Origin: a virus
DNA length: 41,011 bases
Virus record (IMG/VR): IMGVR_UViG_3300036761_003414
Location: 1-41,011 of that record
Reading direction: 5' to 3' (one strand)
Under the pieces are notes generated by a model. That model was given only the letters and a program-made list of their open reading frames with translations. It searched no databases and was not told where the DNA came from. Shown one piece after another: positions 1 to 41,011 of this stretch. Position numbers and translations under genes: made by a program. Each line of letters starts with the position of its first letter. The first letter of the stretch is position 1.

Positions 1-119
1 GACATCGTATCGAGCATCTTATAAAAAGATTTCTTCGATATAGGTCCCGTGACCTTGTGCTCGTCTGGCAACAAGTCATTTACAAGCAATCTTCCGAATG
101 TGTCAGTCCTATCTGCCAT
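1..119 (-). CDS. RNA polymerase beta-prime C-terminal subunit (partial, runs off window)
   Basis: This is the first 39 residues of a protein that continues beyond position 1. The visible stretch contains TFGRLLVNDLLPDE followed by KKSFYKMLDT. It matches the segment of bacterial beta-prime that follows the catalytic double-psi barrel (E. coli pattern TTVGR-L-x-EI-P ... KKAISKMLNT). The fused subunit at 1592-6952 ends just before this point, so this gene should supply the missing bridge helix, trigger loop and C-terminal regions, much like cyanobacterial RpoC2. The ATG lies two codons after the TGA of the LigD-like gene and in the same frame. No good Shine-Dalgarno is visible, so translational coupling or reinitiation is likely. 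The assignment rests on a short stretch but fits the operon context well. Confidence 0.75.
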   Translation of the reverse strand, partial: MADRTDTFGRLLVNDLLPDEHKVTGPISKKSFYKMLDTM

Positions 120-122
120 GGA

Positions 123-1595
123 TCAGTTCCGTCCTGCCATGTACGGAGAAGCTCCATCAAAACTCGAGACGTCCATCGCTGGACCCCAATCCGCATGGTT
201 ATCCCCTACGGCTGACGAGTTCTCCAACGATACACTGCCACCTCGTCGTTGAGCTCGGGGCAACTGCTGGAACATCATCGCAACTTGTCCCGCGGGAAGA
301 TGAGAATCTCCACTTTCCAAGGGACGGTTTCCCTCTCCATAGGACATCTCTTTTCCACGCATTCCCACAGGTTTAACCGCAGCTGCTCCAAGTTTGGCAA
401 GCGCCGCACGATATCCAGCAACGTAAAAAGCATTCTTCTCAGTCATATTCGTTGCCTTTCGAAGCAACCACTTGTTTTCATTCGTTCGATGCATCGCCAG
501 AGTGTCCCCGGAGCCGCGCTGAAAAACAACCTTATTTGGATTGATTTCCAAAACTTGAATAGGCTCCTTGTGCGCCATCTCCACCGTGCCCTTGCCGTAC
601 CCTTCACGAATAGTTTGCGGGCCTTTCGCACCAAAAGAAAGGGCGTAGTCCGCGCTATGCGTTGGCATCTGCAAAGCAAGGCGTGGCTTGGAGTCCGGAA
701 AAGAAGCCTTAGGGACCGCCCAGGAATGGGCCTGTCCTGTCTCCGGGTCAACGAGGCGCAAGTCCCAATGAGGTCCAGCCTTTTCAGCGACGTGTTTTTG
801 TATCGCGAGAGTCCAAGCCTTGCCCTTGGCAGTCGGCAGGAGCTGAGTCGTTCGCTCTCGGGGAATCCCTGGAGCAAACTCCCCGATGTCTTTTTGGGAC
901 AAGACACTCTTGATGGACGCATCAGTCTTGGGCTCGAATATGTCCAGCTTTTCACGCGCCACAGGCAACGCTACCAGTCCCGTCGTCGCGTTCAAAGAAT
1001 AGGGCGCCCGCACAGACCCTTTGGCATGGAACGTCGAGGTATCCAAGCGAATCTGAGTTCCTCCAGGAGGAGCATCCACAAGGTCGGGGCTCGACGTCTG
1101 CAGCGGGCGCAACGTCTTTTGAAGAAGCTTTCGGGCGGCGTCTGTCTTGAGCTCCTTCTCGAGTTCGGCGCGCACGTGGTAGCCTCGACCTCCTGAAAAA
1201 ACGATATTCGTATTCGTGACCTGAGGGAGTTTTCGCAACACGTCTTCAACGTGCTTCACCGTCTGCTTGAGCCGGCCGGGAGAGACCGCCGAGCCAGGGT
1301 CCAAATCTACCCACATTTCCCGTGTACCCTCGCCGAGGGTAGAGTGGAACTCCACGGTACGTTGCCTCGTAAGGTCGTCTAACGACTGGGGATTCAGAAG
1401 AAGAGGCTGCTTCTTCGCGTCGTAGCGTCGATAGATGGGCTCCCCGGGGGTGCGCTGCATCACAGTCAGAACAGGGTTGCTCCCGATATGCTGAAGAAGC
1501 TTTTCTCGAACCCCCGGGTCTTTATAGTAATCGACCACTTCCTGTTTAGTCAGGGTATAGTCCGGTCCGGAGATGATCGTCGGAGAATCTGTCAC
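123..1595 (-). CDS. LigD-like polymerase/primase plus 3'-phosphoesterase, no ligase domain
   Basis: This 490-residue protein has two recognisable halves. Residues about 20-225 resemble the LigD polymerase domain (archaeo-eukaryotic primase fold): VDLDP with Asp97 and Asp99, SGGRGYH at 134-140, then Asp185 and VRAPYSLN. Residues about 258-380 resemble the LigD 3'-phosphoesterase domain: KH (His268), HWDLRL (His276, Asp278), SWAVPK, H313-x3-Y317 and a GYGKG turn. In bacterial NHEJ these domains add nucleotides to broken ends and trim 3'-phosphates or ribonucleotides. The ATP-dependent ligase domain is absent. The start is GTG, overlapping the polymerase stop as GTGA. The C-terminal 100 residues are unrecognised. 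Its place inside an RNA polymerase operon is odd. Roles in priming, repair or transcript-end processing are all possible. Confidence 0.8.
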   Translation of the reverse strand: MTDSPTIISGPDYTLTKQEVVDYYKDPGVREKLLQHIGSNPVLTVMQRTPGEPIYRRYDAKKQPLLLNPQSLDDLTRQRTVEFHSTLGEGTREMWVDLDPGSAVSPGRLKQTVKHVEDVLRKLPQVTNTNIVFSGGRGYHVRAELEKELKTDAARKLLQKTLRPLQTSSPDLVDAPPGGTQIRLDTSTFHAKGSVRAPYSLNATTGLVALPVAREKLDIFEPKTDASIKSVLSQKDIGEFAPGIPRERTTQLLPTAKGKAWTLAIQKHVAEKAGPHWDLRLVDPETGQAHSWAVPKASFPDSKPRLALQMPTHSADYALSFGAKGPQTIREGYGKGTVEMAHKEPIQVLEINPNKVVFQRGSGDTLAMHRTNENKWLLRKATNMTEKNAFYVAGYRAALAKLGAAAVKPVGMRGKEMSYGEGNRPLESGDSHLPAGQVAMMFQQLPRAQRRGGSVSLENSSAVGDNHADWGPAMDVSSFDGASPYMAGRN

Positions 1596-4500
1596 GGCTT
1601 GCGGTCCTTGATGGTGACCCTCGTTCCCAGGTCTATCTTTCCTGAATTGTAGTCCGCCATCGCTTCGGCTTTGGTTTGGTAAACCTTTGCCTTCCCGCTT
1701 CCCGTAACCGCCGTAGCTTGCGCGAGCCCCATGACCGATTCCATCCGAGGCGCCACGAGTAGGTCGCCGCGAATCTTGTCAGTATAAAGCGTGTTCGAAA
1801 GCGTCATGCGCTTCACATCTTCGACAGCGTTCGCTCCAGCTGGAACGTGGACCATCATCGTATCCCCATCGAAATCGCTGTTCGTACCTACCTCCGCGAA
1901 AGGATTGATTCTTATGGTCTTTCCGGCATTGGGTATGGCATATGCTCCAACTATTCCATATCGATGCAGCGTCGGCGCACGGTTGATCATGACCGGCCGC
2001 TCCCGGGTCTCGCGCATCATCGCCTCGCGCGCCGCGGGATGCTTATCATCGACCATCTGCTTCGCCTGCAGCGCTGGATACCCCTGTCCCACGAGGCGCG
2101 TGATCATGAACGGTTTATACATCGTCCAAATCATATTCTCCGGGAGACCGACCTCGTCCATTCCCAGAGTCGTATCCGGGACAATCGTTCCGCGGCCGGC
2201 CAAGTCCTGCTGTTTCTTCAGGAGCTTGGAATGCACGTACCCGTACTTGGGGCTCCCCTGTCCTGCGATATACGTCAGGAATCCCTTGTGATTTCTACTC
2301 TTTGACTTCTGTGTGATGGGGTCGTTCATCCCATACACAGCTCCAACCGCTGATTGGAGAGTTCCTCGCAACTTGGCCTCTTCGTCAGGAAGCTTCCCAG
2401 ACTTCTTCAGCTCTTTGAACTGGTTGTTCACGTACACCAAGTCGCGGTACAGCGGATTGATGTCGCCGTAAATGAGCTCCTGCCCACCCTTACCTGGCAA
2501 CACCGGGCGAAAGATCGGAGGAAGAACCGGGATAACGCTCGAGATGTAAGCCTTCTCCGGAGATATGTTCTGCGCCTTCAATGCCCGCAAATACTTTATC
2601 TGCTTGGTGACATCATCGAGCACATTTCCCTTCTTATTATTCGCCATATCCATGAGTTCACTCTCACGTTTCGTGACGTCTATCTTCGCGAGCTCGGATT
2701 TAACGTAACCGATACCCTTTGTGCGCACGGTATTATCGAGCTGCGCGTTAGTCATCCCTAACAACCGCCGAACTGGGTCATTAAAAATAGGATTGATAAT
2801 AGGCTCGGCCAAATTGATATGTGACCACTTCGTTCCTTTCATTCCACCGGTGATTGCAGGATCAAAGAGCCCACCCTTTTCAGGCATTAAATTCTTAGCA
2901 CTGACGAGCTTCGCGTCCTGTATCTCACCTGCCGACATCTCCATCACGTCCGCGTCTGTGAGAGGCGCCAACCCTATCTTCGAGCCTTTACGATCAACAC
3001 GAACTCCCGCGCCTGTCAGCATATTGAAGAACTTGTCCGAAGCGAAAGACGTGCGCGGAGGAGGCGTGGGATATCCCAGCTGAAGAGCTCTCCAGTACTC
3101 ATCGTTCTTCTGACTCTTCAGGACCGAAGACTCACGCAACACATTCCGGGCGTTGTGTGCGACAAGCGCGTCGAACTCCATCTTACCTATGGCCTTTGCA
3201 CTCTCAGACCCACCCTTCGTAGGCTGAAGATTTGCGTCGTAGGTATCCACACCTCGTGCGCTGTAGTTGGTGTCCGTGGACTTGAACATCTTGAAGATGT
3301 ATTGGCGTCCCACCATCACGTTCGGGATACTCTTTCCAGAACGCGGGTCAAAAACCATCTCTTTGTCTTTTAGACCGTGCTCCTGAAGAAGGTCTTTCGC
3401 CCACTTCACATTATCTCTTCCTGAAAAGCTTTCGACGATGAGTGGCTTGCCCGTCTTCTCGACGACCTTTCCTACAGCTGTCTCAATTATTTGTGCGGGA
3501 TTCACGCGCGAGACAACACCTGCTGACGTTAAAAGAACATCGATAGGTCGTCCTGCTTCGTCTTTAATCATCTGGTCATCCGGAACGATTTCAGATACCA
3601 CACCCTTATTCCCGTATCGCCCGGAGTTACCTGACCACACAGGCTTTCCATTCACACGCACGTACAAGGTGTGATTTGGAATGGTAATACCAAACACTGG
3701 AGCATCTGAATCGATAACTCGCGTGTTCTGTTGGTTACCTCTCGGGTTATTGATGAACGGATTGCTACGTTTTCGGAGGAACCGCAGCGAATAACGTTTC
3801 GCATATTGCGGGCGTTTCACTGTATGCGTTGCGATGTTTGCAGAATACCCCGCGTGTAGCGCCAAGCGCTGTAGATCATCCGCTAACTGCCGCGAATACA
3901 CGACACAGACATCAGTCCCATCTCCGTACTGAATATGACTTCGTCCTGTCTGATGACCTGCGGCTTTTAAAACGCTATCAATAATTATCCCGGCTTGGCT
4001 AGGAGCCAGAGTGAATACCAATGTTGGAAGTCGCCGTTCTACGACGTCCCCTAATACTTGACAACTTAAATAAAAATCTCGGTCTCGGATAATCAAAATA
4101 TCACCTTGAATATAACTCTTATCTTTCAGGTGCGTATCTTGCAAAATAAGGTCCAACCAAGGACGTTCTTCTTCTAACATACGCGGACGTAGATAAATCT
4201 CTACAGAATGGTCCATAACTCCCTGTATAAGCGTCGCAGGAATAAGATGTCCTTTTACGGCGTATAAACCAACTAGTGCACACCATGAGTCTGACTCAGG
4301 AGCACTCTTCGGCGTCCAAATTCCTGTGCGCACCAATTGAAAAGGCTTATTAACCAATTCACGCGATGGGACTAATTTATTCCTATCACCATCTTTAATT
4401 ACCTGACTATGGTCCAACGTCACAGATAAATCTGCATGCTGTGAACGTACTAAAAAAAGTTGTCCTGCTTTAGAATAATAGTTAGTATGTGTAGGATTAT

Positions 4501-6952
4501 ATAAATGAATTATGCCCTGCGTATCGAGCGTATAACAAATATCATCGGTGGTAACATCTACAATGTACTTCCACCCCGTTGTCGTCAGGACTTCTGTATC
4601 TTCCGTGTAACAGAGTTTATCACCTATCTGCATAGGTTCCTGTGTTTTTATTGTGATTGCAATTCTCTTAGGCGTCTTTACGACATCCATAACTTCTCCG
4701 GGATGGTCATGGTCCCAGGTCTGCGTCGCATCTCGGAAAGGTCGGACGAGAGATTTGTGCAGACGTCCCAGAAGAATATCATCAGAAGTCAGGGTCGATT
4801 TCCGCAACCCAAATACGACAGGTTCCCCACTATTAATTTTCGCACCCGGGCGTACTACTCCTTCTTCATCTACGCCCTTGTAATAGTCATGTCCGTAGGT
4901 ATGTCCGTAATACGTCTTATGCTTCGTACTATTGAAAACCATGTCAGCGTCACGCGGGAGCACAATTTTATAGAGACGTTCGGACGTCAGCTTTTTAGCG
5001 GCGCCGGAACTGATAACTACCGCGTCATTTGAATTTGCTCCGTAATAAGGCATGTATGCAACGGAAAGATTTTTACCGAGAGCTAGCGTCTTATCTTTCG
5101 TGAAATTAGACTCCGCGAGGATCTCATCCTTCTTAACCTCATCCCCCGCTTTCACCGTGACGGTATGGTTGAGATAGGTCTTAGCAGCCATCGGCAAGTA
5201 CGTATCATATGACACGCGCACGAGGTCCGAGTCTTTATCCTTTTTAACGGCTGCTGTCTTATCATGTGGTCGAATGTAGATGTAATCCCCATCTACTTTC
5301 TCAATTGTTCCCGCAACTGGCGCTGTTGGGTTAACAATCGTCGCCATGAGATGCTCAAAAGATTTTCCACCCGGCGCCATTACCTGTACGTAGGGAGCTT
5401 CTCGATCAACTAACGAGATAGCTTGGGTCTGATGCTTGGACCCCATCAGTTGGCGATTCCCTTGCAACGATTCGATGAACGGAATGAGATTTGAAGTAGG
5501 TCCATACATCGCAGACGAGTGTGGTATTTGATACTGAACTTTACTAGCAGGAACCATCGCCACACGTCCATTAACAAGCGCTGAGACCTTCCCCTTTAAA
5601 ACTTGCTGAGGGAATGCCACGATTGAAGTTGCAATTTCTCCTGCCCGAATATGCTTTTGTTTCCCCGTCGCCAAATCGAACATGGGAACATAGATGTTAC
5701 CATCTTTATCATGATGCGCTCCAATAGCAGCACGGACGTCAATACCCGCTCGAAAAGACTCAGGCGTTCGAACAGGGTCGATAGCTCCAATCTGCGTCGG
5801 ATGAATCATCCGTGCTTCCATTGGAATAGCACGTTCGGAACTAATACCACCTTCACCCAATGCCGTCACACGTACTGCGGCATCGATGAGCTCCATGGGG
5901 TTGGTCTGCGTCGGAACAGCTGCCAACTGCGAGCCCGTGATGAATTTGACGAGGCCAGGAGTGAACGCCCCGGGAGCCATGGCCTTGCGTACCTCAGGGG
6001 TATTCTCGATTTTAATAGCAGCTCTACGCCCAATGTCTCGAGCATCGAGTTGGATACGCTCCTTGAAAAAGTCCTCTACTGAACGCAAAGATTTGAAGTC
6101 GAGATTATCTCGGTCATCGACTTCTTCTGGGTTACGGAAAATACTCAAAACTTTAGCTGATGCATCCAAAAGACTGTCAGGAGTTACGTGTCCATACGCG
6201 TGTCCCAACGTTTTTTCATTTACTTTTGGGTCCATCTTAGCCGTACCATAACGCTTAACAATCTCAGCCATCTTCGCATCGACAGTAAGATCGGGAAGAA
6301 GGGCATACGCCGGTACGACTTTTTTATAAAGACGGTCTACGTGTTGCGGAAGATTCTTTTCTAGCTTCTTTCGATTCTCATTCGCAAGAGCAGTACCCCA
6401 CTTCTTCGCGATAGTCTCATGGGACATACCCGATGCACGAAGAATGGTGTAAAGGGGAATCTTCGAGGATTCATATTCGAGTTCTGGCTCACCTTTTTCA
6501 GGGTCCATCGTTACATTAAAGTTCGAAGTACCTATGGTATTAAAACTTGCTTCGAGAATTCCATTAGCGCGCTTGCGAGCGTACACCCCTGGTTTAGGAC
6601 GCACCATATTCGCAATCGAATATTCATTTCCTCCGACAATAAGCGTGTGTCGTGGAGTAAACCACGGTACTCGAGCTAATGTAAATCCCTTCGCTTCATC
6701 CAAGACTTTACCCGTCTTCGCGTCTTTTATTTTCACTGTCCCCTTCGCGGTCTCGAAAAGAGAATCACCTCTCAAGATAGCCATCTTTTGCTCGTTCGAG
6801 GTGTAGTCTCGAGGAGTAAAAGAAACATCTGTCACTTCTATGATTTTGTTACGCGCCGTAATTGGGAATGATTCTGTCAGTCCTTCCACGACCTTATTCC
6901 GAATACGTTCGCGCTTCTCATCTGGACTTTGAAGGATGGGTGTCAAATTCAT
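1592..6952 (-). CDS. rpoBC: Fused RNA polymerase beta / beta-prime N-terminal subunit, intein-containing
   Basis: This 1786-residue protein joins the beta subunit to the N-terminal part of beta-prime. Beta signatures include the fork and active-site region before and after GDKL/SGRYGNKGVVSE. Beta-prime signatures include GGLFDPAITGG, RAPTLHRYGI and the catalytic NSDFDGD (Asp1693, Asp1695, Asp1697), which holds the active-site magnesium. The protein stops about 90 residues after that motif. The rest of beta-prime appears to be the separate gene at 1-119. Without the 329-residue intein (residues 781-1109) the enzyme is about 1457 residues, compact compared with E. coli beta plus beta-prime. I chose ATG 6952, preceded by GAGGT at suitable spacing, over an in-frame TTG at 6976. 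It transcribes DNA, presumably phage promoters. No alpha or omega gene is in the window. Confidence 0.92.
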   Translation of the reverse strand: MNLTPILQSPDEKRERIRNKVVEGLTESFPITARNKIIEVTDVSFTPRDYTSNEQKMAILRGDSLFETAKGTVKIKDAKTGKVLDEAKGFTLARVPWFTPRHTLIVGGNEYSIANMVRPKPGVYARKRANGILEASFNTIGTSNFNVTMDPEKGEPELEYESSKIPLYTILRASGMSHETIAKKWGTALANENRKKLEKNLPQHVDRLYKKVVPAYALLPDLTVDAKMAEIVKRYGTAKMDPKVNEKTLGHAYGHVTPDSLLDASAKVLSIFRNPEEVDDRDNLDFKSLRSVEDFFKERIQLDARDIGRRAAIKIENTPEVRKAMAPGAFTPGLVKFITGSQLAAVPTQTNPMELIDAAVRVTALGEGGISSERAIPMEARMIHPTQIGAIDPVRTPESFRAGIDVRAAIGAHHDKDGNIYVPMFDLATGKQKHIRAGEIATSIVAFPQQVLKGKVSALVNGRVAMVPASKVQYQIPHSSAMYGPTSNLIPFIESLQGNRQLMGSKHQTQAISLVDREAPYVQVMAPGGKSFEHLMATIVNPTAPVAGTIEKVDGDYIYIRPHDKTAAVKKDKDSDLVRVSYDTYLPMAAKTYLNHTVTVKAGDEVKKDEILAESNFTKDKTLALGKNLSVAYMPYYGANSNDAVVISSGAAKKLTSERLYKIVLPRDADMVFNSTKHKTYYGHTYGHDYYKGVDEEGVVRPGAKINSGEPVVFGLRKSTLTSDDILLGRLHKSLVRPFRDATQTWDHDHPGEVMDVVKTPKRIAITIKTQEPMQIGDKLCYTEDTEVLTTTGWKYIVDVTTDDICYTLDTQGIIHLYNPTHTNYYSKAGQLFLVRSQHADLSVTLDHSQVIKDGDRNKLVPSRELVNKPFQLVRTGIWTPKSAPESDSWCALVGLYAVKGHLIPATLIQGVMDHSVEIYLRPRMLEEERPWLDLILQDTHLKDKSYIQGDILIIRDRDFYLSCQVLGDVVERRLPTLVFTLAPSQAGIIIDSVLKAAGHQTGRSHIQYGDGTDVCVVYSRQLADDLQRLALHAGYSANIATHTVKRPQYAKRYSLRFLRKRSNPFINNPRGNQQNTRVIDSDAPVFGITIPNHTLYVRVNGKPVWSGNSGRYGNKGVVSEIVPDDQMIKDEAGRPIDVLLTSAGVVSRVNPAQIIETAVGKVVEKTGKPLIVESFSGRDNVKWAKDLLQEHGLKDKEMVFDPRSGKSIPNVMVGRQYIFKMFKSTDTNYSARGVDTYDANLQPTKGGSESAKAIGKMEFDALVAHNARNVLRESSVLKSQKNDEYWRALQLGYPTPPPRTSFASDKFFNMLTGAGVRVDRKGSKIGLAPLTDADVMEMSAGEIQDAKLVSAKNLMPEKGGLFDPAITGGMKGTKWSHINLAEPIINPIFNDPVRRLLGMTNAQLDNTVRTKGIGYVKSELAKIDVTKRESELMDMANNKKGNVLDDVTKQIKYLRALKAQNISPEKAYISSVIPVLPPIFRPVLPGKGGQELIYGDINPLYRDLVYVNNQFKELKKSGKLPDEEAKLRGTLQSAVGAVYGMNDPITQKSKSRNHKGFLTYIAGQGSPKYGYVHSKLLKKQQDLAGRGTIVPDTTLGMDEVGLPENMIWTMYKPFMITRLVGQGYPALQAKQMVDDKHPAAREAMMRETRERPVMINRAPTLHRYGIVGAYAIPNAGKTIRINPFAEVGTNSDFDGDTMMVHVPAGANAVEDVKRMTLSNTLYTDKIRGDLLVAPRMESVMGLAQATAVTGSGKAKVYQTKAEAMADYNSGKIDLGTRVTIKDRKP
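3626..4612 (-). other. Intein in RNA polymerase beta, 329 residues, with degenerate LAGLIDADG-like centre
   Basis: The insert separates GDKL from SGRYGNKG, a contiguous conserved beta motif near the active site. It begins with Cys (CYTEDTEVLTTTG), has a block B-like TLDH and ends with an Asn followed by Ser+1, so a class 1 splicing route is expected. The penultimate residue is Gly (WSGN) instead of the usual His. The central part has two patches that look like homing-endonuclease motifs (LVGLYAVKGHL and IIIDSVLKAAGHQ), but the acidic catalytic residues are replaced by Lys and Ala. Splicing is therefore plausible, while the endonuclease is probably dead. Boundaries come from continuity of the host motif and are exact to the codon if that alignment is right. 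Confidence 0.9.
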
Positions 6953-7027
6953 ATACGACCTCGACTTTGGGTACAAGTATATAGAGAGGAGACGTTCTCA
7001 TCACCCCTTGAGAGGAGGTGAAAAAGA

Positions 7028-7087
7028 ATGGTCATCCAACCCGGATTGATTCTAGCAGCACTGCTTCTAGCTGTGTTGCGTAAATAA
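7028..7087 (+). CDS. Putative 19-residue hydrophobic micro-protein
   Basis: The ORF reads MVIQPGLILAALLLAVLRK. It is preceded by a strong Shine-Dalgarno (GGAGGTG at 7014-7020, seven bases before the ATG), one of the best ribosome binding sites in the window. The product would be a single hydrophobic segment with a positive C-terminus, like small phage membrane peptides. It lies on the plus strand in the 155-base gap between the RNA polymerase gene and the zinc-binding protein, both on the minus strand. A hairpin followed by a T-run lies just downstream. No clear promoter is visible upstream. It could instead be part of a regulatory antisense transcript. Function unknown. Confidence 0.45.
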   Translation: MVIQPGLILAALLLAVLRK

Positions 7088-7092
7088 GCTCG

Positions 7093-7156
7093 GCCCTGGA
7101 GGCAGAGTCAATCCGTGTCCAGATTCTCATTAGAGGCCTCCAGGGCTTCTTTTTTT
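7093..7156 (+). terminator. Rho-independent terminator, plus strand
   Basis: A perfect 11-base-pair inverted repeat (GCCCTGGAGGC at 7093-7103 and GCCTCCAGGGC at 7136-7146) is followed by TTCTTTTTTT. The loop is about 32 bases, long for a classical terminator. It follows the micro-ORF at 7028-7087, and its right arm lies inside the 3' end of the opposing gene at 7108-7662. No T-run follows it on the minus strand, so it should act on plus-strand transcripts. Confidence 0.6.
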
Positions 7157-7662
7157 GCTTCTTCCTCTTCCTCCGCTTTTTGTTCCGCGATGATAGAAGA
7201 GTGCATAGGGGAAAAGATATCGGCTACTTCTTGTCGTTTGGCGGCCTTCGCAGATGCTGTAAGGTCGGGAGTCAACCACACCATATGGCAGCAGCGCGTC
7301 CCGTCGTGCAGCGTGAAATATTCCTGCGTCTGAAAAAGGATATCGCCTCGAAGACCTTGATTCAGGGTCGCTTCATAATCCGTGCGCATCGTATGCGGGC
7401 ATTCGTGGTCTCCTTCGTCTGGAAGCACGTAGTCTCCATGCTCGATACCCTTGATGCAACGGTGACATTGGCTCCAGGGTCTCCACAGCACGAAGACCCG
7501 TGAGTGTCCTGAGCAATTCAAACTCTGACCGAAGTTCGTCGGCTTCCCTTTTAAGGGATGTTTGGGCTCGGGCATGAACATTGCGATGTTATCCAGCGGA
7601 GCAACCGGGTCCTCGATGGCACTTGCACGAGATTCATTGATGGCATCTACGAAACTTTTCAT
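7108..7662 (-). CDS. Putative zinc-binding protein of the portal operon
   Basis: I do not recognise this 184-residue protein. It has metal-ligand spacing typical of a zinc-binding fold: Cys50-x2-His53, Cys66-x2-Cys69 and Cys88-x-His90. Residues about 140-184 are rich in Glu, Lys and Ala and probably form a charged helix. Its ATG overlaps the portal stop codon as ATGA, so the two are translationally coupled, and the RNA polymerase gene follows on the same strand. By position it may help head assembly or act as a regulator; the sequence does not decide. The terminator-like hairpin for the opposite strand overlaps its last codons. Confidence 0.6.
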   Translation of the reverse strand: MKSFVDAINESRASAIEDPVAPLDNIAMFMPEPKHPLKGKPTNFGQSLNCSGHSRVFVLWRPWSQCHRCIKGIEHGDYVLPDEGDHECPHTMRTDYEATLNQGLRGDILFQTQEYFTLHDGTRCCHMVWLTPDLTASAKAAKRQEVADIFSPMHSSIIAEQKAEEEEEAKKEALEASNENLDTD

Positions 7663-9398
7663 CCCATACCCCCTTGTGTCTGAATAGTCGCCTGCTGCCG
7701 CGTAACCGTCTGCTGCTGTTCAAGCCGCTGAATCACGACCGAATACATCACAAGGTCCTCGGTCTGCAGCTGATGCAATTGACTTCGTCGTGTCGAGGGG
7801 TCCATCTGTGAAAACTGCTGAGCCAACTGGTCTGCTTGCGCGATGATTTGCTGCTGGTCATAGCCCTGTGGACCTGCTGCTCCGGCCTGTTGCTGCACTT
7901 CCTGAGCCATCGTATTCTGCATCTTGCTCATCTCACGCTGCAGCTCTTGGCCTCTGCGCGCGTTTTGTATCGTCTCTTCTTTGATACGTCCGTATTCCTT
8001 CTGAACATCGATGTCGTTGATTTCCGCCATCGTCGTTGTCGAGATAGTCTGCGGACCCATCCCTTGCAAACCAGCTTGCCAGAGCTGCAGGAGCATCGTC
8101 TTCTTCTCCGTGTCGTCCACCATTCGGAAAGGAATCAACCCCACCTGTACGGATTCCCAACCCAAGAACTTGCTGCAGGAGTCGTTCATCCACTGAAGAA
8201 GGTCTGTGAGGTCGCTGACGTGCGTCGCGAGCTGGTTCTCAATCATGCGTAGGGTCGCGCTCATGCCCTGCCCCGTAAGCCCGCCGTAGAGGAACTCCAG
8301 GGGAATACCGAGGGCCGCAACGAGGGACTTCTCCGCTTCCTGTACCTCTCCTAATGTCAGCAGAGCTCGCCCCTGTCCGTTGAGCTGCGAGACGGCTACC
8401 GGGACCGGCGCGTACATAATATGCAAGGGGTCGTTTCTCCAGTCCTGCACGTTCTTCTTCATGTTTTCTATCCACCGCGCGAGGTTGATAGACTGGATAG
8501 GGTCGCCGCTATTTGAAGAAGCAGCCGGGGACACGATACGGAAAGGTACGAGGTGCTCGAGGGCGATGGCCTCGTTCGCTTTCCGCAGAATCTGCGTGTA
8601 GAAGAAACGGTCCAGAGCTGGCAGCAACGGAGGAAGTCCCCACTGCGGGTTCACACCTGCCGGGGCGCAGAACTTCATATGGAAGATGGCCTCGGGCGCG
8701 AACTTGAAGGGTTTGTGCTCCTTGATAGCCTGCAGAAAACCCCAGGGAGTCGTATCGATGATATGCTTTTGTCCCCGTCGAACTTGAGCCGCCGTGTCCG
8801 CGGGAATCGTATAGTAGTAGAGGGATTCTCCGGTGAAAACATTGTGCTCGATATCGATGCACTTCGGGTCCCACCGGATGAAGTTGATGTCCTTAGTAAG
8901 CATCAACTTTCGGTCCTCCACGTTTTTCTCTCCCACCGTTACCGGGCTGCTACAGGACGTGCATTTAAAAGCAAAGGTTAATGTCTGCAGCGTGAAAGAG
9001 TAGTCGACGTGCTTGATGTTGGTCGCGGCGCGACACTTGGGACAAGTCAAATACCGGACAAACGGTTGGTACATAGAAGTGAAGGAATTTCCATAAATAT
9101 ACTTATCCAGCGTCGCCTTCAGAAGGAATTCTTTTGCGCGAATTACTTTCTCCATAAGGCTCTTCTGTTTCTCTTTTAACTGAGCATTATCCGTATCATA
9201 CGTAATCTCTGTTATCGGATATTCCCCAAACTTCCGAAGCGCCGCGAAGATGTGTGGGCTGTTATAAAACAGGTACTCACACATTTTAAAAAGTTCTTTT
9301 AACCGCTTTGGCGCAAAGAGCTGACTATAGGTGAAATACGGGTTAGAGTGCCCGAGTCCACCCGTGGACATTAACGTCGTTTCGGAAGTCGTTGTCAT
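7659..9398 (-). CDS. Portal protein with zinc-finger insertion
   Basis: This 579-residue protein has the shape of a phage portal, the dodecameric ring through which DNA enters and leaves the capsid. Supporting features are the KYIYGNSF segment near residue 100, a central alpha/beta region with GIPLEFLYGG, and a long C-terminal helical, Gln-rich tail (about 480-579). Between them sits a four-cysteine insert (Cys119-x2-Cys122 and Cys146-x2-Cys149), likely zinc binding and uncommon in textbook portals. It is the first gene of the minus-strand operon that continues to the RNA polymerase. Start is ATG 9398 with only a weak ribosome binding site; an in-frame ATG nine codons later is possible. Gene content and architecture support portal, but the assignment is by pattern. 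Confidence 0.75.
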   Translation of the reverse strand: MTTTSETTLMSTGGLGHSNPYFTYSQLFAPKRLKELFKMCEYLFYNSPHIFAALRKFGEYPITEITYDTDNAQLKEKQKSLMEKVIRAKEFLLKATLDKYIYGNSFTSMYQPFVRYLTCPKCRAATNIKHVDYSFTLQTLTFAFKCTSCSSPVTVGEKNVEDRKLMLTKDINFIRWDPKCIDIEHNVFTGESLYYYTIPADTAAQVRRGQKHIIDTTPWGFLQAIKEHKPFKFAPEAIFHMKFCAPAGVNPQWGLPPLLPALDRFFYTQILRKANEAIALEHLVPFRIVSPAASSNSGDPIQSINLARWIENMKKNVQDWRNDPLHIMYAPVPVAVSQLNGQGRALLTLGEVQEAEKSLVAALGIPLEFLYGGLTGQGMSATLRMIENQLATHVSDLTDLLQWMNDSCSKFLGWESVQVGLIPFRMVDDTEKKTMLLQLWQAGLQGMGPQTISTTTMAEINDIDVQKEYGRIKEETIQNARRGQELQREMSKMQNTMAQEVQQQAGAAGPQGYDQQQIIAQADQLAQQFSQMDPSTRRSQLHQLQTEDLVMYSVVIQRLEQQQTVTRQQATIQTQGGMG

Positions 9399-9458
9399 GA
9401 TTCAACTTTCTTTTTTCGTTCGCGAGACTGTTCAAATTCTATCGTAAGGAGACCCCAA
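9399..9458. promoter_or_regulatory. Divergent intergenic region between portal and SNF2 helicase
   Basis: This 60-base gap separates the start codons of two divergent genes, so it should contain or adjoin promoters for both operons. On the plus side AAGGAG lies eight bases before the helicase ATG. I see no convincing -35/-10 pair on either strand. Promoters may use a phage-specific consensus or lie inside the neighbouring genes. Confidence 0.35.
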
Positions 9459-11501
9459 ATGAAAGCTTCGTTCGCGCTCTCTGCCGGAACCCCTGTATTT
9501 ATCGTTAAGGATGAGGACCCCGTCTTATCCCGCATCTTCGGAGGAACATACCTCAAAAACTACAATGCTTGGATGTATCCAGCCTATCCCCCCTTCATTG
9601 AAAAAGTTCTCAATGATTTTCAAGCACTAGAAATCGAACACGACGAATCTGCTCAGGTGCATATCGACCGGGTACTTCCGTATTCCGTGCTTTTAGAAGA
9701 GGTGAAAAAGACCTCCTCGCTAGGACCCTATCCAAACTACGCGCATCAAGACGAAGGCGTAGCGGAACTCCTGTATAACTATCGATGGGCGTTACGCTGG
9801 GAGATGGGCACGGGCAAAACAAAGGTGGTCGTTGAGGCCCTAACAAAATTAAAACAAAAGGCCCTCATCATTGCGCCGCTCATAGCCATCGACAACTGGG
9901 TGGATGAGATTGCACTACACTCAAACGGTACCCTCTATACCGCAGTTTTAAAAGGAACAACACGACAAAATAAACTCAAAGCTCTCCAACTAAGTATCGA
10001 AAAAGATTACGATATCCTTTTAGCTACGTACGATGCTGCACGCCTTTACGGAAACAGGACGCTGTCTCCAAAAGTAACGAAAGCAGTAAAAACAAGTAAG
10101 TTCCCCATCCCCCTAGTCCTCCAGAAAAGTATGCTGGGCCTCACTGAAAAAGATGCTCTTGCAATTCTCTCTGATTATCGTGGCATGGTATCTCTTTCTG
10201 AAATTAAGAAACGTGTTGCAGCTTTTCCAAAAGACCTATGCCTAACAGATTTTCCCTATGAAATCATTATTCTAGATGAGTCACATAGAATCAAATGCAT
10301 CCGTAGTCAACGGACGAAGGCGGTCGTGGAGCTCTGCAAACGAGCCACGCGACGTTATCTACTCACCGGCACTATTAGCATGGGTAATCCTTTAGATTTA
10401 TACCCGCAGATGAATGCCCTGGCCAAGTACATGTGCCCTGAAGACTACATGAGCTATCGCAAAAAGTTCTGCGTGGTTTCCAAGTACAACGAGCACATCA
10501 TCGTAGGGTATAAGAACCTGAACGTCGTCAGTCAGCGTATCAATAGCATCTCGAGTGAAAAACGCATCGACGATTGCGTAGACCTACCAGAGCTGAAGGA
10601 TGTCGATGTTTTATTTGACCTAACCACAGAGCAACTCAGGGATTATAACTCCATTATCAAGTACCTCGAATTGGATTTTGGAGAAAATATGTCGGTCAAA
10701 AAGCTCAATGGAGGAGTTCGTTTGAACAAGCTCCTCCAAATCTGTAGCGGTTTTTTGTATGTTAAGGACGATAAGACTGCGCAGATTTGTGATACATGTC
10801 CTCGTGTTATCACGTGTGTCGTAAATGCAATAAAGCCTGGAACGCCGCGGTGCATGCGCTTCGACGAAACGCGCCATCTTGTTACGACGCATACGCTACG
10901 ATATGCGCATAACCCCAAGCTCGACGCCTTGAAAGACCTCCTCGAAGACCTTTTGGATAACCCCGAAGAGAAGGTAGTCATCTGGGCCAACCTTGTGGCA
11001 GAAATGGATGATATCGCTGCACTTTTAGATAAAGAAAAGGTCATCTTCGTGCGCGTGGATGGGAATTCCACGCACAATATCAAAGCGCTCGCCGAAAGAT
11101 TTAATACCGACCCAAATTGCCGCGTGTACCTCGGACAAGAATCCACCGGCATCGCCATCAATCTTGTTTCTTCTCGTTACGCCGTGTATTACAGTCGCTC
11201 TTGGTCGCTCGAGCATTGGCTGCAATCTCGAGCTCGCGAATATCGGATAGGCCAAACCCGAAAAACCGTTGTATATCGATTGTGTGCAAAGCAAAGCGTA
11301 GAAATCCAGCAACTCATCGCGCTGGATAACCGAGAGGATATCGCCCGAGTGCTCACCGAAAAAGTGAACTGCGTCCTCTGCGAACGCTATGCCGCGTGTT
11401 TGAAAGAGAAGATTATTCCGTGGTCCGTGGGTTGCGTCTATTCCTCCAAAATCAGTCGAAAGACTGTCGAACCAGAGGTGATTGTACGATGGAAGTCCTA
11501 G
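9459..11501 (+). CDS. SNF2-family (superfamily 2) DNA helicase/translocase
   Basis: This 680-residue protein has a SNF2-type motor. Walker A is GTGKT (117-121) in WEMGTGKTK, Walker B is DESH (273-276), motif III is LLTGT, and the C-terminal RecA-like lobe ends with the SNF2 signature QSRAREYRIGQT. The first 70 residues resemble the small DNA-recognition domain seen ahead of many phage SNF2 helicases (inference). A cysteine cluster in the 430-470 region (CDTC, then further Cys) is a probable zinc-binding insert. It would remodel DNA or protein-DNA complexes during replication or recombination. A clear AAGGAG ribosome binding site precedes the ATG, and it heads a plus-strand operon. Confidence 0.92.
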   Translation: MKASFALSAGTPVFIVKDEDPVLSRIFGGTYLKNYNAWMYPAYPPFIEKVLNDFQALEIEHDESAQVHIDRVLPYSVLLEEVKKTSSLGPYPNYAHQDEGVAELLYNYRWALRWEMGTGKTKVVVEALTKLKQKALIIAPLIAIDNWVDEIALHSNGTLYTAVLKGTTRQNKLKALQLSIEKDYDILLATYDAARLYGNRTLSPKVTKAVKTSKFPIPLVLQKSMLGLTEKDALAILSDYRGMVSLSEIKKRVAAFPKDLCLTDFPYEIIILDESHRIKCIRSQRTKAVVELCKRATRRYLLTGTISMGNPLDLYPQMNALAKYMCPEDYMSYRKKFCVVSKYNEHIIVGYKNLNVVSQRINSISSEKRIDDCVDLPELKDVDVLFDLTTEQLRDYNSIIKYLELDFGENMSVKKLNGGVRLNKLLQICSGFLYVKDDKTAQICDTCPRVITCVVNAIKPGTPRCMRFDETRHLVTTHTLRYAHNPKLDALKDLLEDLLDNPEEKVVIWANLVAEMDDIAALLDKEKVIFVRVDGNSTHNIKALAERFNTDPNCRVYLGQESTGIAINLVSSRYAVYYSRSWSLEHWLQSRAREYRIGQTRKTVVYRLCAKQSVEIQQLIALDNREDIARVLTEKVNCVLCERYAACLKEKIIPWSVGCVYSSKISRKTVEPEVIVRWKS

Positions 11502-11893
11502 TAACTTGTGACGAATTGTCCCAGCTATTGTCCAAAGCACTGAACACCGAAGTCACCCGCGTGACCTTCATTCCTGAAGGGAAAATAGTAATCGAAACGA
11601 ATCTGGACCTTTTGGGGATACAGAAACCTTCCAGCATGTTCCCTGTTTATACCCCTCCAGTCCGCGGAGCAACACTCGCCCCGATGCCTCTTGCTCCTCC
11701 CATCCCGCCAACTGCACCCGAAACCACCCCCGAGGAATTGTCCAACTTGCTAAATGAGAGTCTCCGTCTCGAAGGTGTCGTGTATGAGTACAACCACGAA
11801 GGAGATATCGTGACCCGTAAACGGATGGGGGCCGAGTCCACATTGCCTGCGGGCGAACCCATTATCTACGTGAGAGGAAAAAATGATGAGTGA
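11489..11893 (+). CDS. Hypothetical protein with proline-rich linker
   Basis: This is a 134-residue protein of unknown function. The reading frame is open farther upstream, but ATG 11489 has AGAGGTG upstream and overlaps the end of the helicase gene by 13 bases, so it is the likely start. Residues 1-45 and 78-134 look like two small folded units joined by a linker rich in Pro and Ala (about residues 55-75). It overlaps the following nuclease gene by 11 bases, so helicase, this protein and nuclease are probably co-translated. No catalytic motif or cysteine cluster is visible. Confidence 0.65.
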   Translation: MEVLVTCDELSQLLSKALNTEVTRVTFIPEGKIVIETNLDLLGIQKPSSMFPVYTPPVRGATLAPMPLAPPIPPTAPETTPEELSNLLNESLRLEGVVYEYNHEGDIVTRKRMGAESTLPAGEPIIYVRGKNDE

Positions 11894-12758
11894 CGAACTC
11901 GACGACAAAGAAGAAGCACCCCCAATAGCACCTGAAGAAGACAAAGACTGGATAGACCCCGAGCTCCCGCGCGGGTATCTATCGCCTTCCCAATTCAACA
12001 TGTACCAACGGTGTCCGCGACAATATGAGTACGCGTATATCGTTCAGCTCGTGCGGCCCCCAGGCATTGCCCAGATTCGAGGGACTGCCGTCCACAAGGG
12101 CGCGGAAATCACGCATCGGCATACCATCCAACATGGAGCTCCCGCGTCTATCGACGAGGGCGTCTCCGCGGTCTCGGACAAGTTCGACGCGCAAGCACCC
12201 GAGATTGAAGAGTGGAAAGAGGAGACTCAAGGGGACGCCAAAGACCAATCAATCCGTATGTTTAAGGTATATTACAGGGACGCTGTTCCGTACATTCATC
12301 CAGTACGAGTGGAACATACGTTCAAGTGGACGCGCGAGTTGTGTGGAGTTCCTGTTTTGGGCATTATCGACCTGGTTGATTCAGTGAAAAATCCAGACAT
12401 GAGTCTGGAGAACGACCCGGAAAACCCTCAAATGGTCGAAGTCGTGAGCGATCTTAAAACGGTAAAAAAGCTCTGGGCGTCTTCGAGAATTGATAATGAG
12501 CCACAATTAACGTTTTATGCTATTGCAGAAAACACCGACCGCGTTAGAATCGATTTTCTCGCGGCGCAAAAAACGGGAATAAAATATACCCCGATAACGA
12601 GCAAGCGCGGCCGGCAGGAAAAGATGGTACTTTTGGAAGATGTCGCGGAGGTCTCGAGAAATATCAAAGCCGGGATTTTTCCGCGTTGTGCTCCAACCGG
12701 GTGGCACTGCTCGCCTACCTACTGTGGCTACTACGCCCGATGTCGTGGAAAGAGGTGA
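11883..12758 (+). CDS. RecB/Cas4-like PD-(D/E)XK nuclease with probable Fe-S cluster (copy 1)
   Basis: This 291-residue protein has the RecB/Cas4 nuclease pattern: His71 in the GTAVHKG helix, IID (Asp163), the SDLKT catalytic block (Asp190 and Lys192), and the Gln-containing motif near 208. Cys44 together with Cys276, Cys281 and Cys287 resembles the cysteine staple of AddB and Cas4, which binds a 4Fe-4S cluster; here the spacing of the last three is x4 and x5. Such enzymes resect DNA ends. It sits directly behind an SNF2 helicase, which suggests joint work in recombination or host DNA breakdown. Start ATG 11883 has GAGAGG upstream; ATG 11886 is equally possible. A second member is at 17909-18739. 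Confidence 0.85.
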   Translation: MMSDELDDKEEAPPIAPEEDKDWIDPELPRGYLSPSQFNMYQRCPRQYEYAYIVQLVRPPGIAQIRGTAVHKGAEITHRHTIQHGAPASIDEGVSAVSDKFDAQAPEIEEWKEETQGDAKDQSIRMFKVYYRDAVPYIHPVRVEHTFKWTRELCGVPVLGIIDLVDSVKNPDMSLENDPENPQMVEVVSDLKTVKKLWASSRIDNEPQLTFYAIAENTDRVRIDFLAAQKTGIKYTPITSKRGRQEKMVLLEDVAEVSRNIKAGIFPRCAPTGWHCSPTYCGYYARCRGKR

Positions 12759-12762
12759 CGGG

Positions 12763-13896
12763 ATGGATGGTCTGCTCGATTATACGAAGGACAAGAAATT
12801 TTGGGACATGGTTGAGAGCGAAGCGAAAGCTTCGAAGAAGACCTTCACGGATTTTTGGAAGGCGTCTGAGACTGCAACGCTTTCGAAGACTGATGCTTGC
12901 GCTTGCCTGAACGCGCTGTTCATTGATTCCCACGCACGCATCCTGCAAGCTTTTGGAAAGACAGCGAAAACTCTGTACCCGACAACGAAGTGCAGCCCAA
13001 ATAGGTTGCTCAACAAATCCTCCCTATGGTGGGTTGACCATTTTACCGCGGGGATCTCCCATATCTCCACACTCAACTGGTTTGGAGCGTTGTCCAAAGG
13101 ACGCGCCTCGACCCATTTCGTCATCGGATATCACACGGACCCCTACTATATCGTTCCTCTGACACACGGCGCCTGGCATGCTCCCGCTCGGAATGCGGAT
13201 AGCTGGAGCGTGGAGATGGTGAACGCCGGCCCCATCCGCAGCGTTGGGGAAGACTGGGTGATGTGGAATGGGAAAAATCTACCGGCTAAATTGGTAAAAG
13301 AACTCCCACCCCAACCTGTATCTCCGGCCTATAAAGGCGCTAAATTTTTCCAACCTTTCACCGCCGACCAAGTCACAAACAACATCAAGCTCAAACGCGT
13401 CATCCGCTGGGCCACCGCAGACCTTTTCCTTTCTCCTGCGCGCATGTCTCAGCACTCGCAATGGCAAGAGGGTAAATTCGATATGGGTCCACTCTGGCCC
13501 TTCGACGATGCCAACGCCGCGATCTTCGAAAACTATCCCCTAGACGAACTCGGGGCGTACCAGTTCGCACTGGAGAGTGTCTACCTCCCATCTAACGAAC
13601 ATGTCTGCGTCGAGGAACCCGACGATCATCTTCATGACTCCTGTGTCGAGAGCCCCGAGTACGGCCTCGAAACCGAACCCGACAAAGAGACGAGCGCCAC
13701 TCTTTTGCCTGCCATCGAGGAGATTCAACGTCTGCTCGTGAACCGAGGGTATGACCTAAAAGTAGACGGCGTGTATGGCGCCAAAACCAAGGAGGCTGTA
13801 GTCCGTTTTCAAAAGAGATGGAATGACAACAACTCAGAGCATCTAGTAGCAGATGGGATCGCTGGCCCTAAAACACTCGAAAGATTGAAGAGGTAA
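12763..13896 (+). CDS. Endolysin: N-acetylmuramoyl-L-alanine amidase with peptidoglycan-binding domain
   Basis: This 377-residue protein carries an Amidase_2-like domain at about residues 75-260. Zinc ligands are His93 in DHFTAG and His139 in AWHA, with a later H-x5-G-K-x-D-x-GP segment (MSQHSQWQEGKFDMGPLW) that supplies the remaining ligand and catalytic residue. The C-terminus (about 310-377) is a PG_binding_1 repeat, with LLVNRGYDLKVDGVYG and the closing VADGIAGPKTL. It cuts the amide bond between muramic acid and the stem peptide to release progeny. No signal peptide is visible, so a holin is expected elsewhere. ATG 12763 was chosen over upstream codons because AGAGGTG precedes it at proper spacing. 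Confidence 0.88.
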   Translation: MDGLLDYTKDKKFWDMVESEAKASKKTFTDFWKASETATLSKTDACACLNALFIDSHARILQAFGKTAKTLYPTTKCSPNRLLNKSSLWWVDHFTAGISHISTLNWFGALSKGRASTHFVIGYHTDPYYIVPLTHGAWHAPARNADSWSVEMVNAGPIRSVGEDWVMWNGKNLPAKLVKELPPQPVSPAYKGAKFFQPFTADQVTNNIKLKRVIRWATADLFLSPARMSQHSQWQEGKFDMGPLWPFDDANAAIFENYPLDELGAYQFALESVYLPSNEHVCVEEPDDHLHDSCVESPEYGLETEPDKETSATLLPAIEEIQRLLVNRGYDLKVDGVYGAKTKEAVVRFQKRWNDNNSEHLVADGIAGPKTLERLKR

Positions 13897-13900
13897 AAAA

Positions 13901-14353
13901 TTGGTCGCACAGTTGAAAATCACAAAGAATTGCGGACGTTGTGGCAAGGCCGAAGAGACCATCGGAACCCTCGAGGACGCGCAAAAACTGATGGACCAGG
14001 TACAAGCGCGTAAGACGTCACTGGCCTATTTGGATGAAGTCATTAGTGGCCTCGCGGATATCGATGAGCCGCCACAAGTCATCGTCGCGACCCTCAACCT
14101 CGAGACCAAGAAGTACGACTACAAGGTCATGTACGACCTGTGCTCCAAGGAAGCCGGCGAAGGAAAACGCCGCGGCTGCGTCGCCCGTGTAGCTGACCTG
14201 GTAGTCGACATCTTCAACCTCAAGGACGAAGACGCTGAACCCAAGGTTCGCAAGCCCCGGACGAAGAAGGTGGCTACGGAACATAAGAGCACCGATACCC
14301 CCATCTCTTCCCTTACCCCTGGAGAAGCGATGGAAGAAGCGCTAAACGCCTAA
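13901..14353 (+). CDS. Hypothetical zinc-binding protein with basic linker
   Basis: This 150-residue protein begins with TTG, five bases after the endolysin stop; the AGAGGT upstream supports it. Residues 1-100 contain CGRC near the start and a second pair of cysteines near 80 and 91 that could complete a zinc site. A basic stretch (RKPRTKK, about 115-122) leads into an acidic and Thr/Ser-rich tail. I do not recognise the family. It overlaps the next ORF by one base (TAATG), which suggests coupling. Confidence 0.65.
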   Translation: MVAQLKITKNCGRCGKAEETIGTLEDAQKLMDQVQARKTSLAYLDEVISGLADIDEPPQVIVATLNLETKKYDYKVMYDLCSKEAGEGKRRGCVARVADLVVDIFNLKDEDAEPKVRKPRTKKVATEHKSTDTPISSLTPGEAMEEALNA

Positions 14354-14520
14354 TGGAAAAGTACGGCGTAGAAGAGTTCATTGAGGGACTACGTAAGTAC
14401 GCCAAAGGCGGAGCACTGTGTTGCCCCATTTGTGGAAAAGAGGTGCTGGATGCCGAAGGCCCAACCCCGCGCTGTCCAGAACACGGTAGCGCTCCATTCG
14501 AAGAGATTCCGCGGGACTGA
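14353..14520 (+). CDS. Small zinc-ribbon-like protein, 55 residues
   Basis: The ATG overlaps the previous stop as TAATG. The product has an acidic N-terminal helix, then LCCPICGKEV and RCPEHGS, a compact four-ligand zinc ribbon (Cys24, Cys27, Cys41, His44). Such mini zinc ribbons are common phage accessory proteins, but no function is evident. The next gene appears to start inside its second half in another frame, giving a 71-base overlap. Confidence 0.6.
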   Translation: MEKYGVEEFIEGLRKYAKGGALCCPICGKEVLDAEGPTPRCPEHGSAPFEEIPRD

Positions 14521-14719
14521 CCGCGAAGCTATTCGAAAAATTCGGGCACTGTATATGGTCGTTTATAACAGTGACCATAGCCTTATTCCCTTAGCGGTAG
14601 AACTCTTTCACGCTGTAGGTGCGATCCTCGAAGGAACCCCCATGCGGCATATAGACCTCCGGTTGGTCGATAAAGATGCCGTGTTACGTGAGCTCAAAGA
14701 AGCAGGAGAAATCGAATGA
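14450..14719 (+). CDS. Small hypothetical protein
   Basis: This 89-residue protein is unrecognised. The chosen ATG 14450 has AAAGAGGTG upstream at good spacing, but it lies within the 55-residue zinc-ribbon gene in another frame. A later start (for example ATG 14554) would remove the overlap and keep the better-structured half. Residues about 30-89 look like a compact alpha/beta unit with a helix-rich end. Its stop overlaps the ParB-like gene as ATGA. Confidence 0.55.
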   Translation: MPKAQPRAVQNTVALHSKRFRGTDREAIRKIRALYMVVYNSDHSLIPLAVELFHAVGAILEGTPMRHIDLRLVDKDAVLRELKEAGEIE

Positions 14720-15762
14720 CCCAAGACGAAACTGAAAAAGTGGTATCGAGTAAAAGTGCGGAAGAAGACGCGATTGTGCGTGACCTTTGTGCCGACATGG
14801 ACGAAATTATTCCTCCATTAAATACTCCCAAGGAGGTTCCACCCCTTCCACTTTCTTCCGTGAAGAAAATAGTGGTAAGTAAGAAAGAACTGCCGGGTGC
14901 CTCGGTCATGAAGATGAAGCTCAAGGACATCGAACTCTCTTCCAAATGGAATCGGGATAAGTTGCAAAACATCGATAAACTTGCTCAGTCCATTCAAGCA
15001 GAGGGACAAATAACCCCCATTCTCGTCCGTTTGCGTGAGGATGGAAAAGCTATACTCGTCGATGGACGGCGCCGTTATGCCGCCCTAAAAGAAGCAGGAA
15101 TCGCTGAAGCTCTCGTATCTGTTCGAGATTGTGACGAGCGGGAAGCACGTCGTATCAGCACCGCCGCAAATACAGCGCGGGAAGAGCATACTCCCCTAGA
15201 ACTCTGCAGAACGTTTAGCGATATGCGTGATGCGGGAGAAACTATCAAACAGATTGCAGTTACCACCTGTCATAGCGAGAACGTGGTAGCACAGCATCTA
15301 CGTCTGGAGTGCCTACCAGACGAAGCGAAGAAGATGCTTAACGCGGGCAAACTCGATTTCACAGCAGCACACGCCCTGTGTCGTTTGAACTACGACGACA
15401 ATCGAGACCTCAAGTTTTTCGACAAGGTTTTAACCAAAATCAAAACGGGAAAACTGACGGCGCTGTCCGTAGCGACCGTCGTTGATACGTGGATCAATCG
15501 GCGTAAAGAAGCCGATAAGGCGGCGGGAAAGAAGGAGGAGAAAAAGCGTGGCCGAAAGGTTACGTCTAAGAAAGAGAACTACGACTATCTCGATCCTTCT
15601 TACCTGAAGCAGATCAAGCCGTTATCCGCAAAGCAAATCGGCTCGGTCTTGAATACGTATCAGGAAAAGAAAAACAACGCGCGCAACGCAAACATTCGTG
15701 GTAAATACGATTACTTCATGCAAGGAGTTCAAGCGGCCGCGGGTCTCGCGCAAATCGACTAA
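14716..15762 (+). CDS. ParB/Srx-domain DNA-binding protein
   Basis: This 348-residue protein has an unordered acidic N-terminus (about 1-60), then a ParB N-terminal domain. GQITPILVR (97-105) is followed by GRRRYAALKEAG (117-128), the phosphate-binding loop that handles CTP in ParB or nucleotide in related enzymes. A helix-turn-helix follows (IKQIAVTTCHSENVVAQHL, roughly 172-190). The C-terminal part is basic and helical. No ParA-like ATPase accompanies it in the window, so a transcriptional, packaging or nucleoid role is as likely as partition. The gene ends convergently with the sigma factor, overlapping by four bases. Confidence 0.82.
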   Translation: MTQDETEKVVSSKSAEEDAIVRDLCADMDEIIPPLNTPKEVPPLPLSSVKKIVVSKKELPGASVMKMKLKDIELSSKWNRDKLQNIDKLAQSIQAEGQITPILVRLREDGKAILVDGRRRYAALKEAGIAEALVSVRDCDEREARRISTAANTAREEHTPLELCRTFSDMRDAGETIKQIAVTTCHSENVVAQHLRLECLPDEAKKMLNAGKLDFTAAHALCRLNYDDNRDLKFFDKVLTKIKTGKLTALSVATVVDTWINRRKEADKAAGKKEEKKRGRKVTSKKENYDYLDPSYLKQIKPLSAKQIGSVLNTYQEKKNNARNANIRGKYDYFMQGVQAAAGLAQID

Positions 15763-16706
15763 TAGAGCTCGGAAAATTCCGAGATCGCGCAAGACTTCTG
15801 CAGTTTCGTCTTCAATCTCATTAAAACCCCATCCCTAATTTGTCTCACGCGTTCGGATGTAATTCCTGCCGCGGAAGCAATCTGCATCAACGTTTTCTCC
15901 TCCGTCCTTCGGGTCTCTTCTGCGACATCATAATGTTGGAGAATAATAAATTTGTCCCGGGGACGGAGGTCTAAACTATCTACTACCCTACGTAATAGCG
16001 CCGCACTATCTGCATCTATCGCCTTGGTTTCAACAATGTCGTCATCATTCGTTACCAGCGCTTGAGAAGGAGTGTTTTCTAGTGGTATAAGGGAATGGTA
16101 TGCTAGGTCTTGCTCCACCATCACTTCAAAACTGTCGTACTCTGGCAATGATTGTTTATCTCGCTGTCGATGCAAAGGGATATGTACGAGACTCGATTTA
16201 TGCAATTCATCCCATATTTCTTTTCGAATCCACCAAGCGGCATACGTTAAAAAACGTGTGTTATGCTTGAACTCATATTTGTCAATAGCTAAGACAAGAC
16301 CGACATTTCCTGCAGAAATTAAACGTTGAATGGAGGAGGTGGACTTAGCGAATTTTTTAGCAATCTTCACAACAAAACGGAGGTTCGCTTGTAAGAGTTT
16401 TTCGCGTGATACTAAATCCCTAGAAGCTCCACACCATGGACAATACGAAGGAGGTTTAAACGAATCAAAACGTGTCGTACACTTCGTACACACAATAGGG
16501 CGCCCCGGTTGGACATGTTCGGTGATTGGTTTTTTGCAAGTAGGGCAAAAGGCTTGTCGTACTAGTTTCGGAAGGCTTCTATTACATTGCGGACATGTTT
16601 TATATCGCGTTAGATATAGGCGTTCTTCTTCGGCGGATATTACCGCATGTTTTCCTACATCGTTATAGTATGCTTGGAATGTTCGATCACTATAACTTTC
16701 GCTCAT
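15759..16706 (-). CDS. Sigma-70-family factor with double zinc-ribbon insertion
   Basis: This 315-residue protein has a short region 1.2 (about 10-36), core region 2 (about 102-176, with RFVVKIAKKF, LISAGNVGL and YAAWWIRKEI) and region 4 with a helix-turn-helix (QIASAAGITSERVRQIR). Between region 1.2 and region 2 lies an insert with four CxxC pairs (Cys38/41, 54/57, 73/76, 89/92), predicted to bind two zinc ions. It should direct RNA polymerase to phage promoters, plausibly the polymerase encoded at 1-6952. ATG 16706 follows AGGAGGT with five-base spacing, better than the TTG immediately upstream. A small acidic linker separates regions 2 and 4. Confidence 0.9.
   Translation of the reverse strand: MSESYSDRTFQAYYNDVGKHAVISAEEERLYLTRYKTCPQCNRSLPKLVRQAFCPTCKKPITEHVQPGRPIVCTKCTTRFDSFKPPSYCPWCGASRDLVSREKLLQANLRFVVKIAKKFAKSTSSIQRLISAGNVGLVLAIDKYEFKHNTRFLTYAAWWIRKEIWDELHKSSLVHIPLHRQRDKQSLPEYDSFEVMVEQDLAYHSLIPLENTPSQALVTNDDDIVETKAIDADSAALLRRVVDSLDLRPRDKFIILQHYDVAEETRRTEEKTLMQIASAAGITSERVRQIRDGVLMRLKTKLQKSCAISEFSELY
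15768..15783. repeat. Short inverted repeat at a convergent gene junction
   Basis: CTCGGA and TCCGAG flank a four-base AAAT loop, just inside the 3' end of the sigma gene and six bases after the ParB stop. No T-run follows on either strand, so termination would be weak. It may still pause or process convergent transcripts. Confidence 0.3.
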
Positions 16707-16812
16707 CAATTACCTCCTGTTTATTTTTATTAGACCACAGAATGCTTGCATAGGGCAACATCCCAGTGGTAGGATTCCTGTCCCTCGAAACAGAGAAAGG
16801 TGCACGTCAAAA
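16707..16812. promoter_or_regulatory. Divergent promoter region between sigma factor and possible SSB gene
   Basis: This 106-base region separates divergent starts. On the plus strand TTGCAT (16746-16751), 18 bases, TAGGAT (16770-16775) resembles a weak sigma-70 promoter for the downstream gene. On the minus strand TTGCCC, 18 bases, TCTAAT overlaps it in the opposite direction and points at the sigma gene. The two candidates overlap, so expression could be mutually exclusive. Both are weak consensus matches. AGGAGGT next to the sigma ATG is a strong ribosome binding site. Confidence 0.35.
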
Positions 16813-17802
16813 ATGAGTAACATCGTGAAATCAGAAGTGGCCGCCCTCGAAAAATACAAAGATTATGAGAACTTCGTACGCGAATACGGCCAACGTATCT
16901 TAAGCGTTGCGCGCGATTATAAAGAGCCCGATGCCCTATTCGAGCTCGTCGACGCGCTTTCTGATGAAATCCCACAAAAAGAAGCACTTTACGATGTCTT
17001 AAAACGGCTTAACCCCGAACGTAAAGGAATCGTTAGTGAAAAAATACAGGCGTTTCACACGGACCTCCGCTTATTCCACGGAACCGGAAATGACCCAAAT
17101 CGCCCTGTCGATTTAATCCCGGGGGAGATGTATTACAGTTCAGGTGAAAAGGTTGGAAAAGAATTCATCGGTACTCCTATCTTTATTTGGGAGGGGCGTG
17201 AATTGGCGGAAAAGAAAGCCCCCGATGACGATGCGATGCCTAAGGTGATGTGTTATTCCAATGACCGTAAAATTGGGTCACATTTCGGTGAATGTCAAAA
17301 ATGCACATACCTACCGTGGCGTAAAAAGGCAGAAGACGAAGAAAAGTCGGACATGTACTGCCGTAACTATGTAAACGCGTTTATGCTGGCACAAGATGGA
17401 CGTGAACTCGTTCTCGTGCGTTTCAAGAATACGTCCGAAGGAGCAGGACGCCAACTCCTGAAATTTGCCGGAAGAACCCCGCAACTCTGGTATCGCTGGT
17501 ACTCCATGAAGACGCTTGTTCAAACCAGTGAGACCAACAAGAAGGCACGTTGGTTTATCTACGTGGTTGGGGCCATCCCTGGTCCCGAGGGGCTAGTTCC
17601 TCCGGCCCTGTCGCCTATCTGTGACGCTCTCTACTGCGCCGCAGGGCGTGACTATGTCTTCCCCGCCATCGCTCGTAGTTATGCAAATGTGCCTGAAGAA
17701 GACCCCACTGTAAAAGCAGGTGAAACGGCCGGGATACCGGCGTTAGTGACACCTGCAACTGACGCAGCATTTGGGTACGGAGCCATCAACGAAGATGCAT
17801 AA
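16813..17802 (+). CDS. Possible single-stranded DNA-binding protein with zinc motif
   Basis: This 329-residue protein resembles a phage family with the pattern CYSND-x-G ... CxxC ... CxN followed by a beta-rich segment; here CYSNDRKIG, CQKC, YCRNY and then strands such as LVLVRFKNTS. I recall that family as OB-fold, ssDNA-binding-like, but I cannot run a search. Residues 1-90 form a helical extension. It opens the replication block and is followed by its own terminator, as expected for an abundant protein such as SSB. GAAAGGTG lies upstream of the ATG. What is visible is the cysteine set and the strand-rich core; the SSB role is inference. Confidence 0.5.
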   Translation: MSNIVKSEVAALEKYKDYENFVREYGQRILSVARDYKEPDALFELVDALSDEIPQKEALYDVLKRLNPERKGIVSEKIQAFHTDLRLFHGTGNDPNRPVDLIPGEMYYSSGEKVGKEFIGTPIFIWEGRELAEKKAPDDDAMPKVMCYSNDRKIGSHFGECQKCTYLPWRKKAEDEEKSDMYCRNYVNAFMLAQDGRELVLVRFKNTSEGAGRQLLKFAGRTPQLWYRWYSMKTLVQTSETNKKARWFIYVVGAIPGPEGLVPPALSPICDALYCAAGRDYVFPAIARSYANVPEEDPTVKAGETAGIPALVTPATDAAFGYGAINEDA

Positions 17803-17833
17803 CGCGTCAACGGAGATGCACGGTTAAGAGTCG

Positions 17834-17890
17834 GACGGCTGGAGCGCGGTATCCCAACAAGGGGGTACTACGCTTCAGCCGTCTTTTTTT
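17834..17890 (+). terminator. Rho-independent terminator after the possible SSB gene
   Basis: GACGGCTGGAGCG (17834-17846) pairs with CGCTTCAGCCGTC (17871-17883) over 13 positions with one G-U wobble, followed by seven Ts. The loop can form an extra GTA-CCC/GGG-TAC stem. It lies 31 bases after the stop at 17802 and ahead of the next gene's ribosome binding site, so it should isolate or attenuate the upstream transcript. Confidence 0.85.
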
Positions 17891-17908
17891 CTCGAGAGGA
17901 ATTTCAGC

Positions 17909-18739
17909 ATGTCTGTAGAAGCTACCCCATTTGTGAAAAAGTACGCCCCTTGGTCTGCTAGCAAAGCGGATACTGCCCAACAGTGTCCTCTCAAGTTTAA
18001 GCATACGTACGTAAATAAAATGACTAAAGGACGTCTGGGGGAAGAAGCTCAAGTGGGAATTGTGGTTCACAAAATTCTGGAGCTCTGCTTATCGGGGTAC
18101 TCGCTCGATGCCGCTAAAAGTGAAGCGATGTCTGACCCCAAGACCAAACTCCTGACTTTAGAACGTGAGAAAGTAGAACTCGCAATGCCTGCGGTTGCTA
18201 CTTTCATGAAACGTACCACTAATTTCATCGAAAAAATGGGCGGTGCTGAGATTCTTATCGAGAGGAAAGTAGCGACGACTTTTAACGGACGTCCTCTTCA
18301 GTTTTTTGATAACTCCGGACTACTGCGAGGAGTTATCGATGTCGCTATTCTTTTTAACAAAAAGCCCCACATCATGATCATTGACCACAAGACAGGTAAA
18401 AACCGCGGACTTGAGTACTATAAGTGGCAATTCTTATCTTACACACTCCTCACCAAAGCAAATTATCCTCAAATTACTCATGTAATCCCGGCGATTCATT
18501 GGGTGCAAGATGAATACACCGACGTGGGTAAACCGATAGAGGTTGATAGCGTTCTCCCGTGGATTGACCAGGTGATAGAACACCTCAACAAAACCACGAA
18601 AGACGCCGCTGAAAACCTCGACCAAGGCAAACCTAGTAAGCTCTGTGGGTGGTGTGATTTCAAATCACGTTGTCCACTAGCGGTCCATGTGACAGGAGAC
18701 CTAGATGGCCAAGACGAACAAGGCAGCGGAAATTGTTAA
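17909..18739 (+). CDS. Cas4/RecB-like PD-(D/E)XK nuclease with Fe-S cysteine pattern (copy 2)
   Basis: This 276-residue protein shows the full Cas4/AddB layout: Cys26 near the N-terminus, His54, GVIDVA (Asp144), IIDHKTG (Asp159 and Lys161), Gln174, and Cys246-x2-Cys249-x5-Cys255 at the C-terminus. Those four cysteines match the 4Fe-4S staple of RecB-type nucleases. The enzyme likely degrades DNA from ends. It immediately precedes the primase-helicase, overlapping it by 35 bases, so a replication or recombination role is likely. It resembles the nuclease at 11883-12758 in architecture but differs in sequence and in cysteine spacing. A GAGAGG ribosome binding site precedes the ATG. Confidence 0.88.
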   Translation: MSVEATPFVKKYAPWSASKADTAQQCPLKFKHTYVNKMTKGRLGEEAQVGIVVHKILELCLSGYSLDAAKSEAMSDPKTKLLTLEREKVELAMPAVATFMKRTTNFIEKMGGAEILIERKVATTFNGRPLQFFDNSGLLRGVIDVAILFNKKPHIMIIDHKTGKNRGLEYYKWQFLSYTLLTKANYPQITHVIPAIHWVQDEYTDVGKPIEVDSVLPWIDQVIEHLNKTTKDAAENLDQGKPSKLCGWCDFKSRCPLAVHVTGDLDGQDEQGSGNC

Positions 18740-21700
18740 ATTTGACAAATCCTTAATAGACCGAGTTTGGGAAGGTATCACAGTTGAGAATTGGCTTAAC
18801 CTCCAAAATAGTGGGTCGTTAGGCCTCCGTAAGAACCGTGAAGATGACATCGTTAGCCTTTGTCCGCATCCTGACCACGCAGATACTTCACCTTCTTTTC
18901 ATATTTATCCTAAGAAAAAACACGGACATTGTTTTGGTTGCGGATACCACCCTATCGATCCTATCGAACTCATTTCTAATATATGCAAGACAACTTACAC
19001 GGAAACCCTCATCTATATTTCTAGTAGTTATCCAGGGGTACAATTTCTTAAGAACAGCACTTACATTACGCAGAGCGAACAGCAGTTACTCACCCAGGAA
19101 TCTAAAGAATTATTTTATGAAGTCTGCCATCAACAACTCATATTGGCCGCGCAAGCGTATGCTAAGGGATTAGCAATAGCGGCAAATCCTCGTAACAAAA
19201 TAGAGGAAGATTTATATAGCGACGATGGCGCTGAGGGCGATGTCTCGAAATTAAAAGATGACCCCGACTACCCCGGGGATACGACGACGGATAGCGTTCC
19301 TCCTCCACCTTTTCCTTCTAACGTAATCCCTATTACCGCAGGAAAAGACGGCATAGGCCTTTTAGATTTTGACTATGCTACGCAAACAATTCATTGGCTC
19401 GTGTCCGTACGCAAATTGCCTTTGAATATTCTACCTGACCTTCCTATCGGGATAGTCCCTCCTATTTCTGCTATCCCTAATTTAGCGAAACAACTTCTTG
19501 AAAGTCCTAACCGTAAAACCAAACACGATAACGCTTTAGCATTAATACAAACTATATCGGAATTCTTAAATAAAGACGTGAACAAGGGTGTGTCCAACAG
19601 CGCGACAGGTGGCGTCGTGTTTCCCCTCTGTACGGCAGAAGAACACATCGCCGCATTTCGCATACGGCTTCCAAATGCTGTAGGAGCAAACAAACGCATC
19701 ACGCTCCTCCAGGATAATTTCGAGCCTGGAATGGGTTTTTTCGGATTGAATTTCGGACCCTACCGAGAATTCCTACGGAATAACTCGACCCAAAAAATAA
19801 AGTCTTACGTCGTTGTAGAGGGTGAATTCGACGCGCTACAGCCCATGGTACAATGCCTTCAAACAGGCGTGGTCGAATGTGCCGTCGTGAGTGCCGGAGG
19901 AACGAGCTCCTTAGCTGCCTTCGATTCAGTAATACAGCTGAACGACGTCAAGTATCTGTATCTCATAGGGGATGCTCCTTCGAAAGGTAACTCGAACTCA
20001 AGCGCGAATGTTCTGGCGCAGTGGATAAACACCATCACCGCCCCCGAGTGTGGCGTCGTCATCTTCACAGATGCCGCCTGGGAAAAACTGGCTCCGGCAG
20101 AAGACTTGGATAATGCTTATGTCCTCCCCGCACTCAGTCCTCAATTTATTTCTTCCACGATACTAGACAAAGATAGTTATAAACCGGCTTGGAGTTGGTT
20201 AGTTGATGCGGCCATACTACAACTCCAGGAATACACGGCGGATGATGTCACTACCATGACCTCTACCGCGATTTCTGTAGGGCGTACGCTACATCGAAAA
20301 GAAGACATAGAAGCGTATGTCCAAGCTCTCTGCAATCTGTACCCAATCCTACGACCCAATCCTATTAAGAATGGAATCATATCGAACGATTCCAACATAA
20401 AAACGTATATCGACCGCGTTGCAGAAGTTTTAAGGTCACTCTTCACGGTAATTGGCGTAGACCGAAGTTCAAGCGAGGGTGCTACACTAGTCCTTTATAA
20501 CAAGCGTCAAAAACAATTCGCACGAGTTAAATTGGACAGCGAACGCAGCATCATCCAGGAAATCGCAAGTATCACAGGAACTATTATAACCTTTTTAGAA
20601 AAAGAAGTAGGCCTACCTTCATGTATCGTCATCCCCGATAACTCGCTCAGTCGTATCGATAAAGAATTGAGATATATCCTGCGCGAGGCCGTATTACAAC
20701 TAGTCCCCGATGCTCCCAGTATGAGCAACCTCAAGAACATACGAAATGGATATCACCACCTAGATTCAAAAGAAATTTTAGTTCACGGAACAGACGCCTA
20801 CGACATAATACGTACCGACAACGATATCTCTTATAACCTCCTCCCTTCTCCCCGTATTGGAAATATTCTCGTCGATACTTACAAAGATGACGCCGTCATA
20901 AATCGCAAATGGTTCAACCGACTAGAACCTCTTACTCCAGACGTACTTAGAAAAGCGCAGCAGTACGATATGAAAAAGGTATATCATGATCTGTGCCGCT
21001 ATTTCGACACCGGGTTTATCTTTGCCCAGCAAGACCTAAACTGCCAACTACTAGCGGCCCTGATTTTGACCTTTCCTATTATGTCCTGCTTCGACCGGCA
21101 AGTCGTCGTGCACTTTACAGGGGAAACAGGGTCTGGAAAAACCACCCTACAGTCTGTTTTCAGCGAGGTAGAAAAAGATTCGAGCAATTTGAGTATTCAA
21201 CTCCTGTATGCGTCACGTTATGTTCAGCATATAACCGTTCCAGCCCTAGCGTTTGATGCTGAGGATTGTGCTATCCTGTACTGCGTAGACGAACTTGAAT
21301 CAGATACCGTCAAAAATAAACAGGCGACTGACCAATTTCTAGAAATGTTACGTGGAGCTACTTCTGGAAATAGCTCCCGAACAACCATGAATAGGAATGG
21401 AGAAGGGACTATAACACGCTGCATTAATGTCCCCGTGATATTCGGAAGTATAACAGGGACAGACAAACCCCAAGACCTAAATCGTATCATCAGTATTAAC
21501 ATGGTCAAACGTATAGGATATTCCGACCCAAACTCTTCGATTCATCGAGTCTTTTCCCCCCAAGAACTGTATGATTTACGCTTAGCTGTCAACTTTGGTA
21601 TGTATTCACATATTCCTAAAGTACGTGAACATTACACTGCATTCAGATCGAGCTACGACAAAATTAAAGACCAATTAGAATCATCAGTTGAATTCCGATT

Positions 21701-22343
21701 CATGTCCGCATTTTTCCCCGTCTTCGCCGTGCTTGAAACGATTGGCATTGACTATATGTCCTTCTTTAAAGAGTACGTAAAAAATAATGAGTCGTTAATC
21801 CGGCGCACGACCCAAAGTAGCGATGCCGATACGTATCTCACCAAGATACTCCACCACAGCGTAATCCGCCTATCGGATTTCAAAGAAACTGCGCAGTGCC
21901 AAAGCTTAGCGCGCATAATAGCCAACCGCTCATGGCGCCAAGAACTCAACGATACAGGTGTAGGGGTATTCTATGACGAACTAAAACAATTAATGCTTTT
22001 CAATATCGAACAAGTTATAACGCACCTCCTACCTAGTCACGAGCGAAACACTAACGCCACAAGTGCTTTGAATTTACGTAATACGCTCGGACGACATCCC
22101 GCGGCACTAACCGATGAAGCGATTAAAGAATCCGGTATCCTCAGTCGTGCTTCTATGTCTATGGGAATAGGCGTGAGCATCGACAACGTCATGGTATTTA
22201 ACGGGAGATACTGGTTGGATGCCCACGACGCAAACATTAAGAGCGCTTCTTTAGCAGATAAGGGAAAAGAAAAGAAAAAAGAAGAAGCAGAAGAAATGCA
22301 GGAGGATGAGATCACGGAGGACACAATCGATGCTGACTTCTAA
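18705..22343 (+). CDS. Primase-helicase fusion (CHC2 zinc finger, Toprim-like, P-loop ATPase)
   Basis: This 1212-residue protein starts with a DnaG-type zinc finger: Cys53, His58, Cys76 and Cys79 around CPHPDH and HCFGCG. A Toprim-like segment follows, VVVEGEFDAL (Glu372, Asp376), with a second conserved position IGDA at about 421-424. The usual DxD acidic pair there appears reduced to one Asp. The C-terminal half has a P-loop, GETGSGKT (806-813), and Walker B CVDELES (Asp862, Glu863). The tail is highly charged (KEKKKEEAEE). It should lay RNA primers and unwind DNA at the fork, like T7 gp4 in role, though the ATPase is not of the T7 DnaB type by its motifs. AGGAG precedes the ATG. Confidence 0.85.
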   Translation: MAKTNKAAEIVKFDKSLIDRVWEGITVENWLNLQNSGSLGLRKNREDDIVSLCPHPDHADTSPSFHIYPKKKHGHCFGCGYHPIDPIELISNICKTTYTETLIYISSSYPGVQFLKNSTYITQSEQQLLTQESKELFYEVCHQQLILAAQAYAKGLAIAANPRNKIEEDLYSDDGAEGDVSKLKDDPDYPGDTTTDSVPPPPFPSNVIPITAGKDGIGLLDFDYATQTIHWLVSVRKLPLNILPDLPIGIVPPISAIPNLAKQLLESPNRKTKHDNALALIQTISEFLNKDVNKGVSNSATGGVVFPLCTAEEHIAAFRIRLPNAVGANKRITLLQDNFEPGMGFFGLNFGPYREFLRNNSTQKIKSYVVVEGEFDALQPMVQCLQTGVVECAVVSAGGTSSLAAFDSVIQLNDVKYLYLIGDAPSKGNSNSSANVLAQWINTITAPECGVVIFTDAAWEKLAPAEDLDNAYVLPALSPQFISSTILDKDSYKPAWSWLVDAAILQLQEYTADDVTTMTSTAISVGRTLHRKEDIEAYVQALCNLYPILRPNPIKNGIISNDSNIKTYIDRVAEVLRSLFTVIGVDRSSSEGATLVLYNKRQKQFARVKLDSERSIIQEIASITGTIITFLEKEVGLPSCIVIPDNSLSRIDKELRYILREAVLQLVPDAPSMSNLKNIRNGYHHLDSKEILVHGTDAYDIIRTDNDISYNLLPSPRIGNILVDTYKDDAVINRKWFNRLEPLTPDVLRKAQQYDMKKVYHDLCRYFDTGFIFAQQDLNCQLLAALILTFPIMSCFDRQVVVHFTGETGSGKTTLQSVFSEVEKDSSNLSIQLLYASRYVQHITVPALAFDAEDCAILYCVDELESDTVKNKQATDQFLEMLRGATSGNSSRTTMNRNGEGTITRCINVPVIFGSITGTDKPQDLNRIISINMVKRIGYSDPNSSIHRVFSPQELYDLRLAVNFGMYSHIPKVREHYTAFRSSYDKIKDQLESSVEFRFMSAFFPVFAVLETIGIDYMSFFKEYVKNNESLIRRTTQSSDADTYLTKILHHSVIRLSDFKETAQCQSLARIIANRSWRQELNDTGVGVFYDELKQLMLFNIEQVITHLLPSHERNTNATSALNLRNTLGRHPAALTDEAIKESGILSRASMSMGIGVSIDNVMVFNGRYWLDAHDANIKSASLADKGKEKKKEEAEEMQEDEITEDTIDADF

Positions 22344-25300
22344 TGACTCCCCTAATGTCGCAGGCCCTATCGCGGATTGTTACACCTGCAAGATGGCCGG
22401 CGCCTGGAACTTTCCAAACTGTCCCACGTGTCCAAGCTACCAAAAAAATCATTTTGCAGTAAGTCATGGGAGCGGACCCCAAACAGCTAATTACATATGC
22501 GTGGGAGAATCCCCCTACATACTCACTCTTGCCTCAAGTGGAAATCATTCGGGTTGGATTAAGGACATCGAACGGTCTGCTCGCCTGACCTTTGAGACAC
22601 TAGACAAAAAGTACAACAACCCCGTGGGGCATTTTACCTATGCCGTTCGATGTCAGGCTGAAAAACCCAGCGCCAAAGAGATAAATGCATGTGCTCCAAA
22701 TCTCATCGCGGAAATTCTCGAGTGTAGTGTACCCGAAAAACCCATATGCATATTTGTTATGGGTGCGACCGGGTTAAAAGCTCTTGGAATCCAATTCAAA
22801 AAATACATGGAGGTCATCGGGAAAACAATTGAAACGACTATCGAAGGTAGACGTGCCTTCGTATTCGTCTCCCTATCAAAACGTCAACTCGTGACAAAGG
22901 CGGGTTACTCTGAAATTCTAACACGTCAAGTCGAAGTCTTCCTCGAAATGGTTAAAAAGAATATGGAGGGAACCTTAGAGGACCAACGCACCATCCTAGC
23001 GCGCCTATCCGAGAAGTACCGTTACCCTAAAACAGTGCAGGAACTCGACACCCTCGTCACCGATATCCTACGAGAAACTACCGATAAAACTCCGATATCA
23101 ATCGACACTGAAACAAATTCACTCTACCCCCACAGGTCGAAACTAAAGTTACTCATGGTATCCGTCAGCTGGGGCACAGGACGTTCTGCTGCTATCCAAC
23201 TTGAACACCCTGAATCGGTTTTAAAACTCGAAGATGCTCGGCCTCATCTCGAGCGTCTATTTAGCAGTTCTAGATACAAAGTATTTGCGAATGCTAAATA
23301 CGACCTCAAGGTTTTAGAGCGAAAAGGATTTAAGATAAGACGACTCTCCTGGGACGTGATGCTGGGCGAACATTTGATAGAGGAGGATAAAAAAGGATTC
23401 TACGGATTGAAAAGCATTACACGCTTGCGCCTACCTGAATTCGCGGCCTACGAGGACGAACTCAAAGAGATTTATGCCAAGCGCATGGATAACGATTCCC
23501 TCGTCCCAGCACCTGTCACCGAAGAAGATGAAGAAAAACTTCTTTTAAAACGGGTCAAACCCAAGCGTAAAAAGAAGGTTAAAGCAGAAGGACCTAAGTT
23601 ATCTCGCCTCGAGAAGAAACTCGCGGAGGATGACGGATTTCAAGCCATCCCTCTCCGCGACCTTCTTCAATACGCGGCCTTCGATACCGACGTCACGCTC
23701 CGTATCGCAGCTCAGCAGCGTAAAGAACTCACCAACGAATCACGTAAACTCGAAAAGAAACGCCTCGAATTCCTAGGCAGTACTTCTGCTAACTCGCGGA
23801 ACATAGGGGAAACTCTTTGTCCCATCCCCAATCCTCCGCAGTACAACATGTCTGCCCGCATCATTCCGACAACCCGCGTCCTCGCGAAGATGGAACTCCA
23901 TGGAATGGCTGTGGACCGCGAGTACATTCTCCAATTGCAGATCGCCATGGACAGTTACCTCGCGAGCTCGTCCGCCATCTTCTCTGACATGCTGCCCGTG
24001 GGCTTCGCCGACTTCAACCCCGCCAGCACCCAGCACGTGGCCAAGGCCCTCTTCTCCACCGGGTACCTCCAACCAGGGACCGGAGCGCTCGTCTGCTACG
24101 CCGGGAAGATTGAGCCCCCTCGCACGGAGAAGGGCGCTATCTCCACCGATGCCAAGTTCCTCAAGTTCCTCGCGACCACCCACAAGTGCGCGCTCAGTAC
24201 TGCCCTCCTCGAGTTCCGCGGCATCAGCAAGGCCAGGTCGACCTTCATCGAGAACATCGAGGTGCTCAGCCGGGAAGATGGAAGGATGCATTCGAACTTC
24301 CATCAACATGGAACGGCGACGAATCGGTTATGTGTTTCGAAGAACACTATTCTAGAAACATCGTTGGGGTCCTATAAAATCCCAGAGGTGGACGTTACAA
24401 AGAAACCAAAAATTATTTCCCACACAGGCAAATGGCAAACAATTACTGACCTTACTTATAAAGGTCGTGACTCTATGTTCCGCGTAACACTTAGAAATAA
24501 GTCTAAAATAGAGGTTACGGCTGCGCACAGATTTCTCACACCTACTGGGTATAAACATCTTTACAACCTTCACCCTTCGCACGAAGTTATGACTTATCAA
24601 GATGGACTGTTTGTAGCGAATCGCATCGCCTCCATTCGCCCTCTCGGAGTAATGGATGTCTGGGATATCCAAGTCGAAGAGGACCATTCGTATGTAGCGC
24701 ATGGGTTTGTAAACCACAACTCTTCTAGTGAAGAGAACATGCAGAATATCCCTAAGAAAATAGGGAAACCACCCCACCAATACAACATCAAACGTGTATT
24801 TATATCCACCCACCCCGACCTCATCCTCGTCAACGCCGACGCCAAGGCCGCCGAGGTCCGCGTATACGCCGCGTATAGCCATGACAAAGCGCTCATAGCC
24901 GCGCTTAACGACGGCATGGACCCGCACAGCTTCTTCGCCTCCACCGTCTACAACGTGGACAATCTCCTCAAGGACATCGCCCCCGGACAAAGGAGTGGGG
25001 TCCTCGAGACCATCGGCGTCGACATGAAACACGCCTGGAACTATGCCGACTTCGAGGCACGGGACTCCATCAAGAAGACAGACAAGGTTTATGGAGAGCA
25101 ACTCGATGCCCTCCGAAAGAACATCAAGCGAGTCGTGTTCGGCATCCTGTATGGCGCCGCTCCGAAGAAGATTGCAGGCATCGTAGGCATCCCCGATAAC
25201 CAGGCCCAGGCCATCATCAAGTCCCTCTTCGATATGTTCCCATCCATCAAGGGTTACATCCGAGCGACCAAAGACCAAGTCACCCACCTCGGTATCGTAG

Positions 25301-25776
25301 AGACGTTCCTCGGTCGACGACGTCACCTCAGTCTGAAGAATCTCCCCAGCATCATGCGCGGGCGCGCAGAACGCCAAGCGGTCAATTTCAAGATCCAAAA
25401 CACCAGCGCCGAGATGGTGCTCGACGTCCTCTGCGCCACCGACCCCGTCATCAGCAACGACTTCGGCGGGAACATGCTCAACACGGTACACGACTCGCTT
25501 GTGTTCCAAATCCCGAAGAAGTACGTGCACCAAATGCCCGCCTTCATCCAGGACTACGGTGTGAAACAGGTCGCACAGAAATTCCCCTGGCTCCCTGTCC
25601 CCTTCTCATGGGACGTCGAAGTGGGCAATACCTACGGCGATTTGATGCCCGTGAACACCTTCCTATCGGACCACCCCGAGCTCGCCAAGAGCGACAACGA
25701 CGATGACGATTATCTGGACCTGGAAATCAGAAATGCCCTAGCTGCAGAAGGTGCTGCAGAACAATCCGCGGCCTAA
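22330..25776 (+). CDS. DNA polymerase I-family replicase: UDG-like, 3'-5' exonuclease and polymerase, with mini-intein
   Basis: This 1148-residue protein has an N-terminal four-cysteine cluster (Cys17, 20, 31, 34) and a uracil-DNA-glycosylase-like fold (about 53-225; YICVGESPY and FVMGATGLKALG). A DnaQ-type proofreading exonuclease follows (Asp259-x-Glu261 in IDTET, NAKYDLK, and AAFDTD). The family A polymerase carries motif A Asp837 (NADAKAAEVRV), the O-helix RKNIKRVVFGILYGA and motif C VHDS (His1054-Asp1055). SPO1-like phage polymerases have a comparable UDG-like extension. A 130-residue intein interrupts GTATNRL/SSSEENMQNIP. ATG 22330 is chosen because ACGGAGGA lies eight bases upstream; ATG 22306 abuts its own GGAGG too closely. 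The third codon position turns markedly GC-rich after about 23630, except in the intein. Confidence 0.93.
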   Translation: MLTSNDSPNVAGPIADCYTCKMAGAWNFPNCPTCPSYQKNHFAVSHGSGPQTANYICVGESPYILTLASSGNHSGWIKDIERSARLTFETLDKKYNNPVGHFTYAVRCQAEKPSAKEINACAPNLIAEILECSVPEKPICIFVMGATGLKALGIQFKKYMEVIGKTIETTIEGRRAFVFVSLSKRQLVTKAGYSEILTRQVEVFLEMVKKNMEGTLEDQRTILARLSEKYRYPKTVQELDTLVTDILRETTDKTPISIDTETNSLYPHRSKLKLLMVSVSWGTGRSAAIQLEHPESVLKLEDARPHLERLFSSSRYKVFANAKYDLKVLERKGFKIRRLSWDVMLGEHLIEEDKKGFYGLKSITRLRLPEFAAYEDELKEIYAKRMDNDSLVPAPVTEEDEEKLLLKRVKPKRKKKVKAEGPKLSRLEKKLAEDDGFQAIPLRDLLQYAAFDTDVTLRIAAQQRKELTNESRKLEKKRLEFLGSTSANSRNIGETLCPIPNPPQYNMSARIIPTTRVLAKMELHGMAVDREYILQLQIAMDSYLASSSAIFSDMLPVGFADFNPASTQHVAKALFSTGYLQPGTGALVCYAGKIEPPRTEKGAISTDAKFLKFLATTHKCALSTALLEFRGISKARSTFIENIEVLSREDGRMHSNFHQHGTATNRLCVSKNTILETSLGSYKIPEVDVTKKPKIISHTGKWQTITDLTYKGRDSMFRVTLRNKSKIEVTAAHRFLTPTGYKHLYNLHPSHEVMTYQDGLFVANRIASIRPLGVMDVWDIQVEEDHSYVAHGFVNHNSSSEENMQNIPKKIGKPPHQYNIKRVFISTHPDLILVNADAKAAEVRVYAAYSHDKALIAALNDGMDPHSFFASTVYNVDNLLKDIAPGQRSGVLETIGVDMKHAWNYADFEARDSIKKTDKVYGEQLDALRKNIKRVVFGILYGAAPKKIAGIVGIPDNQAQAIIKSLFDMFPSIKGYIRATKDQVTHLGIVETFLGRRRHLSLKNLPSIMRGRAERQAVNFKIQNTSAEMVLDVLCATDPVISNDFGGNMLNTVHDSLVFQIPKKYVHQMPAFIQDYGVKQVAQKFPWLPVPFSWDVEVGNTYGDLMPVNTFLSDHPELAKSDNDDDDYLDLEIRNALAAEGAAEQSAA
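24331..24720 (+). other. Mini-intein in DNA polymerase, 130 residues
   Basis: The insert begins with Cys (CVSKNTILETSLG), has the block B motif TAAH and ends with block F/G VEEDHSYVAHGFVNHN, followed by Ser+1. It separates GTATNRL from SSSEENMQNIP, which is contiguous in family A polymerases (TGRLSSSxPNLQNIP). All canonical splicing residues are present, including the penultimate His. There is no homing endonuclease domain. Its base composition is AT-richer than the polymerase sequence on both sides, consistent with separate ancestry. Confidence 0.95.
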
Positions 25777-25786
25777 CGCTCAATTC

Positions 25787-27412
25787 TCAATCCTTCCAAA
25801 ATTTAAGATCATTCATGATGATCTTAAAAGCCAGCCAGCCAAAGAGTCCCGCGTGGAGGCAGTCGTCCGGTTTCTGTGGCGAGTGCCTCCACACCTTCCT
25901 ACCCAACATCGTCACCTCTTCGTATTCATTTAAGATGTCCGCAAGTGCAATGGACATCTCCTCCCTAGGCCCAAACTGTACCAACTTTTTCTTAAGCAAC
26001 ATCACATAGTTATCGATCATTGTCGTGCGGTCTAGTAGATAACGGTCTTGCCCGTTCCAATTCAAAGCCTTGGCATACGCTCCGTATTGCACCTGCGTCA
26101 TACGGTTGGCACCCAACGCATTTCGCAAGACGTCATTCGGGAGGCTTCCTTCTCCCGCATCACCCACGGCGTAAGCCACCCGATAATAATTACAGACTTG
26201 GATAATCTCTTCGACTGAATTTACAGGGTTAATACCAGGATAAATACGATAAAAAAGACAGCGAAGAATTCCGCTCGCTTTATGTTCTCCCCATATCCAT
26301 AACACAGTACGCGACACGCCAGACGTCCCACCTCCCGACCAGTCTATTCCCGCAACAGTTATTGCAATACCATTCATATTCATAGCGTTTGGGACAGCTG
26401 AGAGTGGGAGTCCCGTACAAAGTCCCTCAAGCTCGTCTTTCGCAATCATTCTCGCGCCGAGCGAGTCCGAAACACCTAATACCTCATTTCGAAATGTCGT
26501 CGCTGGAAGATTTTCACGTTTATAAAGAATGTCTTTCCACTGCTTCGTAGCGAAACGAACATGGTCCTGGTTATACCCCGCCTTCTCTACCGCCACAGGG
26601 TTACAATCTGGCATCGAAGGTTGACAGATGTGAAAACCTTTTATGCGATCTTCCTCTTCAATTAAGGACTTCTCTGCTAAGGGTTCGGCTGTATCAAGCC
26701 ACTGTCCCTCAAATGGATTCAAATAAGACCCGCACTTCAGACAAATCATGCCTTTCAAGCCAATCGATTTTTCTGAATCTGCGTACTGATACTTCTTACA
26801 ACTATTGCATTTCATTACCCATTCAGTCTGGGTACTCATCTCCCAGAGGTACTGAATGGTGTTCTCCATCGTCTTCGGTGTCCCCGCGTAGGTCTCATAG
26901 GCGTATTGTGAACGCGCCAAACATTCGTTACCGACCGTAATCACCGGGTTATAAAGAAGGTCCTGGACCTCATCATAAACATTTCGGTCGGTAGACAAAC
27001 CACGGATACGGTCAGCATCGTCCAGTGCATAAGCAAACGCCATCTCAGACCCGTTCGTGAACTGCTTGTGCAACACGCGGTCGGAAAGCTCGGGACTCAA
27101 AAACTTTTTATGGATGATGGGGGAGTACCGCATAACTTTTGTAACGCGCGAATTCGAAAAACGCATGGTCTGTTCTTTCGAAGGCGTTACAAACATTACG
27201 GAAAAATGTGGTATAAGAGAGCATTCAGCTATGCCGAAATTTGCCAGGGTCGTGGACTTCGCGACCTGCCGGCTAGTTTTTAATAACGTTCTGCGCCAGC
27301 GCCCATCGTAAAAGGCCCGATGCGCTGGCCACATATCGAGACGGAAAGGTTTACCGTTTAGATATAACCAGGCCTCACAGACTTCGCTAATGGTGGCGGA
27401 AACTGACTTCAT
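25787..27412 (-). CDS. terL: Terminase large subunit
   Basis: This 541-residue protein packages DNA into the prohead. It has a terminase-type Walker A, TSRQVAKST (46-54), and Walker B VYDEVQD (Asp147, Glu148). A zinc-finger insert follows (Cys202-x2-Cys205 and Cys224-x2-Cys227). The C-terminal RNase H-like nuclease has acidic residues in AGIDWSGG, VGDAGEG and the final PDDCLHA. The gene is isolated on the minus strand between two plus-strand blocks. It converges on the polymerase gene across only ten bases, and its start is 22 bases from the divergent gene at 27435. No clear ribosome binding site is visible upstream, which is odd for an essential gene. Confidence 0.92.
   Translation of the reverse strand: MKSVSATISEVCEAWLYLNGKPFRLDMWPAHRAFYDGRWRRTLLKTSRQVAKSTTLANFGIAECSLIPHFSVMFVTPSKEQTMRFSNSRVTKVMRYSPIIHKKFLSPELSDRVLHKQFTNGSEMAFAYALDDADRIRGLSTDRNVYDEVQDLLYNPVITVGNECLARSQYAYETYAGTPKTMENTIQYLWEMSTQTEWVMKCNSCKKYQYADSEKSIGLKGMICLKCGSYLNPFEGQWLDTAEPLAEKSLIEEEDRIKGFHICQPSMPDCNPVAVEKAGYNQDHVRFATKQWKDILYKRENLPATTFRNEVLGVSDSLGARMIAKDELEGLCTGLPLSAVPNAMNMNGIAITVAGIDWSGGGTSGVSRTVLWIWGEHKASGILRCLFYRIYPGINPVNSVEEIIQVCNYYRVAYAVGDAGEGSLPNDVLRNALGANRMTQVQYGAYAKALNWNGQDRYLLDRTTMIDNYVMLLKKKLVQFGPREEMSIALADILNEYEEVTMLGRKVWRHSPQKPDDCLHAGLFGWLAFKIIMNDLKFWKD
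25802..25828. repeat. Perfect 11-bp inverted repeat at a convergent junction
   Basis: TTTAAGATCAT and ATGATCTTAAA flank a five-base loop. It lies in the last codons of the terminase gene, 25 bases after the polymerase stop. On the minus strand it is followed by a short ATTTT, so it may weakly terminate terminase transcription. On the plus strand no T-run follows. Confidence 0.4.
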
Positions 27413-27434
27413 CTAACGAAAGGATAACAGACAA

Positions 27435-27662
27435 ATGACGAAAAACAATAGTGAATCCACAAATGTAGAGGATGCGAACTTCTTCGATCTCCCTCGGATG
27501 ACCTTCGAAGAGATAAAAAGCGAATTACTAACGAACTCTGAGAACCCCTTGTACCGTAGAATACATTGCGTAGATGGAGGGGTAGGGCTGGGAAAATCTC
27601 AAAACGAAATCTCTCGCTTATTTGCGAAAATTTTCCCACCAATGGGTCGTGAGGAAATCTAA
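27435..27662 (+). CDS. Mini P-loop protein: truncated duplicate of the MoxR N-terminus
   Basis: This 75-residue protein aligns without gaps to the start of the next gene's product. By my count 26 of the first 60 residues are identical, including the opening NNxESxNVE and the Walker A GxxGLGKSQ at residues 48-55. After the P-loop it continues for 20 unrelated residues and stops, so it lacks Walker B, sensors and the lid. The coding DNA is also similar (32 of the first 36 bases). It keeps its own start with AAGGA upstream and lies six bases before the full gene. It may be a pseudogene remnant or a small protein that binds nucleotide or modulates the ATPase. Confidence 0.6.
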   Translation: MTKNNSESTNVEDANFFDLPRMTFEEIKSELLTNSENPLYRRIHCVDGGVGLGKSQNEISRLFAKIFPPMGREEI

Positions 27663-27843
27663 ATAAAATGGCGCAAAACAATAATGAATCCAAAAATGTA
27701 GAGTACGCAGACCTCTACAATGTTCCTCGTGTAACTATCGGCGAGGGTAAAGAAGAAATCAAGATGAACTTCACCTACCGCTTATTCCGAGGCGTATTAT
27801 GCTTCGTGGGGGAAGCGGGACTAGGAAAATCTCAAGCAGTACA
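27435..27843 (+). repeat. Tandem partial duplication of the MoxR 5' end
   Basis: About 165 bases from 27435 are repeated in diverged form from 27668. Similarity is strongest in the first 36 bases and again around the P-loop (GGGCTGGGAAAATCTCAA against GGACTAGGAAAATCTCAA). The duplicate ends before the rest of the ATPase gene. Confidence 0.6.
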
Positions 27844-28969
27844 ACAAGCCGCACGTGAACTTGACGCGGACATCTGCGTATTAAATACCGCGCACTTCGG
27901 ACTAATGACAGCAGGCGTCCCATCTACTAGAGACGTCGAGGAGGGTCGCTTTAAGATCAAAGTACCCACGATTCTTCCTCGTGCCGGAAAACGGAGCATT
28001 CTTGTTTTCGACGAAATAAACATGGGCCAACGCCACGCCATGGACATGTTTTTCACCATCCTTGAAGATCGGCGTGTCTTCGACTTCTACCTCCCTGACG
28101 ACTGTCTCGTAGTCGCGCTCATGAATCCCGCCACCGGGTCTTACTCCGTCCAACAAATCGAAAACAACGCGGCGCTGCGCCGGCGTATGAAGTTTATGTA
28201 CGTCATCTCTTCCACTGAAGAGTGGTTGCAGCACGCGCGTACTCGTGAGTTCCACTACAGCGACCGCATGTCCCCCGTCGTGCAATCTCCTGAGGTCCGT
28301 GCCATGTACGAGAACCACTATGAAAAAGCTGACCAACACAACCTCGGGATGTCCTGTCACGAGGCTGTCCGATCATTCATCGGAACATCACCGACCATGC
28401 TCTACGACGAGCAGAACAAGCTCAACAACCGGCCCTTCGCCTGCCCGGCTTCCTGGCAGACGATCTCCCTCGACTGCTACGCGCTCGAGCACGTGGGCAT
28501 CCCCCTGACGAGCAGCCGAGCTCTGTCGCGCTTTGGCGCTACATTGAATATGTCGACTGCGACCCAGTTCCAGTCATTCGTCGAGGACAACAGCGTCATC
28601 CTGAGTCCCTTGGAATTTCTACAGGACTACAAGACTTTCATGCATAAGTTCCAAGAGGTGGAGGACGCCGGCAAGCAGCCGCGCCTCGTGGAGTTCGTCT
28701 ACAACCTGCTAAATTACATGTTCGACTCGGAGTACAACGTCGACAAGGCCTACCCCGCGCTCTTCCACTTCTTCGAGAGCTGCGCCGCGGAATACTCGGC
28801 GCTCCTCACGGACAACATCACCGCCACCGCAACCCGGTACGGCAAGCCTGCCTACCGTGGGTTGCTCATCAACAGCTTCGTCAAGGACAAGGACCGCTTC
28901 CGGGCTCACCTGCGACACACGGAGAAGGCCCATGAGGCCGTAGACCGTTTCATCCGCCTCAACAACTGA
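27668..28969 (+). CDS. MoxR-family AAA+ ATPase
   Basis: This 433-residue protein has Walker A GEAGLGKS (48-55), Walker B ILVFDEINM (Asp115, Glu116), a sensor 1 Asn in VALMNPA, and an NNAALRRRMKF arginine region. That is the layout of MoxR/RavA-type ATPases, which usually act as chaperones with a VWA-domain partner. Such a partner lies nearby at 30812-32455, on the same strand but beyond two minus-strand genes. The C-terminal 180 residues are helical and unassigned. Codon composition becomes much more GC-rich after about 28050. GAGGAAA precedes the ATG. Confidence 0.85.
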   Translation: MAQNNNESKNVEYADLYNVPRVTIGEGKEEIKMNFTYRLFRGVLCFVGEAGLGKSQAVQQAARELDADICVLNTAHFGLMTAGVPSTRDVEEGRFKIKVPTILPRAGKRSILVFDEINMGQRHAMDMFFTILEDRRVFDFYLPDDCLVVALMNPATGSYSVQQIENNAALRRRMKFMYVISSTEEWLQHARTREFHYSDRMSPVVQSPEVRAMYENHYEKADQHNLGMSCHEAVRSFIGTSPTMLYDEQNKLNNRPFACPASWQTISLDCYALEHVGIPLTSSRALSRFGATLNMSTATQFQSFVEDNSVILSPLEFLQDYKTFMHKFQEVEDAGKQPRLVEFVYNLLNYMFDSEYNVDKAYPALFHFFESCAAEYSALLTDNITATATRYGKPAYRGLLINSFVKDKDRFRAHLRHTEKAHEAVDRFIRLNN

Positions 28970-28970
28970 A

Positions 28971-29747
28971 CTAGCGCTGCCGCGCGGTCGAGAGATCGTC
29001 GGCGAGCTGGTCAGCCCACCTCTTCACGTACAGGTAACAGGCAGACAACTGGGCAAGCTGGACGCCAAGCTCGTTCTCGAAGAACTCGGTTCTCTCGAGG
29101 ACGGTCTTGTCCAAGGCTTCCCAACTGTCTGCCACTTCTTTTTTCAGGGCAGTGGCATTGGAATTCTTGGGGAAGAGTCCCTCCAGGTTGTCCGCGACGA
29201 AATCAGCCAGGGGCTCGGGCGGGAACACATATCCCTCACGAAACAAACATACCGCAATATATTGCTGGACATCCTCGTCGAACTCGGGTATGGTTACCTG
29301 GTCGTTATCCAATCCCCTAATCACCCCAGCTTCGTAGACAGCCCAAGCCATGTGAGCAGCAGTGCATTCTTGCAACGCCTCTGGGTCAAAAAGTTCCCCA
29401 TTCAAGGCCTGGACGGTGCGCTGGAAGACCAGGTTATCCCAGTAAAAAGCGGGATGGACGATGAGGGAGATAGCTGCCTGCAACTTGTTCCGCTCTTCGT
29501 CGGGGAGATTCACCCCATCCTTGTCCAGCGTCAGCCACACCGTCTCGGGCTCCCACTTCAGGATGTCTTCCCCGTAGACCGTCCGCGCCGCAAGATACAA
29601 CCCCGCCGCCGTATTCGCCTGCGGGTCTTTGAGTACCTGCAGGGCGCCGTTGTTCGACTGCTCAGACGCCATCTTCGCCATCATACCCTGGCTGATGCCG
29701 GGTATCAGTCCCCAGAGCGTCTTGAAGCCTTCATGGAGCTCTGTCAT
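28971..29747 (-). CDS. Hypothetical protein, helical
   Basis: This 258-residue acidic, helix-rich protein has no motif I can name. Its ATG overlaps the stop of the gene at 29744-30748 as ATGA, so the two form a coupled pair. They lie between the MoxR ATPase and its VWA partner on the other strand, and end one base from the MoxR stop. The region is GC-rich compared with flanking sequence. It could be a virion component, since other minus-strand genes are structural, but this is only by association. Confidence 0.6.
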   Translation of the reverse strand: MTELHEGFKTLWGLIPGISQGMMAKMASEQSNNGALQVLKDPQANTAAGLYLAARTVYGEDILKWEPETVWLTLDKDGVNLPDEERNKLQAAISLIVHPAFYWDNLVFQRTVQALNGELFDPEALQECTAAHMAWAVYEAGVIRGLDNDQVTIPEFDEDVQQYIAVCLFREGYVFPPEPLADFVADNLEGLFPKNSNATALKKEVADSWEALDKTVLERTEFFENELGVQLAQLSACYLYVKRWADQLADDLSTARQR

Positions 29748-30748
29748 GCGGCGTAGGGCGCGAGCTGCGTGGCCAAAGACGCCTTCATGTCGGCCGGCAA
29801 GGTCTGCAGGACCGTCTCCAGCATCGCCGGGTCAACCACACCCCCGGGCGCGAACTCTTCCACGAAGTCCGGGCCGAGGGCGTCGTTCCAAAAACTGGCC
29901 GGCAGTGAGGCGAGCTTGTTCTTGTCGAAGAGCATCCCGTTGAGCTCGAGCTGCTGAGCGGCCACCTTGGTCGTGTTCCACACCGTCAAGATGGGGTTCG
30001 GGAGGCTCTTGCCCACGTACTTCTCGATGCCGGCCAACTTGTCGAGCTCGGCGATGGCCTGGGCCAACTTCACTTGGTCCTCTTTCGACCCCAAGTATTT
30101 GTTGACATGCCGATAGGATTGCCCTAAGCTCTTGAACTCCACCGCAGCAATCTTATTTCCTACCCATTCAGAAGCTTCCGCTCTCGCATCTAACCAGTCC
30201 GCAAGGACTTCGGTATCCGTGAGCGTGTTGCCGGCGTACTTCTGCAGAATCGGATTCACCGTAACCCCAAAAGTCTCTGCCACCTTCGCCAAGTTATGAC
30301 AGGCCTCGGTGCGCTGCTCGTCCGTGAGCACGTGCGCCTGCTTCTCCAAGGCATCCACGGCGTACAAGACGTCTTCGGCCGATGCCACTCGAAAACGATT
30401 CAGCTCGGGGAGCAGGTGATACACCGCGCCGGCCGTCTTGGTATTGGACGGAACCAGCAAGTCCTCGGGGATGGAATGCGCGTCACACGCCAGCTTCAGG
30501 CTTTCCTGCACATGCGCGGGAAGTTCCCCGGCGTGCTTGGCGTAAGCCTGTGAAATTGCTGCGTGTTCCTTGGTATGAATAGGAAAGACCCGCTTTTCCG
30601 GCCAAGCAAACGCTCCCGCGGGGAGAGCTTCAAACTCCTCAGGGGAGAGCTCCGCTGCTTTGGCGAACTCTACCAGCCCCGGATACTGCTCAGACAGGAC
30701 TCGAAGATTCGAAAAAGCAGGATCATTTGTGACGTCGATGATGCTCAT
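29744..30748 (-). CDS. Hypothetical protein with FAWPEKRxFPIH motif
   Basis: This is a 334-residue protein. ATG 30748 is preceded by GAGAGGA at good spacing and is preferred to a longer reading from 30790. Near residue 55 it carries AFAWPEKRVFPIHTKEH, a short pattern I recall from various phage head-associated or uncharacterised proteins (Ala-Phe-Ala-x-Pro-x-x-Arg-x-Phe/Tyr-Pro-Ile-His). The rest is helical and acidic with no catalytic signature. It leads a two-gene minus-strand unit. A virion or maturation role is plausible but not shown. Confidence 0.6.
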   Translation of the reverse strand: MSIIDVTNDPAFSNLRVLSEQYPGLVEFAKAAELSPEEFEALPAGAFAWPEKRVFPIHTKEHAAISQAYAKHAGELPAHVQESLKLACDAHSIPEDLLVPSNTKTAGAVYHLLPELNRFRVASAEDVLYAVDALEKQAHVLTDEQRTEACHNLAKVAETFGVTVNPILQKYAGNTLTDTEVLADWLDARAEASEWVGNKIAAVEFKSLGQSYRHVNKYLGSKEDQVKLAQAIAELDKLAGIEKYVGKSLPNPILTVWNTTKVAAQQLELNGMLFDKNKLASLPASFWNDALGPDFVEEFAPGGVVDPAMLETVLQTLPADMKASLATQLAPYAA

Positions 30749-30811
30749 TGGGTATCCTCTCAACCGTGCGTGATACATGCACAACTCCAAGTATATTAGA
30801 AAGGACCAGGA
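30749..30811. promoter_or_regulatory. Divergent intergenic region ahead of the VWA/reverse-transcriptase unit
   Basis: This 63-base gap lies between divergent starts. On the plus strand TATATT (30792-30797) could be a -10 element, but no good -35 is seen and it lies only about 15 bases before the ATG. AAGGACCAGGA serves as the ribosome binding site of the VWA gene. I see no inverted repeats of the kind that would form a retron msr/msd. Confidence 0.3.
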
Positions 30812-32455
30812 ATGTCAGCCCTAGACCGGACACCTCTGCAAAATGCGTTTTACTGGCTCGGAAGTTATCGTGGCGACAATAACTTCTTCGGACGAATTCT
30901 AAATAGTTGCCGCCGTAATTACACAGTCCTGAAAGCTCCCGCAGGCATTGCAATTGATAACGCAGGCAGATTCTGTTTGCATGTCGACCTTAAAAAGTTC
31001 AACGCCCAACCCGTTCCCATGCAGCTCTGCATATTGGTACACGAAGCTGCACATCTAGGATTTCGTCATCACGAAAGAATGCTTCGAACAATTGGAGGGG
31101 CTAGAGTCCTCTCGGCCAATCCAAAACTACGAAAAATATGGGAGACACTGAATATAGCCGCAGACCTCACGGCGAACGACCTCGCGGTACGGCCCTTAAT
31201 AGTAGGAAAAAACGTAGAAGCCTTTAAAATTGTTTATGAAAAGGCACTCTTCCCTGAAAAATGTAACCTCCCTCAGGGGTTGAGCATGGAAGAATACTTT
31301 TTGCTACTAATGGAAAGAGAAAATGCGATAGCTGAAATTCTTAAGAAGATAAAAGAAAACGAAATGATGCTTAATATGAATTGCTTCGGGGACCCCGATG
31401 ATGAACCTGAAGAAGGTCAAGACCCCGGAGACAACGAAGACCCTGAACGCGAGGAAGACCCCGAGGATAATGAAGACCCCGAAGATGACGAGAATGACGA
31501 AGGAGACGATAAAGACCCCGAAGATGATGACTACGAGGACGAGGACGACAACGACTACGGGGACGACGAAGACCCCGAGAGCGAAGAAGACCCCGAAGAT
31601 GATGAAGACTGTGGCGACTTCGATCCACTGTTCCCCCGGGACACTGAAAAGGCTCTAGGGAAGATACTGAATATGTCCGGGGGCGAGCTCGAGCGCCTCG
31701 CAAACGACATCCAGCGAAACGCTGCGTCTGCCGTGCGTACCGCTGTCGAGCAAACAACACGCAACCGCGGAACCATTCCCGGGTGCATGCAAAAGATTGT
31801 CGAAGAGCTTCTTACAGAACCCCGGGTACCCTGGCCTATCGTCCTCAGGAACCAAATCAAGAGCGTCATTAGTAACAAGTTGATTTATTCTATGAATCAG
31901 CCAAACATCGCGCTGTATCCAGTCCTCGATGAAGGGATTGAGCCTTTCCCCGGTTACAACCACGACTTCACTTTTCGTATCACACTCGCAACAGATTCAA
32001 GCGGGTCCATGAGCGACGACAACTTCGCAATCTGTATCAACGAACACATAGCCATCCTACGTCAATTCCAAGGCGTAATGCTTCGCGCCATCACCTTCGA
32101 TCACGGGATTCAATACGAAGAACTCTTTACCCGCACCTCGAGTGACTCCGAGATTCAAGAGATAGCCAAAACACTGCGCATTCGCCACGGATATGGAGGT
32201 ACTGACTTCTGTGCTCCCTTTCGACGCGTACTCGGGAAAGACACCGCCAAAGACTGGTCTGTACCGAGGCCCGACACGCAACCCTTCGCAACCGACCTGA
32301 TGGTCATCTTCACCGACGGAGAAGCTCCCGTCAGCGACATACAAGGAGGACCCATGCCTAGATTAAAACCCCCCTGCCCCGTCATCTGGGTCATCTGCCC
32401 AAAAGGTTCAGTCCACCCTGCCATGCAGGATATCGTGGTGAAAATTGATGACTGA
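30812..32455 (+). CDS. DUF2201-type metallopeptidase-like / VWA-domain protein
   Basis: This 547-residue protein combines an N-terminal zinc-peptidase-like domain (LVHEAAHLGFRHH, HExxH at 77-81; then NIAADLTAND near 114-123) with a C-terminal VWA domain. The VWA part has a metal-binding MIDAS, TDSSGSM (Asp394 onward), and FTDGEAP. Between them (191-270) is an extremely acidic low-complexity stretch built of EDPEDDE-like units. This is the DUF2201 architecture that typically pairs with MoxR ATPases, here at 27668-28969. The pair probably forms a chaperone or protein-remodelling machine acting on a bound client. It begins a four-gene unit with overlapping ends that includes the reverse transcriptase. 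Confidence 0.85.
   Translation: MSALDRTPLQNAFYWLGSYRGDNNFFGRILNSCRRNYTVLKAPAGIAIDNAGRFCLHVDLKKFNAQPVPMQLCILVHEAAHLGFRHHERMLRTIGGARVLSANPKLRKIWETLNIAADLTANDLAVRPLIVGKNVEAFKIVYEKALFPEKCNLPQGLSMEEYFLLLMERENAIAEILKKIKENEMMLNMNCFGDPDDEPEEGQDPGDNEDPEREEDPEDNEDPEDDENDEGDDKDPEDDDYEDEDDNDYGDDEDPESEEDPEDDEDCGDFDPLFPRDTEKALGKILNMSGGELERLANDIQRNAASAVRTAVEQTTRNRGTIPGCMQKIVEELLTEPRVPWPIVLRNQIKSVISNKLIYSMNQPNIALYPVLDEGIEPFPGYNHDFTFRITLATDSSGSMSDDNFAICINEHIAILRQFQGVMLRAITFDHGIQYEELFTRTSSDSEIQEIAKTLRIRHGYGGTDFCAPFRRVLGKDTAKDWSVPRPDTQPFATDLMVIFTDGEAPVSDIQGGPMPRLKPPCPVIWVICPKGSVHPAMQDIVVKIDD
31382..31621 (+). repeat. GA-rich low-complexity coding repeat (acidic EDPEDDE units)
   Basis: Degenerate repeats based on GAAGACCCCGAGGAT encode the acidic linker of the VWA protein. 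The irregular unit length and intact frame show protein-level low complexity and not a CRISPR or VNTR locus. Such a stretch may vary in length between related phages. Confidence 0.8.
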
Positions 32456-32978
32456 GCCGATCCCCATTCTCCGGATAAACCGTCCAGACCGCTTTTCACG
32501 GGTGCACGTCTCTTCTAAAGAACCCAACCGAATACCTTGGAACATCTACTACATTGTCCCAACGGTTAACGAGGAGGAATTGGCGAAACTCTTTAGGACC
32601 GCCTGGGTCGTGCATCCCAACACAAATACAACCAGCGTTATAACCACCGAATGGGCCTATTCAGGACATTACCCTCCCGCCACCTACATCCGCGAAGAGC
32701 TCCGAAATCTTCTCTATCGAAATAAAGCTTGCCTTGTAATTCCCACGTACATTAATCGAGACCAGCATTACGCCTACCAATACGCACGAAAAGCAACGAA
32801 AGCAAAAACAACAAATCTAGGCACTGGTCTAGGAAAATTCTATTTCCTGCACGAGAGCAAATTCGAGCCCGCGTGTCTGTACTGCCCCCGCTCCGTCTAC
32901 TTCCTGACAGGCGCGTGCGTCCCTGGAACAAATTCCTGTATCTCAACCTATTGGAGGAAGAATGGTTCCCTCGTATGA
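32448..32978 (+). CDS. Cysteine-rich protein upstream of reverse transcriptase
   Basis: This 176-residue protein is unrecognised. Its C-terminal part contains Cys143-x2-Cys146-x10-Cys157-x6-Cys164, a likely zinc site, after an alpha/beta N-terminal region. A basic patch (ARKATKAKTT, near 113-122) could bind nucleic acid. ATG 32448 overlaps the VWA stop by eight bases; the TTG just upstream is less likely. It overlaps the reverse transcriptase gene by 17 bases, so it is almost certainly co-expressed with it and is a candidate partner protein. Confidence 0.7.
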   Translation: MTEPIPILRINRPDRFSRVHVSSKEPNRIPWNIYYIVPTVNEEELAKLFRTAWVVHPNTNTTSVITTEWAYSGHYPPATYIREELRNLLYRNKACLVIPTYINRDQHYAYQYARKATKAKTTNLGTGLGKFYFLHESKFEPACLYCPRSVYFLTGACVPGTNSCISTYWRKNGSLV

Positions 32979-34107
32979 TTTTTATCCCCTCCCAGTAGAT
33001 AGCCCTATACTCCCACGACCCTTCGATTCCACGAGCCTCTCGAACTTAATACAAATTAGAAATAAAACGCTCTGGTACGTCGTCGTAGCAGACGACAAGA
33101 GCCGGTACATTCATCTCCATATCAAAAAGAGGCGTGGGAATATACGACTACTCCACGCTCCAAACCCCGTAGTCAAATTCGCACAGAAGAGGCTGAACAA
33201 GAACTTCTTAGACCTGCTACAAGAACACCTCCCCATCTACGTCACCGCCTACCGTGTAGGAAAAGATATCGCCTCCGCGGTAACACGGCACATCGCCAAA
33301 TGTCCGATATGTGACGCTGCAATCGAGACCCCGCCCAAACACAACTGCCCCCGCAAGGGAGCCTATATTCAAATGGACCTAAAAGATTTCTTCCACCGCA
33401 CCCGTCGATGGTGGGTAGGAGAGATGCTCGAAAAGAATCTAGGGTATCCAAATGAAATAGCAGGTCCGATAAAAGGGATGGTCACCGTCCGTGACATTCC
33501 TTGTCCCACTAAAAGATACCCCGATGGGATACGTTTTGGTGTCCCTCAAGGCGCTCCTACCTCTGGCGCCATCTGCAATCTCGTCGCGTACTATCGTCTG
33601 GACAAACCCATCTGTGAATACCTCGAAACTCTAAACGTGAAATACAATCTGCACGGCGAACGTGTCTGGGTATACTCTCGGTATGCTGACGACCTCGCTT
33701 TTACGTGCGGACGCGATTTCCCATTTAATGAAAAGGTCGAGATTGTTCAAGAGCTCATTCGAATCATCGAAGAGACAGGTTACGCTGTTAACCGTCGCAA
33801 GGTGCATATCCGCTCTTCGAATAGAACGAAGGACCTATTGGGCCTGAACTTCAGCGATAGGATTACAATCGCACGCGTGGAATACCTGCGTCTTCGCGCT
33901 ATCGTCCATAACTGTCTCATTTATGGATTAGAGACGCAATACAGGCGTGCCAAATTCGGTTCCCCAGAGCAGTTACTGTTCTGGTTGAAAGGCAAAGTAA
34001 CGTATGTACAGCAGGTCGACCCTAGAAAAGGAAGTAATCTCCACACCGAGCTCTGTGGAGCCATCGCCAACTATTCAGCGCTACACTGTAGCGAAGATGG
34101 GACCTAA
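32962..34107 (+). CDS. Reverse transcriptase, retron-like but divergent, with zinc-finger insertion
   Basis: This 381-residue protein has all core RT motifs: KKRRGNIRLLHAP (fingers), motif A QMDLKDFF (Asp139), motif B GVPQGAPTSG (193-202), motif C RYADDLAF (Asp243, Asp244), motif D with Lys280 region and LLGLNF (291-296). It resembles retron and related bacterial RTs, but the retron NAxxH is ASAVTRH (104-110) and VTG is LLG. An insert before motif A (CPIC at 114-117, HNC at 127-129) looks like a zinc finger. There is no maturase or endonuclease domain. GGAGGAAG precedes the ATG. No msr/msd-like RNA, template/variable repeat or group II intron structure is seen nearby. Substrate and product are unknown. 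Confidence 0.93.
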   Translation: MVPSYDFYPLPVDSPILPRPFDSTSLSNLIQIRNKTLWYVVVADDKSRYIHLHIKKRRGNIRLLHAPNPVVKFAQKRLNKNFLDLLQEHLPIYVTAYRVGKDIASAVTRHIAKCPICDAAIETPPKHNCPRKGAYIQMDLKDFFHRTRRWWVGEMLEKNLGYPNEIAGPIKGMVTVRDIPCPTKRYPDGIRFGVPQGAPTSGAICNLVAYYRLDKPICEYLETLNVKYNLHGERVWVYSRYADDLAFTCGRDFPFNEKVEIVQELIRIIEETGYAVNRRKVHIRSSNRTKDLLGLNFSDRITIARVEYLRLRAIVHNCLIYGLETQYRRAKFGSPEQLLFWLKGKVTYVQQVDPRKGSNLHTELCGAIANYSALHCSEDGT

Positions 34108-35416
34108 AGACGACACTGGACTTCTAATATTCGAGACATGCCTGACCACCCGCCAAGAGCTCTACGATTTCGCCAAATCCCTCTCCGACTTGAAACTGGA
34201 ACGACACTTATATATAAAAGTTTTCAACGACGAACTGACAGTATCAACCTATCCAGACCTCAAGAATAGTGGATTCGCAACGGACTCCTTCTGGGATTTA
34301 GTTGGATATATCTCCCCGGAAGGTGAAATAAAAATTGGTACCATCCACGAATTCCGCCGCGACTGCATGTCTCCTCGCGTCCTATTCGGCTGTTCTAACT
34401 GCGTTTCAGACTCCTCCGAATTTCCCGGAGACCCCTGCCTCTTTTATCCGCGTCCTAAATACCTCGAAAATGATTTGTACGCCGAGGACTGGATAGACGA
34501 ATTAAAGAAACGAAAATTCCCAGCTATTGGAAATTTTAAATATATCTCACCTCTTTATACGAAGCCTCTCACCGTAAGTACTGGAACACATCGCTATCGC
34601 TATAGCGAACCTCGTACGCCCATAGGGATCGCCCCATTTATCCGTATCCCCGAAGACCACTCTTTTGAGTACTGCGAAGAACTGCAAGAACGCCAAAGCA
34701 CTAGTGCTACGACTAAAGCGAAAATAAAAAGTACGATTAAAAACCAATGTGCGCATTGTACGAAGAAAGAAGTGTGCACTCTTTACCATGGACAATATAA
34801 GTCGAAGCAGTACGTCTTAAGGTGTGGATACCCCGAAACTATTACCGAAGAACAATTACAGGCGTTTTACTTATTAAAAATATCCGGTATAGACAGAGAA
34901 GACCTCGCATTCATAAGTTGGCACCAAGGAAACCTTGCTTGGAAACAAGACCGTTTTAAGTTGGGAATTAGACTAAAAGCTAGCAGTGAGAGAGGGCGCG
35001 GACTACGCGCAATCGTTTACCACAAAACGGATGTCTCACATGTTGTCGAAAACTTCTCGATAGAAACAGCTGCCGATTACTTAAAAGAAAACTATCAACG
35101 CGAGAACCCCGAATGGAGGCACTGTCCCGAATACTACCCACTCGGGGACAAAGCCGCGGCCCTCATCATGATGGTCACGGAAGAAGTCTATCGGTCTCGC
35201 GCATCCCGCGGTGCTTTCGGGTCCGGCACATGCTGGCCTCTCTTACATGTGCAGCCCGACCGCTACAAGGTAAACGTAGAGGCCATCTTCCACGCAGACC
35301 GCGGACGACCCGCCCCCCGTTGTACCACCCAAACGTACACCAGCATGTTCGATGTCCACCGCTACTACGGGCATCAGTACATCCACCCAAACGCGTATCC
35401 TGAGAAATCAGACTGA
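34097..35416 (+). CDS. Cysteine-rich hypothetical protein downstream of reverse transcriptase
   Basis: This 439-residue protein is not recognised. It overlaps the RT gene by 11 bases, with ATG 34097 chosen over an upstream in-frame ATG at 34004 that would lie deep in RT. Two cysteine sets are visible: Cys90, Cys99-x2-Cys102, Cys114, and Cys218-x2-Cys221-x5-Cys227 with Cys243. These could hold zinc or an Fe-S cluster. The C-terminal half has charged and aromatic residues, with several His and Tyr near the end (DVHRYYGHQYIH). It is the last gene of the unit and is followed by a UUCG-loop terminator. A role as RT partner or effector is inferred only from position. Confidence 0.72.
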   Translation: MGPKDDTGLLIFETCLTTRQELYDFAKSLSDLKLERHLYIKVFNDELTVSTYPDLKNSGFATDSFWDLVGYISPEGEIKIGTIHEFRRDCMSPRVLFGCSNCVSDSSEFPGDPCLFYPRPKYLENDLYAEDWIDELKKRKFPAIGNFKYISPLYTKPLTVSTGTHRYRYSEPRTPIGIAPFIRIPEDHSFEYCEELQERQSTSATTKAKIKSTIKNQCAHCTKKEVCTLYHGQYKSKQYVLRCGYPETITEEQLQAFYLLKISGIDREDLAFISWHQGNLAWKQDRFKLGIRLKASSERGRGLRAIVYHKTDVSHVVENFSIETAADYLKENYQRENPEWRHCPEYYPLGDKAAALIMMVTEEVYRSRASRGAFGSGTCWPLLHVQPDRYKVNVEAIFHADRGRPAPRCTTQTYTSMFDVHRYYGHQYIHPNAYPEKSD

Positions 35417-36427
35417 GGAAGGATCGAAATCCGGGCAGACGGCGAGGACCGCAGCAAGGGCTGCATCCTCTGCCAGCTGCGCGGATGCCAAAGAGGCTTC
35501 GGCCTCTTTTTTTGCTGTGACAGCATTTGCGGCCGTGACGTTGGCGGTAGCAATGACGCCTTGCTGAGATGTGTAATAGCCTCCAACACTGAGGTGGAAG
35601 GCCAGGAATGCCGCGTCGAGAGAGGTGCCGTTGTAAGCTGCTAAAGTTCTAGCCTTAAGATTCGCTTCCATCGTCTGTAGGTGGTATAACCAGGCTTCTT
35701 CAGCCGGGGTTCCTCCTACAGTTCCAGTAGATACGTAATTGTATCCTGTTACTTGCAAGAAATCATCGGTAAACTCTCCGAACCGATCCGTCATATTCGT
35801 AAAGAACGTATTCTCAGCTAAGAAATAATTCGCCCAATAAATCACATACGACTGCGACGTGAAATCCAAATCTCTCTTATAAACGTCACCCAACGTCACG
35901 GCGTCCTGTGCCGCATCCTGCGCCAAGGTCAGCGCTAAATCAGCTGCCGCGAGATCAACATCCGCTGCGACACGCGCGTCTTTTGCTGTCTCATAATCAT
36001 CTTTAAGCTGCTGTTCATACGTAGCTTCTGCTGTTGGATGATTTACGGTATCTGACCCACTGAAATCCACGGAGTACGTCCGCCACGCATTCACCGAATT
36101 GTCGATACGCGACCGCACCGCGTCTTTCGCCTGCACCGCCGTGTTCAAATCGGTATATCGAACTTGTAAAGTTGAAGCTAAAAAGAACTCCTGGTCGTCT
36201 GCTATCGCTACTGCACGCGTAGTACCGATGTTCTCCAAGTCATACGGATTTCCTAACCGCACAAACGTATCCCGTGTCGTATCGAGCTCGTCCAAGATTT
36301 GATACACAAAAATATTCGCATGAGGCAGATCACCCTTGTCTATAACGGCAGCATCTATCTGATAGACGTTCGTACCATCTGGGAGCGCTATCGTTGTCCG
36401 ATCAAACTGAACTCTCGTATCGAGCAT
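35408..36427 (-). CDS. Probable virion protein with long Ala-rich helices
   Basis: This 339-residue protein has Ala-rich coiled-coil-like stretches (about 130-165 and 295-330) around a Tyr/Thr-rich core, and an N-terminus of beta character. Composition and the following virion-like genes suggest a structural or tail-associated protein. AGGAGCG lies upstream of the ATG. It ends convergently with the RT unit, overlapping the last gene there by nine bases. The plus-strand terminator of the RT unit lies within its 3' coding sequence. No enzymatic motif is visible. Confidence 0.6.
   Translation of the reverse strand: MLDTRVQFDRTTIALPDGTNVYQIDAAVIDKGDLPHANIFVYQILDELDTTRDTFVRLGNPYDLENIGTTRAVAIADDQEFFLASTLQVRYTDLNTAVQAKDAVRSRIDNSVNAWRTYSVDFSGSDTVNHPTAEATYEQQLKDDYETAKDARVAADVDLAAADLALTLAQDAAQDAVTLGDVYKRDLDFTSQSYVIYWANYFLAENTFFTNMTDRFGEFTDDFLQVTGYNYVSTGTVGGTPAEEAWLYHLQTMEANLKARTLAAYNGTSLDAAFLAFHLSVGGYYTSQQGVIATANVTAANAVTAKKEAEASLASAQLAEDAALAAVLAVCPDFDPSSV
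35490..35513 (+). terminator. UUCG-loop rho-independent terminator of the RT unit
   Basis: AAAGAGGC and GCCTCTTT pair perfectly around a TTCG tetraloop, followed immediately by a T-run (35505-35513, part of it in the stem). This is a textbook intrinsic terminator 74 bases after the stop at 35416, embedded in the opposing gene at 35408-36427. On the minus strand it ends with only three Ts before other bases, so it works mainly on the plus strand. Confidence 0.9.
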
Positions 36428-36432
36428 TTTAT

Positions 36433-36807
36433 CTACGCTCCTGTGTAAACAAAGGTCGTCACACCTTCGAAGCCTGCTGAATATTCGATGTAATCATCCA
36501 CCAATGTCCGCGTTCGAGCCTGTGTATACGCCGCAAAAGACTCAGCGGTAGCTTGCGATTCAAAGTCCCTTTGAACCTCGTCAAGCCTATAAAACTCCGC
36601 ACCCGCCGCAAAGGCCTCGGCATAGGAGGTATACGTGAGATGCTCGATATCGTAGACCGTCGCTACATGCGAGAAGGCCTGGGTCTCGGTTGTGAAAACG
36701 AAGATAGAACCAGAAATATCTGCTGCGGCCGTGACCTCATCCAAAACACGGAAGAGATTCGCTTCTGTGATGGACTGTGTTTGTTTTAGCGTAATAGAAA
36801 CAGCCAT
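36433..36807 (-). CDS. Small probable virion protein
   Basis: This 124-residue protein is rich in Thr, Ala, Glu and aromatic residues, with no cysteines and no catalytic motif. Its ATG overlaps the stop of the gene upstream at 36807-37487 as TGATG, and it ends five bases before the next start, so the three form one unit. The composition matches phage structural proteins. Some sequence similarity in character to its neighbours (helical Ala/Glu segments with scattered Tyr) suggests related roles. Confidence 0.6.
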   Translation of the reverse strand: MAVSITLKQTQSITEANLFRVLDEVTAAADISGSIFVFTTETQAFSHVATVYDIEHLTYTSYAEAFAAGAEFYRLDEVQRDFESQATAESFAAYTQARTRTLVDDYIEYSAGFEGVTTFVYTGA

Positions 36808-37487
36808 CAGTCATATTCCTCCGTGATTGTACCCGTGAAAGATTCTTCTTCGAGGTCCGTGGCGTCTATAAGAGAAGCCGCTTCAGCTCGAAGGGCCGCG
36901 TACTTATTCGTAGCTTCTGTTATCGACGAGAAAAGCTTGGCTGCACTTGCAACGCGCACGTACGGGTCATTTCCTGAAGAGTTTTGGTCGTAGCGGCGGA
37001 TAGTGACAATCTGATCTGTTATTTGAGATATCCGTATGACCTCTCCTCCTTCCGTATTTTCTAAAATCGTAAAAGATAAAATCCCGGTAAATCCACATGG
37101 CGGCATAACCGACCCAGATAATCTAAACGCATATAACGACCCCGTGATCTCTTCAATTGAAAAATTCATAGGTGCCGCGGCTCCAAGCTGCACCCACGAT
37201 CCTGGAATGGTATCAAGACGCAGTGTGTCATACATTTGCGGAGTACCTTCAGGAGGGGTCTTCGCATACGAAGCTGCTTGAAACCACTCAAGAGTTGTAC
37301 CTACTGCTAGGTCTTCCAAATCCACGAGCGTTGAAAAGCGCGCGATGTCTTCATCAGCCGTATTAACAACGAGGGACTCCTCGAGCTTCCCAGCTGGGTC
37401 CGTATCGGGCGCCGGCAACACCGTCACCCCCAAAAAATAGCCGTCTTCTAGAACTTCACGACTGTATGTTACATTCATCTTGGCCAT
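36807..37487 (-). CDS. Probable virion protein, beta-rich
   Basis: This 226-residue protein has alternating hydrophobic and polar strands, no cysteine cluster and no catalytic motif. It has a central segment rich in Gly, Pro and Ser (GSVMPPCGFTG) and an Ala/Glu-rich helix near 180-215. It heads the three-gene minus-strand unit. ATG 37487 has no clear ribosome binding site; ATG 37478 is an alternative. A capsid, decoration or tail role is inferred from context only. Confidence 0.55.
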   Translation of the reverse strand: MAKMNVTYSREVLEDGYFLGVTVLPAPDTDPAGKLEESLVVNTADEDIARFSTLVDLEDLAVGTTLEWFQAASYAKTPPEGTPQMYDTLRLDTIPGSWVQLGAAAPMNFSIEEITGSLYAFRLSGSVMPPCGFTGILSFTILENTEGGEVIRISQITDQIVTIRRYDQNSSGNDPYVRVASAAKLFSSITEATNKYAALRAEAASLIDATDLEEESFTGTITEEYD

Positions 37488-37523
37488 GCGATAATCTTAG
37501 CGGTCTTGGAAAGGAGATACAAC

Positions 37524-38060
37524 GTGTACTTCTTAGGAATCGACCCTTCTGCTACCAGCACAGGCTTGGCGCTCATCGGAGAGAAGGGACAGTACGTCTT
37601 CGCGGGAACCATTCTCCCCAAACAGCGGCGCGGCGGAGAACGGCTGGCTTACATTCGAGATACTGTTCCGCATTTACTGCGCCCCTATTTAGGCCAAATA
37701 ACACAAGCAGTAATTGAGGCCCCAGCCTACGAGAGACCCCTAAAAGCTGACCTACTTGGACAAGTTCGCGGACTCTTCCTCCTGAAACTTTATGATTACG
37801 GCATCCCCGTGCTCCTTGCACCTCCCTCGTCCGTGAAAAAATTTGCCACAGGACGCGGTCTATCCGACAAGAACTTCATGGTGAAAACGGCACAAGGGTA
37901 CTGGCCCCAGTGGCCCGGAACTGATAAAAGCGACGACGAAGCGGACGCGCTCTGGATGGCCGAGCTCGCCCGTGGAATCCATTTTCCAAATGGGATGACC
38001 CGATCTCAACTCGAGGTCTTGCACAAGCTCAAGCAGCTAGAGGTTGAAGACGATGTGTAG
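37524..38060 (+). CDS. ruvC: RuvC-like Holliday-junction resolvase
   Basis: This 178-residue protein has the RuvC RNase H-like active site: Asp7 in GIDPSATSTG, a Glu in VIEAPA and the C-terminal acidic cluster DDEADAL. GTG 37524 is preceded by AAGGAG with seven-base spacing. An upstream TTG in the same frame overlaps that ribosome binding site and is rejected. The enzyme would resolve branched phage DNA before packaging. It overlaps the next small gene by eight bases. Confidence 0.88.
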   Translation: MYFLGIDPSATSTGLALIGEKGQYVFAGTILPKQRRGGERLAYIRDTVPHLLRPYLGQITQAVIEAPAYERPLKADLLGQVRGLFLLKLYDYGIPVLLAPPSSVKKFATGRGLSDKNFMVKTAQGYWPQWPGTDKSDDEADALWMAELARGIHFPNGMTRSQLEVLHKLKQLEVEDDV

Positions 38061-38241
38061 CATTTTTGAGTGCCTGAAAACACCCGCCGAAGATTCGATT
38101 GAAATCAAGCATGGCACCGTCACGGTAGGGCACATCTGCAAGGATTGCTTAGACGGAATAGCAGGCGTCCGCATCCTTCTGAAAAAATACTCCGCGGGTT
38201 ATCTGCTCGAGCAGGTCGACCTCATGGAGAAGGTTCTCTAA
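38053..38241 (+). CDS. Small zinc-binding-like protein, 62 residues
   Basis: The protein begins MCSIFECLK and has HICKDCLDG in the middle, so Cys2, Cys7, Cys29 and Cys32 could bind zinc. The C-terminal half is helical with Leu repeats (about 38-62), possibly a dimer interface. ATG 38053 is preferred over TTG 38044 because GAGG lies nine bases upstream. It overlaps the RuvC stop and is directly followed by the next ATG. Function unknown. Confidence 0.6.
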   Translation: MCSIFECLKTPAEDSIEIKHGTVTVGHICKDCLDGIAGVRILLKKYSAGYLLEQVDLMEKVL

Positions 38242-38730
38242 ATGGCCCTCGCGGACAACGTCATCGAATTCGCGACCTCGCTCGCCGCCGCTCTCCCGGC
38301 CGAGACGACAGTCCAATCCGCCCACAACATGGCCGAACAGATAGCCCGGCACTTCGCCTTCGCGACGCTAGACGGCGTGGACATCGCCGAGGGAACCAAC
38401 CTCAGCCCTGCTGCCGTCCAAGCGCTCACCGCCCGACTCATCGTCGCCTTCGTCATCGAAGACGACCCCGAGGGCGCCGCAGCGGTCATGGAACAGGCCT
38501 TCTTGGACTACCTGAACAACGGACCCATCTCAGATATGTGGCCGGCCGCCGTCGAGGCCACGAAGGACGGGGATGACCTGCACGATGTCATGAAAGTCGC
38601 CACGAAAGGAACGGAGAAAATATCGATGCTGGCTCGCCTGGCGACGGCGAGAGGATTGACTCAGTGGATAAATTCGAGTGTTAAAGTGGAGTTGGATGAG
38701 GTGCCGACGAGATTTGAGTATGTGGTTTAG
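38242..38730 (+). CDS. Hypothetical alanine-rich protein
   Basis: This 162-residue protein is mostly helical and Ala-rich, with no cysteines and no recognised motif. It starts directly after the previous stop (TAAATG). The gene is strongly GC-rich in its first two thirds and AT-richer near the end (from about 38640). It is the last gene of the small RuvC unit. No function can be assigned. Confidence 0.55.
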   Translation: MALADNVIEFATSLAAALPAETTVQSAHNMAEQIARHFAFATLDGVDIAEGTNLSPAAVQALTARLIVAFVIEDDPEGAAAVMEQAFLDYLNNGPISDMWPAAVEATKDGDDLHDVMKVATKGTEKISMLARLATARGLTQWINSSVKVELDEVPTRFEYVV

Positions 38731-38787
38731 GTTATAAAATCTATATAGGATACAACTTATTTTCACGTCTTTAAAATAAACTACCGT
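38731..38787. other. Convergent 57-base AT-rich gap
   Basis: The gap separates convergent stops. It contains TTATTTT and AAAATAA as a weak seven-base-pair inverted repeat with a nine-base loop (38757-38779), which could act as a weak bidirectional terminator. Nothing else is visible. Confidence 0.3.
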
Positions 38788-41011
38788 TCATGCAAACTGT
38801 CCACCGCGCCGAGACAGGTTAACCACCCTATGCAAAATGCCGTCCTTAGGCTCCAAGCGCCCGATTACCATGGCGACGTCCGCAATGATCGCGATCTTGC
38901 CGGGGCCTTGGCCCGTTGTCGGGCCGTTAGATGCCCACCCGGCCGTGACCGGCGGATTTAGATATATCATAGGGAACTTGGCTGGATAACCAGCTGGGAA
39001 AAATACCGGATCAAGCATGAGCGTTGGATCAAACGACATCATTACAATACGATTTAATCCATACGCGCGCGCAGCAATCCATACGCGCGCTCCATCAAAC
39101 GCGAGGCGCACCTCTGCGCCAACCGACTGATCAATCAGGTTATTAGTCGTCAATTCGAAAGCTGTTATCCACCGCTCGGCCTCAGATGCGTCGCTGCCCT
39201 TATGGGCATAGGCAAAGACTTGCCCGGTCTCATCAATAAACCACGCGGTCGCGCCATCAAAAACGCAGGATTTAAGCATATACGACGAGCCAGTCCCCTT
39301 TACTGTGAGCGGCCCGGCTGCGGGCACAATGACGCCAGTCACCAAACCACCAATGACCGTCGCCTGAACAGCAGCGAATCCATACAGGCTTCCATCTCTG
39401 TAACCAAAGGCATACGTGTCATCGCCAATATGACAAAGCGAACCAGTAGCATTGTCGATACCAGCTCCCACGCCTATATTTCCACGCCCATGACCCCAAG
39501 AGGTAACGTCTGCCTGCGCGACGATCACGGTGAACTCGTCAGCCGTGAGCACCCCGGTGCTATGTTTGGCCGTAAAGGCCAAGGTATTCGTTCCCATCGA
39601 AATCGAAGTTACATAAGCCGACGAGCCATCCCATAGCTCGATGGCATCGAAATACTCGTTCTTATAGAGCGTCGGCGTTGTGAGCGGATTCGTGTAGCAG
39701 TCGTATTGCAACATTCTCGCGCGATGCGTCGATGAATCCGCGGTGAGCACGTACAAATACTTGCCGTTACTCGCCACCGCGAGCGGCATCGCAAGCGGGT
39801 AGGTGCCGCTCCAATCGACGTAGATATCCACGTCGCCAATGCCGTCGGAGTTCGTAGCGATATGGTTAAGCTTATATACACATGCTTTTTCATTAGAGAC
39901 CGCGAAAAAACACGGCTTACGCGCATACCAAAACCATCCCGGGCAGACATCAACCCAGGTGCGCGTACCCACGTCCCGATAATTGGGCGGCGCCCACGGG
40001 ATCGACGGCTGCACACCCAGACTCGAACCGACATCTCCATAATCCTGCTCAATCAATTGTTTCCACGAAACCGATGGCGCCGGCGCCACCAACCCGCGTA
40101 ACATACCCTGAAAGATCGAATCAGAACCGTCCACCGCGACCTGCGGATTAACATTGGTCTGATTTACCGGCAGGCAGCTGTTCAACGCCGTAAACACCGA
40201 AGCAAGTTGCGCCTGGACTGTGTCATTACTTCGCGTAAACCAATCCCATACAGTCGTGACCGCTGCGACGTTGCCAATGCGTGCCGTGCCGGGAGTGCCG
40301 GTCTGAAGCGCAAGGTCATCTACAATTTCTTTAATAACATCGCTAACAGTAGTCGCTGCAATCCAAGAATAAGGCGCATAACCTACACGAGTCGCCCCAC
40401 TAGGAGCAGTCGTTGCATCCAACGCACCCACAACTAAGTCAATAGCCTCTTGTACCTCTGCTGGGTTAAGTCCCCAACTAGCATTAAAATTTGTATCATC
40501 AAAAGTAATATCTTCAGCTGGATGTTGGTCTGCTGTCCCACCGACATGCGTAAGATACCGAGCCAACAACGCATCGATAGAGCCCTCTCCACCAAACGTC
40601 GCCGTCTGTCCCGCGGCCACAACCGTCCCATCGACAAACACCAAGGACGTACCGATGCGCCGACATAACGGGATTGCTCCGGGAATCTTTTCAGGGTTGG
40701 TCGAAAACTTGAAAAGCTTGGAAGCAGTAACTTCAGTATTTGGTGCAGTATCCGTCAAAGGTGTTGCTTGACGACGTCCACCTCGCGTGGACAAAACTGA
40801 ATCCGTCAACTCTTCGTACCAAATACCAATACCATCACCATCAGCTGATAACGTGGTAGTGCCAAAGAACGTGTTGAGTTCTGCTGCAGCAAGATGATGT
40901 AACTCACGTGAATATGTTCCAGTAAGAACTACATCGCGGTCTCCTGCCGACAAGTCCGATAAACTAATATAAACAGGTACGGCACTCGTCAATGTGAACT
41001 TGAATGGAGAC
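38788..41011 (-). CDS. Tail-fibre-like virion protein (5' end beyond window)
   Basis: The reading frame stays open to the right edge of the window, so at least 740 residues are visible and the start is missing; the internal TTG at 40992 is not a convincing start. A segment near residues 158-192 (HPAEDITFDDTNFN, then NPAEVQEAIDLVVGAL) matches a repeat common in phage tail fibres and related adhesins. The C-terminal half is rich in Gly, Thr, Trp and Tyr in beta-strand patterns with recurring W-x-D and AYG units, consistent with a beta-propeller or beta-helix receptor-binding region. It likely contacts the host surface or forms part of the tail. Confidence 0.7.
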   Translation of the reverse strand, partial: SPFKFTLTSAVPVYISLSDLSAGDRDVVLTGTYSRELHHLAAAELNTFFGTTTLSADGDGIGIWYEELTDSVLSTRGGRRQATPLTDTAPNTEVTASKLFKFSTNPEKIPGAIPLCRRIGTSLVFVDGTVVAAGQTATFGGEGSIDALLARYLTHVGGTADQHPAEDITFDDTNFNASWGLNPAEVQEAIDLVVGALDATTAPSGATRVGYAPYSWIAATTVSDVIKEIVDDLALQTGTPGTARIGNVAAVTTVWDWFTRSNDTVQAQLASVFTALNSCLPVNQTNVNPQVAVDGSDSIFQGMLRGLVAPAPSVSWKQLIEQDYGDVGSSLGVQPSIPWAPPNYRDVGTRTWVDVCPGWFWYARKPCFFAVSNEKACVYKLNHIATNSDGIGDVDIYVDWSGTYPLAMPLAVASNGKYLYVLTADSSTHRARMLQYDCYTNPLTTPTLYKNEYFDAIELWDGSSAYVTSISMGTNTLAFTAKHSTGVLTADEFTVIVAQADVTSWGHGRGNIGVGAGIDNATGSLCHIGDDTYAFGYRDGSLYGFAAVQATVIGGLVTGVIVPAAGPLTVKGTGSSYMLKSCVFDGATAWFIDETGQVFAYAHKGSDASEAERWITAFELTTNNLIDQSVGAEVRLAFDGARVWIAARAYGLNRIVMMSFDPTLMLDPVFFPAGYPAKFPMIYLNPPVTAGWASNGPTTGQGPGKIAIIADVAMVIGRLEPKDGILHRVVNLSRRGGQFA

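Follow-up and report, generated by a model that had tools for sequence, protein, structure and literature searches.

A retron-clade reverse transcriptase in a conserved locus with MoxR and metallopeptidase-VWA genes of uncultured large bacteriophages

Organisation of the locus

The window analysed here, by which we mean the whole stretch of 41,011 nucleotides of viral DNA, carries at 30812-35416 on its plus strand a unit of four genes. They encode, in this order, a DUF2201-type protein that joins a metallopeptidase-like (HExxH) domain to a VWA (MIDAS) domain (547 aa, 30812..32455), a protein with four invariant cysteines, hereafter the 4-Cys protein (176 aa, 32448..32978), a reverse transcriptase (RT) of the retron clade (381 aa, 32962..34107) and a Cys-rich protein in which two cysteine clusters are conserved (439 aa, 34097..35416). 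The successive overlaps are 8 nt (VWA/4-Cys), 17 nt (4-Cys/RT) and 11 nt (RT/Cys-rich), in agreement with a preliminary description of this DNA, whose coordinates and open reading frames for the unit we could confirm.

Upstream, the plus strand also encodes a MoxR-type AAA+ ATPase of 433 aa (27668..28969; Pfam AAA_5, E 2e-8; phrog_1297, E 2e-30). This gene had been placed just upstream of the unit on the same strand; the strand is right but the genes are not contiguous, as MoxR and VWA are separated by two opposite-strand genes (28971-30790). Both of these, encoding 258 aa (28971..29747) and 348 aa (29744..30790), are present in all 14 taxa compared; the second has its probable ATG start at 30748 and gave no match at E 0.01 in the annotated phages searched. 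Position 27435, which had been given as the start of the locus, opens instead a separate plus-strand ORF of 75 aa (27435..27662). It is a partial duplicate of the MoxR N-terminus and, over 57 aa, has 59.6% identity with the beginning of MoxR in near relatives. In those relatives a single MoxR start occupies this place, and the 75-aa ORF is probably a non-functional remnant.

A terminator had been proposed at the end of the unit. A pattern scan, the only source for this feature, does pick out a terminator-like hairpin followed by a T run at 35490..35509 (plus strand), but such patterns are common (18 on both strands against 9.6 expected) and this one falls within an opposite-strand ORF (35408-36427).

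The reverse transcriptase and its relatives

The RT matches Pfam RVT_1 (E 2e-11), and the codons of its catalytic residues D139, D243 and D244 are intact, as had been reported. Against PDB profiles it matches retron RTs best (E 2e-42), ahead of a group II intron RT (1e-11) and DRT1 (2e-6), and the NCBIfam Drt2 model scores E 6e-6 versus 3e-33 for retron RTs. PADLOC gives retron RT models, the best being RT_other, RT_XIII and RT_outgroup. In these comparisons, which covered DRT1 and Drt2, its closest kin are retron RTs and not defence-associated (DRT/UG/Abi) RTs.

For the phylogeny, RT lineages were defined at less than 95% identity, giving 17 lineages in the family. From 91 gathered RTs, three (L063, L073 and L082) were removed for a stop within the frame, and the outgroup rows were thinned by hand from 88 to 55, for a fuller tree of 72 rows. 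In this tree the 17 lineages form one clade (support 100/100) against the 55 sampled retron-like RTs. In an initial tree of 91 rows the window lineage, on a long branch, stood next to a single Nitrospirae RT; in the 72-row tree that RT fell on the opposite side.

All 17 lineages keep D139 and the YxDD motif, and all retain the histidine of region X. None has the complete NAXXH of region X, a motif seen in 37 of 88 related RTs and, as reported in PMC6868368, in 14 of 16 validated retron RTs. Likewise, region Y lacks VTG in 17/17 lineages, LLG, VLG or MLG standing in its place; VTG or ITG occurs in 47 of the 88 related RTs. The RT, derived from the retron RT clade, has lost NAXXH and VTG, two hallmarks of retrons. 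The window RT also carries a CxxC...HxC (zinc-knuckle-like) insertion (33301..33348, plus strand), placed after region X and before the D139 motif. It is found in none of the 88 other retron-like RTs; we dropped it as a family hallmark as just 8 of the 17 lineages have it.

Two distant members of the family have RTs with matches in 42 and 22 annotated phage records, the best identities being 33% and 30%; several of these records are named retron-type or come from named isolates.

The cysteine proteins, the VWA protein and MoxR

In the 4-Cys protein, C143, C146, C157 and C164 are invariant in 16/16 rows. One contig (L146) has the 4-Cys slot taken by a four-cysteine extension in frame with the RT, and the putative GTG that opens this frame has a 4-nt overlap with the VWA stop. 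The 4-Cys protein is the presumed partner of the RT.

The 439-aa Cys-rich protein keeps C90, C99, C102, C218, C221 and C243 in all 13 rows. It is the fastest-evolving member of the unit (28% identity where the RTs of the same lineages share 67%; dN 0.52-0.84). Another contig (L149) is without it, so the protein is not required in every case.

Neither cysteine protein of the window has a Pfam match above cut-off, and for the Cys-rich protein no convincing relative was found in Pfam, PHROG, PADLOC or the PDB; matches of single members of the cysteine families (E 0.0014-0.085) and two PDB matches (E 0.27 and 0.63) were taken as noise. The AlphaFold2 model of the 4-Cys protein, from a three-row alignment, was uninformative (mean pLDDT 33). 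That of the 439-aa protein, from 13 rows, reached a mean pLDDT of 58, with the C-terminal half better; Foldseek searches of the PDB and viral models with it returned nothing at E 0.001, and the best VIA-align Z was 4.9.

The VWA protein matches DUF2201_N (E 7e-10), DUF2201 (E 2e-7) and phrog_1314 (E 3e-35), and its family has HExxH and DxSxS in 22/22 rows, near-duplicates counted. Together with MoxR it fits the phage MoxR/metallopeptidase-vWA chaperone pair, in which an AAA+ ATPase accompanies a vWA domain fused to an N-terminal metallopeptidase-like domain. Among the neighbours of the unit, no effector domain exceeded the Pfam cut-off.

Distribution and conserved gene order

Searches for close relatives reached four contigs alone; the wide family became visible just by scanning IMG/VR with a DNA pattern of RT motifs, a scan blind to the neighbouring genes. 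It matched 26 contigs, of which 24 hold this RT (four of them previously known) and two are not RTs. Counting the window, in all 25 RT contigs VWA precedes the RT on the same strand, adjacent or one gene off, MoxR likewise lies upstream on the strand of VWA and RT, and the order is VWA-[4-Cys]-RT, which for L134 and L146 was settled by whole-record searches. The multi-protein RT unit proposed earlier, with MoxR and VWA belonging to it, is borne out by these counts: far from occurring mostly without these neighbours, the homologous RTs were found with both of them throughout.

Spacing is tight as well. If the first possible RT start is taken, all 15 contigs measured show an overlap between RT and 4-Cys gene. 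In 14 of these the junction of VWA with the 4-Cys gene is an overlap or a gap of at most 16 nt, the exception being L131 (90 nt). The gene order recurs in a lineage with 59% identity in VWA and 67% in RT, and across the 17 RT lineages, and is therefore beyond chance.

A profile search of genome contigs with the close RT alignment gave no relatives. From a broader profile search, the best 80 of 564 retron-like RT loci were retained, and tblastn of the window proteins against their flanks, and against plasmid and phage yardsticks, found no match to MoxR, VWA or the Cys proteins, at a sensitivity that distant relatives could escape. An RT-independent control, a terL search, recovered near relatives only.

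The phages that carry the locus

The carriers are a group of uncultured large bacteriophages, and the locus sits at a conserved place in their genomes. A fused RNA polymerase was found in 9 of 14 RT contigs searched; the five others are four contigs of 20-33 kb and one of 113 kb. The closest annotated phages are Salmonella phage Arash and Vibrio phages D181, D148 and D69, with about 35% identity in the fused RNA polymerase and about 30% in the terminase. Arash and D181, the nearest by terL and RNA polymerase among those tested, gave no match to RT, VWA or MoxR, while the RT alignment, as a positive control, recovered the RT in 5/5 and 5/5 family records. RT, VWA and MoxR are absent as a set from these two phages.

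The strand of the module also bears genes for a helicase, an exonuclease, a primase, DNA polymerase A and RuvC. Genes nearby on the opposite strand are, among others, the terminase and one with a weak portal-like match (PHROG E 0.002; no Pfam match).

Co-inheritance and selection

RT identity follows terL identity closely (rho 0.92, 6 taxa), and also that of o348 (0.86), MoxR (0.85), VWA (0.84), o339 (0.80) and o258 (0.79); for each, none of 500 permutations was as high. The lowest value among the genes compared is that of RT with the 4-Cys gene (0.60), and for the 4-Cys gene against terL (rho 0.26) 77 of 500 permutations were as high. As the divergence of the RT tracks the terminase and other phage genes, the locus looks, from these comparisons, like a vertically inherited phage core module rather than a stray defence cassette; a correlation between RT and terminase side is also expected from passive linkage.

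The unit is under purifying selection. The dN of the RT is 0.16-0.28, the lowest within the unit in three of five comparable pairs, all three stemming from the same three contigs; VWA is lower than RT in the pairs L128/L145 (0.19 versus 0.25) and W/L008 (0.27 versus 0.28).

Interpretation of the module

To our knowledge, bacterial RTs outside introns come mainly from defence, diversity generation and CRISPR adaptation. The reading that we prefer, and to which we give an even chance of being right, is that of a vertically inherited core module in which a complex of RT and Cys protein makes DNA for the phage cycle and is serviced by MoxR and VWA. The catalytically intact RT would have the 4-Cys protein as its direct partner, and in most lineages the complex of the two would also take in the downstream two-cluster Cys-rich protein. 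Such a complex would synthesise DNA from RNA, or self-primed, in the service of the phage's own cycle; some antiviral RTs are protein-primed. The metallopeptidase-VWA protein and MoxR would assemble, remodel or proteolytically reset it. What we infer is thus a physical complex, DNA synthesis with its template or primer and an action of MoxR/VWA, with cDNA synthesis presumably coupled to MoxR/VWA remodelling.

That the locus is inherited vertically alongside genes of the terminase side favours a lasting role in the life cycle of the phage itself. The presence of such an RT at a conserved place, between two Cys proteins and with MoxR/VWA, suggests that the phages of this group copy some RNA into DNA. 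Given an RT in a conserved phage locus that evolves with the terminase, reverse transcription may be routine in the life cycle of a DNA phage. We hold only weakly that the activity might be coupled to replication or recombination, a sub-role prompted by the strand shared with helicase, exonuclease, primase, DNA polymerase A and RuvC genes; an endolysin-like gene lies on that strand too, so the strand is not purely replicative. More tentatively, and at somewhat below even chances, the module could be a new RT machine: the core RT of a double-stranded DNA phage clade, with cysteine-cluster partners, control by MoxR/metallopeptidase-VWA, and neither msr-msd, DGR template nor intron. If so, DNA synthesis, templated by phage or host RNA or else protein-primed, would be a normal step of infection. 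The unexplained MoxR/VWA pair of phages would also gain in the RT a concrete candidate client.

A possible but less probable alternative is a phage-borne, retron-like system of defence or counter-defence, the DNA made by the RT excluding competing phages or jamming host immunity. The kinship with retron RTs, seen with PADLOC and PDB profiles, is what it would predict, and the rapid evolution of the Cys-rich protein would fit an effector or a surface that faces the opponent. Defence cassettes, however, are usually patchy and mobile, whereas this locus, as far as the sampled lineages show, stays at a single syntenic position and varies in step with core genes; the retron hallmarks are missing from all 17 lineages, and PADLOC holds no model for the window's VWA or either of its Cys proteins, nor for the 13 Cys-rich members.

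We consider it unlikely that two unrelated modules merely share an operon, MoxR/VWA serving virion assembly and the RT acting separately with the Cys proteins. Virion assembly is the role proposed for the MoxR-VWA pair of group 2.2 jumbo phages (PMC7824862), and the terminase and weak portal-like gene on the opposite strand would suit it. Vibrio phage D520 and Salicola phage SCTP-2 both have MoxR-VWA and gave no RT match, and this occurrence of the pair without RT points to RT-independent roles. Against a mere juxtaposition, none of the 25 contigs parts VWA from RT by more than the 4-Cys slot, and the VWA/4-Cys junction is as tight as described above, with the 90 nt of L131 as the exception.

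Still more doubtful is the reading as a genuine retron, its msr-msd RNA lying concealed within coding sequence or elsewhere in the genome. The RT does belong to the retron clade, with the region X histidine kept in 17/17 lineages, and a few validated retron RTs deviate at the N of NAXXH or in VTG (PMC6868368); L149 moreover has about 230 nt free directly 3' of its RT. Yet both motifs are missing throughout the family, and in 15/15 contigs VWA, 4-Cys gene and RT overlap or nearly abut, with no intervening gap above 90 nt and so no room there for a separate msr-msd. Between 25500 and 37500, no Rfam family exceeded its gathering score and no Rfam intron family appeared at E up to 1, hence no group II ribozyme around the RT. 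In the best-sampled group, 20-codon windows with a synonymous difference below 0.35 were confined to the 3' ends of 4-Cys gene and RT, where these overlap the next gene, and to the vicinity of the facing VWA and 348-aa gene starts. We considered a hidden RNA at the VWA start, given its low variation; the aligned DNA shows there a short TATAG-like promoter motif in two groups.

A DGR acting on a neighbour gene, which the DGR RTs reported beside MoxR-vWA in bacteria (PMC10907252) and the variable 3' tract of the Cys-rich gene between near-identical phages might suggest, we reject as having practically no chance, since the PDB profile points to retron RTs, 27000-36500 holds no TR/VR-like repeat pair, and only 8 of the 32 changes in the tract versus L007 fall at window adenines, so that the tract resembles recombination and shows no adenine bias.

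Comparison with known systems

Like the retron RTs Ec86 and Ec67, the RT described here belongs to the retron clade (E 2e-42 to Ec86) and has YxDD and the region X histidine. Unlike them, the family RTs are without NAXXH and VTG, come with accessory proteins of their own that match no known effector or accessory model in PADLOC (window Cys proteins and VWA), are co-inherited with phage genes and have too little room on the VWA side for a separate msr-msd. The window RT accordingly reaches at most 141 bits on PADLOC retron models, against 329-558 bits for seven comparison RTs on their best model.

No described system had been thought to link MoxR/VWA to an RT. In this form the statement is not supported: bacterial MoxR-vWA 'ternary' conflict systems with DGR RTs, another RT class, next to them are on record (PMC7159879, PMC10907252). 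These DGR-linked (VMAP) systems, whose third component VMAP has effector domains, likewise bring an RT, a MoxR ATPase and a vWA protein into one neighbourhood; they have a DGR-class RT, TR/VR, a lectin-type target and multicellular bacterial hosts, whereas here we find a retron-clade RT in a phage core locus, with no such repeats found nearby. In the accessible part of the open-access literature, no phage retron-like RT joined to MoxR/VWA was found.

Among phages, the group 2.2 jumbo phages and smaller ones such as Vibrio phage D520, which we take to be N4-like, share with the window phrog_1297 and phrog_1314 and the HExxH plus MIDAS architecture. The MoxR and VWA genes of D520 adjoin, whereas in the present family MoxR is set apart and VWA heads the RT operon.

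Gene organisation of the locus

The window is an IMG/VR virus record of 41,011 bases, and four genes form a compact unit on its plus strand (30812-35416), encoding in order a DUF2201-type protein with a metallopeptidase-like HExxH domain and a VWA domain with a MIDAS, a 176-residue protein with a four-cysteine motif at its end (4-Cys protein), a reverse transcriptase (RT) of 381 residues and a cysteine-rich protein of 439 residues with two cysteine clusters (Cys-rich protein). An ORF check confirmed the overlaps of 8, 17 and 11 bases between successive genes noted in the preliminary description. Upstream of the unit, on the same strand, lies a gene for a MoxR AAA+ ATPase (27668-28969), separated from the VWA gene by two genes on the minus strand, of 258 (28971-29747) and 348 residues (29744-30790), neither with a Pfam family above the cut-off; both are found between MoxR and VWA in all 14 taxa compared, and the 348-residue gene had no match among the annotated phages searched. 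The region had been proposed to begin at 27435, which did not hold: the ORF there repeats part of the MoxR N-terminus.

This duplicated MoxR fragment is 75 residues long, and the window MoxR is 87.5% identical to that of near relatives while the flanking terL and 258-residue genes are 100% identical; because MoxR diverges between identical flanks and its N-terminal fragment is duplicated, 27435-28969 is likely a recombination scar. The 3' end of the Cys-rich gene includes a 375-base tract (34948-35323) with 32 substitutions relative to the near-identical contig L007 within near-identical surroundings; no adenine bias was seen among these substitutions, and the tract probably reflects allele exchange. 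The VWA protein contains an acidic low-complexity Asp/Glu-Pro linker (31403-31609), with imperfect repeats at 18-nt and 39-nt spacing.

Distribution of the family

Initial protein searches of viral contigs returned only four relatives, gene order being identical in all five records including the window. Two of these are near-identical to the window across most of the region and the other two belong to a separate lineage, with identities to the window of 87% for the terminase, 85% for the 258-residue gene, 70% for MoxR, 67-68% for the RT, 59% for VWA, 48-49% for the 4-Cys and 28% for the Cys-rich protein. A search with the terminase, made without use of the RT, gave seven contigs: four are the known close relatives, all with the unit, two are too short for its presence to be judged, and one (terminase 80%, VWA 51%) stops 51 bases past the VWA stop codon, these bases beginning with a plausible 4-Cys N-terminus.

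Viral contigs were then scanned at the DNA level for the RT motif VPQGAPTSG, without use of the neighbouring genes. Among the 26 contigs obtained, two were chance matches and 24 encode this RT (29-100% identity to the window RT over the matched part), four of them the close relatives already found. With the window, the family therefore comprises 25 RT contigs, all uncultured and none marked complete, and 17 RT lineages at less than 95% identity, leaving out L152, whose RT is partial. Lineages are counted apart from contigs because some contigs are near-identical (L130/L150, L133/L138, L139/L144, L140/L141/L151 and the close relatives). The RT match in the L150 record includes one TGA, yet the fetched locus has an open frame of 391 codons.

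Of the 24 fetched loci, 22 have a VWA gene upstream of the RT and in the same orientation; the other two are cut short, and their whole records show the gene as well. MoxR is likewise upstream on the same strand in every RT contig (15 by locus, nine by whole record, and the window). The question raised earlier, whether homologous RTs co-occur with MoxR and DUF2201/VWA, is thus answered positively, with both neighbours in 25/25 RT contigs.

Relationship of the RT to retrons

The best matches of the family RT profile are retron RTs (Ec86, E 2e-42, against 1e-11 for group II intron RTs and 2e-6 for DRT1). On the PADLOC retron RT models, the window RT scored at most 141 bits, whereas seven comparison RTs reached 329-558 bits, each on its best model. 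The family forms one clade (support 100/100) in a tree that joins its 17 rows to 55 retron-like RTs of cellular, plasmid and other phage origin. The 55 were selected for their good match to the RT of the window, and RTs of the DGR, intron and DRT classes are not among the rows. All 17 lineages retain catalytic D139 and YxDD, and a CxxC...HxC insert is found in eight. NAXXH occurs in none, though its histidine is kept in 17/17, and VTG is likewise absent throughout. As both of these defining motifs were tested and neither was found, we do not class the locus as a retron; neither is universal across the wider clade either, NAXXH being present in 37 and VTG or ITG in 47 of 88 related RTs.

There is little space in the locus for a retron RNA. 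In the 15 contigs measured, the VWA and 4-Cys genes are at most 90 nt apart and the first possible RT start falls within the 4-Cys gene, and in 10/10 lineages measured the next gene starts either within the RT or no more than 10 nt after it; L149, without a Cys-rich gene, has about 230 nt free 3' of the RT. Rfam gave no match above gathering score in window 25500-37500. A retron RNA may also be embedded in a coding sequence or sit at another place in the genome. For the best-sampled group, with four to seven sequences for each gene, windows of low synonymous variation (20 codons, difference below 0.35) were confined to the terminal parts of the 4-Cys gene and of the RT, both overlapping the next gene, and to two facing starts, that of VWA and, judged by alignment column, the vicinity of that of the 348-residue gene. 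The aligned DNA at these two starts has a short promoter-like TATAG motif. A TATAG-like motif stands directly ahead of the VWA start in two sets of family loci, of six and four, and is perhaps a promoter for the phage's own RNA polymerase.

Partner proteins

The 4-Cys protein fills the slot between VWA and RT; for L134 only part of it is visible. A 16-row alignment shows no change at its four cysteines or at two prolines and two tyrosines, with identities to the window down to 17%. L146 has no separate 4-Cys gene; its RT frame has a possible GTG start, overlapping the VWA stop by 4 nt, that would give a four-cysteine N-terminal extension, and of the alternative starts a later GTG keeps the cysteines and the first ATG loses them. 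Because the spacing of its cysteines is not that seen in the 4-Cys gene, this extension is a probable, not a certain, fusion of the same partner.

The Cys-rich protein is found downstream of the RT in 12 of the 13 lineages with sequence long enough, and C90, C99, C102, C218, C221 and C243 are invariant in all 13 rows of an alignment that leaves out the partial L135 protein. L149 has an unrelated short ORF in its place. Structure prediction and fold searches gave no confident structure for the 4-Cys or the Cys-rich protein.

Inheritance and selection

Pairwise RT identity follows terminase identity (rho 0.92, six taxa) and that of the 348-residue gene (0.86), MoxR (0.85), VWA (0.84), the 339-residue gene (0.80) and the 258-residue gene (0.79), each value being reached by 0/500 permutations. 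The RT also correlates with the 4-Cys gene (rho 0.60, 0/500), which does not itself track the terminase (rho 0.26, 77/500); a fast-evolving short protein may give such a weak correlation. With synonymous sites near saturation or past it, RT dN is 0.16-0.28. Of the five pairs that could be compared, the RT has the smallest dN within the unit in three, all drawn from the same three contigs; VWA dN is below it in L128/L145 and, barely, in the window/L008 pair. The Cys-rich gene evolves fastest (dN 0.52-0.84).

RNA polymerase and annotated phages

The window's fused RNA polymerase (1794 residues; 1595-6976, minus strand) is present in nine of 14 RT contigs searched, the five without a match comprising four of 20-33 kb and one of 113 kb. 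Its residues about 789-1118 are insert-like, spanned in four contig records and absent in four others, and a weak thymidylate synthase PHROG match at their start may reflect an intein or homing domain. DNA polymerase A (22306-25776; DNA_pol_A, E 3e-63) also has an in-frame insert (residues about 682-806), with a sub-threshold intein-splicing match; as it is missing from the near-identical phage L007 and larger in another such phage, L006, it is mobile within the group.

Salmonella phage Arash and Vibrio phage D181, the annotated phages nearest in RNA polymerase and terminase, gave no RT, VWA or MoxR match. In Vibrio phage D520 and Salicola phage SCTP-2, MoxR and VWA are present with no RT match. 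The RT search of these phages had no positive record within it, but the same RT alignment matched 10/10 family records. Among annotated phages, 73 records match the window VWA protein and eight match the window RT, weakly; by organism name, at most two could match both. The RTs of two distant family members matched 42 and 22 annotated phage records, with identity up to 33%.

Proposed function and comparison with known systems

The strand of the module also holds helicase, exonucleases, ParB, primase, DNA polymerase A, RuvC and an endolysin-like gene, and the other strand has the genes for terminase and RNA polymerase and one that is weakly portal-like. We therefore lean, at modest odds, towards a role of the module in handling the phage's own nucleic acids rather than in defence. 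The RT and the 4-Cys protein may form a complex, as their genes overlap, the partner is invariant and a probable fused form exists, and the Cys-rich protein would be an additional, faster-evolving subunit. PMC7159879 proposes that VWA proteins bind clients, which the MoxR rings afterwards let go in a changed state; the co-encoded VWA protein would therefore be the evident connection from MoxR to the RT complex, and its HExxH site may also cleave a client. By this analogy we infer that MoxR/VWA could act on the RT complex.

Pairs of MoxR and metallopeptidase-vWA proteins are described in jumbo phages, where they have been proposed to act in virion assembly (PMC7824862), and DGR RTs are described beside MoxR-vWA ternary systems in multicellular bacteria (PMC7159879, PMC10907252). 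In the open-access literature searched, we found no case of a conserved phage gene for a retron-clade RT next to MoxR/VWA. Both the RT clade and the MoxR-VWA pair are already known; what is new, as far as can be seen, is their combination, the lineage of the RT and its status as a core gene.
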